Notes under the pieces: model-generated | The model's database searches: none | What the model saw: the letters and a program-made list of their open reading frames with translations, nothing else | Told to the model about the DNA's origin: nothing | Program-made: the position numbers and the translations under genes | Part shown: piece by piece, positions 1 through 64,000 of the stretch | Layout of the letters: each line of letters begins with the position of its first letter | How positions within the stretch are numbered: the stretch's first letter is position 1 | Source: Salipiger thiooxidans | GTDB taxonomy: Bacteria; Pseudomonadota; Alphaproteobacteria; Rhodobacterales; Rhodobacteraceae | Length of the DNA stretch: 64,000 bases | Assembly (NCBI RefSeq): GCF_900102075.1 | Contig: NZ_FNAV01000007.1 | Span: 62,001-126,000 of the forward strand | Reading direction: 5' to 3'

Positions 1-238
1 CGAAGAAATAGTCGATGTCCGCCCAGTCGTCGTCGGAGCGCGACAGCATCGCGACCTTGGTGGTCACGGCGACACCGCCGCCGATGCCGTCGATGTTGAT
101 CGCGTGGCCCGCGCCAAGCGCCGCCATCAGCACCTCGGCCAGAGACTCGCGGTCCTCGGGCAGGTCGGCTCGATTGAAGTACGGCCCGCGAGAGGTGCCG
201 CCGCGCATGAAGACAAAGGGAATGCCGGTCTGTGTCAT
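1..238 (-). CDS. PrpF/GalD-like isomerase, 3' part missing
   Basis: The minus strand from an ATG at 236-238 runs off the left edge, so about the first 79 residues are visible. They contain FMRGGTSRGPYF near the N-terminus and IDGIGGGVAVTTKVA around residues 48-62. These are hallmarks of the PrpF family, which includes 4-oxalomesaconate tautomerase (GalD) and the 2-methylaconitate isomerase PrpF. Such enzymes move a double bond in unsaturated tri- or dicarboxylates in the cytoplasm. The gene lies 18 bp downstream of the tctA stop in the same direction, so it is probably the last or a late gene of the tricarboxylate transport operon. That context suggests the imported acid is an aconitate- or oxalomesaconate-like compound (inference). 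GalD versus PrpF cannot be settled from this fragment. Confidence 0.8.
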   Translation of the reverse strand, partial: MTQTGIPFVFMRGGTSRGPYFNRADLPEDRESLAEVLMAALGAGHAINIDGIGGGVAVTTKVAMLSRSDDDWADIDYFF

Positions 239-256
239 GTCAGTGTCTCCGGACGG

Positions 257-2287
257 TCAGTGCAGCGGCCAGGGCAGATCGACCGCGTGCTGCAGAAGAC
301 CCGGCGGGAAGTCGCGGTTGAGGGCACCCGCCATCACGCACATCAGCGCGAGGCCGCAGGCCGTGAGGATCAGCGTCTTGGGCCAGGGGGCCTGGGCGCG
401 CACCCTCAGGAAGATGACGAGGAAGCCCGCCAGCGCGAGGATGAAGCCGACGAAATACGTCGCCGCGATCAGACCCGCGAACCAGGCCAGCGTACCCCAC
501 AGCCCGTAGGGCGCATCGGCATCCTCGCCCGAGGATTCCTTGTCGGCGAAGATCGTGTCGCCCTCGGGGCGCAAGATCATCTGCACCAGCAGGATCAGCA
601 GGGCGGCCAGCGTAATGCCTCCGATCACCAGCGGCACGATCTTGTCCGTCATGTTGTAATCGGGGATCGCGTTGGCGTTGATCAGAGCGGCCAGGACATA
701 GGCCATGATGACCATCAGGAAGACAATCGGTGCGCGCTTGGAGCCCGACTGCACGTCGCCCTCGGCCATGATGGTCTTGGCCTGCCGAAGACCCAGCACC
801 ACCGAGACGACCGTGATGATCAGCAGGGCGATGACGATCGGCGAGAAGATGTAGTCCATCCCGTCCTCGAACGACTTCCGGAAGCGGAACGACGCGATCT
901 GGAAGGCCTGGTTCGAGAATTTCTCGACCGGGTTGGACAGCACGAAGCCGATCAGGAAGGCCGGACGCGACCAGTCGAAGCGGCGCAGGAAGATGCCGAT
1001 CAGGCCGATGGCGAAGAGGGCGAGGATGTCCTCGAAGTTCTGCCCCGACTGGAAGGCCGCGAAGGCGATCAGCATGAACAGGAACGGCGCGAGGTAGGTG
1101 AAGCGGATGGTGGTCAGCTTGGCGATGCCGCCCGAGACGCCGATGCACAGAAGCGTGCCGACGACATTGGCCAGCGCCAGCAGCCAGACGATGGAATAGG
1201 TGATGTCGAGGTTGTCACGCAGCATGGCGGGGCCGACCTCGATGTCGCCCGATCCCAGCAGGGCGATGGCACCGATGAAGATCGCCATCGAGCCCGAACC
1301 GGGAATGCCGAACAGCAGCGTCGGAACCAGCCCGCCGCCCTCCTTGGCGTTGTTCGAGCTTTCCGGCCCGATCACGCCGCGGATCTCGCCCTTGCCGAAT
1401 TGCGACTTGTCCTTCGTGGTCTGGACAGCGTGGCCGTAGGCGATCCAGTCCACGACCGAGCCGCCGAGGCCGGGGATCACCCCCACCACGACGCCGATCA
1501 GCGAGCAGCGCACCGACAGCCACTTGTTGGCGAACCAATCGCGTACGCCGTCCATCCAGCCGGCCCCGAGGGCGGCATCCTTGGCGATGGAACGGTCCTG
1601 CCTCAGCAGGGACACGATCTCGGGCACGGCAAAGATACCCAGGCCCACGATCACCAGCTGCAGCCCGTCCGTCAGGTAGGGGAAGTCATAGCTGGCCATG
1701 CGCAACGAGCCGCCCGCATCGGCCACGCCGATGGTGCCGATCAGCATCCCGAGACCCGCCGCCGCGAGACCCTTCAGCGCAACGCGCCCTGCAAGCACGG
1801 CCACCATGGACAGGCCGAGGATCGAGATCATCAGCATTTCCGGCAGGCCGAAGGCCAGAACCAGAGGGCGCGCGACCACGATGAACAATGTCAGGAACAC
1901 CGCGCCGACGAGACCGCCGAAAAGCGAGGCGGTGAAGGCCGCCGACAGCGCCCGCGCCGCCTGACCCTTGCGCGCCAGCGGAAAGCCGTCGAGCACGGTG
2001 GCCTGGGATGCGGACGAGCCCGGAATGCCCATGAGCACGGAAGAGAACGTGTCCGAGGTCGGCACCACGGCCACCATGCCGATCATCAGCGCAAGACCCA
2101 GTACGGGTTCCATGCCGAACATGAAGGGCAGCAGCAGCGACAGCCCGGCGATGCCGCCGAGGCCGGGGAAAACGCCGACCGCAAGCCCCATGACCACGCC
2201 CAGGACCAGATAGCCCAGGACCAAAGGTTGCAGGATAAGCGCCCATGCGTCGGCAAGCGCCGGCAGGGCGGTCGCGAAGAGATCCAT
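257..2287 (-). CDS. tctA: Tripartite tricarboxylate transporter permease, TctA-TctB fusion
   Basis: This is the integral-membrane part of a TTT solute importer. The protein has 676 residues, whereas TctA proteins are usually about 500. The N-terminal ~500 residues show the two TctA glycine motifs, GVFPGLGG near residue 40 and GVIPGLGG near residue 275, with about ten hydrophobic helices. The last ~150 residues form a separate block of four hydrophobic segments after a short charged linker, typical of the small subunit TctB. No separate tctB is present in the locus, so the two membrane subunits appear fused. It lies between tctC upstream and a PrpF/GalD-like gene downstream. The start is the ATG following the 86-bp tctC-tctA gap. 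Confidence 0.88.
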   Translation of the reverse strand: MDLFATALPALADAWALILQPLVLGYLVLGVVMGLAVGVFPGLGGIAGLSLLLPFMFGMEPVLGLALMIGMVAVVPTSDTFSSVLMGIPGSSASQATVLDGFPLARKGQAARALSAAFTASLFGGLVGAVFLTLFIVVARPLVLAFGLPEMLMISILGLSMVAVLAGRVALKGLAAAGLGMLIGTIGVADAGGSLRMASYDFPYLTDGLQLVIVGLGIFAVPEIVSLLRQDRSIAKDAALGAGWMDGVRDWFANKWLSVRCSLIGVVVGVIPGLGGSVVDWIAYGHAVQTTKDKSQFGKGEIRGVIGPESSNNAKEGGGLVPTLLFGIPGSGSMAIFIGAIALLGSGDIEVGPAMLRDNLDITYSIVWLLALANVVGTLLCIGVSGGIAKLTTIRFTYLAPFLFMLIAFAAFQSGQNFEDILALFAIGLIGIFLRRFDWSRPAFLIGFVLSNPVEKFSNQAFQIASFRFRKSFEDGMDYIFSPIVIALLIITVVSVVLGLRQAKTIMAEGDVQSGSKRAPIVFLMVIMAYVLAALINANAIPDYNMTDKIVPLVIGGITLAALLILLVQMILRPEGDTIFADKESSGEDADAPYGLWGTLAWFAGLIAATYFVGFILALAGFLVIFLRVRAQAPWPKTLILTACGLALMCVMAGALNRDFPPGLLQHAVDLPWPLH

Positions 2288-2330
2288 CGCACCGTTCTTT
2301 CGGTTGAATGTTCAGAAAAGAAGAAAGGTT

Positions 2331-2362
2331 GCGGGCCCCCGGGGGAGGAGAAGAGGGCCCGC
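2331..2362 (-). terminator. Intercistronic hairpin between tctC and tctA
   Basis: In the 86-bp gap between tctC and tctA, GCGGGCCC at 2331-2338 pairs perfectly with GGGCCCGC at 2355-2362. Read on the minus strand the hairpin is followed by a pyrimidine-rich run (AACCTTTCTTCTTTTC). It could terminate part of the transcripts or protect the 3' end of the tctC message, giving more binding protein than permease. The function is inferred from position only. Confidence 0.55.
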
Positions 2363-2373
2363 TGGCGCGTCGA

Positions 2374-3450
2374 TTACTTGATCGTCACGCCGTAGGAGTC
2401 CTTGAGCCAGTCGATGACATAGGCCTTGGCCTCGGGGGTCACCGTGGTCGCCTCCTTGGTGGCCTTCGCCGCGCCCTCGCCGACGAACATCGGGTATTCA
2501 CCGACTTCGTTCGACGAGATCTCGGCAAAGTCGGGGCGTGCGCGCACGGCTTCGAAGGCCGCGACATAGGTGTCGATCACGTCCTGCGGGCTGCCCTTGG
2601 GCAGGAAGGCGATCTTCTGCGACGGGTAGCCCGAGATGAAGAAGGCCTTCCACGCTTCCCAGGCCACGCCTTCGGTCTCGCAGCCATCGGTGGCGGCGCA
2701 GACCTCCTTGAAGGACGGCATGTCCGGGAAGGTAGGATCGCGCACGATGTTGCCATCCTCGTCCAGCGCGCCCCAGCTCATCATCGGCACGGCGGTTCCG
2801 GCCGCGACCAGATCGGCGGCGCCGGACAGGTAGCCGGACGAGGTCTGGTAGTCGATGGTCGCCTCGCCGCGCTCGAACATCAGGCGGCCGTCACCGCGGC
2901 CCTTGATGCCGAACACCGGCTCCACGTTCATGCCCAGCAGTTTCCATGCCAGCAGCGGCACCAGGTCGAGCCCGGTGGCCCCCTGCGAGCCGAAGATCAG
3001 GTCGACATCCTGAAGCCCGTTCGCCGAACCGTCGAACTTTGCCCCGTCTTCCGGGTTCAGGTAGGCGACGCCGCCGGTGCCGGTCGCCATGACCGGGATC
3101 CAGTCGTTGTAGTCGTAGCGCACGCGCGGATCGTCGAGCAGATAGGGGAACTGGGTCGAGCCGGACGAGCCGAACAGCATCGTGCCGTCCTTGTGCTCCT
3201 GCTCCTGGAACCAGTTGGCCCCTTTGGTCGATCCCGCACCGGGCATGAATTTCACCACGACGGTCGGGTTGCCGGGCAGCTCCTGGGACAGAAGCGGAGC
3301 GAAGAAGTTCGCCCACTTGGCCGATCCGCCGGTTTCCGAGAACGGGATCACCCATTCGATCGTCTTTCCGGAAAAGTCGACTTCGGCCAGCGCCGGGCCG
3401 CTCAGAAGGGCGAGGGCTGCAGCCGAGGCGGCAAGGGTCTTGATGGTCAT
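2374..3450 (-). CDS. tctC: Tricarboxylate transporter substrate-binding protein (TctC/Bug family)
   Basis: This is a periplasmic binding protein of 358 residues. An N-terminal signal peptide of about 22 residues ends at SGPALA-E. The mature part starts with the Bug-type strand V-x-F-S-G-K-T-I-E-W and continues with GGSAKWANFF and the KFMPGAGSTKGANWF segment that forms the carboxylate pocket in Bug proteins. It is the first gene of the minus-strand unit tctC-tctAB-prpF-like and is divergent from tctD-tctE, whose products probably sense the same substrate. It is slightly longer than the usual ~320 residues, and the ligand cannot be deduced. Confidence 0.88.
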   Translation of the reverse strand: MTIKTLAASAAALALLSGPALAEVDFSGKTIEWVIPFSETGGSAKWANFFAPLLSQELPGNPTVVVKFMPGAGSTKGANWFQEQEHKDGTMLFGSSGSTQFPYLLDDPRVRYDYNDWIPVMATGTGGVAYLNPEDGAKFDGSANGLQDVDLIFGSQGATGLDLVPLLAWKLLGMNVEPVFGIKGRGDGRLMFERGEATIDYQTSSGYLSGAADLVAAGTAVPMMSWGALDEDGNIVRDPTFPDMPSFKEVCAATDGCETEGVAWEAWKAFFISGYPSQKIAFLPKGSPQDVIDTYVAAFEAVRARPDFAEISSNEVGEYPMFVGEGAAKATKEATTVTPEAKAYVIDWLKDSYGVTIK

Positions 3451-3515
3451 TGGTATCCTCCCGTAGACCTTTTTACGCCGGACAGGCGCCCGACGCTGAA
3501 AGCGTTACTTGTGCA

Positions 3516-3530
3516 AGGGAATGATTCCCT
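3516..3530. promoter_or_regulatory. 15-bp perfect palindrome in the tctC/tctD divergent promoter
   Basis: AGGGAATGATTCCCT is an exact palindrome around a central G, in the 147-bp region between the divergent tctC and tctD starts, 66 bp from tctC. A perfect 15-mer here is a good operator candidate, perhaps for TctD or an unlinked regulator. Nothing in the sequence identifies the protein. Confidence 0.5.
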
Positions 3531-3560
3531 CCTCCAACGGCAGCAACATGCTGTACAAAC

Positions 3561-3577
3561 CTTGCGTGAAACTTGCG
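3561..3577 (+). promoter_or_regulatory. Direct repeats CTTGCG, 11 bp apart, upstream of tctD
   Basis: CTTGCG occurs at 3561-3566 and again at 3572-3577, one helical turn apart, about 20 bp before the tctD start codon. OmpR-family regulators usually bind tandem direct repeats of about this spacing, so this may be the TctD box for autoregulation and for the divergent tctC operon (inference). Confidence 0.45.
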
Positions 3578-3597
3578 CATCCCGATAAAGGCATCTC

Positions 3598-4269
3598 ATG
3601 CGAATTGCCGTCATCGAAGACAACGAGGCCCTGGCGCACGGGATCGCGTTCCGTTTGCGGGATCGTGGCCACTCCGTCGATCTGCTGAATGACGGCGCCG
3701 AGGCGGATGCCTTCCTTGCGCAGGAGGGGGCAGATCTGGTGGTACTTGATCTGAACCTGCCGCACATGGACGGCCTTGCCGTTCTGCGCGCCATGCGTCG
3801 CCGCGGCGACGGCACCCCGGTGATCCTTTTGACCGCGCGGTCCGAGACGGCGGAACGTGTGGCGGGGCTGGATGCGGGGGCGGACGATTACCTGACCAAG
3901 CCGTTCGAGATGGACGAGCTCGAGGCCCGCCTGCGCGCCATGGCCCGGCGCAAGGACCTGGAATTTGCGGCGCGCGAGAGGCTGGGGGCGCTGATCTTCG
4001 ACCGCAACGCCCGGCAGCTCTTCCAGGACGGGACGCCGCTCGACATCCCCCGAAAGGAGATCGCGACGCTGGAATGCCTGCTGGAACGCAGCGGACGCAT
4101 CGTGTCCAAGGCGCAGCTGATCAGCCATGTCTACGGCACGGGGTCGGACACCGACGAAACCGCGATCGAGCCGCATGTCTCGCGGCTGCGCAAGCGGCTC
4201 GAACCGTTCGGCATCCGGATCAAGACGGCGCGCGGGCTGGGTTACATGCTGGACGTCAATGTCGGCTAG
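3598..4269 (+). CDS. tctD: OmpR-family response regulator, TctD-like
   Basis: The protein has 223 residues. Its N-terminal receiver domain carries the phospho-acceptor aspartate in VVLDLNLPHMDG (about D51), the conserved Thr/Ser segment ILLTARSE and the lysine in YLTKPF (about K101). The C-terminal half is a winged helix with SRLRKRLEPFGIRIKTARGLGYML. It forms a two-component system with the kinase encoded by the next gene, which starts 11 bp before this stop codon. Its location divergent from the TTT transporter operon supports a role in inducing tctC-tctAB when the tricarboxylate is present outside the cell. Confidence 0.88.
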   Translation: MRIAVIEDNEALAHGIAFRLRDRGHSVDLLNDGAEADAFLAQEGADLVVLDLNLPHMDGLAVLRAMRRRGDGTPVILLTARSETAERVAGLDAGADDYLTKPFEMDELEARLRAMARRKDLEFAARERLGALIFDRNARQLFQDGTPLDIPRKEIATLECLLERSGRIVSKAQLISHVYGTGSDTDETAIEPHVSRLRKRLEPFGIRIKTARGLGYMLDVNVG

Positions 4270-5641
4270 TCGGCGCAGGACGACGCCGCGAAGGGCGATC
4301 TCGCTGCGGCTCAGGCTGTTCCTGGTGATCCTGCCGCCGTTGTTCGCCGTATCCATCCTGCTGGGGATCTGGCGGTTCCATGCCGCGCAGGAAACCTCTG
4401 AAGAACTGTTCGACCGCAGCCTCCTGGCCGCGGCGCTGGCCATTTCGCGGGACGTGGCGATTTCGGACGGCGATGCCCTGTCGCCCAGCACCCGCAGCTT
4501 CATCTCGGATGCCGGGGGCGGGGAAATCTTTTATCACGTCACCGGGCCGGGGGGGTATTACGTCACGGGCTATGCCTATCCTCCGCGCGCCGGCGCCGCC
4601 CTGCAAAGCGATCTTCCCAGCTACTATATGGCCGATTACCGGGGCGAAAAGATGCGCGTGCTGCGGATGACCGAGACCCGCACCATCGCCAACCTCTCGG
4701 GCGAAACCGTGGTGACCGTCTGGCAGCGCGTGAGCGACCGCCAGGGGTTCGCGCAGGAGCTGGCTCTGCGGGCCATCGGCCTGATGGCCGGGCTGATGGC
4801 GGCGCTGGCGCTGTTGATCTGGTTCGGGGTTCAGGTCGGGCTGCGGCCTCTCAACGACCTGCAGGAGGCGATCCGCAGACGCTCGCCGGACGATCTGGGC
4901 CGGATCCGGCGCCCGGTGCCCAAGGAGGTCGCAGGGGTGGTCGCCACGCTCAACCGCCTGTTCGGGCAGGTGCAGGACAGCATCGAGGCGCACCAGGTCT
5001 TCATCTCGGATGCCGCGCACCAGCTGCGCAATCCCGCGGCCGCCCTGATGGCGCTGGCAGAGACCCTTCCGGATGTCACCGACGAGACCGAGCGCGCCGC
5101 CCGGCAGGCAGAGCTGATCGCGGCGGCGCGTTCCTCGGCCCGTCTGACCAACCAGCTGCTCCAGCTCGAACGCCTGCGCTACGGCGACACCGACACATGG
5201 CAGCGGTTCGACCTGAACGATGTCATCGAAGAGGCGTGTCAGGCGCTGGCGCCCGCCGCCCTGATGCGCGACCTCGACTTTTCGCTGGAGCGCTCCGCCG
5301 AGCCTCTTCCGGTCGAGGCAGACCCGGTCCTGATCGGCGAGGCGATGACCAATCTCGTGGACAACGCGCTGCGCCATGGCGGCGACGGGATGACCCGGAT
5401 CACCGTCAGGACCGCGCTGAGCGATGCGGGCGTCGCGGTCACCGTGCAGGACGACGGGATCGGCATTCCCGCAGACCAGTCAGAGGCCGCGTTCCGCCGG
5501 TTCTCGCAGCTACGCAACGGCGAGGGCACCGGCCTGGGCCTGTCCATCGTCGAACAGGTCGTGCGCAGACATCACGGCAGCGTGCAACTGCTGGAGTGCG
5601 ACGCAGGCACGACCATCCGCATCGAATTGCCGCGAGCGTAA
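4259..5641 (+). CDS. tctE: Sensor histidine kinase, TctE-like
   Basis: This is a 460-residue membrane kinase partnering TctD. The chosen ATG overlaps the tctD stop; in-frame codons further upstream lie inside tctD. A basic N-terminus leads to a first membrane helix (LFLVILPPLFAVSILLGI), then a periplasmic sensor region of about 130 residues and a second helix near residues 175-195. The H-box ISDAAHQLRNP places the phosphorylated histidine at about residue 254. The ATP-binding part has the N-box NLVDNALRHGG, the G1 box QDDGIGIP and a G2 box GTGLGLSIV. All catalytic boxes are intact. Confidence 0.88.
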   Translation: MSASRRRTTPRRAISLRLRLFLVILPPLFAVSILLGIWRFHAAQETSEELFDRSLLAAALAISRDVAISDGDALSPSTRSFISDAGGGEIFYHVTGPGGYYVTGYAYPPRAGAALQSDLPSYYMADYRGEKMRVLRMTETRTIANLSGETVVTVWQRVSDRQGFAQELALRAIGLMAGLMAALALLIWFGVQVGLRPLNDLQEAIRRRSPDDLGRIRRPVPKEVAGVVATLNRLFGQVQDSIEAHQVFISDAAHQLRNPAAALMALAETLPDVTDETERAARQAELIAAARSSARLTNQLLQLERLRYGDTDTWQRFDLNDVIEEACQALAPAALMRDLDFSLERSAEPLPVEADPVLIGEAMTNLVDNALRHGGDGMTRITVRTALSDAGVAVTVQDDGIGIPADQSEAAFRRFSQLRNGEGTGLGLSIVEQVVRRHHGSVQLLECDAGTTIRIELPRA

Positions 5642-5921
5642 CGGGCGCGGGTCCATTCTCAACGGCGCCTGATCGTGGAAACGGCGGTACAAGACTGGTC
5701 CGCAGCGGCGGCGGGATCAGCCTGCTTGCGATCGTGGTCAGGCCACAAGGTGTTCAGCGCTGCATCCCACCCCATCGCAGCGCCCGGCCGGCAGCCGCGA
5801 TGGGGCTCAAGTGGCAGATCGGAGACACACCCGACTCGGACGGGGTGGATGCCCCCGCCCGACGGCATCTAGATGTGCCAAGAGGGTGATGCTGACGTCA
5901 CCACAGGGAGAGGAGGCCTCC

Positions 5922-6575
5922 ATGGATGAGACCAGAACCGTCGGCGTCGACCTGGCAAAGCAGGTCTTCCTGAGTCTTGGCGCGACGTCGGACGGGCGCG
6001 CGGGTTTCCGCAAGAAGCTGTCCGGGTCACAATCCGCGAAGGTCAGGTCAGCGCTGCCGCCCTGCATCGTGGCCGTGGAGGCCTGCGCGGCAGCGCACTA
6101 TTCGGACCGGGAACTCGCCCGGCTCGGCGATGACATACGGCTCATCCCGCCCGTCTGTTTCAGACCCTTCGTGAGGCGTCGAAACTCCACCTCAGACCTG
6201 CCCCCCGATGGCCACGGGGGATCACCCCGTCAGCGGCGTCGAAATGACACCAGATCCTCGGACACGAACGATCGCTCCGGGTAAGGGCAACGCCAACGTC
6301 GAGCGCCCTGCCCTTCGCCCGGAAGAAGATTACCAGTACGTTGTCCGACACCTGAGGCGGCTCTGTCTTAACCGGATCGCGCGACTGGGAGCCGAGATCG
6401 AAAAGCTGGACAAGCGCATCATCGCCGCCACGAAGGAAAACGGGGTGGCCCGCAGGCGTCAGACCATGCCTGTGATCGGCCCGGTCTGCGCGATGGCGAT
6501 TACCGGCTTCGCATCGGACATGCATGAGTTCCGACGAGAGCGCGACATGCCGGCCTTCGCGGCCGAGCGGATCAT
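5922..6575 (+). pseudogene. Degraded IS110/IS1111-family transposase
   Basis: From the ATG at 5922, about 90 codons read as the N-terminal RuvC-like DEDD domain of IS110 transposases (GVDLAKQVF, then VEACAAAHY and IRLIPP). The frame is then lost around 6190. A second frame from about 6300 resumes with the C-terminal transposase_20 domain (MPVIGPVCAMAITGF). The middle of the protein is missing and the reading changes frame, so the gene is dead. It runs directly into IS256-type sequence at about 6575. The 280 bp between tctE and this relic show no recognisable gene. Confidence 0.75.
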
Positions 6576-7150
6576 GGACGTGGAGATAGACGCCCGAGCC
6601 GGTGCCGCGAAGGGCGTTCCCTCTCCACTGCGGGAGGATCAGGGGGACGGTTACCGGGACACTCGTGCCGGGCGGATCGCGCTGGAAATCCCGAAGCTTG
6701 GAAAGGGGAGCTGACTGCCCAGCTTCCCGGCACCACGACGGACGGCTGAGAAGGCGCTGGTGGCGGTGATCCAGGAGGCCTGCGCCCACGGGGTCTTTCC
6801 GCCCTTTGTAGGCGATCTGGTGAAGGCGGTGGGGTGAGGAGGATCAGAGGATCGTCCGGTGGACGGTCCCCCCGACGAACGCGGCTTGTGGCAGAGCCAG
6901 GTCAGTCGCCTTTGTGGCGCAATCGACGAGCGGGTGAATGCACTCGTCTCCCGCCCGCCCGAAGGCGCCCGGCCCTGCCTCCGGCTCGACGCGACCTGCG
7001 TGGAACTGCGCAAGAGTGGGCGGATCATCACCCGCGCCGCGATCATGGCGGTAGCTGTGAACGGGGACGGCAAGCGCGAAGGTCTCGGCATCGCGACCGG
7101 CCCATCCGAAGCGTGCGAGGGGAAAACGGCCCCCGGACCGATTTCCTCGC
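6576..7150 (+). pseudogene. Degraded IS256-family transposase, N-terminal half
   Basis: The translation shows TRAGRIALEIPKLGKGS, then APRRTAEKALVAVIQEA, SQVSRLCGAIDERVNAL and LRLDATCVELRKSGRI, the order found in IS256 (mutator-type) transposases. The DATxV segment normally carries the first catalytic Asp. In-frame stop codons at 6712-6714 and 6835-6837 and a frame loss after about 7130 show it is inactive. The element is cut by IS5-type sequence near 7150. The matching C-terminal half of such a transposase appears at 14.1 kb in the same orientation. Confidence 0.75.
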
Positions 7151-7400
7151 GGCGTTGTTGCAGAACTCTGTCTGCGAAGGCCTCACATCGTGAATCCATG
7201 CGGTTAGACGAGGTGCATGAGCAAGCCTGCAGCCGCCCGATAGCGCATGACGAACTGGTCGAGCTACACGGCTTCGCTTCGCAATCGCGGGTCGCTACGG
7301 ATCTGGCTGGACAAGGAGTTGACTTGGCTCGCGGCGCATGACGGCAACCCCGGCCGCCCCGCGTTGTTCTCGGATGCGGCGATCCGGTTTTGTCTGTCCA
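7151..7400 (+). pseudogene. Truncated IS5-family element
   Basis: GGCGTTGTTGCAGAAC at about 7153 resembles the terminal repeat of IS5-group elements. An ATG at 7217 starts MSKPAAAR, then a TAG stop at 7241-7243 interrupts the frame, which continues as MTNWSSYTASLRNRG, LRIWLDKELTWLA and GRPALFSDAAIRFCLS. This is the N-terminus of IS5/IS1031-type transposases. Similarity ends at about 7400 and the catalytic C-terminal domain is absent. The element inserted into, or recombined with, the IS256 relic on its left. Confidence 0.7.
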
Positions 7401-7494
7401 CTGCCCGGCATCAGGTTTCTCGGCGATGGAGAGTGACAGGCGCGGCAATCAGGACGCTTGCGGATTCGCGCATCGCTGGTATGCAGGTCCGGCC

Positions 7495-7851
7495 ATGCAG
7501 GTTTCGATGCGGTTCATCCCCTTCTGCGCGCTGATCGCGCTGCTGTTCGTCGCCCTCGCGACGTCAGGCTTCGCGCATCGTTTCGCATCTCCGGGAGAGC
7601 AGGCCGCGCTGGTCTACGCGCAGACCTTCGGGCTCGATGCGGAAGACATCTGCGGTGGAGCGGACATGGATGCGGGCAAGACCTGCGACGCCTGCCGCCT
7701 GCACGCGGCGATGAGCCTGCAGGAACCCTCCGTCACGCTGATCCTTGCCGAACTATCGCTCGATCCGGCCGAGTGGACGTCACCGCCGCCGGTGCTTCAT
7801 GATGTTGCGGCGGTCCCGCTGCGTCCTTCGAGGGCACCTCCGGTCGCCTGA
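7495..7851 (+). CDS. Small secreted/membrane-anchored Cys-containing protein, DUF2946-like
   Basis: The protein has 118 residues. The start is placed at 7495; a second ATG at 7507 is equally possible. A hydrophobic segment (FIPFCALIALLFVALATSGFAH) looks like a signal peptide or anchor. The mature part has a cysteine pair-like stretch, ICGG followed 12 residues later by CDACRLHA, resembling the metal-associated CxxC/H pattern of DUF2946 proteins found beside copper chaperones. It stands immediately upstream of a PCu(A)C gene, so a role in periplasmic copper handling is likely. The family assignment is tentative and no enzymatic motif is visible. Confidence 0.55.
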   Translation: MQVSMRFIPFCALIALLFVALATSGFAHRFASPGEQAALVYAQTFGLDAEDICGGADMDAGKTCDACRLHAAMSLQEPSVTLILAELSLDPAEWTSPPPVLHDVAAVPLRPSRAPPVA

Positions 7852-8025
7852 CCCCGGCGGCAGGATGCGCTTCCGCGTCGCTGCCTGACGGTGTCCCCCA
7901 GCAAACCGGCTTTCGCGCCGGCTTCTGCAGTCGTCACCCCCCTTTTCCGCCTTGTCGCACCGCGCGTCCTGCACCGCGGGGCTCCAATCGACCGGCTCTG
8001 CCGGCCACTCCAGACGAGGACCGCC

Positions 8026-8484
8026 ATGAAACGCGCCCTGACCCTGATCTTCCTTGCCCTGGCCACACCCCTGGCCGCTCATGACACCACTGCGGGAAGC
8101 CTGCACATCGACCATCCCTGGATACCGGTGCCGACCGCCACGGCGAAATCCGCCGCCGGTTACATGGTCATCACCAACCGAGGCCACGAGGCCGACGAAC
8201 TGGTCGAAGTCCACTCCGCATTTGCCGATCAGACCATGCTGCACACCACCGAACATGCGGATGGCGTTGCGAAGATGACCCACATCATGAGCCTTCCCAT
8301 CGCCCCGGGCGAAACCGTGACCCTGGAGCCCGATGGCCTGCATGTCATGTTCATGGGCCTTCAGGGCAAGACCGCCGAGGGCGACTTGATCCCGGCCACG
8401 CTGGTCTTCCGCAACGCGGGCGAGGTCGCGGTCGAGTTTGCCGTGGATGCAATGGACGATCATCCGGACCATTCCGGCCACTGA
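8026..8484 (+). CDS. Periplasmic copper chaperone PCu(A)C
   Basis: The protein has 152 residues. It has an 18-residue signal peptide ending at PLAA-H, so the mature protein begins with a histidine that could ligate copper. The PCu(A)C domain follows, with the Met/His ligand set in MLHTTEH, VAKM, HIM and LHVMFM. This family delivers Cu(I) to the CuA/CuB centres of cytochrome oxidase in the periplasm. The C-terminus ends in a short His/Asp tail (DDHPDHSGH), a further possible metal site. It sits in a run with DUF2946-like and PepSY genes, consistent with a copper/iron acquisition island. Confidence 0.88.
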   Translation: MKRALTLIFLALATPLAAHDTTAGSLHIDHPWIPVPTATAKSAAGYMVITNRGHEADELVEVHSAFADQTMLHTTEHADGVAKMTHIMSLPIAPGETVTLEPDGLHVMFMGLQGKTAEGDLIPATLVFRNAGEVAVEFAVDAMDDHPDHSGH

Positions 8485-8487
8485 TCC

Positions 8488-8862
8488 TTGCGGCTCCTCG
8501 GGATCATCACACGGGCGCTTTTGCTTCTGGCGCTGATCGGTACGGGCATCGTGCCGACCGGTTTCATGCGCGTGTCCGGTCCCGAGGGGATGCGCCTCGT
8601 GCTCTGCACCGGGGATGGCCCGCGGGAGATCTTCGTCGATGCCAGCGGTGCGCCAATCCCGGAGGAGGCCCCGGACGATGATCACCGGACGGCCTCCTGC
8701 ATCCTGTCGGGGCTGGTGCCGCCCCTGTCTCCCGATCTCGTCGTCGCCCCGCCGGAGGAGACGGCACGCCGGCTCGTTCTCTGGCGCAGGGAACACCAGA
8801 TCCTTGCCCGCGGCCCGCCCCTGCGCATCGCCGCAGCCCGCGCGCCGCCACGCCCTGTCTGA
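8488..8862 (+). CDS. Small secreted protein, DUF2946-like
   Basis: The protein has 124 residues. The likely start is a TTG 3 bp after the copper chaperone stop; an ATG at 8566 would remove the hydrophobic N-terminus. A signal/anchor segment (IITRALLLLALIGTGIVP) is followed by LVLCTGDGP and TASCILSGLVPP, two single cysteines separated by about 45 residues, as in DUF2946-type proteins. Translational coupling to the copper chaperone suggests a joint function in the periplasm. The family call rests on size, the Cys pattern and context. Confidence 0.5.
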   Translation: MRLLGIITRALLLLALIGTGIVPTGFMRVSGPEGMRLVLCTGDGPREIFVDASGAPIPEEAPDDDHRTASCILSGLVPPLSPDLVVAPPEETARRLVLWRREHQILARGPPLRIAAARAPPRPV

Positions 8863-8907
8863 CTTCGAAAGCTCTCGGCTCTTTCCGTCAGACAAGGACA
8901 TCCCGTC

Positions 8908-10299
8908 ATGACAACCTCCATCGACGCGGCAAGCACGCAGACGCGTGACCGCGCCTTTTATTTCGCCGCGTGGCGCTGGCATTTCTATGCCGGTCTCTAC
9001 GTCATTCCCTTTCTTCTGATGCTGGCCGTGACTGGCTTCATCATGCTCTGGATCGCGTTTTTCCAGGGCATCGGCGACGAAAAGCGAAGCGTCGTTCCCG
9101 GCCACGCGCCGCTGCCCGTCAGCGCCCTGCAATCCGCTGCCGAGGCCGCCGTTCCGGGCAGCACCGCCAGCCAGTATGTCTCTCCCCTCAGCCCTGAACA
9201 TGCCGCCGTCTTCCGGGTGAGCGCCGACGGCGTCGCCACCGGCGTCACCCTCGACCCATATACCGGAAAGGTGATGCACAGCTTCCCGTGGCGGGCGGGC
9301 TGGTACGATCTGGCCAATGACATCCACGGCACGCTGCTCATCGGCACCGCCGGAGACCTTCTGATCGAGGCCGCGGCCAGCCTCGGGCTGCTGCTGGTGA
9401 TCACCGGGCTCTACCTGCACTGGCCCCGCAACGGATCGGGCCTGCGCGAGATGCTGGTGCCGGCGCTCAACAAGCGCGGGCGGGCGCTCTGGAAGTCCCT
9501 GCACGGGGTGACGGCCTTCTGGTTCTCGATCGTGCTGGTGCTCTTCCTGATCTCGGGGCTCAGCTGGGCCGGGATCTGGGGCGAGAAGATGGTACAGGCG
9601 TGGAACACCTTCCCGGCCGAGAAATGGGGCGCGCCGCTGTCGGACGAGACCCATGCCAGCATGAACCACGAAGGCTCCCACGAGGTGCCGTGGACGCTGG
9701 AACAGACGCCGCTGCCGCTCTCGGGCTCGCTTGCCGGGACGCAGGCCATCGCAGGGCCGGTGAGCATCGACAGCGTTGCCGCCTTTGCCGATGGGCTGGG
9801 CTTTGACCGGCGCTACAACCTGAACCTGCCCGACGGATCGACCGGCGTCTGGACGATCAGCCATGACAGCATGTCGAACGACGGACCGGACCCGTCGGCG
9901 GACCGGACGATCCATATCGACCGCTACACCGGCAACGTGCTCGCCGACGTGCGCTACGCCGAATATTCCACCTATGCCAAGGCGATGGCCTGGGGCATCG
10001 CGCTGCACGAAGGCGACCTCGGGCTGTGGAACTTCGCCCTGAACACCGCCTTCATCGCGGCGATGATCTTCGTCAGCGTCTCAGGGCTGGTGCTGTGGTG
10101 GAAACGTCGCCCTGCCGGGGCAGGACGGATCGCCGCGCCGCCGGTGCCTGCGGACATGCCGATGTGGAAAGGCGCGGTGCTGGTGGCGCTGGTGCTGGCG
10201 ATGGCCTTCCCGATGGCAGGGGTGGCGCTGCTGTCGGTGATCGCCGTGGACCTGCTGGTGCTGTCCAACGCGCCGCGCCTCAAACGCGCATTGTCCTGA
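8908..10299 (+). CDS. PepSY-associated transmembrane protein (iron-regulated membrane protein type)
   Basis: The protein has 463 residues. An N-terminal helix starts at about residue 25 (YVIPFLLMLAVTGFIMLWIAF). Two PepSY-like extracytoplasmic regions follow (GVTLDPYTGKVMHS and the later IHIDRYTGNVLADV), with helices around residues 150, 205, 375 and 430. This is the usual architecture of PepSY_TM proteins, found beside TonB-dependent siderophore or copper systems and thought to help release or reduce metal at the inner membrane. It lies between the copper chaperone genes and a Crp-type regulator. The biochemical role of the family is poorly known. Confidence 0.8.
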   Translation: MTTSIDAASTQTRDRAFYFAAWRWHFYAGLYVIPFLLMLAVTGFIMLWIAFFQGIGDEKRSVVPGHAPLPVSALQSAAEAAVPGSTASQYVSPLSPEHAAVFRVSADGVATGVTLDPYTGKVMHSFPWRAGWYDLANDIHGTLLIGTAGDLLIEAAASLGLLLVITGLYLHWPRNGSGLREMLVPALNKRGRALWKSLHGVTAFWFSIVLVLFLISGLSWAGIWGEKMVQAWNTFPAEKWGAPLSDETHASMNHEGSHEVPWTLEQTPLPLSGSLAGTQAIAGPVSIDSVAAFADGLGFDRRYNLNLPDGSTGVWTISHDSMSNDGPDPSADRTIHIDRYTGNVLADVRYAEYSTYAKAMAWGIALHEGDLGLWNFALNTAFIAAMIFVSVSGLVLWWKRRPAGAGRIAAPPVPADMPMWKGAVLVALVLAMAFPMAGVALLSVIAVDLLVLSNAPRLKRALS

Positions 10300-10309
10300 G
10301 GGGGTGCCC

Positions 10310-11026
10310 ATGCAGATCGCACCGCATTCCCACGCGGGGGGGCATCCTCCGGCGACACGGCGCCTGCGCCCGGCGCTGTTCCAGGGGCTGACCACACCTG
10401 AGATGCGGCTTGTCCGCCGCGTCTTCACCGAAGACCTCTATGACGACGCTGAGGCGGTGCCCCGTGATCCGGCGCGGGCGCCCTTCGTGGGCCTTCTGCT
10501 GGACGGGTGCCTGCGCGAGGACGCCGTCTTGCAGGGCGGCGAACGTCTCTTTGCGCTGACCTTTCCCGGCGAGACGCTCTCGCCTCTCGGCCCGCGCCGA
10601 CGCAGGGGGCGGCTCAGCGCCATCGGCGCGGTGCAGCTGCTGACCTGTGACCGGGACGGGTTCGAGCGGATCGCGCAGGAAGTGCCGCGCCTGCGGCTCA
10701 ACCTGCTCGGGCTGGTGCAGGAGCATCTGACCGAAGCGCAACGCTGGCAGGTCCTGCTGGGCCGCAAAAGCGCATCCGAGCGGGTCGCCTCCATGCTGAA
10801 CTGGTTTCACGCCCGGCAGGGCGCCCCCGCCGAGCTGCATCTGCCGGTGACCCGAACCGAACTGGGGCAGATGGCGGGCCTCACCATGGAAACCGTGTCG
10901 CGGCAGGTCCGCGCGCTCGAGAAAGCCGGCGTCATCGACCTGCCGCTGCCAAGCCGTGTCCGGGTGATCGACCCGGGCGCGCTGCACTCCCTGTCCGGCG
11001 ATGCCCAACCTCAGCGCCTTCATTGA
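10310..11026 (+). CDS. Crp/Fnr-family transcriptional regulator
   Basis: The protein has 238 residues. The ATG at 10310 is preceded by GAGGGGG at a good distance, which favours it over the GTG at 10304. A cyclic-nucleotide-binding-like beta-roll occupies the first ~130 residues, then a dimerisation helix and a C-terminal winged helix (TRTELGQMAGLTMETVSRQVRALEKAGVI, residues ~180-210). The N-terminus has no cysteines, so it cannot carry the Fnr [4Fe-4S] cluster. It has a short His-containing tail (APHSHAGGH) instead. It is 11 bp downstream of the PepSY gene and 14 bp upstream of the FecB-like gene, so it probably controls this island. Confidence 0.85.
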   Translation: MQIAPHSHAGGHPPATRRLRPALFQGLTTPEMRLVRRVFTEDLYDDAEAVPRDPARAPFVGLLLDGCLREDAVLQGGERLFALTFPGETLSPLGPRRRRGRLSAIGAVQLLTCDRDGFERIAQEVPRLRLNLLGLVQEHLTEAQRWQVLLGRKSASERVASMLNWFHARQGAPAELHLPVTRTELGQMAGLTMETVSRQVRALEKAGVIDLPLPSRVRVIDPGALHSLSGDAQPQRLH

Positions 11027-11040
11027 TCAAAGGAAACACC

Positions 11041-12126
11041 ATGAAACACCTGACCATTCCCGCCCTCGCCCTGCTGTCGCTGAGCGCGCCTGCCTGGGCC
11101 GAGATCACCATCACCGACCTGCGCGGCCGCGAGGTGACGCTCGAGGCCCCCGCGCAGGAAGTGCTGCTGGGCTTCTACTACGAGGATTTCCTTGCCGTGA
11201 CGGGGACCGGCGCAGTGGACCGGATCGTCGGCCTGTCGCGCGGGCCCTGGGCCGAGTGGCGCCCGAAGCAGTGGGAGATCTACACCGCCGCCTTCCCGCA
11301 GCTGGCCGATCTGCCCGACGTCGGCGACACCGAAAGCAGCACCTTCTCCATCGAGACGGCGCTGGCGACGGACCCGGACCTCGTGATCCTCGCCGGCTGG
11401 CAATACGACTCCCTTGGCGAGTCGGCGCAGCAGTTCGACACGGCGGGCATCCCCGTTCTGGTACTCGACTACAACGCGCAGACGCTGGACGCGCATCTTG
11501 CCTCGACCCGCGCGCTGGGAAAGGCAATGGGCACCGAGGACCGGGCCGAGGCGCTCGCAACCCTCTATGAGGACATGACCGCCGACACCGCCGCCCGCGT
11601 CGAGACCGCGACAAGCGCCCCGAAGGTCTATGTCGAGCTGGCGCAGAAGGGCCCGGACGAGGTCGGCAACACCTACGCGGGCGGCATGTGGGGCGGCGTG
11701 ATCGACCGGCTTGGCGGGACCAACATCGCCAATGGCCAGATCGAGAACTGGGGGCCGCTGTCGCCCGAATACGTGCTGGCCGAGGCGCCCGAGGTGATCT
11801 TCCTGTCGGGCTCCGAGTGGCTGAACCGGCCTGCCGCCGTGCCGCTGGGCTTTGCCGCCGACCCGGCGCTCGCGCAGGAGCGCATGGCCGCCTATCTCGC
11901 GCGTCCGGGCTGGTCCGATCTGCCCGCCGTGCAGGACGGCGAGGTCTACGGCATCTACCATGGCGGATCGCGCACCCTGTCGGACTTCGCCTACTTCCGC
12001 TTCATCGGCAAAGCGCTGCACCCCGAGGCGTTCGCTGACGTGGACCCGCAGGCAGAGCTGGCACAGTTCTACGCCGACTGGCTGCCGATCACGCTGGACG
12101 GCACCTTCATGATGCACGCGGAATGA
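11041..12126 (+). CDS. Iron-chelate/cobalamin-type ABC transporter substrate-binding protein
   Basis: The protein has 361 residues with a signal peptide ending at SAPAWA-E. The mature part begins ITITDLRGREVTLEAPAQEV, the classic opening of class III (FecB/BtuF) binding proteins, and shows the paired lobes joined by a long helix (around ALGKAMGTEDRAEALATLYEDM). It captures a metal chelate in the periplasm for the permease and ATPase encoded next, whose start overlaps this stop by 4 bp. No outer-membrane receptor gene is in the window. Siderophore, haem or cobalamin remain possible; iron is favoured by the PepSY neighbour. Confidence 0.82.
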   Translation: MKHLTIPALALLSLSAPAWAEITITDLRGREVTLEAPAQEVLLGFYYEDFLAVTGTGAVDRIVGLSRGPWAEWRPKQWEIYTAAFPQLADLPDVGDTESSTFSIETALATDPDLVILAGWQYDSLGESAQQFDTAGIPVLVLDYNAQTLDAHLASTRALGKAMGTEDRAEALATLYEDMTADTAARVETATSAPKVYVELAQKGPDEVGNTYAGGMWGGVIDRLGGTNIANGQIENWGPLSPEYVLAEAPEVIFLSGSEWLNRPAAVPLGFAADPALAQERMAAYLARPGWSDLPAVQDGEVYGIYHGGSRTLSDFAYFRFIGKALHPEAFADVDPQAELAQFYADWLPITLDGTFMMHAE

Positions 12127-13166
12127 GCCTTGTCGCGACGGAACGGAGCGGTTTCGGCCGCTCCGGCCTGACCCGGGCGGCGGCGGTGATGGCCGCCTTC
12201 GCCGTTCTGAGCGCGCTGATGGTGGCGGATCTCGTAACCGGTCCGGCGGGGCTGTCCCTGGACGAGGTGCTGCGCGGCTTGCAGGACGGTCCCGCCGGAA
12301 GTGACCGCCGTCTCGCCACGATCCTGTGGCACCTGCGCATGCCGCAGACTCTGATGGCGGCGCTGGTGGGCTCTGCGCTGGGGATCGCGGGGCTGCTGAT
12401 GCAGACCATCCTCGCGAACCCTCTGGCCAGCCCCTACACGCTGGGGTTTTCCGCCGCGGCGGGCTTCGGCGCGGCGCTGGTGATCCTGTTCGGCACCGCG
12501 CTGCCGGTCGCCACCTGGATCGGCATTCCCGTCGCCGCCTTTGCCGCGACGCTCATCGCTGCCGGGTTGGTACAGCTGGTGGCGCGCTACCGGGGCGCCT
12601 CGCCCGAGATGCTGGTGCTGGCGGGCATCGCCGTGCTGTTCTTCTTCCAGTCGCTGCAATCGCTGCTGCAATTCATGGCCGCGCCCGAGGTGTTGCAACA
12701 GATCGTCTTCTGGCTCTTCGGCAGCCTGCTGAAGGCGACATGGACCAGCGTCAAGGTGCTCACGGCGATCCTGCTGCTGACGCTGCCCTTCGTGCTGCGC
12801 GAGGTCTGGAGCCTGACCGCGCTGCGCCTCGGGGATGGCAACGCGGCGAGCCTCGGGCTCGATGTCGCTGCGCTGCGCCGCCGGGTGCTGGTAATGGTGG
12901 CGCTGCTGACCGCAGGCGCGGTGAGCTTCACCGGCACCATCGGCTTTGTCGGGCTGATCGCGCCGCATGTGGGCCGGGCGCTGGTCGGCGAGGATCACCG
13001 TTTCGGCCTGCCGATGGCGGGGATCATGGGGTCCATCGTCCTCGTCGCGGCCTCGGTGACCGGCAAGATCCTGTCGCCCGGCGCGGTCATTCCCGTCGGC
13101 ATCATCACCGCCGTCGCGGGCATACCCATGCTGCTGGGCGTCATCCTGATGAAAGGCCGGACATGA
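12123..13166 (+). CDS. FecCD-family ABC transporter permease
   Basis: The protein has 347 residues with about nine to ten membrane helices. Family features include LRMPQTLMAALVGSALGIAGLLMQ, NPLASPYTLGFSAAAGFGAAL and the C-terminal coupling region TGTIGFVGLIAPHVGRALVGEDHR, which contacts the ATPase. It transports the metal chelate across the inner membrane. Start and stop overlap its neighbours by 4 bp (ATGA) on both sides, so the three subunits are translationally coupled. Confidence 0.9.
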   Translation: MSLVATERSGFGRSGLTRAAAVMAAFAVLSALMVADLVTGPAGLSLDEVLRGLQDGPAGSDRRLATILWHLRMPQTLMAALVGSALGIAGLLMQTILANPLASPYTLGFSAAAGFGAALVILFGTALPVATWIGIPVAAFAATLIAAGLVQLVARYRGASPEMLVLAGIAVLFFFQSLQSLLQFMAAPEVLQQIVFWLFGSLLKATWTSVKVLTAILLLTLPFVLREVWSLTALRLGDGNAASLGLDVAALRRRVLVMVALLTAGAVSFTGTIGFVGLIAPHVGRALVGEDHRFGLPMAGIMGSIVLVAASVTGKILSPGAVIPVGIITAVAGIPMLLGVILMKGRT

Positions 13167-13975
13167 TCCTCAGGGAGTTTCGCGTCTGGGCGGGCCGTCG
13201 CTGTCTGCTGGACATCCCCGGGCTCGAGTTGCCGTCACGCGGGCTCGTCGCTGTGATCGGACCGAACGGCGCCGGCAAGTCGACGCTGTTGAAGGCGCTG
13301 GCGGGGGTGATCCCGCATGACGGCGACAAGTTGCTGGACGAAGGCTGGCCGGTCCCTTCGAGGATCGGCTACCTGCCGCAGGATTTCACCGTCAGCGCCG
13401 CCATGACGGTTGCGGAATGCGTGCTTCTCGGTCGCCGCGAGAGGCTCGGCTGGTGGATCACCGCCCACGACAGGGCCGAGGTTGCCCGTGTCCTCGCCCG
13501 TATGGACTTGTCGGAGCTTGCGGGCGCGCGCATGGACCGCCTGTCCGGCGGTCAGCAACAGCGCGTCCTGCTGGCACAGCGGCTGCTGCGCGACCCACGC
13601 CTGCTGATCCTCGACGAGCCGACGAGTGCGCTCGACCTGCACCACCAACTCAAGGTGCTCTCGCATCTGCGGCAGCTTTCGAAGGAACGGCTGGTCATCG
13701 CCGCACTGCACGACCTGACGCTCGCGGGGCGCTTCGCCGAACGGATCGTGCTGATCGAGGGTGGCACCCTCGGCGTTGCGGGCGCGCCGGGAGACGTGCT
13801 GCAGTCGGTCCACCTCGACCACGTCTATTCGATCGACAGCCAGATCATGGCAGACCGCTGCGGCGCGCCCGTCGTGATCGCGCACCATGCGGAAGAGCAC
13901 CAGCCAGTTCTGAGCGATCGGGGCGCAAAGCGGGGGACCGAACCGGTCAGAGAAGGCAGCCCGGACAGAACCTGA
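13163..13975 (+). CDS. FecE-type ABC transporter ATP-binding protein
   Basis: The protein has 270 residues. Walker A GPNGAGKS is near residue 35, then a Q-loop (LPQDFTV), signature LSGGQQQR, Walker B LLILDEPTSALD and H-loop ALHDL. It energises the preceding FecCD-type permease. The start is the ATG overlapping the permease stop; the same frame is open far upstream but that is inside the permease gene. The last ~30 residues (after VIAHHAEEHQPV) are polar, not typical of the family, and abut a transposon-scarred region, so the natural C-terminus may have been altered. Confidence 0.88.
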   Translation: MILREFRVWAGRRCLLDIPGLELPSRGLVAVIGPNGAGKSTLLKALAGVIPHDGDKLLDEGWPVPSRIGYLPQDFTVSAAMTVAECVLLGRRERLGWWITAHDRAEVARVLARMDLSELAGARMDRLSGGQQQRVLLAQRLLRDPRLLILDEPTSALDLHHQLKVLSHLRQLSKERLVIAALHDLTLAGRFAERIVLIEGGTLGVAGAPGDVLQSVHLDHVYSIDSQIMADRCGAPVVIAHHAEEHQPVLSDRGAKRGTEPVREGSPDRT

Positions 13976-14345
13976 AGCCCGGAAGTCAGCCCTTGCCGCG
14001 GCTCAATTGGGCCTGGCTCCGGTCCTCCGCTGCGTCCGGTACGAAGGTCTGCCATGAGCCGGGAGTGCCTCTGCGCCCGGGACGAAAACGCGTATGGCGC
14101 TAATGCATCGCGGCATCTTCGTCGCGACGCATCTGCGCTGTCGCGTTCACTGGATGAGAAACGCGGTTGCCCATGCTCCGGCCAAGCGGCGCCGGGCCGT
14201 GGCCGCAATGCTGAAGACGATCTACGCGCAGGAAAACAAGGCGGATACCCAAGTCCGGTGGGAGGTTGTGGCCGACGCGCTGCGCGGGAAGCAGGCGAGG
14301 CTCGGCGCCCTGGACCTCTCCGAAGGTCGGCGCTCTTGCACCATC
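13976..14345 (+). pseudogene. IS256-family transposase fragment (C-terminal half) in an otherwise empty spacer
   Basis: From about 14124 to 14330 the plus strand reads RCRVHWMRNAVAHAPAKRRR, AMLKTIYAQENKAD and WEVVADALRGKQARLGAL, which is the C-terminal part of IS256 transposases. The frame breaks after about 14335 and the final NPLERxN motif is absent. No gene is visible in 13976-14123 or in 14346-14550. This fragment complements the N-terminal half at 6.6-7.1 kb and has the same orientation. Confidence 0.7.
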
Positions 14346-14552
14346 TCTCGGGGCACCTCCCCATGAGCGCAAGCGAACTCTCCATCGAGACCGACAGCCC
14401 TTGCAGGCAGAGAATCACTTAACTCGGTTGGGTTGTCGCTGGTGGTCCCGGGGAAAGGTGGCAGGCCGTCCTTTCAAAAGAGTTTTGGGCTCGGAAGTCA
14501 GCCTTATCGGGCAAATATTGAAGACTTGTCACGCTCGAAAGCGGGTGATTGA

Positions 14553-14578
14553 TTTAATGGACGGATTGGTCTAATAAA
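14553..14578. promoter_or_regulatory. Putative AcuR operator
   Basis: An imperfect inverted repeat, TTTAATGGAC-N6-GTCTAATAAA, has 8 of 10 positions matched and ends 4 bp before the acuR start codon. A TetR-family repressor of this type usually represses its own operon from such a site. The overlap with the ribosome-binding region (AAAGG at 14576-14580) means bound AcuR would also sit at the initiation region. The assignment is by position and symmetry only. Confidence 0.55.
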
Positions 14579-14582
14579 GGGC

Positions 14583-15272
14583 ATGACCACGACCGGCTCG
14601 CCCCTCACTTCCACCGACAAGCCCCGGCGCGGACGTCCGCGCGGTGCGCCGGAGGCGTCGGAGGCGCGGCAAAAGCTGATCCGCGCCGGGCTCGAGCACC
14701 TGACCGAAAAGGGCTACTCTGCGGTCGGCGTGGACGAGCTCCTCAAGGCCGCGGGCGTGCCGAAGGGCAGCTTCTATCACCACTTCAAGAGCAAGGCCGA
14801 CTTTGGCCTCACGCTTGTCACTGCCTATAACGACTACTTCGTGGAGCTGCTCGACCGCGCCTTCCTCGATGAGGCGCGCGCGCCGCTCGACAGGCTCCGG
14901 GTCTTCACCGACGCGGCCGCGGAGGGAATGGCCCGACACGGCTTCCGCCGCGGCTGTCTCGTCGGCAATCTCGGGCAAGAGATGGGCGCGCTGCCGGATG
15001 ACTTCCGCGCCGCCCTGACCGGCGTGCTCGAGGGCTGGCAGACCCGCACCACGCGCCTGCTGCGCGAGGCGCAGGCGCAGGGGCAAATCGGGCCGGACCT
15101 CGACCCGGAAGCCCTCGCAGAGACCTTCTGGATCGGCTGGGAGGGCGCGGTCCTGCGCGCCAAGCTCGAGCTGCGCCCCGAGCCGCTGCACCGCTTCGCC
15201 GCCACCTTCTTCTGTCTCATCGAAAACCGATCCCCCACGATCACCCAGAAAGCTGAAAGGACCCAACCATGA
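14583..15272 (+). CDS. acuR: TetR-family acrylate-responsive repressor AcuR
   Basis: The protein has 229 residues. The N-terminal TetR helix-turn-helix reads [27 protein letters not shown] (about residues 43-70). It is followed by a ligand domain with [20 protein letters not shown], a stretch typical of the AcuR/YxaF subgroup. In Rhodobacter sphaeroides AcuR represses acuR-acuI-dddL and is released by acrylate formed from DMSP. Here it overlaps acuI by 4 bp (ATGA), strongly supporting the name. The ribosome-binding site for the chosen ATG is very close, so a slightly different start or leaderless initiation is possible. Confidence 0.85.
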
Positions 15273-16249
15273 AGGCCATCCTGATCGAAAAGCCTGACGA
15301 CACGCAGACCGTCTCGGTAAGCGAGGTCTCTGAGACGCAGCTGCCCGAGGGCGATGTGCTGGTCGACGTCGCCTACTCGACGCTGAACTACAAGGACGCG
15401 CTGGCGATCACCGGCGCCGCGCCGGTGGTGCGCAGCTTCCCGATGGTACCTGGCATCGACTTTACCGGCACCGTCGCCGAGAGCAGCCATCCCGATTTCA
15501 AGCCCGGCGACCGCGTCGTGCTGAACGGCTGGGGCGTGGGCGAGGTGCATTGGGGCGGTTTGGCCGAACGTGCCCGGGTCAAGGGCGACTGGCTGGTGCC
15601 GCTGCCCGAGGCAATCGACCTGCGGCAGGCGGCGGCGATCGGCACGGCGGGCTATACCGCGATGCTCTGCGTGCTGGCTCTGGAGCGGCAGGGGGTGACC
15701 CCCGACAAGGGCGAGATCGTCGTCAGCGGCGCCGCAGGGGGCGTCGGCAGCGTCGCCACGGCGCTTCTGGCAGCGAAGGGCTACGAAGTGGCGGCGGTCA
15801 CCGGCCGTGCCTCCGAAGCGGACTACCTGCGCGGCCTTGGTGCCGCCTCGGTGATCGACCGCGCCGAGCTGACCGGCAAGACCCGTGCGCTGGCCAAGGA
15901 ACGCTGGGCCGGGGGGATCGACGTGGCGGGCAGCACCGTTCTCGCCAACATGCTCTCGATGATGAAATACCGCGGTGTCGTCGCAGCCTGCGGGCTGGCG
16001 GCGGGCATGGACCTGCCGGCCTCGGTCGCGCCGTTCATCCTGCGCGGCGTGACGCTGGCCGGTGTGGACAGCGTGATGTGTCCCAAGCCCGACCGGCTCG
16101 AAGCATGGTCGCGCCTGTCCTCCGACCTCGACCTCGGCAAGCTTGAGGAGATGAGCACCGAGCTGCCTTTTGACAAGGTCGTTGAGACCGCGCAGAGGTT
16201 CCTCAAGGGGGAAGTCCGTGGGCGCATCATAGTTCCCGTAACCGCCTGA
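15269..16249 (+). CDS. acuI: Acrylyl-CoA reductase (NADPH) AcuI
   Basis: The protein is a 326-residue zinc-independent medium-chain reductase. The YhdH/AcuI signature is clear: [13 protein letters not shown] near residue 38, PGIDFTGTV near residue 60, the cofactor-binding [12 protein letters not shown] near residue 153, and GVDSVMCP near residue 266. The enzyme reduces acryloyl-CoA to propionyl-CoA and so detoxifies acrylate arising from DMSP cleavage. It is coupled to acuR. No DMSP lyase gene (dddL, dddP, dddQ) follows; the next sequence is a degraded TRAP transporter. Confidence 0.92.
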
Positions 16250-16361
16250 TCCTTGCCGGGCGCAGGCTCAGATGAGGTATCTGGCTTGCGCCCGACTTCC
16301 AACGTCAGGCCCTAGACCGGATGACCGGGGTACCAGCTGACTGGGCTGGCGGTCTAGGGCC

Positions 16362-16848
16362 GAGCGTCGCGCCGCCCTGCTGCGCGGGCTGCCGCAGCTG
16401 GGGGCGCCGCTGCTGGTGTTTGTGCCAAGGTGCCGGGCATCGCCACCCCCACCGACACCGCCGGCATGGTGGTGCTCTACACCGCCGTGCCCGGCGCGCT
16501 GGTCTACCGCGAGCTGACGCCCCGCGCCGTCCTCGACGCCGCCATCGGCGCTGTGCTGACACCGGGCGCGATCATGATGACCGGCGCTACCAGCCAGGCC
16601 TTCTGCTCGCTGGTGATCATGGGCGGTGCCGGGCGAATGATCCAGGAGCTGCTGCTGTCGATCAGTCAGAACCGCTACGTGCTGCCGATGGTGATCAACG
16701 TCGCGCTGCTGATCCTCGGCACCTCGATGGACCCGCTGCCGGTGATGCTGATCCTGTCGGCAATCCTCTTCCCGCTGATGTCGGGGCTGGGGGTGGACCC
16801 GGAGCAACTTGGCGACGTCACGGTGTTCATTCCCGACCAACTCTTGCA
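16362..16848 (+). pseudogene. Relic of a TRAP transporter large permease (DctM)
   Basis: RAALLRGLPQLGAPLLVFV at 16368-16424 is followed, in another frame, by PGIATPTDTAGMVVLYTAV, then by helices ending in VINVALLILGTSMDPLPVML and LFPLMSGLGVDPEQLGDV. This is the C-terminal half of a DctM permease with a frameshift near 16425. The N-terminal half and the last helix are missing. It lies 110 bp after acuI and may once have been part of an acrylate/DMSP-related transport operon. Confidence 0.72.
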
Positions 16849-16904
16849 AAACTGCAGGAGACGACCCCATGCGCCTGACCCACAGTCCCGCGGTCGCCGG
16901 CAAG

Positions 16905-17230
16905 TTCAACACGTGGCGCATTACGTGGTGACCGCCGATTTCGGGCTCGCGCTCGACAAGGAAGGGATTTCCGAAGCCGCCTGGGATGCGCTGCCCACCG
17001 AGCAGCAGGAGCTACTGCAGACCACCTTCGACGAGATGGAAGAGACCGCCTATTCCGCGGCCGGCAACTCGGGCAAGGAAAAGGACCTCGCCGCCCGGGC
17101 CGAGGCCAACGGCCCGGACCCGGTCATCGACTCGACGCCTCGTCGCTGGCGGAACGACTGGCGCCGCTGAACGCGCGGCTTGCCAACGAGGTCTTCCGTG
17201 ACGGCGCCTGGGCGACGATCCAGTCGCCGG
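16905..17230 (+). pseudogene. Relic of a TRAP transporter substrate-binding protein (DctP)
   Basis: The segment reads AHYVVTADFGLALDK, AWDALPTEQQELLQTTFDEM and AARAEANGPDPVID, the C-terminal helix-rich region of DctP proteins. After about 17130 the reading moves to another frame (ERLAPLNARLANEVF). Signal peptide and ligand-binding core are absent. The order DctM then DctP in one direction, both broken, shows a decayed TRAP operon. The remaining bases up to 17300 show nothing else. Confidence 0.65.
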
Positions 17231-17300
17231 GCGCCGTCCGAGCCGTCCCCGCACCGACCCGACCAATCGCGGGGCCCCGTCACCCGCGCCCCGCCCGGCC

Positions 17301-19406
17301 TCAGCGCAGCGTCAGCACCGCGGCGGCGCCGTCCGAGAACCACGGATCCCCCGCCACCGATTGCCCGAGCCTCGGCTCCGAAAGCCGGATCCGGTCGGAC
17401 CTCGCCACCTGCCCCGACGCCTCGAGATCCGCGACCAGCCCGTCGCGCTCTGCATCCACGTTGGGGTCGATGTGGTGCCGGAAACCCCACGCGCTCCAGC
17501 CGTCGAGCCCGTCGTCGTAACTTGCCGCGCCGACGAAAAGCCGCAATCCGTCCGCGCTGACGAAATCCGTCCGCCAGAGCCTTATGTGATGGCGCTTGCG
17601 CAGGGTCGCGTCCGGGGTCTGCTTCTGGAAGGCGACATCGTTGGGCTGGGTCTTCCAGAAATAGGGCGTCACCGGCGCGGTCGCGTCGGGCTGGTTGCTC
17701 CACGCGGCCAGTGCCGCCCGCCCGAGGCTCATGACGCCGGGCGCCGCCGCCCGTTTCCAGCCGACCTGCGCCAGCGCGTTCTCGACCGCGGCCTCGTCGC
17801 GCGCCAGCACGAGGACGTTGACCGGCTCCAGCGGCGTCCCCGCCACGGATTCCGTGCCGCCGGGAAGCGCCCCAGAGGCAACCAGCGCCTCGACCGTCCC
17901 GAAGACCGCGTCCGCCTCGCGCGTTGCCACGACGTTGCGCGCCTTGTCATAGGTCGCGACCTGCAACGCCGCGCCAGTCACGCAGAGCGCCGCCAGCGCC
18001 ACCGCCGCACCCCGCACCAGCCCGGAGCGCTCGGGCCGGGGTGGCCGGGGCCGGCTGTCGAGCCACCATTCCGACGCCGCCACCCCGGCGAGCAGCCAGA
18101 TCGCCCCCACAAGCCAGCCGTTCAGCACGTCCGACAGGTAGTGCTCGAGCAGGTAGACCCGGCTCAACCCGACGAAGAAGGCCAGCGTCGCGGCGCCCAC
18201 AAGCGCTGCGGGCGCGCGCAGCACCCGGAGCCGCCAGAGGATGAAGAACAGGAAGCCGTAGAAGGCGACCGAAAGCGCCGCATGGCCCGAGGGGAAGCTG
18301 CCCGAGGTCTCGGCGAAGAAGCGGAGCTCGGGGCGGGTGCGGTGGAACAGCCGCTTGAGCAGGAACACCGAGCCGAGATCGCCCGCCAGCGCGACGCCAA
18401 GACCCAGCAGCAGGTCGGGGCGCCAGCGCACGAGCAGGATGGCGACCACCGCCACGCTCAGCAGCGTGACCACGCGCCAGTCCCCGAGCGCCGTAACGTG
18501 TCCCGCGAGACGCAGGACCTCGGGCGACCAGAAGGCGTGGATCAGCGCGGCGAGACGTGTGTCCACCTGCACGATAGGATCGGCCATGAGGAAGTCGAAG
18601 ACCGACCCGAACCAGACCCAGAGGATATAGGCCGCGGCGCAGGCCAGCAGCGTCGCCGTGGCGCCCGAGAACCGGGTCCGGTCGAAGCGGTGCGACAGGA
18701 AGGCGGCGCTGCGCGGGTGGCTCTCGGCCCACTGCCGCACGTCGGGGTTGTCGCGGATCCCCTGCGCAACCGAGCGCAGCACCGAGACGAGGAAGGGCAT
18801 CAGCCTCAGCACCCTCAGGAGCAGCCACCAGAGCAGCAGCAGCGCCGCCAGCACCGCGGCGGCGAAGAGCCCGAGCCGCGTCGCATAGGGACCGAGGCTG
18901 GTGGCGAAATGGCCGATGAGGACGCCGAGCCCGACATGCGCCAGCGCGTAGGGCACGCCGCTGATCGCGTTCCAGAGCAGGAACCGCCGGCGCGGCATCC
19001 CCGCCGCCGCCGCCGCCAGCGGCACCAGCCCCGAGACGGGACCGAGGAAGCGGCCCAGCACCAGCGCGAAACCGCCGTAGCGTTCGAAGAGGCGGATGGC
19101 GCGGCGATAGCTTGACGTGTCCTCGAGCGAGCGGCGTTTCGAGACCCGCGCCCGCAGGAGGCGCCCCAGCCGGTAGCTGATCTCGCCGCCCAGCACCGAG
19201 CCGATGGCCACGAACCAGACGAGGTCGAGGAAGTCCAGCGCGCCCTGCTGCACGAGGATCCCGCCGGCATCGACCACCAGCGTTCCGGGCAGGACGACGC
19301 CGGTCACGAAGACCGCCTCGAGCAGCGAGGCAAAGCCAATGATCCAGTAGGACCAGAGCCCGAAGCTCTCGAGAGACGGCAGGATCTGATCGAGCGAAAA
19401 CACCAT
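17301..19406 (-). CDS. DedA / PAP2 phosphatase / LssY-C fusion membrane protein
   Basis: The protein has 701 residues with three modules. Residues ~1-210 are a DedA (SNARE-associated) domain with LLEAVFVTGVVLPGT, GRFLGPVSGLVPLAAAAAGM and several helices. Residues ~270-480 are a PAP2 phosphatase with all three motifs: KRLFHRTRP, PSGHA and SRVYLLEHYLSD. The last ~200 residues match the LssY C-terminal domain, with WRTDFVSADGLRLFVGAASYDDG. Such fusions are thought to flip and dephosphorylate lipid carriers or phosphatidic acid at the inner membrane. It is a single-gene unit; the 221 bp upstream to 19628 show no other gene. Confidence 0.88.
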   Translation of the reverse strand: MVFSLDQILPSLESFGLWSYWIIGFASLLEAVFVTGVVLPGTLVVDAGGILVQQGALDFLDLVWFVAIGSVLGGEISYRLGRLLRARVSKRRSLEDTSSYRRAIRLFERYGGFALVLGRFLGPVSGLVPLAAAAAGMPRRRFLLWNAISGVPYALAHVGLGVLIGHFATSLGPYATRLGLFAAAVLAALLLLWWLLLRVLRLMPFLVSVLRSVAQGIRDNPDVRQWAESHPRSAAFLSHRFDRTRFSGATATLLACAAAYILWVWFGSVFDFLMADPIVQVDTRLAALIHAFWSPEVLRLAGHVTALGDWRVVTLLSVAVVAILLVRWRPDLLLGLGVALAGDLGSVFLLKRLFHRTRPELRFFAETSGSFPSGHAALSVAFYGFLFFILWRLRVLRAPAALVGAATLAFFVGLSRVYLLEHYLSDVLNGWLVGAIWLLAGVAASEWWLDSRPRPPRPERSGLVRGAAVALAALCVTGAALQVATYDKARNVVATREADAVFGTVEALVASGALPGGTESVAGTPLEPVNVLVLARDEAAVENALAQVGWKRAAAPGVMSLGRAALAAWSNQPDATAPVTPYFWKTQPNDVAFQKQTPDATLRKRHHIRLWRTDFVSADGLRLFVGAASYDDGLDGWSAWGFRHHIDPNVDAERDGLVADLEASGQVARSDRIRLSEPRLGQSVAGDPWFSDGAAAVLTLR

Positions 19407-19627
19407 GCCGTAGCAGTACGATCATCCGCAGCCGGTGTCATGCCCCTCCGCGCAGCGCGGGCCGCTTCGGGGTCATCCGGACGGCGCAGGTTGCAGCGGG
19501 GTAACATGCTGAGCAAAGGGTGGCCCAGCAGCGCGGGTGCGGACCGCGACCGGGCACTCTGCGCGACGCGCGGAGCAAAGAGGCATGGCCGCCGCGGGTT
19601 GCCCTGCGCCGCGCGGACCGCGCAACA

Positions 19628-20950
19628 TCAGGCGTGCGGCGGCAGCTCCACCCCGTCGCGGCGGGCGGCCATGTTGTCCTGGAAGCCGTACCAGCGCAGC
19701 ACCAGCCCCGGCGCCATGGACATGTAGGCGGGTGCCGAATGCAGGCGCTCGACCGGCAACGGCAGGTCCTTCTCGGGCGTGCCCTCGGCCCAGTCCGCGA
19801 GGATGCCGCCAAGCATGGTGCCCGTGGGCACCCCCCGCCCCGAGAGCCCGGTGCAGGCCAGCACCCCCGGCCCCAGACCGTAGAGCCTCGGGATCGTGTG
19901 GCGCTGCATGTCGAGCTCGCCGGTCCAGTAGTAATCCCACGTCGTGGCCTCGGGCACCTGCGGATGCAGCCAGCGCAGCCGGTCCATCAGCATCTGGCGG
20001 GTGTACTCGAGGTCCCTGCCCCGGCGGCCGACCGGGAACATCGAGGCCACGATCCGGCCCTCGCGGTTGTACTTGTAGACGAAGATGTCGCCCCGACCGT
20101 CGTGCATCGTGCCGTCGAAGGGAATGACCTGCGCGCGCACGTCCTCGGGCAGCGGGCTGGTCGCCGCGAGGATGACCTTCTTGATCCGGAAGGTCTTGTC
20201 GAGTCCCTTCCAGCCGCCGTCGGTGTAGGCCCCGGTCGCCATGATGACCTTGTCGGCGACGACCTCGCCGCCGTCGGTCTTCACGTGCCAGCGCTGGCCC
20301 ATCCTCTCGACCTTCGTGACCTTGGAGCGGGTGAAGATCCGGGCGCCCTCCTGAAGGGCGGCGCGGGCGAGGCCGCGGGAATAGCTCAGCGGGTTCAGGT
20401 GGCCGCCGGAGCGCAGCAGCCAGCCGCCGAAGAACCGTTCCGACCCGGTCAGCCGCTTCGCCTCTTCCGCGTCGACAAGCCCCGAGGGACAGCCGACCGA
20501 GGCGTAGCTCTCGGCCTTCTTGCGGATCCGGGCGATGCGCGACGGGCTCAGCGCGCCCTGGAAATAGCCGTTCTGCTTCCACTCGCAGGAGATCTGAAAG
20601 TCGCGGATGTACTCCGCCGCCATGTCGGCGCCGCTGGTCTGGCGGCGGATCAGGCGGTTGGCGCGCTCGGTCCCGAGGTGAGAGCGCAGATCGTCCAGCG
20701 TCAGGTAGGAGAAGGTCGGCGTGCAATGGCCCGCGTTGCGCCCGGAGCCACCGAAGCCCGCCTCCTGCGCCTCGAGCAGCACCACCTCGTGGCCGCGACG
20801 GCGCAGCTCGATGGCCGTGGTCAGCCCGCTGTAGCCGCCGCCCACCACGCAGATGTCGGTGCGCACCGTGCCCTCGAGCGGCCCGGTGTCCGGGGCGTCC
20901 ACCGCCGTGGCATGCCACAGGGTTTCGTCGAACGGAGAGAACTTGGTCAT
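19628..20950 (-). CDS. FAD-dependent amine/amino-acid oxidoreductase (OrdL/PuuB-like)
   Basis: The protein has 440 residues. The chosen ATG overlaps the dppF stop by 4 bp. An N-terminal dinucleotide-binding fold reads DICVVGGGYSGLTTAIELRRRGHEVVLLEA (residues ~31-60), then GFGGSGRNAGHCTPTF, typical of the DAO superfamily branch that contains gamma-glutamylputrescine oxidase and OrdL. The C-terminal FAD loop has GLSGRGVPTGTMLGG. Such enzymes oxidise secondary or primary amines in the cytoplasm. As the last gene of the Dpp operon it probably acts on a compound imported by that transporter, together with a second FAD oxidoreductase encoded at the front. Confidence 0.82.
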   Translation of the reverse strand: MTKFSPFDETLWHATAVDAPDTGPLEGTVRTDICVVGGGYSGLTTAIELRRRGHEVVLLEAQEAGFGGSGRNAGHCTPTFSYLTLDDLRSHLGTERANRLIRRQTSGADMAAEYIRDFQISCEWKQNGYFQGALSPSRIARIRKKAESYASVGCPSGLVDAEEAKRLTGSERFFGGWLLRSGGHLNPLSYSRGLARAALQEGARIFTRSKVTKVERMGQRWHVKTDGGEVVADKVIMATGAYTDGGWKGLDKTFRIKKVILAATSPLPEDVRAQVIPFDGTMHDGRGDIFVYKYNREGRIVASMFPVGRRGRDLEYTRQMLMDRLRWLHPQVPEATTWDYYWTGELDMQRHTIPRLYGLGPGVLACTGLSGRGVPTGTMLGGILADWAEGTPEKDLPLPVERLHSAPAYMSMAPGLVLRWYGFQDNMAARRDGVELPPHA

Positions 20951-21975
20951 GACATGCGCTTTCTGGCTTGGTCGGGCCGCGCTTCGGCGACGCCGGGAAC
21001 GAGGGAGAGGTCGTCGCGGATGCAGGCGCTGAGATGCCCCGGCCCCCGCGGCCGCAGCACCGGGCGGGCCACGGCGCATTCCGCCTGCGCATGGGCGCAG
21101 CGGGTGCGGAAGACGCAGCCCGAGGGCGGCGCCAGCGGGCTCGGCGGTTCACCCTTCATGGCGATGCGTTGGCGGCGCGCGCCCACCGCCGGCTGCGGCG
21201 CGGCCGAGAGCAGCGTCTCGGTGTAGGGGTGCCGGGGCGAGGTGAAAAGCGCGCGGGTGGGCGCGATCTCCATCACCTGCCCGAGATACATCACCGCCAC
21301 CCGGTCGGCGATGTGGCCCACCACCGCCAGGTCATGGGTGACGAACAGGATCGTCAGGCCCAGCGTCTCGCGGATCGAGGAGAAGAGGTTCAGCACCTGC
21401 GCCTGCACCGACACGTCGAGCGCCGAGACCGGCTCGTCGGCCACGATGAACTCGGGCTTGACCATCAGCGCCCGGGCGATGCCGATGCGCTGCCGCTGCC
21501 CGCCGGAGAACTCGTGCGGGTAGCGCGAGATCATCGAGCGCGGCAGGCCCACCCGTTCCAGCGTCTCCGCCGCCTCGTCGCGGCGCTGGCGCGCGCTGAG
21601 CGCGGGCTGGTGGAAGCGCAGGGGCATGGTCAGGCTGTCCTCGACCGTCATGCGCGGGTTGAGCGACGAGAACGGATCCTGGAACACCATCTGCATCCGG
21701 CGCCGGTACGGGTGCAGCGCCGTGTGCGAGCGCCCCGCCAGCTCGACCCCGTTGTAGAGCACCGAGCCCGAGGTCGGCTGCTCCATCATCATCAGCGTGC
21801 GGCCGAAGGTGGACTTGCCGGACCCGGACTCACCCACGAGACCCAGCACCTCGCCGCGCTGGATGCGCAGGTTGATGCCGTCCACCGCCCGGACCGTGGC
21901 GCTCGGCCGCCCGAGAAGGCCCTGCCGGATCGGGTAATGCTGCTTGAGGTCGATGGTTTCGATGAGAGTGGACAT
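20947..21975 (-). CDS. Dipeptide/oligopeptide ABC transporter ATPase, DppF-type
   Basis: The protein has 342 residues. Walker A GESGSGKS is near residue 50, signature FSGGQRQR, Walker B FIVADEPVSALD and H-loop THDL, followed by the oligopeptide_ABC_C extension with the cysteine cluster CVFRTRCAHAQAEC, which may bind an iron-sulfur cluster in this family. It pairs with the DppD-type ATPase encoded just upstream (one-base TGATG overlap) to drive uptake through DppB and DppC. Confidence 0.9.
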   Translation of the reverse strand: MSTLIETIDLKQHYPIRQGLLGRPSATVRAVDGINLRIQRGEVLGLVGESGSGKSTFGRTLMMMEQPTSGSVLYNGVELAGRSHTALHPYRRRMQMVFQDPFSSLNPRMTVEDSLTMPLRFHQPALSARQRRDEAAETLERVGLPRSMISRYPHEFSGGQRQRIGIARALMVKPEFIVADEPVSALDVSVQAQVLNLFSSIRETLGLTILFVTHDLAVVGHIADRVAVMYLGQVMEIAPTRALFTSPRHPYTETLLSAAPQPAVGARRQRIAMKGEPPSPLAPPSGCVFRTRCAHAQAECAVARPVLRPRGPGHLSACIRDDLSLVPGVAEARPDQARKRMS

Positions 21976-22994
21976 CAGGAGACCTCCGCCGGTTCGGCGC
22001 CGAACGCCGGCTCGTCCGAGCGGGCGCAGCGCACGAGATGCGCCCCCGCGCCATGCGCCGCGAGCTCGGGCAGCGCGCCATCGCAGATGCCCGGTCGCGC
22101 GTGCGGGCAGCGCGGGTGGAAGCTGCAGCCCGCGGGCAGGTTGTCGGGGCTCGGGACGAAACCCTCGATGGTGCCGAGCGGGCCGGTCTTCAGGCCCGCG
22201 TCCTCGAAGCGAGGCACCGAGGCCAGCAGGCCCCGGGTGTAGGGCATCCGCGGGTTCGACAGCACGTCGGCAAGGCTACCCTGTTCGACGATGCGGCCCG
22301 CGTACATCACCATCACGCGCTCGGCGATCTCGGCCACGACGCCGAAATCATGGGTGATGAACAGCATCGCCATGTTGGTGGCGCGCTGGATCTGCCGCAG
22401 CAGCTCGAGGATCTGCGCCTGCACCGTGACGTCGAGCGCGGTGGTCGGCTCGTCGGCGATCAGCAGGTCGGGCTCGAGCGCCAGCGCCATGGCGATCACC
22501 ACCCGCTGCCGCATCCCGCCCGACATCTCGCCGGGATAGGCGTGCATGCGCCGCGCCGGGTCGGGGATACCCACCAGCGTCAGCAGCTCGATGACCCGGG
22601 CCCGGATGTCGGCCTTGCTCATCTTGCGGTGAAAGCGGATGGCCTCGGCGATCTGGTCGCCGACCCGGTGCACCGGGTTGAGCGAGGTCAGCGGCTCCTG
22701 GAAGATCATCGCGATCCTCGGCCCCCGGACCTGCGCCATGCGGCGCTCGGAGAGCTCGAGCAGGTTCACCCCGCCCATCGAGACGCTGCCCTCGATGGTG
22801 CAGCGCGGCGCCTCGGGCAGGAGCCGCATCAGCGCGAACGAGGTCACCGACTTGCCCGAACCGGACTCGCCGACCAGCGCCAGCGTCTCGCCGCCGCGGA
22901 TGTCGAAATCGACGCCATGGACCACCTGCGTCTCGCGCCCGCCGCTGCGGAAGCGGATGCGCAGGTCGCGCACGGAAAGGACCGGATCCGTCAT
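21975..22994 (-). CDS. Dipeptide/oligopeptide ABC transporter ATPase, DppD-type
   Basis: The protein has 339 residues. The start is the ATG at 22992-22994; the frame is open further upstream but only inside dppC. Walker A GESGSGKS is near residue 40, signature MSGGMRQR, Walker [14 protein letters not shown]-loop ITHDF, and a C-terminal [15 protein letters not shown] cluster. The two non-identical ATPases with adjoining permeases are diagnostic of class 2 peptide/nickel/opine importers. Confidence 0.9.
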
Positions 22995-23005
22995 CGCCCG
23001 CCCTC

Positions 23006-23887
23006 CTATTGAACCGACCGGGCGTCGAGCGCGTCGCGCAGCCCGTCGCCGATGAAGTTGAAGGACGTCACCGCGAGGGTGATCGCGACGCCGGGCACGA
23101 TGGCGAGCCAGGGCGCGCTGTCGAGATATTGCTGGGCGTTGTTGAGCATGTTGCCCCAGCTCGGCAGCGGCGGCTGGATGCCGTAGCCGAGGAACGAGAT
23201 ATAGGCCTCGAGCAGGATGGCACGCGCCACGGTCAGGGTCGCCGCCACGATGATCGGCCCGATGACGTTGGGCAGGATCTCGCGCCCCATGATCCACCAG
23301 TGCGGCGCGCCGACCATGCGTGCGGCGGCGGTGAAATCGCGCGAGGACTGGCCGCGGACCTCGGCCTCGACGATGCGCGCGACCTCCATCCACGAGGTGA
23401 CGGCGATGATCAGCGTGATCATCGTGGGCGATGGCTTGAGGAAGGCCGCGAGCGTCAGCATCAGGAAAATCGACGGGAAGGACAGGAAGGCGTCGACGAT
23501 GCGCATCAGGCCGATGCGGCTCCAGCCGCCGAAGTAGCCCGCCACCACGCCGATGACCGTGCCGATGAGCGTCGACAGCACCATCGCCGTGAACCCGACG
23601 GTGAGCGAGATCTGTCCGGCCGAGAACAGCCTTGCCGCGATGTCCCGGCCGAGCGGGTCGGTGCCGAGGATGTGGCTTCCGGTGAGCGGCGGCGAGAAGC
23701 GCGCGCGCAGGTCGATGTAGAGCTCGTCGTAGGGCAGCAGGTAGGGCCCGAAGAAGCAGGCGAGCGTCAGGAAGATGATGGTGAGCAGTCCGATCATGGC
23801 CAGCCGGTGGCGCATGAACTTGCGCACGCGGGGGCCGCGGAAGATGGCGAAGCGGGTCCTGGTCGCCGGGTCGGGGATTGCGGTCAT
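23006..23887 (-). CDS. Dipeptide-type ABC transporter permease, DppC-type
   Basis: The protein has 293 residues. An N-terminal cytoplasmic stretch and first helix (HRLAMIGLLTIIFLTLACFFGP) precede the OppC_N region with GTDPLGRDIAARL, diagnostic for DppC/OppC. About five further helices surround the EAA coupling loop (AARMVGAPHWWIMGREILPNVIGPI). It forms the translocation pore with DppB, encoded 17 bp upstream. Confidence 0.9.
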   Translation of the reverse strand: MTAIPDPATRTRFAIFRGPRVRKFMRHRLAMIGLLTIIFLTLACFFGPYLLPYDELYIDLRARFSPPLTGSHILGTDPLGRDIAARLFSAGQISLTVGFTAMVLSTLIGTVIGVVAGYFGGWSRIGLMRIVDAFLSFPSIFLMLTLAAFLKPSPTMITLIIAVTSWMEVARIVEAEVRGQSSRDFTAAARMVGAPHWWIMGREILPNVIGPIIVAATLTVARAILLEAYISFLGYGIQPPLPSWGNMLNNAQQYLDSAPWLAIVPGVAITLAVTSFNFIGDGLRDALDARSVQ

Positions 23888-23904
23888 TCGATCGCTCCTT
23901 TCGG

Positions 23905-24855
23905 TCAGCCGAGGCGGATGCGCGGATCGGCCAGCGCGACGCCGATATCCGCGAGGAAGTTGCCGATCACGGTCAGGATGGCCGAGAACATCAGCAGCCC
24001 CATGATCACCGGGTAGTCGTTGTAGCCGAGGCTATCGATGAAGAGCCGCCCGAGCCCCGGCCAGGTGAACACGGTCTCGGTGACCAGCGCGCCGCCGATG
24101 ATGGTGGGCAGCTGCAGGCCGGCGAGCGTGATCATCGGGATCAGCGCGTTGCGCACGATGTGGGCCGAGACGATGCGCCAGCGCGGCAGGCCCTTGGCGC
24201 GGGCGGTGCGCACGTAGTCCTGGTCCATCACGTCGAGCGTCGAGGCGCGCATGTAGCGGCTCCAGATCGCCACGTTGACCAGCGCCAGCACGATGGAAGG
24301 CATGATCAGGTGAATGGCGTAGTCGGAAAAGCTCTGGTCGCCCACGGTGTACATGTTGCCGGCGGGCAGCCAGCCGAGCTCGAGCGAGAAGAAGAAGATC
24401 GCCACCAGTCCGAACCAGAAGGTCGGGATCGAGAGCGCGATCATCGCGCCCACCGTCGCCATGTAGTCGAAGACCGAGTAGCGCTTCAGGGCGCCCAGCA
24501 CGCCGATCAGCGTGCCCAGGGCCACGGCGATGGCCGTCGAGGTGCCCATCAGCAGAAGCGTCGCCCACATGTGGCGCCACACGACGTCCAGCACGGGGCT
24601 CTGGTCGCGGTAGCTCTTGCCCCAGTCGCCCGAGACCATGTTGACCAGCCAGTCGAGGTACTGGACCGGGATCGGCCGGTCGAGCCCCATCTGGTGGGCG
24701 ATGCGGTCGAGGTCCTGCTGGCTCATGCCGGGCGTCATTGCGTATTGCGAAAGCGGCCCGCCGGGCGCGAGGTTGATCACGGTGAACCCGATCATCGAGA
24801 CGATCAGGATCAGCACGATCCCCTGCAGCGTGCGGTGGGTAAGGAAGCGGATCAT
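23905..24855 (-). CDS. Dipeptide-type ABC transporter permease, DppB-type
   Basis: The protein has 316 residues. The ATG at 24855 puts a membrane helix right at the N-terminus (TLQGIVLILIVSMIGFTVINLAPGGP), the standard DppB/OppB opening; a longer in-frame start would add a non-conserved tail. The EAA loop reads DQDYVRTARAKGLPRWRIVSAHIVRNALIP. Six helices are expected. It is followed by dppC, dppD and dppF in the same operon. Confidence 0.9.
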   Translation of the reverse strand: MIRFLTHRTLQGIVLILIVSMIGFTVINLAPGGPLSQYAMTPGMSQQDLDRIAHQMGLDRPIPVQYLDWLVNMVSGDWGKSYRDQSPVLDVVWRHMWATLLLMGTSTAIAVALGTLIGVLGALKRYSVFDYMATVGAMIALSIPTFWFGLVAIFFFSLELGWLPAGNMYTVGDQSFSDYAIHLIMPSIVLALVNVAIWSRYMRASTLDVMDQDYVRTARAKGLPRWRIVSAHIVRNALIPMITLAGLQLPTIIGGALVTETVFTWPGLGRLFIDSLGYNDYPVIMGLLMFSAILTVIGNFLADIGVALADPRIRLG

Positions 24856-24894
24856 GGCGCGGCCTCCGGTCGGAAGGTGAACGTCTGGCACTGC

Positions 24895-24915
24895 CCCGGA
24901 GCACGTGGCTCCGGG
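24895..24915 (-). terminator. Intercistronic hairpin between dppA and dppB
   Basis: CCCGGAGC at 24895-24902 pairs perfectly with GCTCCGGG at 24908-24915 around a 5-base loop, in the 90-bp gap after the binding-protein gene. There is no clear U run, so it more likely stabilises the dppA message than terminates transcription. This arrangement is common downstream of binding-protein genes. Confidence 0.45.
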
Positions 24916-24945
24916 ACCGCCGGTCGTCGTCGCGGGGTCAGGCGG

Positions 24946-26592
24946 TTACGCCCAGCTCCAGTCCTGCATGTTCCAGAAGGTGATCCGGACGTTGATGTTG
25001 GGCTCGTAGCCCTGAAGCCCCTCGAGATGGCCACGCACCTCGTTGCGCTGGAACAGCGGCAGGAAGGGCAGCTCCTCGCGGATCATCGACTGGATCTCGG
25101 CGTAGATCGGCTTGCGGGCCTCGGGCGATACGGTGGTCGCGCCCTTCTTCAGCAGCTCGTCGAGCTCGGGGATCGAGACCTGGAAGGTGTTCTGCCCTGC
25201 CCCGCCCTGCGCGTTGATCGAGTCCGTCGACATGTAGTTGGTGGTGTCCGGGTCCGGCCCGGTGAGGAAGATGATCCCCGCCACCGCCATGTCGAACTGC
25301 GACTGCATCCAGTGGTCGGCCCACATCACCGCCGGCGGCAGGTTCGAGATTTCCATCTCGATGCCCATCTCCTTCCAGCTCTGCTGCAGGAACTGCTGCA
25401 TCTGCTCGCGCACGTGGTTGCCCGCGGTGGTCGAGCAGATGAAGCTCAGGCGCTGGCCGTCCTTCTCGCGGATGCCGTCGCCGCCGGGCACCCAGCCCGC
25501 CTCGTCGAGCAGTGCCTTGCCGGCCTCGGGGTCGTAGACATGCCCGGGCAGGTCCGGATTGTAGTAGAAGCTCTGCTGCGGCATGTAGGTTTCGGTCGGC
25601 GTCGGCAGACCGTAGTACAGCGCCTCGAGGATCGTCGTCTTGTCGACGCCGAGATAGAGCGCCTCGCGCACCGCCTTGTCCGCCAGCACCGGGTTGCCGA
25701 GGTTCAGCGACAGCGTCTCGACGGTGCCCACCGGCACCAGCTGCACGGTCTTGCCCTCCAGCGTCGAGGCCTCGGCATAGTGGTCGGGCGAGATGCCCTG
25801 CAGCGCGATCACGTCGATGTCGCCGGTCTTGAACTGGGTGTAGAGCACCGTGAGATCGGGCACGTACTTGACCACGATGCGCTCGATCGAGGCGCCGTCG
25901 CCGTGGTAGTCGGGGTACGCGACGAGTTGGATGTTGTCGCCCGGCGCGCGGCTGTCCCATTTGTAGGGCCCGGTGCCGATGGGGCTCTGGTTGAAGGGCG
26001 CCTCGTTCGGGTCCACGCCGTCGAAGGCGTGCTTGGGCACGATGAAGGTCCAGCTCAGGATCGCCATGTAGGGCGCGAAGGCCGAGGACATCTTCCACGT
26101 GAGCTCGGTGTCCGAGACCACGGTGATCTCTTCGATGAGCTCGTGCCCGGTGCGGCGGGCGGCGCGGAAATCGGGGTCCTTCTGCAGCTCGAGCGTGAAT
26201 TTCACGTCCTCCGCCGTCAGCGGCGTGCCGTCGTGCCAGGTCACGCCCTCTTTCAGCGTGATCTTCCACTCGGTGCCGTCTTCCGAGATGCCGCCGTTCT
26301 CGATGCTGGGCACCTCGGTCACCAGCCGCGGCGCGAAGGAGCCGTCGGGCTCGACCGAGAACAGCGGGTCGAAGATCGCCCAGTGGATGCCCTCGTCCAC
26401 CTCGATGTGCAGCAGGTGCGGGTTGAAGACGGTGGGCTCCTGGCTGATGCCCACGATCACCTGACCGGTGGCCTGCGCGCGGGCGGCACCCGGCAGGCCC
26501 GAAAGCCCGAGACCGGCGGCGGTCAGCATCGTCATCCCGAGGAAGCCGCGGCGCGACGGGTGGGTCAGGTCCTTGAACGGCGTATTGGTCAT
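24946..26592 (-). CDS. Dipeptide-type ABC transporter substrate-binding protein, DppA/OppA family
   Basis: The protein has 548 residues with a twin-arginine signal (SRRGFLG at about residues 13-19, then a hydrophobic core ending PGAARAQ). The mature part has the SBP_bac_5 order: QVIVGISQEPTVFNPHL, FDPLFSVEPDGSFAPRLV and LKEGVTWHDGTPLTAEDVKFTLE, the standard family signature. It binds peptides, opines or amine-containing compounds in the periplasm. The flanking amine-oxidoreductase genes suggest an N-substituted amino acid or opine rather than a plain peptide (inference). Confidence 0.9.
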   Translation of the reverse strand: MTNTPFKDLTHPSRRGFLGMTMLTAAGLGLSGLPGAARAQATGQVIVGISQEPTVFNPHLLHIEVDEGIHWAIFDPLFSVEPDGSFAPRLVTEVPSIENGGISEDGTEWKITLKEGVTWHDGTPLTAEDVKFTLELQKDPDFRAARRTGHELIEEITVVSDTELTWKMSSAFAPYMAILSWTFIVPKHAFDGVDPNEAPFNQSPIGTGPYKWDSRAPGDNIQLVAYPDYHGDGASIERIVVKYVPDLTVLYTQFKTGDIDVIALQGISPDHYAEASTLEGKTVQLVPVGTVETLSLNLGNPVLADKAVREALYLGVDKTTILEALYYGLPTPTETYMPQQSFYYNPDLPGHVYDPEAGKALLDEAGWVPGGDGIREKDGQRLSFICSTTAGNHVREQMQQFLQQSWKEMGIEMEISNLPPAVMWADHWMQSQFDMAVAGIIFLTGPDPDTTNYMSTDSINAQGGAGQNTFQVSIPELDELLKKGATTVSPEARKPIYAEIQSMIREELPFLPLFQRNEVRGHLEGLQGYEPNINVRITFWNMQDWSWA

Positions 26593-26702
26593 GCTTTCTA
26601 CTCCTGTTGGCTGTTGGGTCGGTCTTGATGTGCTGCCAGCGCTTCTTGTGGCGCTTGGTCAGGGGCTCCCGCGCCCGGTCGTCCGGCCGCGAAGAAAGGG
26701 GT

Positions 26703-28034
26703 TCAGAACCCGTCGTCGGGTCGCAGCTTCGTTCCGTCGGAGAAGCGCGAGAACCGGAAGTGGTGCGGGTCGACGCAAGGCGCGCGGCCGGTGACCAGCT
26801 CGGACATCAGCCGCCCCGCGGCGGGACCGATGCCGAAGCCGTGCCCCGAGAAGCCCGAGGCCATGAAGAAGCCGGGCTGGCCGTCGACCGCCGAGATCAC
26901 CGGCACCGCGTCGGGGGTGACGTCGATGTAGCCGGCCCAGGTCTGGGCGATCTTTGCCTTCTCGAAGACCGGGAAGTACTTCGCCGCCGCCTTGAGCGTC
27001 TTTTTGATGATGCGCGGATGCGGCTTGGGGTCGAGCACGCGGGTGTATTCGAACGGCGAGGCCTCGTCGTTGCGCCACTTGCGGGCATAGCCGGCCTCCT
27101 GTCCGAACCGGGGCCCGACGCGGAAGTTGAGGTCGCGCCACTGGTGCTGCAGCGCCGGGAGATAGCGCAGCGCAAGGCGGAAGCTGTCGGGCACGATGTC
27201 GACCACGTTGGTCGAGCCCGAGGCGATGGTGTAACCGCCGTCCTTGCGCCTGCGGAAGGCGTATTCGCTGGTCCAGTAGGCCGCCTCCGGCCCGCCCTCG
27301 AGCGGCTCGGTGCGCAGCACGGTGTTCATCACCTTGAGCTGCGGGAAGTCGATGCCGAGGTTGCCCGCGAACAGCCGCGACCACGCCCCGCCCGCCAGCA
27401 CCACCGCGTCGCAGCCGATGCGGCCCCGCTCGGTCACCACGCCCGAGACCGCGCCGGCGCTGGTCTCGATGCCGCGCACCGCGGTCTCGGTAAGGATGGC
27501 GGCACCCCGGTCGCGCGCCGCCTCGGCGATGGCAGGCGCCGCGAGCTGCGGCTCGGCGCGCCCGTCGACCGAGGTGTAGAGCCCGCCCTTCACCGGCTCC
27601 TCGCAGCCGGGCATGACCTCGGCGAATTCGGCGCCCGAGACCATCCGGCTGTCGAGCTGGTAGGGCTTGAGATGCTCGGACCAGCGCTCGTAACGGGCCA
27701 TATCCTCGTCGGTGCGGCACGAGAACATGATGCCCGTGCGTTTGTAGCCAAGCTCGCGCCCCGTGCGGTCGTTCATCCCCGGCCAGATGCGCAGCGCCTC
27801 GGCCATCAGCGGGATCTCGCGCGGATCGCGACGCGAGATCCGCACCCAGCCCCAGTTGCGCGAGCTCTGTTCCTGCCCGATGCCGCCCTTCTCGCAAAGC
27901 GCCACACGCAGCCCCTTTTCGCTGAGCTCCAGCGCCGTGGAGGTGCCGATGATCCCGCCGCCGATCACGACGACATCGACCTTGTCGGGCAGGGTTTCGT
28001 CCCCGTGGACCGGGGTTACGCGTGGACCGGGCAT
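26703..28034 (-). CDS. FAD-dependent oxidoreductase, DadA/glycine oxidase-like
   Basis: The protein has 443 residues. The Rossmann FAD motif is VVVIGGGIIGTSTALELSEK (residues ~20-39), followed by QEQSSRNWGWVRISRRDP, a variant of the SSRN/AGQ segment of D-amino acid dehydrogenases. The C-terminal part has GYIDVTPDAVPVIS and ASGFSGHGFGIGPAAGRL, closing the FAD site as in DAO proteins. It should oxidise the C-N bond of an amino acid or N-alkyl glycine. Its ATG overlaps the SDR stop by one base. It is distinct from the other FAD oxidoreductase at the end of the operon, so two oxidation steps or two substrates are implied. Confidence 0.82.
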   Translation of the reverse strand: MPGPRVTPVHGDETLPDKVDVVVIGGGIIGTSTALELSEKGLRVALCEKGGIGQEQSSRNWGWVRISRRDPREIPLMAEALRIWPGMNDRTGRELGYKRTGIMFSCRTDEDMARYERWSEHLKPYQLDSRMVSGAEFAEVMPGCEEPVKGGLYTSVDGRAEPQLAAPAIAEAARDRGAAILTETAVRGIETSAGAVSGVVTERGRIGCDAVVLAGGAWSRLFAGNLGIDFPQLKVMNTVLRTEPLEGGPEAAYWTSEYAFRRRKDGGYTIASGSTNVVDIVPDSFRLALRYLPALQHQWRDLNFRVGPRFGQEAGYARKWRNDEASPFEYTRVLDPKPHPRIIKKTLKAAAKYFPVFEKAKIAQTWAGYIDVTPDAVPVISAVDGQPGFFMASGFSGHGFGIGPAAGRLMSELVTGRAPCVDPHHFRFSRFSDGTKLRPDDGF

Positions 28035-28735
28035 CAGTGGATTCCGTCAGGCTGGCAGTTGAAGGCGATTTCCGCCTGGCAAAGCGTGCCGGGCAGTTCG
28101 AGGGTGTTGAGCGTGAGCGTCGCGACATCCCCGACCTGGGTCATCGCCTCGGGCGGGAAGCCGCCGTTGGCGGCGGATTCGCCCATGTCCGTGCGCACGA
28201 GCCCCGGACAGATCGCCGTGGCGCGGATGCCGAGATCCCAGCCCTCGTGGCGCAGGGCGTGGGCCAGCCCCACGGCGGCGAACTTGGAAAACGAATAGAG
28301 CCCCGAGCGCTTGCTCTTGACCCGCTTGCCCGAGAGCGAGGCCATGACGATGATCCGTCCGTCGCCGGTCTCGGCCAGCGCGTCCCACGCGGCGGCGGCA
28401 AGGCGCCGGGGCGCGTGCACGTTGACCTCGAAGAGCCGCTGCACGGTGTCCTCGTCCTCGGTGACGATGCGGTCGTGCTCGAGGATGCCGGCGCAGGCGA
28501 CCACGGCGTCGATGCGCCCGCGCCGCTCCAGCACGCCCTTTACCCAGTCCCGCTCGCCACCGGCCGCGGCATCGTAGGGCACCGCCTCCGCCGTCTCCGG
28601 GCTCAGCCCCGTCGGCAGCGCCGAGGCGTCGCGCAGCCCCAGAGAGACGAACCAGCCGCGCTTCGCGGCCTCGATGGCGATGGCGTGGCCGATCCCTCGG
28701 GATCCGCCGGTGAGCAGCATGGTCTTGGTCGTCAT
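28034..28735 (-). CDS. Short-chain dehydrogenase/reductase
   Basis: The protein has 233 residues. The NAD(P)-binding motif is TGGSRGIG (residues ~9-16), the structural motif ACAG near residue 83, the catalytic serine in MASLSGK and the YSFSK active-site pair (Tyr/Lys) at about residues 145-149, then CPGLVRTDM. All SDR catalytic residues are present. It overlaps marR by 4 bp and the FAD oxidoreductase by one base, so the three are translated together. The substrate is unknown; it may reduce or oxidise the carbonyl product of the oxidases. Confidence 0.85.
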   Translation of the reverse strand: MTTKTMLLTGGSRGIGHAIAIEAAKRGWFVSLGLRDASALPTGLSPETAEAVPYDAAAGGERDWVKGVLERRGRIDAVVACAGILEHDRIVTEDEDTVQRLFEVNVHAPRRLAAAAWDALAETGDGRIIVMASLSGKRVKSKRSGLYSFSKFAAVGLAHALRHEGWDLGIRATAICPGLVRTDMGESAANGGFPPEAMTQVGDVATLTLNTLELPGTLCQAEIAFNCQPDGIH

Positions 28736-29268
28736 GTCTTCTTCCGTTTCCAATCGAGCCCGTTGTGGCGTTCGACATACGCCGCGGCGATCTTGCGAAG
28801 CAGCGCGACGGTCTGCGCGTGCTCCTTCTTCGACAGCATCCAGAACGCGTCCTCGGGTTCGCGCTCGACGATCTCGCGCACCCGGTCGAGCACCTCGCGC
28901 CCGGCCGCCGTGATGAAAAGCTGCTGGCGCCGCCGCACGTCCGGGTCGGGACGACGCTCGAGCAGCCCGTCCGCGATCAGCTTCTCGACGAGCCGGGTCA
29001 TCGCCGGCGCGTCCTTGCCGGCGAAGCTCATGATTTCCGAGGCGGTGATGCCCGGCTGGTGCAGCACCATGAACAGGGTCGAGATCTTGCCCGTACCCCC
29101 CGCGACCGGAAGGCTCGCCAGCTTCTTCTCGAGATCGCGCGAGATCCACAGGTTCAGCACCCGGATGTAGTAGCTGACCGCGCCGGTCAGGCAGTCGAGC
29201 TCGATCTCGTCGAAACCGTCCTGCACGTCCGTCACTCCCCGGCCTCTGCCCCGCGTCTCTTCATTCAT
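28732..29268 (-). CDS. MarR-family transcriptional regulator
   Basis: The protein has 178 residues. The winged helix reads ITASEIMSFAGKDAPAMTRLVEKLIADGLLERRPDPDVRRRQQLFIT, with the DxRRRQ wing typical of MarR. The N-terminal ~45 residues and the long C-terminal helix make the dimer interface. It is the first gene of the nine-gene minus-strand operon (to 19628), directly behind a tandem inverted repeat at 29287-29314, so it most likely autoregulates the whole operon in response to a substrate of the Dpp system. Confidence 0.87.
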   Translation of the reverse strand: MNEETRGRGRGVTDVQDGFDEIELDCLTGAVSYYIRVLNLWISRDLEKKLASLPVAGGTGKISTLFMVLHQPGITASEIMSFAGKDAPAMTRLVEKLIADGLLERRPDPDVRRRQQLFITAAGREVLDRVREIVEREPEDAFWMLSKKEHAQTVALLRKIAAAYVERHNGLDWKRKKT

Positions 29269-29286
29269 CTCTGGTCACTCCAAACA

Positions 29287-29314
29287 GTTGTCGATGACAA
29301 TTGTGTCTGACAAC
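29287..29314. promoter_or_regulatory. Double MarR-type operator upstream of marR
   Basis: TTGTC-GAT-GACAA (29288-29300, perfect) is directly followed by TTGTG-TCT-GACAA (29301-29313, one mismatch). The outer ends also pair, GTTGTC at 29287-29292 with GACAAC at 29309-29314. Two abutting 13-bp dyads 19 bp before the marR start are what a pair of MarR dimers would bind. The rest of 29315-29631 shows no gene and unremarkable GC-rich sequence. Confidence 0.72.
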
Positions 29315-29631
29315 CGTTAATGTCAAAACTTTTGCGAAAAACTCAGCTTCGGCGCGGAGTGTGTGTGTTTGGGGAAATTCCGGGCAACGGGCGTGACCGT
29401 TCGCCCAATGGTTGATCGAAACGGGCCCGAACGCCGTCTTTGCCAGCGTCCGGCCCATGGCGCGCGGTGCGCCGGTCCCGGCCCCTCGCCCGCCTCAAGC
29501 CCCCCGGCGGGACGAATCGTCGCGCACGCCGGAGCATCCGTGCCCCGCGCATGACGCCGCGGCAGACAGGCGCCCGGCCCCGGCGCCCGCGCTTGCCTGA
29601 CCGGTCCCGGGCTGCTATCGCCTGCCCCCAC

Positions 29632-29667
29632 GTCCGGTCGCAGCCTACCCGGATATCAAAACAAGGG
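29632..29667 (+). promoter_or_regulatory. preQ1 class I riboswitch upstream of queC
   Basis: A 6-bp stem, GTCCGG (29632-29637) with CCGGAT (29649-29654), closes the loop TCGCAGCCTAC. An A-rich tail ending CAAAACAAGG follows. The blocks GGTCGCAG, the C before the stem's 3' strand (C29648, the likely preQ1-pairing base) and AAAACAAGG match the well-studied Thermoanaerobacter tengcongensis aptamer nearly letter for letter. The tail AAGGG (29663-29667) is also the Shine-Dalgarno sequence of queC, 7 bases before its ATG. Ligand-stabilised pseudoknot formation would therefore block translation of the preQ1 biosynthesis operon. Confidence 0.85.
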
Positions 29668-29674
29668 CCCCAAC

Positions 29675-30376
29675 ATGAAAACACTCGTCATCTGCTCGGG
29701 CGGACTCGATTCCGTGTCGCTCGCGCATATCATCGCCGACCAGCAGCAGCTGACCCGGCTCGTCTCCTTCGACTACGGCCAGCGCCACCGCAAGGAACTC
29801 GACTTCGCCGCCGCCGCCGCGCGGCGCCTGAACGTCCCACACCACCTCATCGACATGCGCGGCATCGGCGCCTCCCTCTCCGGGTCGGCACTGACCGATG
29901 ACATCGACGTCCCCGATGGCCACTACGCCGAGGAGACCATGCGCATCACCGTCGTGCCCAACCGCAACGCCATCATGCTGGCGATCGGCTTCGGGGTCGC
30001 AGCGGCCAATGGCGACGAGGCCGTCGCCACCGCGGTGCATGGCGGCGATCACTTCATCTATCCCGACTGCCGCCCGGCCTTCACGCAGGCCTTCGACGCG
30101 ATGCAGCAGGCGGCGCTCGACGGCTATGCCTCGGTACGGCTGCACACGCCCTTCGTCGAGCGCAGCAAGGCCGACATCGTGCGCGCAGGCGCGGCCCACG
30201 GCACGCCCTTCGCCGAGACATGGTCCTGCTACAAGGGCGGCGAGCTGCATTGTGGCCGCTGCGGCACCTGCGTCGAACGGCGCGAGGCCTTCCACCTCGC
30301 CGGGGTCGGAGACCCCACGGCCTATGCCGACCCCGACTACTGGGCGCAGGCCGTGGCCGCGCGGGGGACCGCCTGA
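29675..30376 (+). CDS. queC: 7-cyano-7-deazaguanine synthase QueC
   Basis: The protein has 233 residues. The PP-loop is [12 protein letters not shown] (residues ~6-17), [11 protein letters not shown] follows, and the C-terminal zinc site reads [15 protein letters not shown]. The enzyme converts 7-carboxy-7-deazaguanine to preQ0 with ATP and ammonia. It is the first gene of queCDEF; its stop overlaps queD by one base. Translation is probably controlled by the preQ1 riboswitch overlapping its ribosome-binding site. Confidence 0.95.
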
Positions 30377-30729
30377 TGTTCCGCATCCGCAAGGAGTTCC
30401 ACTTCTCCGCCTCGCACCGGCTCGAGCACCTGCCGCCCGACCACCAGTGCGCGCGGCTGCACGGGCACAATTACGTCGTGGTGGTCGAGCTCTCCGCCGA
30501 GACGCTCAACACCGACGGCTTCGTGCGCGACTACCACGATCTCGCCGATCTCAAGACCTACATCGACGGGCAGTTCGACCATCGCCACCTGAACGACGTG
30601 CTCGAGGTGCCCTCGACCGCCGAGCACATGGCGCGGCACTTCTTCGACTGGTGCCGGGCCCGCTGGCCCGAGACCAGCGCCGTGCTGGTGAGCGAGACCC
30701 CCAAGACCTGGGCCGAGTACCGGCCATGA
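30376..30729 (+). CDS. queD: 6-carboxytetrahydropterin synthase QueD
   Basis: The protein has 117 residues. Zinc ligands are in FSASHRL and LHGHNY, with the catalytic cysteine in DHQC just before the HGH motif; [12 protein letters not shown] and [11 protein letters not shown] complete the active site. It makes 6-carboxytetrahydropterin from dihydroneopterin triphosphate, the first committed step to preQ0. The ATG overlaps the queC stop and its own stop overlaps queE, so the genes are coupled. Confidence 0.95.
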
Positions 30730-31433
30730 GCCTGCGCATCGCCGAGATCTTCGGGCCGACGATCCAGGGCGAAGGCGCCCTGATCGGCGAGCCCACCGTC
30801 TTTGTCCGCACCGGCGGCTGCGACTACCGCTGCAGCTGGTGCGACAGCCTGCACGCGGTCGAGAGCCGCTACCGCGACACATGGGCCGCGATGAGCGACG
30901 AGGCGGTCTGGGACGAGGTGCTGCGCCTCTCCGGGGGCCAGCCCCTGACAGTGTCGCTCAGCGGCGGCAATCCCGCGATCCAGGACTTCGCGCCGGTGAT
31001 CGCGCGCGGACGGGCGGCGGGCTACCGCTTTGCCTGCGAGACGCAGGGCTCGGTCGCGCGGCCCTGGTTCGCCGAACTCGACACGCTGGTGCTCTCGCCG
31101 AAGCCCCCGTCGAGCGGCGAGACCGTCGACTGGGACGCCTTCGCCGCCTGCGTCCGCGCCGGCAGCGCCGCCCGCCAGACGGTGATGAAGATCGTCATCT
31201 TCGACGGCACCGACTACGCCTGGGCCAGGGACGCCCACGCCCGCCACCCGGAGCTTCCGCTCTATCTCCAGCCCGGCAACCCCGAGGTCGATCCCGAGAC
31301 GCCCGTCGATCCGCAGGCGCTGGCGGACCGGCTCGGCTGGCTCGTCGAGCGCACCATGGCCGACACCTGGTTCACCCCCCGTATCCTGCCGCAGCTGCAT
31401 GTCCTGATCTGGGGCAACAAGCGCGGCGTCTGA
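30726..31433 (+). CDS. queE: 7-carboxy-7-deazaguanine synthase QueE (radical SAM)
   Basis: The protein has 235 residues. The N-terminus reads [26 protein letters not shown]. The cluster motif is CDYRCSWC (C-x3-C-x2-C), the canonical radical-SAM spacing. TVSLSGGNP and the later [11 protein letters not shown] fit QueE. It converts carboxytetrahydropterin to 7-carboxy-7-deazaguanine. GTP cyclohydrolase, which supplies the precursor, is not in the window and must be encoded elsewhere. Confidence 0.94.
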
Positions 31434-31448
31434 CCGCAGGAGACCTGC

Positions 31449-31913
31449 ATGACCGACAGCATCTACAGCAACCTCAGGCAACTCGGCGGCGAGACCCGCA
31501 TCCCCGCCAGCCCCGAAGAGGCCGAGCTCGAACGCGTCGCCAACCCGCAGGCGGACGTGACCTACAACGTGCGCTTCACCGCGCCGGAGTTCACCTCGCT
31601 CTGCCCGATGACCGGCCAGCCCGACTTTGCGCATCTCGTCATCGACTACGCGCCGGGCAAGTGGCTGGTGGAATCGAAGTCGCTGAAGCTCTACCTCACC
31701 TCGTTCCGCAACCACGGCGCCTTCCACGAGGATTGCACGATCTCGATCGCGCGGCGGCTGGTCGGTTTCCTCGCGCCGCAATGGCTGCGCATCGGTGGCT
31801 ACTGGTATCCGCGCGGCGGCATCCCGATCGACGTGTTCTGGCAGACAGGGCCGCTGCCCGAGGGGCTCTGGCTTCCCGACCAGGGCGTGCCGCCCTACCG
31901 CGGCCGGGGCTGA
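31449..31913 (+). CDS. queF: preQ0 reductase QueF (NADPH-dependent)
   Basis: The protein is a 154-residue short, single-domain type QueF. The catalytic cysteine and neighbours are in [14 protein letters not shown]; the family motif [20 protein letters not shown] contains the substrate-binding Glu and the NADPH-contacting residues. It reduces the nitrile of preQ0 to preQ1, the product sensed by the riboswitch at the head of the operon. The gene follows queE by 15 bp with AGGAGA as ribosome-binding site. Confidence 0.95.
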
Positions 31914-31919
31914 AAACGC

Positions 31920-31958
31920 AGACGACGGCACCCGCGGGGCGCCGTCGTCTTCTTGTTT
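31920..31958 (+). terminator. Rho-independent terminator of queCDEF
   Basis: AGACGACGGC (31920-31929) pairs perfectly with GCCGTCGTCT (31941-31950) and is followed by TCTTGTTT. It starts 7 bp after the queF stop. The 250 bp from here to the next gene contain no convincing coding sequence; a 33-codon minus-strand stretch ending at about 32041 looks membrane-like but has no start. Confidence 0.9.
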
Positions 31959-32207
31959 ACGTAAGCTCAGATTACGCGTCGTGGCGCCCGTGCCGGACCG
32001 GCGCCATGCAGCGCCAGATGCCATGCACGCGCCTGCTCTAGGGCACGGACAGGAACAGCGTCATCACCACGCCCCGATGCAGCGCCAGCATCGCGGGCGT
32101 CGCGCACAGCGCCAGAAGGAGGCCGGGTGAGCCCGGTGGCTATATCGGCACAGACCGCGGCATTGCCGCCGCCGCCACCAGCACCTCGGGGCTTCGGCCG
32201 GAAAGGC

Positions 32208-33209
32208 TCAGTCCACGGCCCCGTTCGGCACCAGCAGCACCCGGCCCCGCGCGCGACGCTCCAGCAGATCGTCGAGCGCGGTGGCGAACTCGGCCAGTGC
32301 GTAGGTCTTGCGCGGCCCAGGCAAGATGCGCCCCTCGGAGGCCAGCGCCAGGATCTCGCGGAAGGCGGCGTCGAGGATGTCGGGACGGCGCTTGCGGTAG
32401 TCGCTGACCTGCAGGCCGCTGACCTCGATGTTCTTGAGCATCAGGTAGTTGGCCTTGATGGTCGGGATGCGCCCGGCGGCAAACCCCACCACCACGACGC
32501 GCCCGCGCCAGGCCACCGCGCGCAGCGCCGCGTCGAAGATGTCGCCGCCCAGCGGATCGATCACCACGTCGGCGCCGCGGCCCCCGGTCTGGGCGTAGAC
32601 CTGCTCGCGCAGGCTGTCGCGCAGGTTCGGCTGCGACAGGTCGACGATGGCGTCGGCGCCGTAGCGCTTCACCTCATCGGCCCGGTCGGGCGAGGAGACG
32701 GCGGCGAGCACCTTGGCGCCCTTGATCTTGGCAAGCTGCATCGCGGCGTTGCCCACGGCCCCGGTCGCGCCCAGCACCAGCACGGTGTCGCCGGGCTGCA
32801 TCCGGCCCTGCTCGAAAAGCGCCGTCCACGCGGTGTCGAAGGCGAGCGACAGGACGCCGGCGTCCTCGCTGCTGACGTTCTCGGGCAACACATAGGCGTC
32901 CTTGGCGGGCACCAGCGCCGCCTCGGCATAGCCGCCGTGCTCGGCCATGGCGAGCACACGCTGCCCGACCTCGAAGCCCTCGACCCCTTCTCCGATGGCG
33001 ACGATCTTGCCCGCGGGACCCTTGCCCGGGGTGAAGGGCCGCTCGGGCAGGAACTGGTACTTGCCGGTGAAGACGAGGCTGTCGACGAAATTGACCGGCG
33101 CCGCCTCGACCGCGATGAGAAGCTGGCCCGCGCCCGGCTCGGGCATGGGCAGGTCCTGGAGGGTGGCCTGCGAGGGCGCTCCGAAGTCTTCGATCACGAC
33201 CGCTTTCAT
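32208..33209 (-). CDS. NADPH:quinone oxidoreductase-like medium-chain reductase
   Basis: The protein has 333 residues. The zinc-independent MDR fold has NFVDSLVFTGKYQFLPERPFTPG near residue 40, then VLGATGAVGNAAMQLAK near residue 144 as the NADPH-binding turn, GADVVIDPLGG and VVVGFAAGRIP. The active site lacks zinc-binding cysteines. Its start overlaps the thioesterase stop by 4 bp; with the CoA ligase upstream it forms a three-gene unit. It may reduce an enoyl-type intermediate made as a CoA ester, but the substrate is unknown. Confidence 0.85.
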   Translation of the reverse strand: MKAVVIEDFGAPSQATLQDLPMPEPGAGQLLIAVEAAPVNFVDSLVFTGKYQFLPERPFTPGKGPAGKIVAIGEGVEGFEVGQRVLAMAEHGGYAEAALVPAKDAYVLPENVSSEDAGVLSLAFDTAWTALFEQGRMQPGDTVLVLGATGAVGNAAMQLAKIKGAKVLAAVSSPDRADEVKRYGADAIVDLSQPNLRDSLREQVYAQTGGRGADVVIDPLGGDIFDAALRAVAWRGRVVVVGFAAGRIPTIKANYLMLKNIEVSGLQVSDYRKRRPDILDAAFREILALASEGRILPGPRKTYALAEFATALDDLLERRARGRVLLVPNGAVD

Positions 33210-33616
33210 GGTCTCTCCTCGGGAATGGCAAAGGTGTTGCGGGACAGCGCGACAAGCCTGTCCCCGGCGAAGATCTCCACATCCACACGCGCGAGCGTCC
33301 GGCCCAGCTTGCGCAGGATACCGACAGCGCGCAGATCCACGCCCGGCGCGGCGCGCAGGTAGTCGACCCCCAGCGTCACCGTGGGTACGGGCGTGCCCGC
33401 GGCGCAGGCCGCCGCCGCGTGGGCGGTCAGGTCGCAGAGCGCCGCGACGATGCCGCCATGGATGAAGACCGGATCGGTCCCGCCAGCAAACTCGGGCCTG
33501 AACGGCAGCCGCACCTCGACCTCGGAGCCGTCGGCCCGGATCGCCTGCGGGCGCAGCCAGCCGTGCAGCGGCGGGCGGCGCATCTCTTCCTCGAGCCGGG
33601 CGAGATAATCGGCCAT
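33206..33616 (-). CDS. PaaI-type hotdog thioesterase
   Basis: The protein has 136 residues. The hotdog fold has the motif DPVFIHGGIVAALCDLTAHAA, with the HGG loop and an acidic residue in the long helix, then PTVTLGVDYLRAAPG as the central beta strand. Such enzymes hydrolyse acyl-CoA or aryl-CoA thioesters. It lies between a CoA-ligase gene (one-base junction) and a reductase gene, so it may release dead-end CoA esters. Confidence 0.85.
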   Translation of the reverse strand: MADYLARLEEEMRRPPLHGWLRPQAIRADGSEVEVRLPFRPEFAGGTDPVFIHGGIVAALCDLTAHAAAACAAGTPVPTVTLGVDYLRAAPGVDLRAVGILRKLGRTLARVDVEIFAGDRLVALSRNTFAIPEERP

Positions 33617-35289
33617 CAGGCGGGCGCCTTGAACCGGATCGGCTGCGGCACCAGCTTGCCCTGCTCGATGTCGGGCAGCAGCGCGCGCTTGAGCATCTTG
33701 CCCGAGGCCGAGAGCGGGATCTCGTCCACCTGCAGGAAGAACTCCGGCATGTCGTATTTCGACAGGCCCGTCTCGTCGAGGTGGCGCAGCACGTCCTGCG
33801 GATCGACCGCCACGCCGTTGCGCGGCATCACCACAAGGCAGACCTTCTCGCCCAGACGCTCGTCCTTCACGCCCACCGCGGCGGCGCGTGCCACGTCCGG
33901 GTGGCGGCTGGCCAGCGACTCGATCCGGGCGGGGTGGATGTTGTGGCCGCCGCGGATGATGATCTCCTTGAGGCGCCCGGTCAGGGTCAGGTAGCCGTGC
34001 TCGTCCATGCGCCCGAGGTCGCCTGTCATGAACCAGCCGTCCTTGTTGAACGCCTTCTCGGTCGCCGCCTGATCGTCGAAGTAGCCCATCATCAGGCTCG
34101 CGCCGCGGCCGCCGATATGCCCGACCTCGCCGGTGGCGAGCGGGCGGTCGGGATCGGCGGGGTCGAAGATCCTCACCTCGTAGCCCGGGCAGGCGCGGCC
34201 GCTGGTGCCGGTGATGCGCTCGGCGGGATCGTCGGGAAGCGTGTAGTGGTGCGAACAGGCCTCGGTCATGCCATAGCCGCTCTGGGCCTTGATGCCGTGG
34301 GCCGAGAGCCGCTCGACCACCCAGGACGGGGCAGCGGCACCGGAGATGCGGAAGCCCTGCAGCCCGGCCAGCGGCGTGCCGCCTGCCTCGGCTGCGGCGT
34401 CGAGCTCGATCAAAAGGTCCATGGCGTGGGCCGGCACCCCGAAGAGGAAGGTCGCGCCGACCTCTTCCAGCCGCTCGAGCAGGCTCTTGCCGCGCGGCAT
34501 GTCGTGCACGATCAGCTCGCCCCCCGCCAGCAGCGTCAGGATCAGCGCGCCGAAGCCGAGGTTATGGCTGAGCGGCCCCATGGTGTAGGTCACCGTCTGG
34601 GGCCCGATGTTCCAGTCGCCGGCGATGGCGCGGGCGTTGGCGAGCAGCGTGTTGGACGAGTGCATCACACCCTTGGGCTCGCCCGTGGTGCCAGAGGTGA
34701 AGGCGAGGTAGACGATGTCGCAGCCGTTGCGCCCGGGCGGCTCGGCCTCGCCGGTGCCAAGCGCGGCCGCGAGATCCGCGACGCTGCGCGGCTTCGGCGC
34801 CTCGAGCGAGACGGTCAGCCTGAGGTCGGTGACCTCGGCGGCGGTCCTGGTGATGTCCAGCCGGTCGGCATCGGCGCCGAAGCCGGTCTCGGTGACCAGC
34901 GCGCTGGCGCGCATCCGCTTCACCAGCCCGGTGATCTCGCCCACCGTATGGTTGCGGTGCAGCGACGGGCAAAGCACGAAACCCTCGCGCGCGCAGGCCA
35001 GCAGCAGCACCGCCAGTTCGCAGCGGCTCGACATCCACGCGGCGACCCGGTCGCCCGGGCGCAGGCCCGCCGCCACCAGCCGCGCGGCAAAGCCGTCGGC
35101 CAGCGTCACCAGGTCACCATAGGCCAGCGCCAGCCCGGCGTCGCGGATGGCGATCTGCGCGGGCGCGCGCGCGGCCGAAGCGCGGGCGCAGTCATAGATG
35201 GTGTCGTCCGACCAGAACCCGGCCTCGGTGAAGGTGGCGACCATCTCGGGGGTCAGCCGCGTCAGCATATTCTGGAAAGCCCGGGTCAT
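33616..35289 (-). CDS. AMP-dependent acyl-CoA synthetase/ligase
   Basis: The protein has 557 residues. The phosphate-binding motif is AFTSGTTGEPKG (near residue 185), the A5 motif YGMTEACSHH, the hinge region YLTLTGRLKEIIIRGGHNIHP and the catalytic lysine in LSASGKMLKRALL. All adenylation motifs are intact. It should activate a carboxylic acid as a CoA thioester. The ATG at 35289 is preferred; one at 35307 would add six residues. It is divergent from coxG with a putative CCA-N4-TGG operator in the shared promoter. Confidence 0.88.
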   Translation of the reverse strand: MTRAFQNMLTRLTPEMVATFTEAGFWSDDTIYDCARASAARAPAQIAIRDAGLALAYGDLVTLADGFAARLVAAGLRPGDRVAAWMSSRCELAVLLLACAREGFVLCPSLHRNHTVGEITGLVKRMRASALVTETGFGADADRLDITRTAAEVTDLRLTVSLEAPKPRSVADLAAALGTGEAEPPGRNGCDIVYLAFTSGTTGEPKGVMHSSNTLLANARAIAGDWNIGPQTVTYTMGPLSHNLGFGALILTLLAGGELIVHDMPRGKSLLERLEEVGATFLFGVPAHAMDLLIELDAAAEAGGTPLAGLQGFRISGAAAPSWVVERLSAHGIKAQSGYGMTEACSHHYTLPDDPAERITGTSGRACPGYEVRIFDPADPDRPLATGEVGHIGGRGASLMMGYFDDQAATEKAFNKDGWFMTGDLGRMDEHGYLTLTGRLKEIIIRGGHNIHPARIESLASRHPDVARAAAVGVKDERLGEKVCLVVMPRNGVAVDPQDVLRHLDETGLSKYDMPEFFLQVDEIPLSASGKMLKRALLPDIEQGKLVPQPIRFKAPA

Positions 35290-35382
35290 CTGGTCCTCTC
35301 TATCCATGGTCCTGTGCGCATCGCGACAGGCCATGCAGCGTCTTTTTCATTGGCGGGGCGCGTCTCGGAGGGCGTCCGGCTG

Positions 35383-35396
35383 TTCCATTTTTGGTA
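35383..35396. promoter_or_regulatory. CCA-N4-TGG operator, ligase side
   Basis: TTCCA-TTTT-TGGTA lies in the 186-bp divergent region between the CoA ligase and coxG, 94 bp before the ligase start. It is nearly identical to the perfect dyad at 38316-38329. See the finding on the shared operator. Confidence 0.55.
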
Positions 35397-35443
35397 TTCT
35401 ACTCTTTTCTGGGTTTCAATAATAAAATAGCCAAGGGGTGACG

Positions 35444-35457
35444 AACCAAAATTGAAA
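35444..35457. promoter_or_regulatory. CCA-N4-TGR half-conserved operator, coxG side
   Basis: AACCA-AAAT-TGAAA lies 19 bp before coxG. In addition GTTTCAAT at 35413-35420 is an exact inverted copy of ATTGAAAC at 35451-35458. The site is weaker than the one at 38316 and is reported because of its position. Confidence 0.4.
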
Positions 35458-35475
35458 CAGTCGAGGTGCCCAATC

Positions 35476-35925
35476 ATGCAGCTTTCCGAAGAATACACCC
35501 TCCCCGCCCCGCGCTCCGAAGTCTGGGCCGCACTCCATGACACCGACGTGCTGCGCGACTGCATCCCCGGCTGCACCGAGCTCGAGGCCGAGGGCGACGA
35601 CACCTTCCATGCCAGCGTCACCACCAAGATCGGCCCGGTGAAGGCTACCTTCAAAGGCACTGTCACCATGAGCGAAGAGCAACCGCCCGAGAGCTTCGTG
35701 CTGAGCGGCGAGGGCAAGGGCGGCGTTGCGGGCTTTGCCAAGGGCCACGCCCGCATCTTCCTTGACGAACACCCCGAGGGCACGCTGCTGCGCTACGAGG
35801 TCGAGGTGAAGCTCGGCGGCAAGCTGGCGCAGCTGGGCTCGCGGCTCATCGCCTCGACCTCGCGCAAGCTCTCGGCGCAGTTCTTCGACAATTTCGCCGC
35901 GCGCTTCGAGACCGCCGAGGGCTGA
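35476..35925 (+). CDS. coxG: CoxG-family SRPBCC protein
   Basis: The protein has 149 residues. It is a START/SRPBCC fold with LPAPRSEVWAALHDTDVLRDCIPGC, the CoxG opening, then VTTKIGPVKATFKG and EGTLLRYEVEVKLGGKLAQLGSRL. CoxG proteins accompany molybdenum CO-dehydrogenase-type enzymes and help membrane attachment or maturation. The Mo-hydroxylase subunits are encoded 6 kb downstream on the same strand, so it likely serves that enzyme. The start at 35476 fits the fold; the frame is open 24 bp further upstream. Confidence 0.85.
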   Translation: MQLSEEYTLPAPRSEVWAALHDTDVLRDCIPGCTELEAEGDDTFHASVTTKIGPVKATFKGTVTMSEEQPPESFVLSGEGKGGVAGFAKGHARIFLDEHPEGTLLRYEVEVKLGGKLAQLGSRLIASTSRKLSAQFFDNFAARFETAEG

Positions 35926-35935
35926 TCAGCCCTCG
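35916..35935. terminator. Perfect 20-bp palindrome shared by the coxG and amidase stop codons
   Basis: The coxG stop TGA (35923-35925) and the amidase stop on the other strand (35926-35928) abut exactly at the centre of a perfect 20-bp palindrome, with arms CGAGGGCTGA. Both proteins consequently end in Glu-Gly. The RNA hairpin would form from either direction and may slow or end convergent transcription, though there is no T run. Confidence 0.5.
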
Positions 35936-37182
35936 CGTAGCGCCTCGAGCTGCCGCGCGACATCGAGCAGAAGCGCGTCCTCGTTGGGGCGCGCCACCAG
36001 CTGCACCGAGAGCGGCAGCCCCGAGGGCGCATGGCCGAAGGGCACCGCGATCGAGGGGCAGCGCAGCGTGCTCCAGAGCTCCTGCAGGCGCGGATCGCCG
36101 GTCTTTTCCAGCCCGGACGGTGCCACGTCCGGCACTGTCGCCGTCAGCAGCACGCCCGCCTCGCCGAAAAGCGTGTCGACCGCGGCGCGCGCGACATCCA
36201 GCGCCCGGCGCGAGACCAGGTAAGTCTCGCCGTCGATGCTTTCGCCGCGGCTGAAGACCTCGCGCGATTCGGGGCGGATCCGGTCGAGCTCCGCCCCGAA
36301 GCAGGCGGTGTTTCCGCTGCGTTCAAAGGCATTTACGATGGCGCGGTGCTGCGTCAGCTCGGCAAACCCCGGCGCCAGCGGCAGGTCGATGACCTGCGCG
36401 CCCGCGCGCGACAACAGCTCCCGCGCCGCCTCTACCGCGCCGGCGCTGAGCGCGGACAGGGTGTCCCAAAGGTGGGTGCGGCAGAGCCCGATCACCGGCA
36501 GATCGCCGGTCGCGCCCGGCGCCGGCAGCCGCATCATCGCCGCATGGACCCAGGCCAGATCCTCGGCGCTGCGGGCGATGGCGCCCACCGTGTCGAAGGA
36601 CTGCGCGGCGGGCAGCATCCCCGACACCGGCCAGGCACCGAAGGTCGGCTTGAACCCCGCGACGCCGCAGAAGGCCGCCGGGCGCAGCACCGATCCGCCG
36701 GTCTGGGTGCCAAGCGCGAAGACCGCCATGCCGGCCGCCACCGCGGCACCCGAGCCGCTCGACGAGCCGCCCGGCGTGCGCGCCGTGTCCAGCGGGTTGA
36801 CCGTCGCCGCGGGCGCGGTACCGGCGAATTCCGCCGTCGCCGTCTTGCCCAGCACGATGGCGCCCTGCTGCTTCAGCATCGCCACGCTGCCCGCATCGAA
36901 GGGCGGCACTTGCCCCTTGTAGATCACGCTGCCCTGTTCGCAGGGCATGCCCGCCACGTCGAGCACGTCCTTCACCCCGAATGGAATGCCGCCGAGCAGC
37001 CCCGCCACCGGCGCGGTTGCCGCCGCCCGGGCACCGTCCGCGTCTACATGGACATAGGCCCCGATCTCGCCGTCGCGCTCGGCGATGCGCGCAAGATGGG
37101 CCTCGACCAGCGCCCCCTGCGTGACCTGCCCCGCGTCCAGAGCCTTGCGCAGCGTCGCGATCGAGCTGTTGAGCCAGTCCAT
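35926..37182 (-). CDS. Amidase signature-family hydrolase
   Basis: The protein has 418 residues. The Ser-cisSer-Lys triad is present: lysine in GIPFGVKDVLD, the TPGGSSSGSGAAVAAG loop and the nucleophile in GTQTGGSVLRPAA. The start at 37182 is chosen because GGAGG stands 6 bp before it; two further in-frame ATGs lie up to 27 bp upstream. It hydrolyses a linear amide or ureido bond in the cytoplasm. Its position between coxG and the XRE regulator, in a cluster with other C-N hydrolases, points to deamidation of a ring-opening product (inference). Confidence 0.87.
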   Translation of the reverse strand: MDWLNSSIATLRKALDAGQVTQGALVEAHLARIAERDGEIGAYVHVDADGARAAATAPVAGLLGGIPFGVKDVLDVAGMPCEQGSVIYKGQVPPFDAGSVAMLKQQGAIVLGKTATAEFAGTAPAATVNPLDTARTPGGSSSGSGAAVAAGMAVFALGTQTGGSVLRPAAFCGVAGFKPTFGAWPVSGMLPAAQSFDTVGAIARSAEDLAWVHAAMMRLPAPGATGDLPVIGLCRTHLWDTLSALSAGAVEAARELLSRAGAQVIDLPLAPGFAELTQHRAIVNAFERSGNTACFGAELDRIRPESREVFSRGESIDGETYLVSRRALDVARAAVDTLFGEAGVLLTATVPDVAPSGLEKTGDPRLQELWSTLRCPSIAVPFGHAPSGLPLSVQLVARPNEDALLLDVARQLEALREG

Positions 37183-37292
37183 GTCGGCCTCCATACCTTT
37201 TGTGTGCAAAATCCCACTTTTTTAACAGAACGGCAAGGCCGTCGCAGAACCGGGCCTTTTTCGTTGCCCCTGCGCGGAAACGGTGGTTCCGT

Positions 37293-37306
37293 TCCCAAAA
37301 CTGGAG
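37293..37306. promoter_or_regulatory. CCA-N4-TGG operator upstream of the XRE gene
   Basis: TCCCA-AAAC-TGGAG lies 12-25 bp before the XRE start codon, in the divergent region with the amidase gene. The core is conserved and the outer arms are imperfect. It would fit autoregulation. Confidence 0.42.
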
Positions 37307-37317
37307 AAAGGGACCAG

Positions 37318-38229
37318 ATGACGCTGCGATACGACGAAATCGGCCAGAGGCTGCGGGCATTTCGACTTGGCTCGGGGATGAGCGCCGAGGAAGTCGCCAA
37401 TCGCATCGGAATCTCGCGCACCGCGGTCTACCGCTTCGAAAAGGGCGAAGTGGTCAAGATCGAGACCCTGATCGGGCTGGCGGAACTGCTGAACGTGTCG
37501 CTGCCCACCCTGCTCGGGGTCGAGATCGAGTACATCTCGTCCGCCGTCACCTATTTCGAACGTCTCCGCCAGCTCGAGACCGAGGCCAACCAGATCATCG
37601 TCCTGGCCGGTCCGATCTCGTACCTGCTGGCCTCGGACGACTTCCATGAATCGCTGGAACGGCTGCTCAAGGAGAGCGTCCCCGAGACCGCCGACCACCG
37701 CGACCAGACGCTTGCGGACATCGAGCGGATCATCGAGATCCTCAAGGAACGCAAGGCGAATTACCTGTCGCGGCGGCCCACCATCGTCAACCTGATGTCC
37801 GCCCACGATATCGTGCGCCTGCTGCGCTCGGGCTTCGTCGGACAGCCCTTCCTGCCGCCGGACGATCTCAGCGAACGCCGCGCCCGCGCCCGCCGCGAGG
37901 TGCAGCATTTCATCGACCTGATCGAGGGCGAGCCCATCGGCGTGCAGGTCGGTCTCGTTACCGGCACCCTGCCCCACAGCGCCTTCCAGATTTTCCGCAA
38001 GGGCGACGTGAAGACCCTGTCGATCAGCCCGTTCCGCCTTGGCGAGCAGCCCAACGTGCGGCTTGGCGTGGCGATGATCACCAACACCGACGAGGCCATC
38101 GCGCTGCACGAGCGCACCATCGACCAGATGTGGCGCGAGTCGCTGAAGGGCCGCGAGGCCGCCGATTACCTCCGCAAGCTGCTCGAAACCGTCGACCGCG
38201 AGAACGGTATCACCCCGGACGGGCAATAA
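37318..38229 (+). CDS. XRE-family transcriptional regulator with large effector domain
   Basis: The protein has 303 residues. The N-terminal Cro/CI-type helix-turn-helix spans about residues 7-60 (LRAFRLGSGMSAEEVANRIGISRTAVYRFEKGEVVKIETL). The remaining ~240 residues form a mostly alpha-helical then alpha/beta domain that I do not recognise as a cupin; it contains FERLRQLETEANQIIVLAGPISYLL and a conserved-looking ISPFRLGEQPNVRLGVAMIT. It sits in the middle of the catabolic island and is the only regulator there, so it is the natural candidate to bind the CCA-N4-TGG sites. The GTG/ATG choices upstream lie in the amidase gene and were discarded. Confidence 0.82.
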   Translation: MTLRYDEIGQRLRAFRLGSGMSAEEVANRIGISRTAVYRFEKGEVVKIETLIGLAELLNVSLPTLLGVEIEYISSAVTYFERLRQLETEANQIIVLAGPISYLLASDDFHESLERLLKESVPETADHRDQTLADIERIIEILKERKANYLSRRPTIVNLMSAHDIVRLLRSGFVGQPFLPPDDLSERRARARREVQHFIDLIEGEPIGVQVGLVTGTLPHSAFQIFRKGDVKTLSISPFRLGEQPNVRLGVAMITNTDEAIALHERTIDQMWRESLKGREAADYLRKLLETVDRENGITPDGQ

Positions 38230-38315
38230 CCGCCCCCGACGCAACCGCCGCCCGCGCGCCCGCTTCCAAAACAGGCAGCGGGTGCCGCCGACCGCCATTC
38301 TCATTTTGAATTTTG

Positions 38316-38329
38316 TTCCATTTTTGGAA
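38316..38329. promoter_or_regulatory. Perfect TTCCA-N4-TGGAA operator upstream of the TAXI/Mo-hydroxylase operon
   Basis: TTCCA-TTTT-TGGAA is an exact dyad with a 4-base spacer, 117 bp before the TAXI binding-protein gene. It lies next to TTGCGA (38336-38341), a possible -35 element. It is the best copy of the series and probably controls the long plus-strand operon from 38446 to 50615. Confidence 0.65.
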
Positions 38330-38445
38330 TTTCCCTTGCGATTCGCGTCATTTTTAGGTCACGCTCGACCCAGGACGGAACAACGTCCGGGACCGGCAGC
38401 GTCATCGCCCGGTCACGTTCAACAAAAACCGAACAGGGTAGGACC

Positions 38446-39429
38446 ATGAACATTCTCAAGATTTCGGCGGCAGCCGGCCTCGCTCTCGGGCTGGCGCTCC
38501 CCGCCCAGGCCCAGACGGTCAACGAGTCGGTCTGCGGCGCAAGCCCGGGCGGACTGTGGTCGCTGGTGGGCGCCGGTCTCGATGCGGCGGTCAAGGCCGA
38601 GGCGCCCGGCTCGACCATCACCTACCAGACCTCCTCGGGCGGTCTCGCCAACGTGGTGCAGGTGCAGACCGGCGCCTGCGCGCTCGGCATGGCCAACGAC
38701 GGCGACCTCGCCTTTGCCAAGGCCGGCACCGACCCCTTCAAGGCGCCCGTCGAAGGCCTGACCGCGCTTGCCGTGCTCTATGACTGGGCGCCGGTGTGGT
38801 GGATCGCCCGCGCCGATTTCGCCGAGGAGTACGGGCTCGAAAGCCTCGCCGACCTCGCGGAGAAGAAGCCGCCGGTCCGCCTCGTGTTCAACCGCAAGGG
38901 CCTGCTGACCTCGGCCATCACCGAAGAGACGCTGGCCGCGCTCGGCGTCAGCATCGAGGACATCGAGGACTGGGGCGGCTCGGTGCAGTTCCAGGCCTCG
39001 GGCGAGCAGACCACGCTCATGCGCGACGGCCGCGTCGACCTGCTGGCCAACACGCTCTTCGAGGGCCACAGTTCGCTCACGCAGATGTCCGAGGCGACCC
39101 CGCTCAAGCTGCTCTCGGTGCCCGATGACGCGGCCGAGGCGGTGATCGAGAAGTTCTCGCTCAAGCCCTGGACGATTTCGGCCGACGCCAACCCCGGCGA
39201 GGGCGGCGACGTGAAGACGGTGACCACCTCGATCATCCTCTTCGCCACCGAGGAACTCGACGAAGAGACCGCCTATACCGTGACCAAGGCGATGCTCGAC
39301 CATCCCGACGCCATGGCCGCCGTCTCTGCCGCCATGTCGCGCTTCACGCCCGAGGGCATGAAGGAACAGGCCGTCGTGCCGTTCCACCCGGGCGCCATCC
39401 GCGCCTATGAAGAAGCAGGCCTGATGTAA
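38446..39429 (+). CDS. TAXI-family TRAP transporter substrate-binding protein
   Basis: The protein has 327 residues with a signal peptide ending at LPAQAQ. The mature domain starts ESVCGASPGGLWSLVGAGLDAAV and has TYQTSSGGLANVVQVQTGACALGMANDGDL, the TAXI-type pocket. It captures a solute in the periplasm for the fused TRAP permease encoded 44 bp downstream. TAXI ligands are generally unknown; the cluster suggests the substrate of the Mo-hydroxylase. Confidence 0.87.
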   Translation: MNILKISAAAGLALGLALPAQAQTVNESVCGASPGGLWSLVGAGLDAAVKAEAPGSTITYQTSSGGLANVVQVQTGACALGMANDGDLAFAKAGTDPFKAPVEGLTALAVLYDWAPVWWIARADFAEEYGLESLADLAEKKPPVRLVFNRKGLLTSAITEETLAALGVSIEDIEDWGGSVQFQASGEQTTLMRDGRVDLLANTLFEGHSSLTQMSEATPLKLLSVPDDAAEAVIEKFSLKPWTISADANPGEGGDVKTVTTSIILFATEELDEETAYTVTKAMLDHPDAMAAVSAAMSRFTPEGMKEQAVVPFHPGAIRAYEEAGLM

Positions 39430-39473
39430 GGGCACGCGCGGGGCCGCCCACCGGCCCCGCCGACCTCTTCCGG

Positions 39474-41435
39474 ATGCAAAGTGACCGCATGATCCAGCCC
39501 CCCTCCCCCACCTACGCGCAGCGCCTCGTCGGCGCAGCACTCGGCACCGGCCCGCGCCGGCGGCTCGACGGGCCGCTCGGCCACGCGATCAAGGGCTTTG
39601 CGGTCCTGACAGCGCTGTTCACCGTCTATGCCGCCACCATGTCCACCTGGGACGTGCTGGCCCGCACCATCGTCTTCCTGTCGATGATGCTGACGCTGCT
39701 GTTCCTGCTGGTGGGCGCCACGCCCGCTGCCCGCACCGACCGGCCCAGCATCCCCGACTTCATCCTCTCGGGCCTCAGCCTTGCCTGCCTCGTCTTCTTC
39801 AGCATCGAGATGCAGGCCATCGCCGAGCGCATCACGCTCTTCGATCCGCTGACGCCCGCCTACTGGATCTTCGGCTACGGCATCCTGCTGCTCTCGCTCG
39901 AGGCCGCCCGGCGGACCGTCGGCATGGGGCTTACGGGGATCGTGCTGATCTTCATGGCCTACAACCTCTGGGGACACAACTTCGAGGGCCCGCTGCGCCA
40001 CGGCTATATCAGCTTCGCGCATTTCCTCGACATCACCGTCTTCACCACCGACGGCATCTTCGGCGCCCCGGTGCAGGTGACCGCGACCTACGCCTTCCTC
40101 TTCGTGCTCTTCGGCACGCTGCTGGAAAAAGCCGGCGGCGGGCAGTTCTTCTTCGGCCTCGCCGCGGCGCTCACCGGGAAGTACAACGGCGGGCCCGCAA
40201 AGGTCGCCGTCATGTCCTCGGGGCTCTTCGGCATGCTCTCGGGCAGCCCGACCGCCGACGTGGTCACCACCGGCTCGGTCACCATCCCGGTGATGCAGAA
40301 GCTCGGCTACTCGCCACGCCTTGCCGGCGCCATCGAGGTCGCGGCCTCGACCGGCGGCTCGATCCTGCCGCCCGTCATGGGCGCCGCGGTCTTCATCATG
40401 GCCGAGTTCACCGGCATCTCCTATCTCGAGATCGTCTTCGCGGCGCTGATCTCGGCCATCCTCTACTACGTCTCGGTGTTCCTGCAGGTCGACCTGCGCT
40501 CGCGCCGGATGGGGGCGGGCAACCTCAACCCCGACGAGCTGCCAAAGGCCCGACAGGTGCTGCGCGACGGCTGGCCCTTCATCGTGCCGCTCGTGGTGCT
40601 GACCGGCTCTCTGGTGATGCATTTCAGCCCGACCTACGTGGCGCTCTACGGCACCATCGCCCTGCTCGGCACCTGGATCTTCCGCTGGAAGAGCTTCTCG
40701 CTGAAGGCGCTCTACGAGGGCGTCGCCCAGACCACCATAAGCATGGTCGCGGTGACCGGCGCCTGTGCCGCCGCGGGCATGGTCATCGGCGGCATCACCA
40801 TGACCGGCCTCGCCGGCAAGGTCTCGGAGCTGCTGGTGCTGATCGCGGGCTCGAACGACCTGCTGACGCTGGTCATCGCCGCCGCCATGACCATCCTGCT
40901 CGGCATGGGCATGCCCACCCCCGCAGCCTACGCGCTGGCCGCCGCCCTCGTGGCGCCGACGCTGGTCGGGGATTACGGCTACTCGCTGCTGCAGGCCCAC
41001 ATGTTCCTGCTCTACTTCGCGGTGCTCTCGGCGATGACGCCCCCGGTCGCCGTCGCTGCCTACGCCGCCGCCGCGATCGCCGACGCCAACCCGATCTCGA
41101 TCGCGGGCATGGCCTGCAAGCTGGCCGTCGCCGCCTTCGTTCTGCCCTTCACCTTCATGTATGCGCCCGGCATTCTCCTGCAGGGCAGCATCCCGGCAAT
41201 CGCCTTCGATGCGCTCCGCGTTCTGGTCGTCGTGCTGGCCATCGCCATCGCCTCGGAAGGCTACTGGCGCGGCCCGCTCGGGGCCCCGACCCGGCTGGCG
41301 CTCGCCATCGGAGCCTTGCTCATGATCTCGCCCAACCTCATCGCGCTGGCTGTCGGCGCCGTCCTCGTGGCCTTCGGGCTGTGGACGCTCCGCAGCAGCC
41401 GCGCGCCCCTCACGGAACTTCGCAAAGACCTCTGA
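39474..41435 (+). CDS. TRAP transporter fused permease (DctQ-DctM, TAXI type)
   Basis: The protein has 653 residues and about 16-18 hydrophobic segments. The first ~170 residues correspond to the small DctQ-like part and the remainder to the large DctM part, with SGLFGMLSGSPTADVVTTGSVTIPVM and STGGSILPPVMGAAVFIMAEF, the two conserved hairpin regions of TRAP permeases. TAXI systems commonly have this fused form. A second ATG at 39489 is also possible as start. It forms one transporter with the preceding TAXI protein. Confidence 0.9.
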   Translation: MQSDRMIQPPSPTYAQRLVGAALGTGPRRRLDGPLGHAIKGFAVLTALFTVYAATMSTWDVLARTIVFLSMMLTLLFLLVGATPAARTDRPSIPDFILSGLSLACLVFFSIEMQAIAERITLFDPLTPAYWIFGYGILLLSLEAARRTVGMGLTGIVLIFMAYNLWGHNFEGPLRHGYISFAHFLDITVFTTDGIFGAPVQVTATYAFLFVLFGTLLEKAGGGQFFFGLAAALTGKYNGGPAKVAVMSSGLFGMLSGSPTADVVTTGSVTIPVMQKLGYSPRLAGAIEVAASTGGSILPPVMGAAVFIMAEFTGISYLEIVFAALISAILYYVSVFLQVDLRSRRMGAGNLNPDELPKARQVLRDGWPFIVPLVVLTGSLVMHFSPTYVALYGTIALLGTWIFRWKSFSLKALYEGVAQTTISMVAVTGACAAAGMVIGGITMTGLAGKVSELLVLIAGSNDLLTLVIAAAMTILLGMGMPTPAAYALAAALVAPTLVGDYGYSLLQAHMFLLYFAVLSAMTPPVAVAAYAAAAIADANPISIAGMACKLAVAAFVLPFTFMYAPGILLQGSIPAIAFDALRVLVVVLAIAIASEGYWRGPLGAPTRLALAIGALLMISPNLIALAVGAVLVAFGLWTLRSSRAPLTELRKDL

Positions 41436-41437
41436 AC

Positions 41438-43810
41438 GTGCAAGACCAGACCACTCCCCCGCTGCCGCAGGACCACAACAAACCGCCGAGGAAATCGGCC
41501 TACATCGGCCGGGCCGTCACCCGGCTCGAGGACCGGCCGCTTGTCAGCGGCACCGGGCGCTTCGTGGGGGACATGGACATGCCCCACCAGCTCTGGGCCC
41601 GGGTCGTGCGCTCGGCCCATGCCACGGGGCGCATCACCGGCATCGACATCTCCGAGGCGCTCGAGATGCCGGGGGTGGTCGCGGTCTGGACCTCAAAGGA
41701 CCTGGGCGACCTGCCCGACATCCCGTTCAGGGCCACCAGGATCGAGGGACTCGGACCCTACACCCAGCCCTGCCTTGCCAAGGGCCGGGTGCGCTACGTG
41801 GGCGAGCCCGTGGCCATCGTCTTCGCCGAGGATCCCTACCTCGCCGAGGACGCCGCCGAGACGGTCTTCGCCGACATTGACGAGGACGTGGATCCGATCC
41901 TCGACGCCCGCGCCGAGCCGGGCGAATTCGCCCCCGGCATCAGCACCGCGCCGCTGACCCTCACCAAGGGCTACGGCGACACCGAGGCCGCCTTTGCGGA
42001 GGCCGCGCATGTGGTCGAGCTCGACCTCGCCATCGGACGGCACTCGGGGATTCCGATGGAGACCCGCGGCGCGCTGGCGGCGTGGGACAAGGGGCGCGAA
42101 CGGCTCGACCTCTGGGGCGCCACCAAGCGGCCGCACTGGAACCGCGACCGCCTCGCCGAGATGTTCGGCCTTTCCCCGAGCCAGGTCGCGCTGCACGAGC
42201 CGCATGTCGGCGGTGGCTTCGGCATCCGGGGCGAGCTCTACCCTGAGGACATCCTCGTCTGTCTCGCCGCCATGCGCCTCGAGCGGCCGGTGAAGTGGAT
42301 CGAGGACCGGCGCGAGCACATGATGGCCGCCAACCAGTCGCGCGAGCAGCAGCACCTGATCCGCGCCGCGGTCGACGCCGAGGGCAGGCTCCTGGCCATC
42401 GACGAGACGCTGCACCACGATCAGGGCGCCTATGTCCGCACCCACGGCGCGCGGGTCGCGGACATGTCGATCGGTCTCCTGCTCGGGCCCTACCGCGTGC
42501 CCGCCTATGCGGCGCGCGCCCATTACCGGCTGACCGCCAAGACCCCCGCCGCCACCTACCGCGCGCCCTCGCGGTTCGAGAGCACCTTCGTGCGCGAGCG
42601 CCTGATCGACGCGATTGCCGCCAGGACCGGAATCGACGCGCTCGAGCTGCGCCGGCGCAACTTCATCGCCTCCGATGAGATGCCCTTCGACCGCCAGATG
42701 ACGGCGCTTGAATCGGACGTGATCCTCGACAGCGGCGATTATGTCGGGCTGCTCGGCAAGGCCGAGGCCTTCTGCGGGCTCGACGCGCTGCGTACCGAGG
42801 CCGCCGGGCGGCGCGCCAGGGGCGAATGCGTCGGCGTGGGTCTTGCCTATTTCGTCGAGAAAAGCGGCCTCGGGCCCTCCGAGCTGGTGCGCCTGACCGT
42901 GCAGCCCGACGGCAGCATCGAGATCGTGACCGGCGCCGCCTCGCTCGGTCAGGGGATGGAGACCGCCGTCGCCCAGATCGCCGCCGACACGCTGGGCGCC
43001 GACTACCGCGCCTGCCGCGTCATCCATGGCGACACCGACCGCATCGCGCACGGCTGGGGCGCCCACGCCAGCCGCGTCACGGTGATGACCGGCGAGGCCA
43101 CCCGCCGCGCCGCCGAGACCGTGCGCGAAAAGGCCCGCGAGATGGCCGCCGCCCTGCTCGATTGCGCCCCCGAGGGCATCGAGATCGACGGCGGCGTCGC
43201 CACCTGCCGCACCTCCGGCGCCAGCCTCACGCTGGCCGAGATCGCCGCCGCACTCGACCCCGTCTCGCCCAGGCGAGGCGACCGCGAGCCCGGCCTCGCC
43301 GCCGAGGCTTGGTACCACAACAAGCACATGAACTACCCCTACGGCGCCCATATCGCGCTGGTGGTCGTCGATGCCGAGACCGGGCGCACCAAGCTCGACC
43401 GCTACTGGATCAGCTACGACGTGGGCCGCGCCGTGAACCCGGCGATGATCGAGGGCCAGATCGTCGGCGGCCTCGCGCAGGGGCTCGGCGGCGCGCTGCT
43501 CGAGGAGTTCCGCTTCGACGATCAGGGCCAGCCGCTTTCGGTCACCTTCGCCGACTACCTGATGCCGACCTCGGCCGAGATGCCCGACTGCCAGGTGCAG
43601 ATCCTGCAGGACGCGCCCTCGCCGCTGAACCCGCTCGGGGTCAAGGGCTCGGGCGAGGCGGGCGTGACCGGCTCGGGTGCCGCCATCGCCTCGGCCATCG
43701 ACGACGCGCTGCAAAGGCCCGGGCTCGTCACCCGCCTGCCGGTGACGCCGCAATACCTCAAGGCGCGCATCGCCGAATACGACGCGGCGCGGGCGGAGGG
43801 TTCGGAATGA
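41438..43810 (+). CDS. Xanthine dehydrogenase-family molybdopterin-binding large subunit, copy 1
   Basis: The protein has 790 residues from a GTG start 2 bp after the TRAP stop; an ATG at 41381 would overlap that gene by 54 bp. Ald_Xan_dh_C and MoCo-binding domains are complete: IGRAVTRLEDRPLVSGTGRF at the N-terminus, GGGFGIRGELYPED, the active-site loop TPAATYRAPSRFE, ASLGQGMETAVAQI and the catalytic glutamate in GVKGSGEAG. It hydroxylates a C-H next to nitrogen or an aldehyde using water. It is adjacent to a second full-length large subunit and shares a single FAD and Fe-S subunit with it. Confidence 0.87.
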   Translation: MQDQTTPPLPQDHNKPPRKSAYIGRAVTRLEDRPLVSGTGRFVGDMDMPHQLWARVVRSAHATGRITGIDISEALEMPGVVAVWTSKDLGDLPDIPFRATRIEGLGPYTQPCLAKGRVRYVGEPVAIVFAEDPYLAEDAAETVFADIDEDVDPILDARAEPGEFAPGISTAPLTLTKGYGDTEAAFAEAAHVVELDLAIGRHSGIPMETRGALAAWDKGRERLDLWGATKRPHWNRDRLAEMFGLSPSQVALHEPHVGGGFGIRGELYPEDILVCLAAMRLERPVKWIEDRREHMMAANQSREQQHLIRAAVDAEGRLLAIDETLHHDQGAYVRTHGARVADMSIGLLLGPYRVPAYAARAHYRLTAKTPAATYRAPSRFESTFVRERLIDAIAARTGIDALELRRRNFIASDEMPFDRQMTALESDVILDSGDYVGLLGKAEAFCGLDALRTEAAGRRARGECVGVGLAYFVEKSGLGPSELVRLTVQPDGSIEIVTGAASLGQGMETAVAQIAADTLGADYRACRVIHGDTDRIAHGWGAHASRVTVMTGEATRRAAETVREKAREMAAALLDCAPEGIEIDGGVATCRTSGASLTLAEIAAALDPVSPRRGDREPGLAAEAWYHNKHMNYPYGAHIALVVVDAETGRTKLDRYWISYDVGRAVNPAMIEGQIVGGLAQGLGGALLEEFRFDDQGQPLSVTFADYLMPTSAEMPDCQVQILQDAPSPLNPLGVKGSGEAGVTGSGAAIASAIDDALQRPGLVTRLPVTPQYLKARIAEYDAARAEGSE

Positions 43811-46167
43811 CGCCCGACGACACCACCCTCGTCGGCCGCTCGGTGCCCCGGCGCGAGGACCGCGCGCTGGTCGCGGGCCAGGGGCGTTACCTCGACGACA
43901 TCGCAAGCCCCGGCGGGCTGCACGCGGCCTTCCTGCGCAGCCCCTACGCCCACGCCACCATCGGCGGGGCCGATCTCGACGATATCCGCGCCATGCCCGG
44001 GGTCGTCGCCGTCTACACCGCGAAGGAGCTGGCCGCCCTGCTCCCCGGCGGGCAGCGGCTGGCGACGGGCCTGCCCTCCTCGTCCATCGCCTTCGCGCTC
44101 GACCGCCCGATCCTCCCCGAGGCAGAGGCCGTCTACGTGGGCGAGGCGCTCGCCATGGTCGTGGCCGTGACCCGCGCCGAGGCCGAGGACGCCGCCGAGG
44201 CCATCGACCTCGATCTCGACCCGCTCGACCCGGTGGCCGACCTCGAAAGCGCCGCGCGGGACGATGCGCCCAAGGCCCACGCCCACCTGCCGCACAACCG
44301 GCTTGCCAGCTTCGGCTTCGACTACGGCGACATCGGGGCGGCCTTCGACGGCGCCGCGCATGTGGTCTCGCGCCGGTTCCGCATCGACCGGGGCGGCGCG
44401 CATTCCATGGAAGGGCGCGGCGTGCTGGCGGCGCCCGACGCGATGACCGGGCGGCTCTCGGTCTGGTCCTCGACCCAGACCCCGCACGCGCTCAAGCGCC
44501 ACATCTGCACGCTGCTCGCCCGCGACGAGGGTGACGTCGACGTCACCGCCCCCGACCTCGGCGGCGGCTTCGGTCCCAAGCTCGTCACCTACCCCGAGGA
44601 AATCGCCGTCGCCGCCGCGGCGCAGGCGCTCGGCCGCCCGGTGCGCTGGGTCGAGGACCGGCGCGAGCATTTCCTCGCCGCCTGCCAGGAGCGCGAGCAG
44701 CTCTGGACCGTCGAAATGGCCTTCGACGCCGGCGGCCGCATCCTCGGCCTGCGCGGCACGCTGCTGCACGACCACGGCGCGTGGACCGCGCGCGGGCTCA
44801 ACGTGCCCTACGCCTCGGGCATGATGCTGCCGCTGATGTACGACGTGCCCGCCTATGACCTGAACATCGTCGTCACCGTCACCAACAAGACGCCCGTCAC
44901 CCCGGTGCGCGGTGCCGGCCAGCCGCAGGCGACCTACGTGATGGAGCGCCTGCTCGACGCCGGCGCCCGCGTCTGCGGGCTCGACCGCGCCGAGATCCGC
45001 CGCCGCAACCTCGTGACACCGGACCGGATGCCCTGCCCGCGCCCGCTCAAGCTGCGCTCGGGCGAGCCCGTCGTGCTCGACAGCGGCGACTACCCCGAGA
45101 CCCAGCGCAAGGCGCTCGACGGTATCGGCTGGGACGGGTTCGAAACCCGCCGCGCCGAGGCCCGCAGCCGCGGCAAGCGGCTTGGGGTCGGCCTTGCCAA
45201 CTACGTCGAGGGCACCGGCCGCGGACCGTATGAAACGGTGAGCGTGCGCATCGCGCGCGACGGCCGCGTCAAGGTCAACACCGGCGCCGCCGCCATGGGA
45301 CAGGGCGTCGGCACGGCGCTGGCGCAGATCGTCGCCGACCACCTCGGGCGCGCGCCCGCCACCATCGACCTGACGCTGGGCGACACACGCGAGCCCTACG
45401 GCTTCGGCGGCTTCAACAGCCGCCAGACCGTGGTCGCCGGCGCCTCTGCCGATGCCGCCGCACGGATCGTGCGCGGCAAGGTGCTGCAGGTCGCGTCGCA
45501 CCTGCTCGGCCTGCCCGGGGACGCGCTCGACATCGAGGCCGACCGGGTGGTCGTGAGGGGCAGCAACAGCGGCCAGAGCCTGTCGCTTGCCGAGATCGCC
45601 ACCGCCTCCGAGGGCCTGCCCGGCTACCGCCTGCCCGGGATCGAGACCCCTGGCCTGCAGGCCACCGAGCGCGTGCTGGTCGAGGGCATGGCCTTTGCCA
45701 ACGGCGCGCTCGCCGCCGAGGTCGAGGTCGACGAGGCCACCGGCGCGGTGCGGGTGGCGAGGCTCTTCCTCGCCCATGACTGCGGCCGCATGGTCAACCC
45801 GCAGATGGTCGACGGCCAGATCATGGGCGGCCTCGCCCACGGACTCGGCAATGCGCTCTATGAGAAGATGAGCTTTGACGACGAGGCCCAGCCCCTGACC
45901 GGCAGCCTCGCCGACTACCTTCTGGTCAGCAGCGCCGAGATGCCGGTGATCGAGATCGCGCACAGCGAAAGCCTCAGCCCGCAGAACGCGCTCGGCGTAA
46001 AGGGCGTAGGCGAAAGCGGCGTGATCCCCACCGCCGCCGCCATCGCCTCGGCGGTGGAACACGCGCTCGAGGATCTCGGCGTCGAGATCGCCGAGGCCCC
46101 GCTGACGCCGCAGGCCCTGCATGCCGCGATCCGCGCGGCGAAGGCCGCGAAAGGAGACACGACATGA
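43807..46167 (+). CDS. Xanthine dehydrogenase-family molybdopterin-binding large subunit, copy 2
   Basis: The protein has 786 residues; the start is the ATG overlapping the copy-1 stop by 4 bp. Features are VGRSVPRREDRALVAGQGRY, LGGGFGPKLVTYPEE, the loop TPVTPVRGAGQPQATYVMER (form II-like rather than the CO-dehydrogenase cysteine loop), AAMGQGVGTALAQI and the catalytic glutamate in GVKGVGESG. It is clearly diverged from copy 1, especially in the substrate loop, so the two probably handle different substrates or form a mixed enzyme. It is followed, coupled, by a class II aldolase gene. Confidence 0.88.
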   Translation: MTPDDTTLVGRSVPRREDRALVAGQGRYLDDIASPGGLHAAFLRSPYAHATIGGADLDDIRAMPGVVAVYTAKELAALLPGGQRLATGLPSSSIAFALDRPILPEAEAVYVGEALAMVVAVTRAEAEDAAEAIDLDLDPLDPVADLESAARDDAPKAHAHLPHNRLASFGFDYGDIGAAFDGAAHVVSRRFRIDRGGAHSMEGRGVLAAPDAMTGRLSVWSSTQTPHALKRHICTLLARDEGDVDVTAPDLGGGFGPKLVTYPEEIAVAAAAQALGRPVRWVEDRREHFLAACQEREQLWTVEMAFDAGGRILGLRGTLLHDHGAWTARGLNVPYASGMMLPLMYDVPAYDLNIVVTVTNKTPVTPVRGAGQPQATYVMERLLDAGARVCGLDRAEIRRRNLVTPDRMPCPRPLKLRSGEPVVLDSGDYPETQRKALDGIGWDGFETRRAEARSRGKRLGVGLANYVEGTGRGPYETVSVRIARDGRVKVNTGAAAMGQGVGTALAQIVADHLGRAPATIDLTLGDTREPYGFGGFNSRQTVVAGASADAAARIVRGKVLQVASHLLGLPGDALDIEADRVVVRGSNSGQSLSLAEIATASEGLPGYRLPGIETPGLQATERVLVEGMAFANGALAAEVEVDEATGAVRVARLFLAHDCGRMVNPQMVDGQIMGGLAHGLGNALYEKMSFDDEAQPLTGSLADYLLVSSAEMPVIEIAHSESLSPQNALGVKGVGESGVIPTAAAIASAVEHALEDLGVEIAEAPLTPQALHAAIRAAKAAKGDTT

Positions 46168-46898
46168 CCATCCCCCGTCCGCAGGCGCTGCTCGACCAGC
46201 TTGTCACCGCCACGCGCATCCTCGTGCACGAGGGCGTCATGGATGTCTTCGGTCATGTCGCCCTGCGCGATCCCTCGGACCCGGGCGTGTTCTGGCTCGC
46301 CCGCGCCGGGGCGCCCGCGCGGCTGACCGCCGGTGACCTCCTGCCCTTCGACCTCGACGGCGCCCCGCTCGAACCCACCGATGCCGCGCTCTTCTCCGAG
46401 CGCTTCATCCACGCCGCCGTGTTCCGCGCCGATGCCACCGCGCAGGCCAGCGTCCACCACCATGCGGCCGCCCTCATGCCCTATTGCATGGGCGGCCGCC
46501 CGCTGGTGGCGCTCAGCCAGACCGGTGCCTGGATGGGTGCCGAGGTGCCGCTCTGGGACAGCCGCGCGTCCTTCGGCGACACCAACATGCTGGTGACCGA
46601 CATGGCGCAGGCGACCGACCTCGCCGCCGCCCTCACCCCGGGCCGCATCGTGCTGATGCGCGGCCATGGCGTGCTGGTGACGGGCACGGGCCCCGAGGAC
46701 GTGGTGTTCCGCTGCATCCACGCCTGCCGCGAGGCCGAAACCCTGACCGCGGCCCTGACCCTTGGCCCGGTGACCCCGCTGTCCGAGGGCGAGATCGCCC
46801 TTGCCGGAACCCCCGCCCCTGCGGCGGTCCGGCGCGGCTGGGACCACTGGACCGCCCGCCTTCCCGGCGACACGACCTATCGAAAAGGAGCGCAGTGA
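46164..46898 (+). CDS. Class II aldolase/adducin-family protein
   Basis: The protein has 244 residues. The zinc-binding histidines appear in QASVHHHAAALM and in LMRGHGVLVTG, and an N-terminal DVFGHVALRDP segment matches the family. Members are fuculose-phosphate-type aldolases or decarboxylases acting on small hydroxy-acids. It is embedded between the large subunits and the FAD subunit gene of the Mo-hydroxylase (overlaps of 4 bp and 1 bp), so it should act on a product of that pathway, perhaps a decarboxylation or retro-aldol step (inference). Confidence 0.82.
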   Translation: MTIPRPQALLDQLVTATRILVHEGVMDVFGHVALRDPSDPGVFWLARAGAPARLTAGDLLPFDLDGAPLEPTDAALFSERFIHAAVFRADATAQASVHHHAAALMPYCMGGRPLVALSQTGAWMGAEVPLWDSRASFGDTNMLVTDMAQATDLAAALTPGRIVLMRGHGVLVTGTGPEDVVFRCIHACREAETLTAALTLGPVTPLSEGEIALAGTPAPAAVRRGWDHWTARLPGDTTYRKGAQ

Positions 46899-47785
46899 TG
46901 AAACCCGCGCCGTTCACCTATTACCGACCGACCAGCCTCGGGGATGCCGCGCAGCGCCTGCGCGACGGCGCCGACGAGGGCGCGCTGGTCATCGCCGGCG
47001 GCCAGAGCCTCGTTCCCATGATGGCGCTCCGGGTGGCCTACGCGACCGAGCTCATCGACCTGAACGCGCTGGACGGGCTCGGCACGCCGCGGGTCGAGGG
47101 CGACAGCTTCGTGATCCCGACCCTCACCCGCCACGCCACCTTCCATGACACCGAAGCCGCGCCCGCGCCGCTCGGCGCGCTGCTGCACGGGGTGGCCGAG
47201 CACATCGCCCACTACCCGATCCGCCAGCGCGGCACCTTCGGCGGCTCGCTCAGCCACGCCGACCCCTCGTCGGAATGGTGCCTGGTGACCGCAACCCTGG
47301 ACGGCACCATCCACCTGCTCTCGGCGGACGGGCCCCGCACCGTGGAGGCCGCCGACTGGAGCGATGGCCCCATGAGCACCACGCGCGAGCCCGACGAGAT
47401 CCTCACCGAAGTGCACCTGCCGCTGCTGCCCGGGAACACGCTCTGGGGCTTCTACGAGTTCAACCGCCGCGCCGGCGACTTCGCGCTCGGCATGGCCCTC
47501 TGCGTGCTCGAGATGGACGGCGACAGCGTCGTCGCCGCCCGCATCGGCCTCGGCGGCATCGAGGACCACCCCCGCCGCATCCCCGAGGCCGAGGACGCAC
47601 TCGTGGGCCAGCCCCTTGACGCGGCCAGCATCGGTGCCGCCGCCTCCGCCGCAATGCAGGCCGTCGACCCGATGGAAGACACCACAACCTCTGCCGGGTA
47701 CCGCCGCGACCTGACCGGCACCGTGATCACCCGCGCGCTCGAGGCCGCCCGCAACCGGGCGCCCGCACCGGCCGAAACCGCCTGA
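46898..47785 (+). CDS. Mo-hydroxylase FAD-binding subunit (CoxM/XdhB type)
   Basis: The protein has 295 residues. FAD motifs are LVIAGGQSLVPMMALRVA (residues ~28-45) and RQRGTFGGSLSHADPSSE (near residue 110), followed by the CO_deh_flav_C domain. It passes electrons from the iron-sulfur subunit to an acceptor. The ATG overlaps the aldolase stop by one base; the 2Fe-2S subunit gene follows after 10 bp. It is the only FAD subunit for two large subunits. Confidence 0.92.
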   Translation: MKPAPFTYYRPTSLGDAAQRLRDGADEGALVIAGGQSLVPMMALRVAYATELIDLNALDGLGTPRVEGDSFVIPTLTRHATFHDTEAAPAPLGALLHGVAEHIAHYPIRQRGTFGGSLSHADPSSEWCLVTATLDGTIHLLSADGPRTVEAADWSDGPMSTTREPDEILTEVHLPLLPGNTLWGFYEFNRRAGDFALGMALCVLEMDGDSVVAARIGLGGIEDHPRRIPEAEDALVGQPLDAASIGAAASAAMQAVDPMEDTTTSAGYRRDLTGTVITRALEAARNRAPAPAETA

Positions 47786-47795
47786 GGACCCCGAT

Positions 47796-48293
47796 ATGTC
47801 AGACAAGACCGACATCACCCTGACCGTCAACGGAACCGAGCGCACGATCTCCTGCGTGCCGCGCAAGACCCTTGCCGATGCCCTGCGCGAGGATTGCCGC
47901 CTGACCGGCACCCACGTCGGCTGCGAGCACGGCGTGTGCGGCGCCTGCACCGTCATGGTCAACGGCGCGCCGGTGCGCTCGTGCCTGATGTTCGCCGTGC
48001 AGGCCGAGGGCGCCGAGGTGCGCACCGTCGAGGGGCTCGCCCCCGAGGGCGGGCTCTCCGAACTGCAGCAGGCCTTCATCGACAACCACGCACTGCAATG
48101 CGGCTTCTGCACGCCGGGCTTCCTCATGCTGATCACCGGCGCGCTCGAGAAGGACCCCGGGATGAGCGACGAAGACCTGACCGAGGTGCTCTCGTCCAAC
48201 CTCTGCCGCTGCACCGGCTACCGCAACATCGTGCGCGCCGCGCTGGCGGCCGCACCCGCCATCCGCGCCCGGGCCAGGGAGGCCGCCGCATGA
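47796..48293 (+). CDS. Mo-hydroxylase 2Fe-2S subunit (CoxS/XdhC type)
   Basis: The protein has 165 residues. The N-terminal plant-type cluster is CEHGVCGACTVMVNG with a fourth Cys in VRSCL. The C-terminal cluster uses CGFCTPG and CRCTGYRNI. Both [2Fe-2S] sites are complete. It carries electrons from the molybdenum centre to the FAD subunit. The next gene starts 4 bp inside it. Confidence 0.94.
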   Translation: MSDKTDITLTVNGTERTISCVPRKTLADALREDCRLTGTHVGCEHGVCGACTVMVNGAPVRSCLMFAVQAEGAEVRTVEGLAPEGGLSELQQAFIDNHALQCGFCTPGFLMLITGALEKDPGMSDEDLTEVLSSNLCRCTGYRNIVRAALAAAPAIRARAREAAA

Positions 48294-49186
48294 GCCTGAT
48301 CACCCTCAAGACCCACGACCGCTACGACTACAGCCCCCTGCCCCAGCGCCCGGATTTCGCCTGGCCCGGGGGCAAGCGCCTGTCGGTGGCGATCTGCAAC
48401 AACATCGAGGTGTTCAGCTTCCGCGACGGGCTCGGCAGCGACAGCGCCCAGGTCGGCGCGCCGCAGACCTCGCGAAACTACGCGTGGCGCGACTACGGCA
48501 ACCGCGTCGGCCAGTGGTACCTCTTCGACCTGCTCGACGAGATGGGCCTGCCCGCCTCGCACAACTTCAACTCGCTGCTCTTCGATCACTGCCCGGCCAT
48601 CGCCGACCGCATGATCGCCCGCGGCGACGAGTTCATCGGCCACGGCCGCAGCAACGCCGAACGGCAGGACGTGCTGCCCCCCGCCGAGGAAGAGGCGCTG
48701 ATCCGCGAAGCCTACGACGCGATCACGGCCTATACCGGCAAGGCCCCCGCGGGCTGGCTCGGGCCCTATCTGGCGCAGACCGACATCACGCTCGACCTGC
48801 TGCGCGAGGTGGGCTTCTCCTACGTGCTCGACTGGCCGGCGGACGACCAGCCGTTCTGGATGCGCACCCGCACACGGCCGATCCTCTCGGTGCCCTACTC
48901 CATCGAGGTCAACGACAGCCCGGTCATGGCCTTCCGGCAGGAGGGCCCGGCGAGCTTTGAGCGCATGATGATCGACCAGTTCGACGAGATGCTTCTGCAA
49001 AGCGCCAGGTACCCGCTCTGCTACACCATCGTGCTGCACCCCTTCGTGATCGGCCACCCCTACCGCCTGCGTGCCCTGCGCCGGGCGCTCGCGCATATCA
49101 TGGAACACCGCGACGACATCTGGATCACCACGCCGGGCGCCGTCGCCGAGCATTACGCAACCCTCTTCCCCGCAGGCTCCGCATGA
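48290..49186 (+). CDS. Polysaccharide deacetylase-fold hydrolase, PuuE-like
   Basis: The protein has 298 residues. It has the NodB-type fold as in PuuE and related N-acyl hydrolases: VAICNNIEVFSF at the first strand, PASHNFNSLLFD, EFIGHGRSN and PAGWLGPYLAQT. The usual metal-binding Asp pair of sugar deacetylases is replaced by Asn-Asn-Ile-Glu, as in the PuuE (allantoinase-type) branch, so it is unlikely to act on polysaccharides. It probably opens a cyclic amide/ureide or removes a formyl/carbamoyl group. It is coupled to both neighbours by 4-bp overlaps. Confidence 0.8.
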   Translation: MSLITLKTHDRYDYSPLPQRPDFAWPGGKRLSVAICNNIEVFSFRDGLGSDSAQVGAPQTSRNYAWRDYGNRVGQWYLFDLLDEMGLPASHNFNSLLFDHCPAIADRMIARGDEFIGHGRSNAERQDVLPPAEEEALIREAYDAITAYTGKAPAGWLGPYLAQTDITLDLLREVGFSYVLDWPADDQPFWMRTRTRPILSVPYSIEVNDSPVMAFRQEGPASFERMMIDQFDEMLLQSARYPLCYTIVLHPFVIGHPYRLRALRRALAHIMEHRDDIWITTPGAVAEHYATLFPAGSA

Positions 49187-49893
49187 CCGGCAAGATTTGG
49201 GACGACTTCATCACCGAGCGTGACCGCAAGGTCTTTGCCGCGGCGGGTTACGGCGTGCGCGGCACCCTGCCCGCCCGCCCCGCGCTGCTGCTCGTGGGCT
49301 TCAACCAGGGCAACCTCGACACCATCCCCTCGGCGCAGGCGGCGCTCGACGCGGTGCGGCCGCTGGTGACCGCGGCCCGCGCGCAGGGCCTGCCGGTGAT
49401 CCACGCCACCGGCGCCACCCGCCCCGACGCATGGGACCGCCCGCAGGAGGACGGCCGCGCGGCGGGTGCCGACCCGCTGGCCGAGACCGCCTTAGCAGAG
49501 GCGCTGCAACCCGCGCCCACCGACATCGTGATCCGCCGTCAGGCGCCGTCGGCCTTCTTCGACAGCGACCTCATGAGCCTGCTGAACCTGCTCGGCGCCG
49601 ACGGCATCGTCATCGCGGGCGGCGCCACCGCCGGGGCCATGCGCGCCACGGTGATCGACGCGTTCAGCCTCAACCTGCGCGTCGCCATCGCCGAGGACGC
49701 CTGCTTCGACGCCTGGGAGGCCAGCCACGCCATGGCGCTCTGCGACCTGCAGGCGAAATACGCCGACCCGCTGAGCGCGGCCGGGCTCGCCGACTGGGTC
49801 GCCACCCTGCCCGGCGACATGTTCGCCCTGCCGAAGGGCTGCGCCGACAAGCGGCTCGACCTCATGCCCGCCTACGGAAAGATCCCCCGATGA
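49183..49893 (+). CDS. Isochorismatase-fold protein lacking the catalytic triad
   Basis: The protein has 236 residues. It aligns along its length with the protein encoded by the next gene but has lost all three catalytic residues of cysteine hydrolases. The Asp of the first strand is Gly (ALLLVGFNQG versus ALLVIDVSWG), the Lys is Arg (VIRRQAPSAFF versus VYKRKPSAFF), and the Cys is Ala (GGATAGAMRA versus GTTTSGCVRA). The rest of the fold, including SAFF and EDACFD, is kept and the frame is intact. It is therefore probably a pseudoenzyme partner or an enzyme with new chemistry rather than a decayed gene. Confidence 0.8.
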   Translation: MTGKIWDDFITERDRKVFAAAGYGVRGTLPARPALLLVGFNQGNLDTIPSAQAALDAVRPLVTAARAQGLPVIHATGATRPDAWDRPQEDGRAAGADPLAETALAEALQPAPTDIVIRRQAPSAFFDSDLMSLLNLLGADGIVIAGGATAGAMRATVIDAFSLNLRVAIAEDACFDAWEASHAMALCDLQAKYADPLSAAGLADWVATLPGDMFALPKGCADKRLDLMPAYGKIPR

Positions 49894-50615
49894 TCTGGGA
49901 CGACTACCTCTCTGCCGCAGATCGCGACCGCCTTGCCACGACCGGGCTCACCGGGCCTGCGGGCCTTGGCCAGCGCCCCGCGCTTCTGGTCATCGACGTG
50001 TCCTGGGGCTTTGCGGGCGACCGGCCCGGCGAGGACATCCTCGACAGCATCCGCCGCTGGCCCAACTCCTGCGGGGCCGAGAGCTGGGACGCGGTCGACC
50101 GCATCGCCGCGCTCTGCACCGCCGCCCGCGCCCGCGGGATCCCGGTGCTCTACACCACCGGCCGCGCCCGCGGCGACGCCTGGGACGTGGGCAGCTGGTC
50201 GTGGAAGAACTCGCGCACCGGCGAGCAGGTGCCCGCGACGCCGCAGGACCGCGACGCCAACGAGATCGTCTCGGCGCTGACGCCCGAGGCGCGCGACCTG
50301 CTGGTCTACAAGCGCAAGCCCTCGGCCTTCTTCTCGGCCCCCACCGCCACCCATCTGCGCCGCCTCGGCTGCGACAGCGTGCTGCTGACCGGGACCACCA
50401 CCTCGGGCTGTGTGCGGGCCAGCGCGGTCGACGCCTACAGCCACGGCTTCAAGGTCGCCGCCATCGAGGACGGCTGCTTCGACCGCGCCCAGTCGAGCCA
50501 CGCGGTGGCGCTCTTCGATATCGCCATGCGCTACGGCGCGGTGATCGACAGCACCGCGGCGCTCGGCCACATGGCGGCGCTCGCGGCCCCCTCGGCCCCC
50601 GCCCTGCCGGGCTGA
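49890..50615 (+). CDS. Isochorismatase-family cysteine hydrolase
   Basis: The protein has 241 residues with an intact triad: Asp in ALLVIDVSWGF, Lys in VYKRKPSAFF and nucleophilic Cys in GTTTSGCVRASAVDAYSHG, followed by EDGCFDRAQSSHAVALFD. The closest known activities in this layout are N-carbamoylsarcosine amidase and maleamate/ureidoacrylate hydrolases, which release ammonia or CO2 plus ammonia from a small amide. It is the last gene of the plus-strand operon and is followed by a terminator. Confidence 0.87.
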   Translation: MIWDDYLSAADRDRLATTGLTGPAGLGQRPALLVIDVSWGFAGDRPGEDILDSIRRWPNSCGAESWDAVDRIAALCTAARARGIPVLYTTGRARGDAWDVGSWSWKNSRTGEQVPATPQDRDANEIVSALTPEARDLLVYKRKPSAFFSAPTATHLRRLGCDSVLLTGTTTSGCVRASAVDAYSHGFKVAAIEDGCFDRAQSSHAVALFDIAMRYGAVIDSTAALGHMAALAAPSAPALPG

Positions 50616-50639
50616 CCACGACCCCCGCGACAAACGGAA

Positions 50640-50672
50640 ACGGCGCCCGCGAGGGCGCCGTCTTTCGTTTTG
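50640..50672 (+). terminator. Rho-independent terminator of the Mo-hydroxylase operon
   Basis: ACGGCGCCC (50640-50648), loop GCGA, and GGGCGCCGT (50653-50661) form a perfect hairpin followed by CTTTCGTTTTG. It lies 25 bp after the last cysteine hydrolase gene and faces the convergent TRAP operon, whose last gene ends at 50699. Confidence 0.9.
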
Positions 50673-50698
50673 CAGACGTGGTTTTCCGGTGCTGACCC

Positions 50699-52012
50699 TC
50701 AGCGGGTCAGCGACGGCAGGAAGGTCACCAGCGGCGGGAAGGCCGCCATGATCACCATGCCGAGGATGAAGATCCACACGAAGGGCCATGCCGAGCGGAA
50801 GATCGCGGTCATCGGCTCGTTCGGGGCAGACCCCTGCAACGCGAAGAGCACGTAGCCGAAGGGCGGCGTGATGCCCCCGACGGTGATGTTCACGAGGAAG
50901 ATCAGCCAGAACCACAGCGGATCGAAGCCGTAATGCGCCACGATGGGCGAATAGATCGGCACAACGATCAGCATCAGCGCGGTCTGGTCGATGAACATGC
51001 ACATGATGAAGGGGAAAGCCATCAGCACCAGCAGCATCGCCCAGCCCGGCAGGTCCATGGCGCTGATCATCGAGGTCATGGCCGAGATCCCGCCGCTCAT
51101 CGCGAGCAGCTGGCTGAACATCTTCGACGACGCCATGATCAGCAGGATCATCGCCGAGATCCTGGTGGCCGAGAGCACCGACTCCTTCAGCACCGAGAAG
51201 CTCAGCCGCTCGTAAATCATCGTCGTCGCCAGCGCGCCCAGCACGCCGGTCGCCGCCGCCTCGGAGGGCGTGGCGATGCCGGCCATGATGAAGCCCATGA
51301 TCGAGCCCACGATGATGGTGAAGGGCGCAAGCGACAGCAGCGCCTTCAGCACGTCGCCGGGGCCGCGCTCGGGCGGCACGTCCTCGGCGTCGGTGTCGAG
51401 CGACGGGTCGAGCCGGATGCGGATCAGGATGTAGGAGACGAAGAGCACCGCCAGCATCAGACCCGGCACGATGCCCCCCACCAGCATGTCGCCGATCGAG
51501 ACCCCCGCCAGCGTGCCCACGATGATCGCCAGCAGCGACGGCGGGATGATCGGCGCCAGCGACGCGCCTGAGACGATGGCGCCCATGGCCAGCGTCGACG
51601 AGCCGCCGCGCTCCTTGATGCCCGGCAGCAGGGTCTTGCCCAGCATCGCCGCCACCCCCATGGCCGCGCCCGAGAGCGCGCCGAAGACGGTCGAGAGCAC
51701 CACCGCCAGCACGAACTGGCGGCCGCGCACCCGGCCCACCAGCACCTCGATGGAGCGGAACATGACGGTCAGCGCCCGGCCCCGGAACAGCAGCTCTCCC
51801 AGCAGGATGAACAGCGGGATCGCGGTGAGCGATCCGGTGGTGGCGGTGTCGTAGATCGAGTTCGCCAGCAGCTTGAAGCCGTTGGCGCCGAGCAGCAGGA
51901 AAGTGCCGCCGACGTTGACGATCAGGAAGGTGACGAAGATCGGCAGCCCGGTGCCGAAGAGCAGCAGCAGCGCGCCGGTCAGCGCGAAGACGGCAGTGAT
52001 CCCGGTGATCAT
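50699..52012 (-). CDS. TRAP transporter large permease DctM
   Basis: The protein has 437 residues and about twelve hydrophobic helices. Family markers are GNAxGA-like VFGALSGAAMGVAAMLGKTLLPG, ASLAPIIPPSLLAIIVGTLAGVSIGDML and the C-terminal NITVGGITPPFGYVLFAL. Together with DctQ and DctP it forms a sodium-driven importer for an organic acid-like solute. It is the last gene of the minus-strand dctP-dctQ-dctM unit converging on the Mo-hydroxylase operon. Confidence 0.92.
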   Translation of the reverse strand: MITGITAVFALTGALLLLFGTGLPIFVTFLIVNVGGTFLLLGANGFKLLANSIYDTATTGSLTAIPLFILLGELLFRGRALTVMFRSIEVLVGRVRGRQFVLAVVLSTVFGALSGAAMGVAAMLGKTLLPGIKERGGSSTLAMGAIVSGASLAPIIPPSLLAIIVGTLAGVSIGDMLVGGIVPGLMLAVLFVSYILIRIRLDPSLDTDAEDVPPERGPGDVLKALLSLAPFTIIVGSIMGFIMAGIATPSEAAATGVLGALATTMIYERLSFSVLKESVLSATRISAMILLIMASSKMFSQLLAMSGGISAMTSMISAMDLPGWAMLLVLMAFPFIMCMFIDQTALMLIVVPIYSPIVAHYGFDPLWFWLIFLVNITVGGITPPFGYVLFALQGSAPNEPMTAIFRSAWPFVWIFILGMVIMAAFPPLVTFLPSLTR

Positions 52013-52533
52013 TGCGCCCCCTCCGCGACCCTGTGGTCAGCCCGCACGAGCTGCGCCAGCAGCACCAGTCCCGACATCAGGAACCCGTAGGCGATGGGCG
52101 CCGCGACGATCCACTTGGGGATCGCGATGAGCGACATGGTGTCGATGCCGCGCTCGTAGTTGTAGAGCGTCTGCTGCAGCGCGAGCCAGCCCACCATCAA
52201 ACAGACCACGGCCGAGATCAGCAGCCCGAGCCGCACCGCCATGGCCTCGATCCCGGCGGGCAGCCTGCCCTTGAACACCGTGACCGAGACATGCGCGCCG
52301 TCGCGCGTCAGCAGCGGCATGGCCAGGAAGACGGCGCCGCAGAGGAAGTACTTCACGAAGTCGCTTGCCCAGGCGGTCGGGGCGTTCAGCAGGTAGCGCA
52401 TGAACACCTCGATCGAATAGCTGGCAAGGATCCCCACCACGCAGAGCGCCCCGGCCCAGGCGCCCAGCCCGACCACCAGGTCCAATGCGCGCCACGGCCC
52501 CGAGGGTCCGGGCGTTCGGGGTTCAGTCGTCAT
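52009..52533 (-). CDS. TRAP transporter small permease DctQ
   Basis: The protein has 174 residues and four helices. The typical segment is SYSIEVFMRYLLNAPTAWASDFVKYFLCGAVFLAMPLLTRDGAHVSVTVF. The start at 52533 has GGAGG 9 bp upstream; the frame extends further but without conservation. It overlaps dctM by 4 bp. Confidence 0.88.
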   Translation of the reverse strand: MTTEPRTPGPSGPWRALDLVVGLGAWAGALCVVGILASYSIEVFMRYLLNAPTAWASDFVKYFLCGAVFLAMPLLTRDGAHVSVTVFKGRLPAGIEAMAVRLGLLISAVVCLMVGWLALQQTLYNYERGIDTMSLIAIPKWIVAAPIAYGFLMSGLVLLAQLVRADHRVAEGAQ

Positions 52534-52645
52534 CTTGGGGCGCCTCCTTCGCGGGGTCCTTGGTCGTGTCATTGGCCCGCATAACCGGGAAAGGCCGCCC
52601 CCGGAGAGCTCCGGAAGCGGCAATGGGTCCCTCGGAGGATCCGGT

Positions 52646-53638
52646 TCAGAAGTTGATGCCCGCGTCGTCCACGGTGGCCTTCAGGGCCTCGACCGTGGCG
52701 CCGCCCTTCTCGATGCCAAGCGCCCAGACGCCCTCGGCCCAGTCGTGCTCCATGGTGGCGGCCGCATCGCCGCACATCTCGGTGGCTTCCATGCCGTTTT
52801 CCTCGAGCGCGGTCTGCTCGGCCGCGGCGACGTCGGCGAGCGTGTCGATGGAGCTCACCTCAAGCGCCTTGCCCTGCTCGAGCAGCAGCGCCTGCTCGGC
52901 CTCGTCGAGGCCGTTCCAGGTGTCGAGGTTCATCAGGATCATGTAGGTCGCGGTGCCAAAGGCGGGACGGAGGAAGTACTTCGCCACCTCGTACCAGCCA
53001 TAGTCCAGCGCGCCGATCACCGGCCACGCCGCGCCGTCCACCACGCCCTTCTCCAGCGCCGAGTAGATCTCGGCCGGCGGCAGCACCACCGGCTGGCCGC
53101 CCAGCGACTGGATCAGCGAGGTGTAGGTCGCGCTGCCGCGGATCTTGAGGCCCGCGAAGTCGCAGCTTTCGCCGATCGGGTCGCGCAGGAAGACGTTGTA
53201 ACCGTTCGGCAGGGTCGGCAGCGCGATGAGCTTGAGCCCGATCTCCTGATAGGCCGCGTCGACCGCATCCCATGCGCCCGAGTCGCGGCGCGCCGCCGGA
53301 TCGGCCTGGATCGCGTCGGTCACCATGCCCACGGCGATCTCGTTCGAATGGTAGGCGCCCGAGGTGAAGAGCATGTCGAAGACGCCCGCCGCCACCGGCT
53401 GCAGTTGCTCGAAGGGCGGCACGGCTTCGGGGCCGGTCATCGCGATGGTGCTCTCGCCGCCCGAGGCCTCGGAGACCATCTCGGCGAAGACGTCGGCGAC
53501 CTTGGGGACGATGGGATAGGAGCTGTCCCAGCTCGCGAGCATGCGGAAGTCCTCGGCCGCGGCGGCGGTCGCGAAGCTGCCGGCGGTGATGGCGACGGCG
53601 ACGGAAGCCTTCAGCGACTTGTTGATTTTTGAGATCAC
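52646..53638 (-). CDS. TRAP transporter substrate-binding protein DctP
   Basis: The protein has 330 residues. A GTG at 53638 is preferred because GGAGAGG stands 9 bp before it and it yields a normal signal peptide (core VAVAITAGSFATAAAA); an ATG at 53656 has no ribosome-binding site. The mature domain has MLASWDSSYPIV, the PPAEIYSALEKGVVDGAAWP helix that positions the conserved ligand-binding Arg in KIRGSATYT, and FGTATYMILMNLDTWNGL. A CCA-N4-TGG dyad lies 31 bp upstream, linking it to the catabolic island's regulator. Confidence 0.88.
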   Translation of the reverse strand: MISKINKSLKASVAVAITAGSFATAAAAEDFRMLASWDSSYPIVPKVADVFAEMVSEASGGESTIAMTGPEAVPPFEQLQPVAAGVFDMLFTSGAYHSNEIAVGMVTDAIQADPAARRDSGAWDAVDAAYQEIGLKLIALPTLPNGYNVFLRDPIGESCDFAGLKIRGSATYTSLIQSLGGQPVVLPPAEIYSALEKGVVDGAAWPVIGALDYGWYEVAKYFLRPAFGTATYMILMNLDTWNGLDEAEQALLLEQGKALEVSSIDTLADVAAAEQTALEENGMEATEMCGDAAATMEHDWAEGVWALGIEKGGATVEALKATVDDAGINF

Positions 53639-53668
53639 GGGACGGATCCTCTCCATTTTGAAAATCTG

Positions 53669-53682
53669 TACCAATATTGGCA
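53669..53682. promoter_or_regulatory. CCA-N4-TGG operator upstream of dctP
   Basis: TACCA-ATAT-TGGCA contains the perfect core CCAATATTGG, 31 bp before the dctP GTG. A second partial motif, CTCCATTTTG, lies at 53651-53660. It is the third transcription start in the island with this motif. Confidence 0.55.
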
Positions 53683-53930
53683 CTACGAATCCGAACCGGG
53701 CAACAGTTCTGTGCCAAATCTCTGAAATTTCCCCCAACCGCGCTGAATTAATAGACATTCGCTCCGATCAACCCGCCGCGGCGCCCGCATAGCGTGCAGA
53801 TATGTCCGGAAATCGGATCGGTAGCGCTGTCCCATTTTCTACACTAAAGGCGTCTGACCGGGACGGTGCCGGGCCGAACCGGCGCCCTCACGCGGCAACC
53901 GCCCGTGCCGGAGCCCGGGTGGCGAGATCG

Positions 53931-54179
53931 TCAGACCTCTGCCAGCTGCGCCGCGCAGGGGCACGAGCAGATGTCGCCGACCTCGGCACGGCCCACCCCG
54001 AGGGTCTCGCCCAGGGTCGTGCCCTCGCAGCCGGTCTGCACCAGCGCACGCGTGACGCAACGGCACCGGTCGGGACAAAAGAGGCGAGATTCCCGCCCTG
54101 AGAGCCGCCTGGCGGGGTGTTTCGGGCAGAAAACCACTTGCGCGACTCGTGGTTGGTCGGCAATAGTCACGAAAAACAT
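53931..54179 (-). CDS. Possible small cysteine-rich protein
   Basis: An 82-codon minus-strand frame lies in the 664-bp gap between dctP and repA. It reads FCPDRCRC, then TLGETLGVGRAEVGDICSCPCAAQLAEV at the C-terminus, with seven cysteines in the last 48 residues. The spacing CxC-x29-CxCxC and the sequence around TLGETLG recall bacterioferritin-associated ferredoxin-like [2Fe-2S] domains, but the match is loose. Third codon positions are GC-rich in the second half, as in real genes here. No good ribosome-binding site is seen for the ATG. The rest of the gap (53683-53930 and 54180-54302) shows no gene. Confidence 0.35.
   Translation of the reverse strand: MFFVTIADQPRVAQVVFCPKHPARRLSGRESRLFCPDRCRCVTRALVQTGCEGTTLGETLGVGRAEVGDICSCPCAAQLAEV
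54132..54154. repeat. Inverted repeat upstream of repA
   Basis: AACCAC at 54132-54137 and GTGGTT at 54149-54154 are exact inverted copies separated by 11 bases, about 150 bp before repA. A second small dyad, CCGTG-AA-CACGG, is at 54197-54208. RepA/RepB proteins autorepress from sites in this region, so either could be an operator; nothing more specific can be said. Confidence 0.35.
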
Positions 54180-54302
54180 CCGGAACACGCCAAAAACCGT
54201 GAACACGGATAACAAAATCCGGCGAGGCACCGGGACCAAGAGACAAGCCATCGGGGGACGTTCGTCACCACGGGGCCAGACAGTGAGCAGGATACCGCGC
54301 GA

Positions 54303-55514
54303 ATGCAGGATATCACCGAAGACGAAGACCTGAATACGGTCATTCGTCAACATTCCGAACGGCTGACCGCGCAGCTCCATGCGCAGGCCGAGAGCCTGTT
54401 CCCGCCGGACGCCTCCAAGGAGATGCGCAAGTTCACCTCGGGCGAGGCCGCGGCCCTGCTCGGCGTCAACGATTCCTACCTGCGCAAGCTGCATCTCGAC
54501 GGCAAGGGCCCCTCGCCCGAGCTCACCTCCGGCAACCGCCGGCATTATTCCGTCTACGACATCCACGAGCTCCGTACCCTGCTCGAGAAGACCGCCCGCA
54601 AGCCCGGCGACTATCTGCCCGGGCGGCGCCTCGCTCCGGAGGGCAGCGAGAACAAGTATCTCGACCACCTGCAGGTCATCGGCGTGATGAACTTCAAGGG
54701 CGGCTCGGGCAAGACCACGAGCTCGGCCCATCTCGCGCAGCGCCTTGCCCTGCTGGGCTACCGCGTGCTTGCCATCGACCTCGACCCGCAGGCCTCGCTC
54801 ACCGCGCTGCACGGGGTCCAGCCCGAGTTCGACCTGCCCGACGGCGGCACGCTCTACGACGCCATCCGCTACGACGACCCGGTGCCGGTCACCGACGTCA
54901 TCCGCCCGACCTACATTCCCGGCCTCGACCTCATCCCCGGCAACCTCGAGCTCATGGAATTCGAGCACGAGACCCCCCGCGCGCTGGCGCAGGGCAATGC
55001 CGGGCTGTTCTTCTTCCGGGTCAAGGACGTGCTCTCGCAGGTCGACGACCGTTACGACGTCGTGGTCATCGACTGCCCGCCGCAGCTGGGCTTCCTGACC
55101 ATGTCGGCGCTCTCGGCCGCCACCGGCGTGCTGGTCACCATCCACCCCGAGATGCTCGACGTCATGTCGATGTCGCAGTTCCTGCGCATGACCGCCGACC
55201 TCATGGACGTGATCGCCGAATCCGGCGCCGACATGAAGCACGACTGGATGCGCTACCTGCTGACCCGCTACGAGCCCACCGACGCGCCCCAGAACCGCAT
55301 CGTCGCCTTCCTGCGCACCATGTACGCCGAAAAGGTGCTGAACGCGCCGATGCTGAAATCCACCGCCATTTCCGACGCCGGCCTGACCAAGCAGACGCTC
55401 TACGAGGTCGACCGCAGCGCCTTCACCCGCGCCACCTACGACCGCGCTCTCGAAAGCCTCAACGCGGTCAACGACGAGATCGCCGCCCTGATCCAGAAGA
55501 CATGGGGGCGCTGA
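54303..55514 (+). CDS. repA: Plasmid partitioning ATPase RepA
   Basis: The protein has 403 residues. The N-terminal ~110 residues carry a DNA-binding region (FTSGEAAALLGVNDSYLRKLHLDGKGPSPELTSGNRRHYSVYDI). The ParA ATPase domain follows with the deviant Walker A FKGGSGKTT at about residue 135, LAIDLDPQASLTALHG and VVIDCPPQLGFLTMSAL. RepA moves the plasmid with RepB and represses the operon. It is the first gene of a complete repABC module, which identifies the window as part of a low-copy extrachromosomal replicon. Confidence 0.95.
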   Translation: MQDITEDEDLNTVIRQHSERLTAQLHAQAESLFPPDASKEMRKFTSGEAAALLGVNDSYLRKLHLDGKGPSPELTSGNRRHYSVYDIHELRTLLEKTARKPGDYLPGRRLAPEGSENKYLDHLQVIGVMNFKGGSGKTTSSAHLAQRLALLGYRVLAIDLDPQASLTALHGVQPEFDLPDGGTLYDAIRYDDPVPVTDVIRPTYIPGLDLIPGNLELMEFEHETPRALAQGNAGLFFFRVKDVLSQVDDRYDVVVIDCPPQLGFLTMSALSAATGVLVTIHPEMLDVMSMSQFLRMTADLMDVIAESGADMKHDWMRYLLTRYEPTDAPQNRIVAFLRTMYAEKVLNAPMLKSTAISDAGLTKQTLYEVDRSAFTRATYDRALESLNAVNDEIAALIQKTWGR

Positions 55515-55551
55515 GCGGGACCATGGGCGCGACGAAGAGGAGCCAGACGCG

Positions 55552-56559
55552 ATGAGCGACACCCGCAAGAAACGCATGTCGATGCTCGACAGCCTCGCCG
55601 CCGCCGGAACCACCGGCGGCGCAGGCGCACCCATGATGGCCAGCAACCGCGCCCTGCGCTCGGCCCGCGACGCGGTCGACAGCCACCGCGTGTGGGAGCT
55701 CGACCCGGGACAGATCGACGACAACCGCACCCGCGACCGTCTCGACCCCTCCGACGTGGTCGACCTGCGCGACGCCATCGAGGCCAACGGCCAGACCGTG
55801 CCGATCCTGGTGCGCCGCAACCCCGAACAGGACGGGCGCTACCTGCTGGTCTACGGCCGCCGCCGGCTCGAGGCGATCCGCGGCTCGGACAAGGTCACCA
55901 AGGTGCGCGCGCTGGTCGCCTCGCTCGACGAGCGCGACGCGATGACCGCGCAGATCTCCGAGAACATGGCCCGGCGCGATCTCTCCTTCATCGAGAAGGC
56001 GCTTTTCGCCCGCGAGCTCGTCGACACCGGCTTCGGCAACCAGAGCCAGGTGGCCGAGGTGCTGACCGTGACCAAGTCCTCGATCTCCATGGCGCTGACC
56101 GTGGCCGAGCTGATCGGGCGCGATCTCGCGCTCGCCATCGGCGCCGCCCACGGCATCGGCCGCCCCCGGTGGGAGGCCATGGCCCGCGCCATCGAGGAGA
56201 ACCGCGCCGACCGGGACGAGCTGGCCCGCATCGCCGAGGACGTCCACACCCAGGCGCAGGTCGCCATGGTCCGTGGCGAAGCGGTCCCCGAGGATGCCTC
56301 CGTCGCCGCCTTCGAGGCGGTGATGAAGCATCTCGCCCCCTCCCCTGCCCGCTCCGCGAGCGCCAAGACCCCTGTGGCGCCAAAGCCACGGCGGCAGGCG
56401 CTGGTGGTGGACGGTCGTAAGGCAGGTGTCCTGAAACGCACCGCCAAGGGGCTGGCCATCGACCTCGACGACCCCCGGTTCGCCGACTGGATCGAGTCCG
56501 AGGCACAGGCCGTCATCGCAGAGCTTCACGCGCGCTGGAAAACCCGCGCGGAAGATTGA
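55552..56559 (+). CDS. repB: Plasmid partitioning protein RepB (ParB family)
   Basis: The protein has 335 residues. The N-terminal tail (KKRMSMLDSLAA) probably contacts RepA. The ParB/Srx core shows IDDNRTRDRLDPSDVVDLRDAIEANGQTVPILVR, GRYLLVYGRRRLEAI and ENMARRDLSFIEKALFA. The HTH (NQSQVAEVLTVTKSSISMALTVAELI) binds parS. The best parS candidate is the palindrome just after repC at 58477. A 37-bp gap separates it from repA. Confidence 0.95.
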   Translation: MSDTRKKRMSMLDSLAAAGTTGGAGAPMMASNRALRSARDAVDSHRVWELDPGQIDDNRTRDRLDPSDVVDLRDAIEANGQTVPILVRRNPEQDGRYLLVYGRRRLEAIRGSDKVTKVRALVASLDERDAMTAQISENMARRDLSFIEKALFARELVDTGFGNQSQVAEVLTVTKSSISMALTVAELIGRDLALAIGAAHGIGRPRWEAMARAIEENRADRDELARIAEDVHTQAQVAMVRGEAVPEDASVAAFEAVMKHLAPSPARSASAKTPVAPKPRRQALVVDGRKAGVLKRTAKGLAIDLDDPRFADWIESEAQAVIAELHARWKTRAED

Positions 56560-56597
56560 GCAGTCAACGATAACAAAGAGATAGGAGGCACGAGCCC

Positions 56598-56654
56598 GAC
56601 AAAGAAAGAGCCCCGCAAAGCTTACGCTCCACGAGACCCTGACTTGTTCTTAGC
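56598..56654 (-). ncRNA. Probable antisense counter-transcribed RNA (incA) of the repABC module
   Basis: The 180-bp repB-repC gap carries a minus-strand promoter: TTGCGG (complement of 56684-56689), a 17-bp spacer and TACCTT (complement of 56661-56666). Transcription would start near 56654. About 40 bases on, a hairpin with arms CGTAA/TTGCG extended by GAG/CTC is followed by TTTCTTTGT, a plausible terminator. repABC plasmids encode such an RNA of 50-65 bases here; it limits RepC synthesis and sets copy number and incompatibility. The ends given are estimates. Confidence 0.6.
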
Positions 56655-56739
56655 ACCCTCAAGGTAGTGTCCGGAGCCTTTGACCGCAAGTCGAATTCGA
56701 TTCGCGGCGCGGGATTTTTTTGTCTTCGTGAATGAAAAC

Positions 56740-58473
56740 ATGGGTTATCACCCCATCACGCCTTTTGGGCGAACGGCCAAGGCTGTCCTCACCTCATTGC
56801 AGGTCCGGCAGCCGGTCGCCGCTCCCCCCTGCCCGCTCGACAAATGGCAGATCCTGCGCGACCTCACCGCCGCCCGTGCCCGGTTCGGTCTCTCCGACCG
56901 CGACATCACGCTTCTGCAGGCGCTGCTGAGCTTCCATCCCGGCGCCCGGCTCGATGCCTCCGAGCCGCTGGTGGTCCACCCGTCGAACGAGACGATCTGT
57001 GCCCGCGCCAACGGCATGCCCTGCTCGACCATGCGCCGCCATCTGGCGCGGCTGGTCGAGGCAGGCCTTCTGGTCCGTCGCGACAGCCCCAACGGAAAGC
57101 GCTACGCCCGCCGCATCGCCGGGACCAAGATCGCCTTCGGCTTCGACCTGAGCCCCCTGCTCCACCGTGCCGCCGAGATCGCCGACGAGGCCGCTGCCGC
57201 CCGCGCCCTCGAGCAGCAGCGCAAGGCCCTCCGCGAGACCGCCAGCCTCCTGCGCCGGGATCTCGCCGCCCTGGTCGAGTTCGGTGCCGCCGAGCAATCC
57301 GACCCGCTCTGGGACGCCTTCTCCGACCTCGCCCGCCTCACCGCGCGCCAACTGCGCCGCAAGCTCGACCTCGACGCCCTGCGCGACATGGTGCTCGAAC
57401 TCCACGACGCGGTGGCCCGCGCCACCGCTCTCTTCGCCTCTATTACACCTGAAATGAGCGGCAACGCCGCCCGGAATGAGCAGCACAAACAGAGTTCACA
57501 TAAAGATAATTTAGATTCTGAACAGACCGCACGATGCGAAGATGCTTTCGTCACGGATGCGCTTTATTGCTCAACCGTCGAGGCGCTTGGCCTGCATGCT
57601 GAGAAAGCTGAGGGTGGCGTCAAGGCTGTACCTGTCAACGACGCTGAAGAAATTGATGACGTCGCAACAGCCGTTCACGAGACAAACGTCGAAAAGCGTG
57701 GAGCCTGTTCGGAGACAGGCACGCTCCAGAAGACCACCCCCATCGCTACGGGGAACGAAGGAATCGAAGCCGCTCAGGAGATCGCGTCGAAGCCGGCCGA
57801 CAAGCGCACCGGCGCATCCACCCCTGACGCGCAGACAGCCGCGGAAAGCGGTGCGAAGACCGGTCGCTCCGAGGCCAGCGCGGCCGAGACCGAAGGCCAT
57901 CAAGGACAAGCGATCAAACGCGCGGGCGCCAACGCTGAGGTCGCAGAGACGAATGCTCCCGTCGCTTTCGCGTCCGTGGCGTCGAATCTCGCAGCGTTGC
58001 GCCCGCTGGGAGCGGCCCTCGACGTGACCGGAACCGAGCCGGGCCACTCCTCAAAATCGTGCATCAAGTCCGATGGCCAAGACACCCGCGTGCCCGAAGC
58101 GACGGCCCCGTTGACCCCGTCCTCCACGGTCGACAACGCGGCGAAACGGCCAGCACCTCCGCCGCTGCGCCTCGTCCTTGGCACGTGTTCCGAGATCGCC
58201 GTCTTCACTCCGGATCCGATCCACGACTGGCCGGGCCTGATCCGGGCGGCCGACAAGATCCGCCCGATGACCGGAATCTCCGACTCGGCCTGGCAGGACG
58301 CGAAGTCCGCGATGGGCGCTGAACAAGCCTCTGCGACCCTCTGCGCCATGCTCCAGCGCTTCTCCGAGATCCGCAATCCCGGCGGCTACCTGCGCCACCT
58401 CGCGAAGAAGGCCCGCGAAGGAACCTTCTCGCCGACGCGCATGGTCATGGCCCTCGAACACCGCGCCGCCTGA
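56740..58473 (+). CDS. repC: Replication initiator RepC, with extended central region
   Basis: The protein has 577 residues from the ATG at 56740, which gives the typical opening GYHPITPFGRTAKA; an in-frame ATG at 56680 is less likely. The conserved N-terminal winged-helix domain (to about residue 230) includes DKWQILRDLTAARARFGLSDRDI and NGMPCSTMRRHLARLVEAGLL. The conserved C-terminal domain (about residues 480-577) includes DWPGLIRAADKIRPMTGIS and IRNPGGYLRHLAKKA. In between are some 240 polar, Ala/Glu/Thr-rich residues of low complexity, so the protein is much longer than the usual 400-440. The replication origin is expected inside the gene. Confidence 0.93.
   Translation: MGYHPITPFGRTAKAVLTSLQVRQPVAAPPCPLDKWQILRDLTAARARFGLSDRDITLLQALLSFHPGARLDASEPLVVHPSNETICARANGMPCSTMRRHLARLVEAGLLVRRDSPNGKRYARRIAGTKIAFGFDLSPLLHRAAEIADEAAAARALEQQRKALRETASLLRRDLAALVEFGAAEQSDPLWDAFSDLARLTARQLRRKLDLDALRDMVLELHDAVARATALFASITPEMSGNAARNEQHKQSSHKDNLDSEQTARCEDAFVTDALYCSTVEALGLHAEKAEGGVKAVPVNDAEEIDDVATAVHETNVEKRGACSETGTLQKTTPIATGNEGIEAAQEIASKPADKRTGASTPDAQTAAESGAKTGRSEASAAETEGHQGQAIKRAGANAEVAETNAPVAFASVASNLAALRPLGAALDVTGTEPGHSSKSCIKSDGQDTRVPEATAPLTPSSTVDNAAKRPAPPPLRLVLGTCSEIAVFTPDPIHDWPGLIRAADKIRPMTGISDSAWQDAKSAMGAEQASATLCAMLQRFSEIRNPGGYLRHLAKKAREGTFSPTRMVMALEHRAA
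57485..57525. other. AT-rich stretch inside repC, candidate oriV
   Basis: Within GC-rich repC the segment from 57485 to 57525 is strikingly AT-rich (for example TAAAGATAATTTAGATTC at 57501-57518). In repABC plasmids the origin is an AT-rich patch within repC, to which RepC binds and which melts first. The position, at the junction between the N-terminal domain and the low-complexity region, fits that model. Confidence 0.6.
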
Positions 58474-58476
58474 GGA

Positions 58477-58492
58477 GTTCACAGCTGTGAAC
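58477..58492. other. parS centromere site
   Basis: GTTCACAGCTGTGAAC is a perfect 16-bp palindrome 3 bp after the repC stop. It fits exactly the alphaproteobacterial repABC parS pattern GTT-N4-GC-N4-AAC. RepB should nucleate here. I found no second copy in the neighbourhood of the rep genes. The 195 bp from here to the recombinase gene contain no gene. Confidence 0.85.
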
Positions 58493-58687
58493 CGGCTGAG
58501 ACCTCCTCGCGGCCTGGTCGTGGCCCTGGACGAGAGCCCGACCAGCCGTTCCTTCTGGACCGTGCCCCGGGCCCGGACGCTGAGCGGTCAGCTTTAAGGA
58601 TGAAAAGGGCAGCCCTCTCGGCTTCCGGAGCAGACCGAAGGGGAATGCCCATGACGCCGAGTGCGATCACCTGAGCCCTGCGCAAAT

Positions 58688-59854
58688 TCAAAGCCCGGTC
58701 GCCGTCGTCAGGTTGACCCGAAACCGATCCCTTCGTCGCTGATACCGGCGGGTCACCTCCACCGAAGCATGTCCCAGATGCGACTGCAACGACCGCTCAT
58801 CGGTCTCCGCGAAGCTCGCCAGACCCGCCCGCAGACTGTGGCCCGAGAACAGCGCAAGCCGTTCCGCTTCGGGCAGGTCGCTCCGGATCCCGGCATCGAG
58901 CACCGTCCGCTTGATCAGCCGCGCCACGTGACGGTCATTGAGGCGTCGTCCCAGAGCCCGCGTCCCATCCCGAGAGGTCGCCACGAAGACAGGCCCCGAG
59001 TCGATCCGCGCGAAGTGCAGCCACTGCTCCAGCGCATGCACCGGACAGCTCCGGTCCGAGGACCCACGACCGACTTCGACCTCCCGCAGGCCGGTCCTGG
59101 TAGCGAGCAGCAGCAGCGCACCCGCCGGCATGATCTCGACCCAGCCACCGCTCTCCGGCGCGTCATCCCGGTGCCGGTCGAGGCCCACGATCTCGGACCG
59201 CCGCAGCCCTCCGGCGTAGCCCAGCAGCAGCATCGCCCGGTCGCGGAGGCCGCGCAGGTCGTGGGGCAGGGTGGCCACCATGGCAAGGATCTCCCCGGCC
59301 CGGATCGCCGTCTTTTGCGCCGGAGGCCGCGCGTGATGACGTCGTAGGTCGGCCAGCACAGAGATGATCTGGCGGTTCCTCCGATCCAGCTCCAGCCCGC
59401 GCTGCGCGTAGTTCCAGACGAGGCCGGAGAGACGGCGCTCGATGGTGGTCACGGCGAGGGGACGCCTGCCGGTGTGGTCATCTCCGTCAGCTAGCGAGGC
59501 CAGGTAGCGCCCCACGATCTCAGGGGCGGGGCAGGGGACGGAGCTCAGGGGATCGAGGCCGTGACGGCGGCACCAGCGGGTGAAGTCGGTCCAGTCCGTG
59601 CGGTAGGCGGCAAGGGTGTTGCCCGAGGCAGTCGCGGGATTGGCGCGCCGATCAGGGGCGTGCGTCCCGGCGCTTTGGGAGGGCAGGGACGTGTTGGATG
59701 CAGTCTCCGGGACCAAGGGTTGGGTGGCATCGCCCGGGGAGGGACTGTTCGGCTTGTCGGGGTCCTGGGCGGCCATGTTCCGGTAAATCCGCGTCATTCG
59801 AGATTGAGGGACAGCTTGATCCATTGTGTCTGATAATGCAAAATTATTGGACAT
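58688..59854 (-). CDS. Tyrosine recombinase/integrase
   Basis: The protein has 388 residues. A ~75-residue polar N-terminal extension precedes the core-binding domain (SGNTLAAYRTDWTDFTRWCRRHGLDPL). The catalytic domain shows Arg I in GGLRRSEIVGLD, the H-x-x-R box in HSLRAGLA, the second His in HLGH and the nucleophile in RRYQRRRDRF, so all catalytic residues are present. It may resolve plasmid multimers or be a leftover integrase; its location beside repC, convergent to it, favours the former. No flanking attachment repeat was recognised. Confidence 0.88.
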   Translation of the reverse strand: MSNNFALSDTMDQAVPQSRMTRIYRNMAAQDPDKPNSPSPGDATQPLVPETASNTSLPSQSAGTHAPDRRANPATASGNTLAAYRTDWTDFTRWCRRHGLDPLSSVPCPAPEIVGRYLASLADGDDHTGRRPLAVTTIERRLSGLVWNYAQRGLELDRRNRQIISVLADLRRHHARPPAQKTAIRAGEILAMVATLPHDLRGLRDRAMLLLGYAGGLRRSEIVGLDRHRDDAPESGGWVEIMPAGALLLLATRTGLREVEVGRGSSDRSCPVHALEQWLHFARIDSGPVFVATSRDGTRALGRRLNDRHVARLIKRTVLDAGIRSDLPEAERLALFSGHSLRAGLASFAETDERSLQSHLGHASVEVTRRYQRRRDRFRVNLTTATGL

Positions 59855-59931
59855 GACTGCGCCATCAAAAGCGCGGCGCTTTTAGTGCTATTCTGTAGGT
59901 GAAAGCGCCGTCTTGGGGTCGGCTCACCGCC

Positions 59932-60156
59932 ATGACCTTTGAGCCCGCCAGACTCCCCGACGACACCGACAGCCTACCGCAGCTGCCGGGGTGGGTCACC
60001 TCGGGCGCGGCGCTTCTGGTGGTCGACCAGCTGCTGGGCGATCCGGGGCAGGGGGTGCCGGTGCGGCTGCTGGCGAACCGGCTCGCGCTGAGCGCGGCCA
60101 CGGCAACCTCGCGGATCGTTCTTGCGGCCTTCCGGGCCTCACCGTCGCGGCGCTGA
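59932..60156 (+). CDS. Small hypothetical protein
   Basis: A 74-codon plus-strand frame lies in the 383-bp gap between the recombinase and the GntR regulator. The segment ALLVVDQLLGDPGQGVPVRLLANRLALSAATATSRIVLAAF could fold as a helix-turn-helix, but I do not recognise a family. Codon usage is like that of neighbours. No strong ribosome-binding site is seen. The rest of the gap (60157-60237) shows nothing. Confidence 0.35.
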   Translation: MTFEPARLPDDTDSLPQLPGWVTSGAALLVVDQLLGDPGQGVPVRLLANRLALSAATATSRIVLAAFRASPSRR

Positions 60157-60237
60157 TCCTCGCGACGTGGGCCGGCCGGGGCCGGGCGCAGCGGTCGCTG
60201 GTATCGACGGGCTCCCCGGTCCCGGGGGCATCGCGGG

Positions 60238-60912
60238 TCAGGCGTCCGGCAGGTGGGACATGACGTGGTGGAACTTCTCGCCCTGCACGGCGACGTGGTC
60301 GCGGAGCAGTTCGGCGGCGCGGGGGGCGTCGCCGGCGGCGATGGCTTCGACGATGGCCTCGTGCTCGTCCATCGACTGCTTCAGGCGGCCGCGCAGGAAC
60401 AGCTGCATCCGGCGGTAGGGCTTCAGCCGGCGGTGCAGGCGGGCGGCCTCCTGTTCTAGGAAGCGGTTGCCGGACTGGGCATAGAGCAGGTGATGGAAGA
60501 CGCCGTTCTTCTGGTAGTAGAGATCGACGTCGTTGGCCTCGCGCGCGGCCCGGCATTCCGCGTTGATGGCCCGCAGTTCCGCGATGGCGGCATCGGTGGC
60601 GCGCCGGGCGGCGAGCCGGCCGCACACCGACTCGAGCTCTGCCATGACCTCGAACATCTCGAGGATCTCGACCGCCGAGCTGGTGCGGACGAAAACCCCG
60701 CGGCGGGGCTGCTGCACCACCAGTCCGGACTGCGCAAGCCTTTGGAATGCCTCGCGTATGGGCGTTCTGGAAACCCTGTGCTCTTCCGCCAGGCTGGCCT
60801 CGTCCAGCCGCGCCCCCGGGGCGAAGCGGCCGGTGAGGATCTGGTCCTCGAGGATCTGGGCGATCTGGTCGGACCGGCTGCGGTCGTCGCTGGGGTTCAT
60901 ATTCAGGGTCAT
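60238..60912 (-). CDS. matR: GntR-family (FCD) regulator, MatR-like
   Basis: The protein has 224 residues from the ATG at 60912 (another at 60900). The N-terminal GntR winged helix reads LTGRFAPGARLDEASLAEEHRVSRTPIREAFQRLAQSGLV (residues ~25-65). The FCD effector domain follows with metal-ligand histidines in HHLLYAQSGN and DEHEAIVEAI. It is divergent from a TRAP operon ending in a probable malonyl-CoA decarboxylase, the arrangement of malonate (mat) loci in rhizobia and relatives. The name is by context. Confidence 0.75.
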   Translation of the reverse strand: MTLNMNPSDDRSRSDQIAQILEDQILTGRFAPGARLDEASLAEEHRVSRTPIREAFQRLAQSGLVVQQPRRGVFVRTSSAVEILEMFEVMAELESVCGRLAARRATDAAIAELRAINAECRAAREANDVDLYYQKNGVFHHLLYAQSGNRFLEQEAARLHRRLKPYRRMQLFLRGRLKQSMDEHEAIVEAIAAGDAPRAAELLRDHVAVQGEKFHHVMSHLPDA

Positions 60913-60917
60913 GATTT

Positions 60918-60927
60918 TTGTATACGA
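60918..60927. promoter_or_regulatory. Putative GntR operator TTGTATACGA
   Basis: The site has a perfect GTATAC core (60920-60925) with partly symmetric flanks, lying between the divergent matR and matP genes just before the matR start. FCD-type GntR proteins typically bind TGTATACA-like dyads. TTGACA at 60933-60938 may be the -35 box of the matP promoter. Confidence 0.55.
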
Positions 60928-61010
60928 TAAGGTTGACAAGGTACGCAATCCCCTGCCTGATGGGCCACATTGGCGCCCGGAGGAGAAGCGGTGCCTTGGG
61001 AGGAAACATG

Positions 61011-62000
61011 ATGACCAGACGTAGAATCGCGGCGAGCGCGCTCGCCGTTGTCGTCGCCATGGGGGCCGGTGGCGCCTGGGCGGAAACCCTGAAGCTGTCG
61101 CACCAGTGGTCCGAGGGCGACGTGCGCCACCAGGTGGCGCAGATGGTGGCCGACGAGGTGAAGGCGGCGGACGTGGATCTCGAGATCCAGATTTTCCCGA
61201 ACCAGACCCTGTTCAAGGCGCGCGAGCAATACACGCCTCTGTCGCGCGGGCAGCTCGACATGACGATCTTCCCGCTGTCCTACGCGGGGGGCCAGCAGCC
61301 GGCCTACAACCTCACGCTCATGCCCGGGCTGGTGAAGAACCACGATCACGCCGCGCGCCTCTCGGCCGCGCCCTTCATGGAGAAAATCGAGGAGGTCATG
61401 GCCGGCGACGACGTGAAGACGCTGGTGCACGGCTATCTCGCCGGTGGCTTCGGGTCCAACAAGGGCTGCATCACCAAGCCCGAGGACGTGCAGGGCGTGA
61501 CCATCCGTGCGGCCGGCAAGTCCTTCGAGGAGATGCTGGCCGGGGCAGGGGCCTCGATCAGCTCGATGGCCTCGTCCGAGATCTACTCGGCGCTGCAGAC
61601 CGGGGTGCTCGACGCGACCAACACCTCGTCCGAGAGCTTCCTGAGCTATCGGCTCTACGAGCAGCTGAAGTGCTACACCCCGGCGGGCGACACGGCGCTG
61701 TGGTTCATGTACCAGCCGCTGCTCATCAACAAGACCACCTTCGACGAGCTGACGCCCGAGCAGCAGCAGGCGCTGACCGATGCCTCGGCCAAGGCCGAAG
61801 CCTGGTACCTGGAGCAGGCCAAGGCCGGCGACGAGGTGACCACCAAGGCGTTTGCCGACGCCGGTGTCGAGATCGCCGAGATGACGCCGGAGGATTTCGA
61901 CGCCTGGCGTGAACTGGCCAAGGAGACCGCCTATCCGGCCTTTGCCGCGTCGCTCGACGGCGGGCAGGAGCTGCTCGACATGGCGCTGTCGGTCGAATGA
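61011..62000 (+). CDS. matP: TRAP transporter substrate-binding protein, malonate type
   Basis: The protein has 329 residues. Of two consecutive ATGs the second (61011) has the better distance to GGGAGG. The signal peptide ends at GGAWA-E. The mature domain has LKLSHQWSEGDVRHQVAQMVADEVK, YTPLSRGQLDMTIFPLSY, the VTIRAAGKSFEEM arginine region and SSEIYSALQTGVLDATNTSSESF, all standard for DctP. The downstream probable malonyl-CoA decarboxylase and the FCD regulator suggest malonate as ligand (inference). Confidence 0.82.
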   Translation: MTRRRIAASALAVVVAMGAGGAWAETLKLSHQWSEGDVRHQVAQMVADEVKAADVDLEIQIFPNQTLFKAREQYTPLSRGQLDMTIFPLSYAGGQQPAYNLTLMPGLVKNHDHAARLSAAPFMEKIEEVMAGDDVKTLVHGYLAGGFGSNKGCITKPEDVQGVTIRAAGKSFEEMLAGAGASISSMASSEIYSALQTGVLDATNTSSESFLSYRLYEQLKCYTPAGDTALWFMYQPLLINKTTFDELTPEQQQALTDASAKAEAWYLEQAKAGDEVTTKAFADAGVEIAEMTPEDFDAWRELAKETAYPAFAASLDGGQELLDMALSVE

Positions 62001-62569
62001 GCAACGCGCCCGCCGCTTCCGCGACGGCGGGCGCCGATTACCGGCCGCCCGTCGCCCTTCGCGCCCTTGGCGCCGTCTCGACCCTGTTCGGGGTCATCGC
62101 CGCGCTGATGATCCTCGCCTCGGTGCTGATCACCTGCCACATGATCTTCGTGCGCGGGGTTCTGGGCCAGTCGACGATCTGGCAGACCGAGGCGGTGATC
62201 TACCTGATGATCGGCGCGACGCTGCTCGGCCTGCCCTACGTGCAGAAGCTGCGCGGCCACGTGGGCGTCGACCTGCTGCCGCACATGCTGCCGAGATCGC
62301 TGCGCCGGCCGCTTGCCGTGCTCGTCATGGTGGCGACGATCGTCATGGTCGCCGCGATGGTCTGGTACGGGTGGGAGATGTTCCACCAGGCCTGGCGGCG
62401 CGGCTGGAAATCCGAGTCGGTCTGGGCTTTCCCGCTCTGGATCACCTACCTGTCGGTGCCGCTCGGCTTCGGTCTCTACCTGCTGCAGCTGCTGGCGGAT
62501 CTCTGGCTGGCCGTCTTCGGACCCGACACCACGCTTCCCGAACCCCATCCCGAACGGAGCCCTGACTGA
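61997..62569 (+). CDS. matQ: TRAP transporter small permease, malonate type
   Basis: The protein has 190 residues and four helices. It has VLITCHMIFVRGVLGQSTIWQTEAVIYLMIGATLLGLPYVQKLRGHVGVDLLPHML, the DctQ signature. It overlaps matP by 4 bp and touches matM (one-base overlap), so the three subunits are co-translated. It forms a membrane complex with the large permease. Confidence 0.85.
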   Translation: MSNAPAASATAGADYRPPVALRALGAVSTLFGVIAALMILASVLITCHMIFVRGVLGQSTIWQTEAVIYLMIGATLLGLPYVQKLRGHVGVDLLPHMLPRSLRRPLAVLVMVATIVMVAAMVWYGWEMFHQAWRRGWKSESVWAFPLWITYLSVPLGFGLYLLQLLADLWLAVFGPDTTLPEPHPERSPD

Positions 62570-63888
62570 TGGATCCCCTGACGCTCGGTCTTCTGGTGGC
62601 GCTGGCCACCGTGATCGTCCTGTTTTCCGGCGTGTCCGTGGCCGTGGGCCTGCTGATCGTCGCGACCCTGTTCCTCTGGATCTTCGACGGCAGCCGCTCG
62701 CTCGAAGCCCTGCCGGAGCTCTTCTACGCGGAGCTCAACAGCTTCGCCCTGCTGTCGATCCCGATGTTCATCATCATGGGGGCCGCCATCGCCTCGACCC
62801 GCGCGGGGCCGGACCTCTACGAGGCGCTGGAGCGCTGGCTGACGAAGGTGCCGGGCGGGCTCGTGGTTTCGAACCTCGGCGCCTGCGCGCTCTTCGCGGC
62901 GATGTCGGGCTCGAGCCCGGCGACCTGCGCGGCGATCGGCAAGATGGGCATCCCCGAGATGCGCCGCCGGGGCTATCCCGCCGAGGTCGCCTCGGGGTCC
63001 ATCGCCGCCGGCGGCACGCTGGGCATCCTGATCCCGCCCTCGGTCACGATGATCGTCTACGGCATCGCGACCGAGACCTCGATCGGGCGCCTGTTCCTCG
63101 CCGGTGTGATCCCCGGCATCCTGCTGACGCTGCTCTTCATCGCCTGGGCCATCTTCGACACCTGGCGCCGCGGGGCGGCCAGCGCGGCGCTGGTCTCGGC
63201 GCGCTACACCTGGCGGCAGCGCTTCGAGATCCTGCCGCGGGTGCTGCCCTTCCTCGCGATCATCGCCGGCGTGCTCTACGCGCTCTACGGCGGGGTGGCG
63301 ACACCGTCCGAGACGGCGGCCGTGGGCGCGCTGCTCTGCATCGTCGCGGCGGTGCTGATATACCGGATGTACAGCCGCCGCGACCTGTGGGTCGTCCTGC
63401 GAGACAGCACCCGGGAAAGCGTGATGATCCTCTTCATCATCGGCGCGGCGGGGGTGTTCAGCTTCATGCTGTCGTCGCTCTTCGTCACCCAGTCGGTCGC
63501 GCAGTGGATCGCCGCGCTCGAGGTGAACCGCTGGGTGCTGATGGCGGTGATCAACGTGTTCCTGCTGGTGGCCGGGTTCTTCCTGCCGCCGGTCGCGGTG
63601 ATCCTGATGTCGGCGCCGATCCTCCTGCCGATCATCACCGCGGCGGGGTTCGACCCCTACTGGTTCGCGGTGATCGTGACGATCAACATGGAGATCGGCC
63701 TGATCACGCCGCCGGTCGGCCTGAACCTCTACGTCATCAACGGCATCGCGCCGGACATCTCGCTGCGCCAGGTGCTGGTGGGCTCCATGCCCTTCGTGGG
63801 CTGCATGATCCTGGCCATCATCCTCATGTGCCTGTTCCCGGGGCTGGCCACATGGTTGCCCGACGCCGTCATGGGGGCCGCGCTATGA
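62569..63888 (+). CDS. matM: TRAP transporter large permease, malonate type
   Basis: The protein has 439 residues and about twelve helices. Motifs are LFAAMSGSSPATCAAIGKMGIPEM, GGTLGILIPPSVTMIVYGIATETSIGRLFLAGVIPG and the C-terminal NMEIGLITPPVGLNLYVINGI, diagnostic of DctM. It is the translocating subunit of the sodium-driven importer. Its stop overlaps the next start by 4 bp. Confidence 0.88.
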   Translation: MDPLTLGLLVALATVIVLFSGVSVAVGLLIVATLFLWIFDGSRSLEALPELFYAELNSFALLSIPMFIIMGAAIASTRAGPDLYEALERWLTKVPGGLVVSNLGACALFAAMSGSSPATCAAIGKMGIPEMRRRGYPAEVASGSIAAGGTLGILIPPSVTMIVYGIATETSIGRLFLAGVIPGILLTLLFIAWAIFDTWRRGAASAALVSARYTWRQRFEILPRVLPFLAIIAGVLYALYGGVATPSETAAVGALLCIVAAVLIYRMYSRRDLWVVLRDSTRESVMILFIIGAAGVFSFMLSSLFVTQSVAQWIAALEVNRWVLMAVINVFLLVAGFFLPPVAVILMSAPILLPIITAAGFDPYWFAVIVTINMEIGLITPPVGLNLYVINGIAPDISLRQVLVGSMPFVGCMILAIILMCLFPGLATWLPDAVMGAAL

Positions 63889-64000
63889 GCCTGCTGTCCG
63901 ATGTCCTTGCGACGCTGTTCTCGCGCACCAACCGCAACCGGCTGCAGGCCGGCCCCGATGCCCGGAGCACCGAGGCGCTGATCGCGGACCTGCTGTCGGG
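63885..64000 (+). CDS. matA: Probable malonyl-CoA decarboxylase, 5' end only
   Basis: Only the first 38 codons are in the window. They read SLLSDVLATLFSRTNRN near the start and EALIADLLSG at the edge, which resembles the N-terminal helical part of bacterial malonyl-CoA decarboxylases. The 4-bp overlap with the permease gene shows it belongs to the operon. If correct, imported malonate would be activated (by a synthetase further downstream) and decarboxylated to acetyl-CoA. The identification is provisional because so little is visible. Confidence 0.55.
   Translation, partial: MSLLSDVLATLFSRTNRNRLQAGPDARSTEALIADLLS

Follow-up and report, generated by a model that had tools for sequence, protein, structure and literature searches.

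A gene cluster of Salipiger thiooxidans predicted to break down a pyridine carboxylate to tricarballylate

We analysed a window of 64,000 nucleotides from Salipiger thiooxidans (contig NZ_FNAV01000007.1, positions 62,001 to 126,000) and found a gene set that is likely to encode a catabolic system for an isonicotinate-type pyridine, which bears a carboxylate at C4; the probable entry compound is pyridine-3,4-dicarboxylate and the predicted end product tricarballylate. With this set, the marine bacterium probably dismantles the pyridine ring without oxygen and obtains a compound feeding the citric acid cycle. The genes look like the missing ones of a breakdown route so far known from enzyme work. 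Gene content, protein families, a conserved linkage to tcuAB, the ancestry of the M and S subunits and the loss of a cysteine in Iso1 were derived from the sequence; from these we infer every reaction, the reaction order and the substrate.

In the proposed pathway, the substrate would be imported by a TRAP transporter, and the large subunits L2 and L1, with common M and S subunits, would hydroxylate both carbons flanking the nitrogen using oxygen from water. The aldolase-fold protein would strip off the carboxylate that lies ortho to the newly introduced hydroxyl group, and the product would be citrazinate (2,6-dihydroxypyridine-4-carboxylate), which is tautomeric with a cyclic imide. The ligase would then convert citrazinate to its CoA thioester, in which the MDR enzyme would reduce the C=C bond. 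Subsequently, the PuuE-like hydrolase would open the imide, the amidase and/or Iso2 would hydrolyse the half-amide, and the hotdog enzyme would cleave the thioester to form tricarballylate, which TcuAB would oxidise to aconitate.

In 1991 and 1993, Kretzer and co-workers reportedly showed that Mycobacterium sp. INA1 hydroxylates isonicotinate twice beside the nitrogen to form citrazinate, which is converted to the CoA thioester and reduced, and that imide hydrolysis then leads to tricarballylate. Candidates for the two Mo-hydroxylations, the CoA ligase, the reductase, ring hydrolysis and tricarballylate formation are all present here, although INA1 is an actinobacterium with characterised enzymes, whereas the proteobacterial set is known from genes alone. 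The set studied here further includes a decarboxylase candidate, shared M and S subunits and the Iso1/Iso2 pair; the INA1 pathway is not known to include a decarboxylase. The passage of isonicotinate through a 2,6-dihydroxy product in INA1 is described in a later source (PMC4548258). No gene assignment for the breakdown of isonicotinate or citrazinate was found among the open-access titles and abstract openings listed, which makes this a weak negative.

The preliminary description had proposed a co-directional operon at 38446-50615. Indeed, ten genes lie on one strand from the TAXI start to the Iso2 stop, and Pfam and NCBIfam backed every family call. With the start codons chosen in this analysis, overlaps of 4 nt are found at L1/L2, L2/aldolase, S/PuuE, PuuE/Iso1 and Iso1/Iso2 by coordinate arithmetic, and one of 1 nt at aldolase/M, as had been described from L1 on; the gaps are 10 bp (M/S), 2 bp (TRAP/L1) and 44 bp (TAXI/TRAP). 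The operon is half of a larger system, which also comprises an XRE regulator, a CoxG gene and a divergent arm coding for a CoA ligase, a thioesterase, an MDR reductase and an amidase. The features are as follows.

32208..33209, minus strand: MDR-family reductase (PIG3/acrylyl-CoA-reductase-like), predicted citrazyl-CoA reductase; TIGR02824 217.5 bits, under the 296.8 cut-off
33206..33616, minus strand: hotdog-fold thioesterase, predicted CoA release; TIGR00369 47.6 bits, cut-off 36.6
33616..35334, minus strand: acyl-CoA ligase, predicted citrazinate-CoA ligase; Pfam AMP-binding, top PDB match 4fuq (malonyl-CoA synthetase)
35452..35925, plus strand: CoxG-like protein, possible Mo-hydroxylase accessory; PF06240 E 2e-31, no NCBIfam match
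35926..37209, minus strand: amidase, predicted half-amide hydrolase; PF01425 E 4.6e-69, top PDB match 1ock (malonamidase E2), E 4.9e-67
37318..38229, plus strand: XRE-family regulator; HTH_3 E 4.8e-12
38446..39429, plus strand: TAXI solute-binding protein; TIGR02122 129.9 bits, cut-off 84.35
39474..41435, plus strand: fused TRAP permease; TIGR02123 550.3 bits, cut-off 320.65
41438..43810, plus strand: L1, large subunit of a Mo-hydroxylase, predicted to carry out the second ring hydroxylation; full set of three Mo-subunit Pfam domains, top PDB match 7dqx
43807..46167, plus strand: L2, large subunit of a Mo-hydroxylase, predicted to carry out the first ring hydroxylation; full set of three Mo-subunit Pfam domains, top PDB match 1t3q
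46164..46898, plus strand: protein with class II aldolase fold, predicted to decarboxylate a hydroxypyridine carboxylate; top PDB match 2z7b (Mlr6791), E 1.2e-50
46898..47785, plus strand: FAD subunit M; FAD_binding_5, CO_deh_flav_C
47796..48293, plus strand: 2Fe-2S subunit S; Fer2, Fer2_2
48290..49186, plus strand: PuuE-like protein (Polysacc_deac_1), predicted cyclic imide hydrolase; TIGR03212 107 bits against a cut-off of 424.6, top PDB match PuuE 3cl6
49183..49893, plus strand: Iso1, isochorismatase fold without the catalytic Cys; PF00857
49890..50615, plus strand: Iso2, predicted half-amide hydrolase; top PDB match 4l07
50699..52012, minus strand: TRAP DctM, may belong to the system; PF06808
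52009..52623, minus strand: TRAP DctQ, may belong to the system; PF04290
52646..53758, minus strand: TRAP DctP, may belong to the system; PF03480

The amidase was located just upstream, as had been described; the XRE regulator, the CoxG gene, the ligase/thioesterase/MDR arm, the tcuAB link and the end product had been overlooked. An open frame at 37222-38304 on the minus strand was rejected as a gene, with no Pfam or NCBIfam match and the XRE regulator coded on the opposite strand. XRE relatives (57-95% identity) adjoin the cluster in other genomes, and DctM adjoins Iso2 also in the loci L003, L165 and L166, but not in L004/L120 or L005. A search of plasmid DNA gave 19 records, in which the matches were short and did not reach 80% coverage of the query. 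The gene set recurs in other genomes, and thus its grouping is not chance.

L1 and L2 are both complete and fall in separate clades, in agreement with the two diverged large subunits described before. The L, M and S subunits carry xanthine oxidase family domains and a GxGE motif, presumably that of Mo-hydroxylases of this family. The top PDB matches of L1 and L2 are 6-hydroxypseudooxynicotine dehydrogenase and quinoline 2-oxidoreductase, respectively. Whether the subunits perform two successive hydroxylations or form a mixed L1-L2 complex had been left undecided. Two successive hydroxylations appear to be the better option, because L1 and L2 each have separate M and S genes in the distant relatives L112 and L051 and because the M/S pairs split into two clades, the single pair of the operon being of the L1 type.

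The nearest solved relative of the class II aldolase is Mlr6791 (175.6 bits over 226 residues), which we take to be 3-hydroxy-2-methylpyridine-4,5-dicarboxylate decarboxylase. The fold had thus been named correctly before, whereas the decarboxylase-like nature had been missed. The HxH motif, a downstream His and a Glu, presumably metal ligands, are kept in all 12 aligned rows and also in Mlr6791. Furthermore, the aldolase gene shares a contig with L1 in 11 of 11 near genomes, and the only match among 198 family genomes is in the window's own genome. In L006, L008 and L009, it is not beside L2 but sits in the ligase arm, and we rejected the idea that it is an optional member. Because the protein is decarboxylase-like and linked in 11/11 near genomes, it suggests entry by pyridine-3,4-dicarboxylate. 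A vitamin B6 route, prompted by the likeness to Mlr6791, was dismissed: no ring-cleaving oxygenase occurs among the genes of the operon and the divergent arm.

A match to the CoA ligase at E<=1e-120 was found in 15 of the 17 genomes tested (that of G128 runs across two stop codons), and an MDR relative of 54-89% identity likewise in 15 of 17. The distant genomes G210 and G104 gave no ligase match at this threshold and no MDR match above 44%; in both, PyrD-like and PyrK-like genes (loci L115 and L116) adjoin the PuuE-like gene. Each of the two genomes holds another, distant PyrD relative (27-28%), and the cluster copy is not the sole one. In G104, the PyrD/PyrK-like genes appear to stand in for the missing ligase and MDR enzyme. 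Citrazinate is an orotate analogue, and these genes would point to a ring carboxylate on a C=C bond. The CoA-ligase profile was uninformative as a substrate clue and does not point to pyridine acids.

The linkage to tcuAB bears on the end product. In locus L154 of S. marinus, an amidase gene is followed by those for CoxG, ligase, thioesterase, MDR, TcuA and TcuB, and the MDR stop overlaps the TcuA start by 4 nt; MDR-TcuA-TcuB of C. sediminis (L155) are also open and overlapping by their earliest starts. By our own count, 11 of 17 genomes have a TcuA relative no more than 18 kb from the cluster, that of G104 being only 36% identical to the pDP3 protein. On plasmid pDP3 of Alicycliphilus denitrificans DP3, tcuA-tcuB, CoxG and two complete Mo-hydroxylases lie in one stretch, with identities to the window's proteins of 55% (ligase), 48% (thioesterase), 57% (MDR), 52% (PuuE-like), 44% (amidase) and 58% (XRE). 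The large subunits of pDP3 share only 29-34% identity with L1/L2, and pDP3 may therefore begin from another isomer. The TcuA proteins scanned, encoded beside the cluster or in its vicinity in related genomes, all passed NF006130 (4/4), and three of the four passed TIGR02485 (that of L116 failed); both TcuB scanned passed TIGR02484, and neither reached the NF011607 subfamily cut-off. TcuA is common, with 52 of 198 family genomes matching at E<=1e-150. In the window's own genome, tcuAB lie outside the operon: the sole tcuA match is on the same 294-kb contig, at a distance of 36 kb from the MDR gene. As tcuA also occurs in a congeneric genome that gave no L1 match at E<=1e-200, this copy need not belong to the system. 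The gene is on a different contig in G688, G690 and G691, and 71 kb off and only 36% identical in G210; no match passes E 1e-60 in G683 and G686.

A nicotinate-type route, which we regard as unlikely, would employ nearly all of the enzymes in a sensible order: double hydroxylation to 2,6-dihydroxynicotinate, loss of its carboxylate to give 2,6-dihydroxypyridine (glutaconimide) through the aldolase-fold protein, imide and half-amide hydrolysis, and conversion of glutaconate by the ligase to glutaconyl-CoA and by MDR to glutaryl-CoA. The nearest solved relatives of the amidase and the ligase are indeed dicarboxylate half-amide and dicarboxylate enzymes. L1 also groups with KdhC of pAO1 (100/99, KdhC being a long branch; 41% identity over 96%), which presumably makes a 2,6-dihydroxypyridine; the neighbours of KdhC are annotated as 2,6-dihydroxypyridine 3-monooxygenase and 2,6-dihydropseudooxynicotine hydrolase, with no imidase in the stretch examined. 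However, this route leaves tcuAB without a role, despite its place in the L154/L155 gene run and near the cluster elsewhere, and fits poorly with the ring carboxylate to which the PyrD/PyrK-like genes would point.

The PuuE-like protein falls far short of the PuuE allantoinase equivalog, and we predict an imidase. In the Aspergillus nidulans hxn nicotinate pathway, the pyridine ring is hydroxylated and turned into a piperidine-dione, which a PuuE-related imidase, HxnM, opens before an amidase, HxnN, hydrolyses the half-amide, as proposed here (PMC9304392). The hxn pathway differs in its monooxygenases, substrate isomer and end product, and this account of it mentions no CoA step. Both isochorismatase-fold assignments held; what had escaped notice is that Iso1 has Ala at the catalytic Cys position in 6/6 loci and is probably a pseudoenzyme, whereas Iso2 keeps the Cys in 6/6. 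The nearest solved relative of Iso2, 4l07, presumably has maleamate amidase activity.

Iso2 also resembles N-carbamoylsarcosine amidohydrolase (26st), an allantoinase belongs to the PuuE fold, and PyrD/PyrK-like genes occur in L115 and L116. These fit a pyrimidine-type route, in which a pyrimidine carboxylate would be hydroxylated to orotate and, after reduction to dihydroorotate, opened by the PuuE-like protein to N-carbamoylaspartate and decarbamoylated by Iso2. We consider this very improbable: tcuAB, the CoA ligase and the thioesterase would have no role, and the models for RutB (Rut pyrimidine pathway) and xanthine dehydrogenase (purine pathway) scored under their equivalog cut-offs. A five-membered route, from a pyrrole with an acetate side chain hydroxylated to succinimide-acetate and opened to the tricarballylate half-amide, would on chemical reasoning likewise need two Mo-hydroxylations and an imidase and give tricarballylate, but we give it hardly any credence, as it needs no reduction, so that neither the CoA ligase nor the MDR and PyrD-like genes would have a function, and faces large subunits whose nearest solved relatives act on pyridine and quinoline rings. 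The maleamate pathways of bacterial nicotinate and picolinate breakdown were rejected, no ring-cleaving dioxygenase or deformylase being present among the operon and divergent-arm genes.

The route first proposed for an N-heterocycle, in which the ring is hydroxylated and then opened before C-N bonds are hydrolysed, is supported in outline. The gene combination had been described as matching no known nicotinate, purine or pyrimidine pathway, and indeed no purine or pyrimidine equivalog cut-off is reached; it resembles the isonicotinate pathway known from enzyme work. More tentatively, the full scheme may be an O2-independent pathway for pyridine-3,4-dicarboxylate (and isonicotinate) via a cyclic imide to tricarballylate, in which two once-separate Mo-hydroxylases, perhaps combined in a mixed L1-L2 enzyme, work through one M/S pair. 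Two reductase solutions would then have evolved for one step: an MDR enzyme that needs the CoA thioester, and a relative of dihydroorotate dehydrogenase that reduces orotate-like citrazinate itself.

Taken together, these findings put concrete candidate genes to a pyridine-acid pathway known from enzyme work of the early 1990s, and point to a cultivable carrier, Salipiger marinus DSM 26424, with nearly all candidate genes in one stretch. New decarboxylase, imidase and CoA-reductase activities are offered as candidates, and the system would show cleanly how one electron-transfer pair has come to serve two Mo-hydroxylases. The gene set would also account for pyridine ring opening by bacteria in the absence of an oxygenase.

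The preliminary description had placed a ten-gene operon for uncharacterised N-heterocycle/amide catabolism at 38446-50615. The ten genes were all found there on the plus strand, with overlaps of 1-4 nt across most of the run from L1 onward (L1 and L2 are the Mo-hydroxylase large subunits). The extent thus held, but the operon is part of a larger system, to which a divergent arm, an XRE regulator gene and a CoxG gene also belong. This ligase arm, on the minus strand upstream of the operon, encodes an amidase, an acyl-CoA ligase, a hotdog thioesterase and an MDR reductase; the regulator gene is located between operon and arm. The DctPQM genes lie tail to tail with the gene for Iso2, one of two isochorismatase-fold proteins, as they do in the loci L003, L165 and L166; they do not follow Iso2 in L004/L120 or L005. 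Since repA, repB and repC are carried on the same 294-kb contig, the region is probably plasmid-borne.

35452-35925, CoxG gene
54303-58473, repA, repB and repC (repABC replicon near the operon)

QueE and QueF genes of the 7-deazaguanine pathway (30651-31913) are on the same contig as repABC. Salipiger marinus was the nearest named relative among the matches listed, with the ten proteins 82-94% identical.

When the PuuE-like protein was used as the query in one scan of named genomes, at least 573 relatives were obtained. Among the best 80, which were kept, the loci L003-L012 and L022 carry the Mo-hydroxylase genes together with the PuuE-like gene, and L051 and L076 carry part of them; the view of L007 ended at its contig edge, and a larger part of that locus was visible as L168. 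L1 was rare at E<=1e-200 (3 of 394 family genomes), and L2 was found at E<=1e-150 in 16 of 289 class genomes, both counts including the window's own genome. A panel of 17 genomes was chosen for carrying the cluster, 13 via named loci (G679-G691) together with G277, G128, G210 and G104. L1 was present in all 17. The CoA ligase (E<=1e-120) was found in 15, the match in G128 holding two internal stop codons, and the MDR reductase reached at least 54% identity in 15; its identity was just 42-44% in G210, and it was not found in G104 at E<=1e-80. TcuA, the tricarballylate dehydrogenase protein, was detected at E<=1e-60 in 15, 13 of them at E<=1e-160.

Another recurrent PuuE cluster was observed in 13 of the best 80 of at least 573 relatives (L015, L016, L018, L023, L025, L027, L028, L029, L036, L038, L044, L053 and L073), with MmgE/PrpD proteins, an FAD_binding_2 dehydrogenase and an Iso2-like protein. 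DctPQM, a nitroreductase-methyltransferase fusion and an amidohydrolase are often present as well, and in L044 PEP-mutase-like and aconitase genes are found close by. This cluster is possibly a second, putative imide pathway.

Gene rearrangements, as read from gene order, show functional linkage of the cluster members. In the 11 near genomes (G679-G689), the class II aldolase-fold gene is always on one contig with L1: eight have it between L2 and M, the FAD subunit gene, and in the other three (G682, G684 and G685) it follows MDR in the ligase arm. At E<=1e-60 the window's own genome was the sole carrier of the aldolase among 198 family genomes; this sample did not include the other two L1 carriers of the 394-genome count. 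Of the six more distant genomes, G690 and G128 lacked it at E<=1e-25; in the others its identity was 33-41%, and copies that share a contig with L1 lie more than 40 kb from it. Iso1 and Iso2 are likewise located in the ligase arm in Hoeflea (L166) and Pseudohoeflea (L165), and no amidase match was obtained within the stretch examined in either. The amidase is present in L006, L012 and L022, whose examined stretches hold no Iso pair, and both occur in the window, L003/L154, L004/L120 and L005/L174. This distribution suggests that amidase and Iso pair may substitute for each other. In strain HLUCCA09 (L169 9390-12450) an L1 orthologue (58%) is separated from L2 and accompanied by a second aldolase (44-45%), some 6 kb past the MDR gene. 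Between its MDR and aldolase genes, Salipiger pentaromativorans carries genes for a flavin reductase and a DHBP-synthase/GTP-cyclohydrolase II (L167 13210-14885); its PuuE-like gene is followed by three related genes, one scanned as a luciferase-like monooxygenase (L006 10967-15166).

The arm in S. marinus reads amidase, CoxG, ligase, thioesterase, MDR, TcuA, TcuB; MDR and TcuA overlap by 4 nt in L154, the stop of the former ending at 8676 and the frame of the latter opening at 8673. C. sediminis has MDR, TcuA and TcuB in open, touching frames, and the betaproteobacterial plasmid pDP3 carries ligase, thioesterase, MDR, PuuE-like, amidase, XRE, two M-S-L sets (S, the 2Fe-2S subunit) and tcuAB. 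In 11 of the 17 panel genomes (G679, G680, G681, G682, G684, G685, G687, G689, G277, G128 and G104) the cluster has a TcuA relative no more than 18 kb away; rough arithmetic (one gene, 5-Mb genome) puts the probability of this by chance at about 1% per genome. NF006130 (TcuA) was passed by proteins from the window's own genome, L154, L162 and L116, and TIGR02485 by the same except L116's; the own and L154 proteins passed TIGR02484 (TcuB) and neither passed NF011607. Against linkage, however, tcuA is on different contigs from the cluster in G688, G690 and G691, the G210 relative is 71 kb off and 36% identical, none was found in G683 or G686 at E<=1e-60, and the window genome's own tcuA shares a contig with the MDR gene at a distance of 36 kb. 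TcuA is also common regardless (52 of 198 family genomes at E<=1e-150, including a congener without L1).

Conversion of a pyridine to tricarballylate requires a C4 carboxylate and oxidation of both carbons next to nitrogen. Kretzer and co-workers reportedly traced isonicotinate through 2-hydroxyisonicotinate, citrazinate, citrazyl-CoA and 2,6-dioxopiperidine-4-carboxyl-CoA to tricarballylate. 2,6-Dihydroxypyridines can tautomerise to cyclic imides. Of the steps from isonicotinate, PMC4548258, which cites the 1993 Kretzer paper, backs only the 2,6-dihydroxy product; PMC9304392 includes a PuuE-related imidase in the fungal nicotinate pathway.

The nearest solved relative of the aldolase is Mlr6791, which we take to be the decarboxylase of 3-hydroxy-2-methylpyridine-4,5-dicarboxylate. 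The aldolase would convert 2-hydroxypyridine-3,4-dicarboxylate to 2-hydroxyisonicotinate in the same pattern, with a hydroxyl, a carboxylate lost and a neighbouring carboxylate kept; pyridine-3,4-dicarboxylate is hence predicted as an entry substrate, the least certain part of the scheme.

L112 and L051 have the order M S L1 M S L2 (L2 is incomplete in L051 and whole in L170). The joined M+S tree (29 rows) divides into two sides with support 100/100. One, the L1 type, holds all six pairs that adjoin an L1 of at least 47% identity (L076, L129, L115, the first of L162, L112 and L051); L129, whose M is truncated, forms a long branch. The other holds eight pairs beside an L2 (L118, L126, L127, L125, L113, L117 and the second of L112 and L051), the second pair of L022 and that of L128, both beside 41-42% L1-like subunits, the first pair of pDP3, and the second of L162, with no L2 adjoining it. 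The 11 pairs that are shared or stand in the order L2-aldolase-M-S, among them the window's, all group with the L1 type; therefore L2 has probably lost its own M and S and uses the L1 ones. KdhC, the 6-hydroxypseudooxynicotine dehydrogenase of pAO1, falls together with L1 (support 100/99), KdhC itself forming a long branch; this grouping makes L1 the better candidate for the second hydroxylation.

PyrD-like and PyrK-like genes adjoin the PuuE-like gene in G210 and G104; G104 has a TcuA relative next to them, and in both genomes L1 has a gene for a UbiD-family decarboxylase as its neighbour. The PyrD-like protein of L116 passes PRK07259 and TIGR01037; its PyrK-like protein scores under its model cut-offs. 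Each genome has a second, distant PyrD relative (27-28%), and G104 also a 49% copy elsewhere. Exchanging one ring NH of orotate for CH2 gives citrazinate, for which a relative of dihydroorotate dehydrogenase would therefore be a natural reductase.

Iso1 has Ala at the catalytic Cys position in all six loci, the same register being given by alignment with 4l07/4l08, and is probably a non-catalytic partner; Iso2 keeps the Cys in 6/6.

Compared with the Kretzer route, every step has a candidate gene here. By predicted function, these genes are candidates for a pathway of the isonicotinate type that is probably entered by a dicarboxylate.
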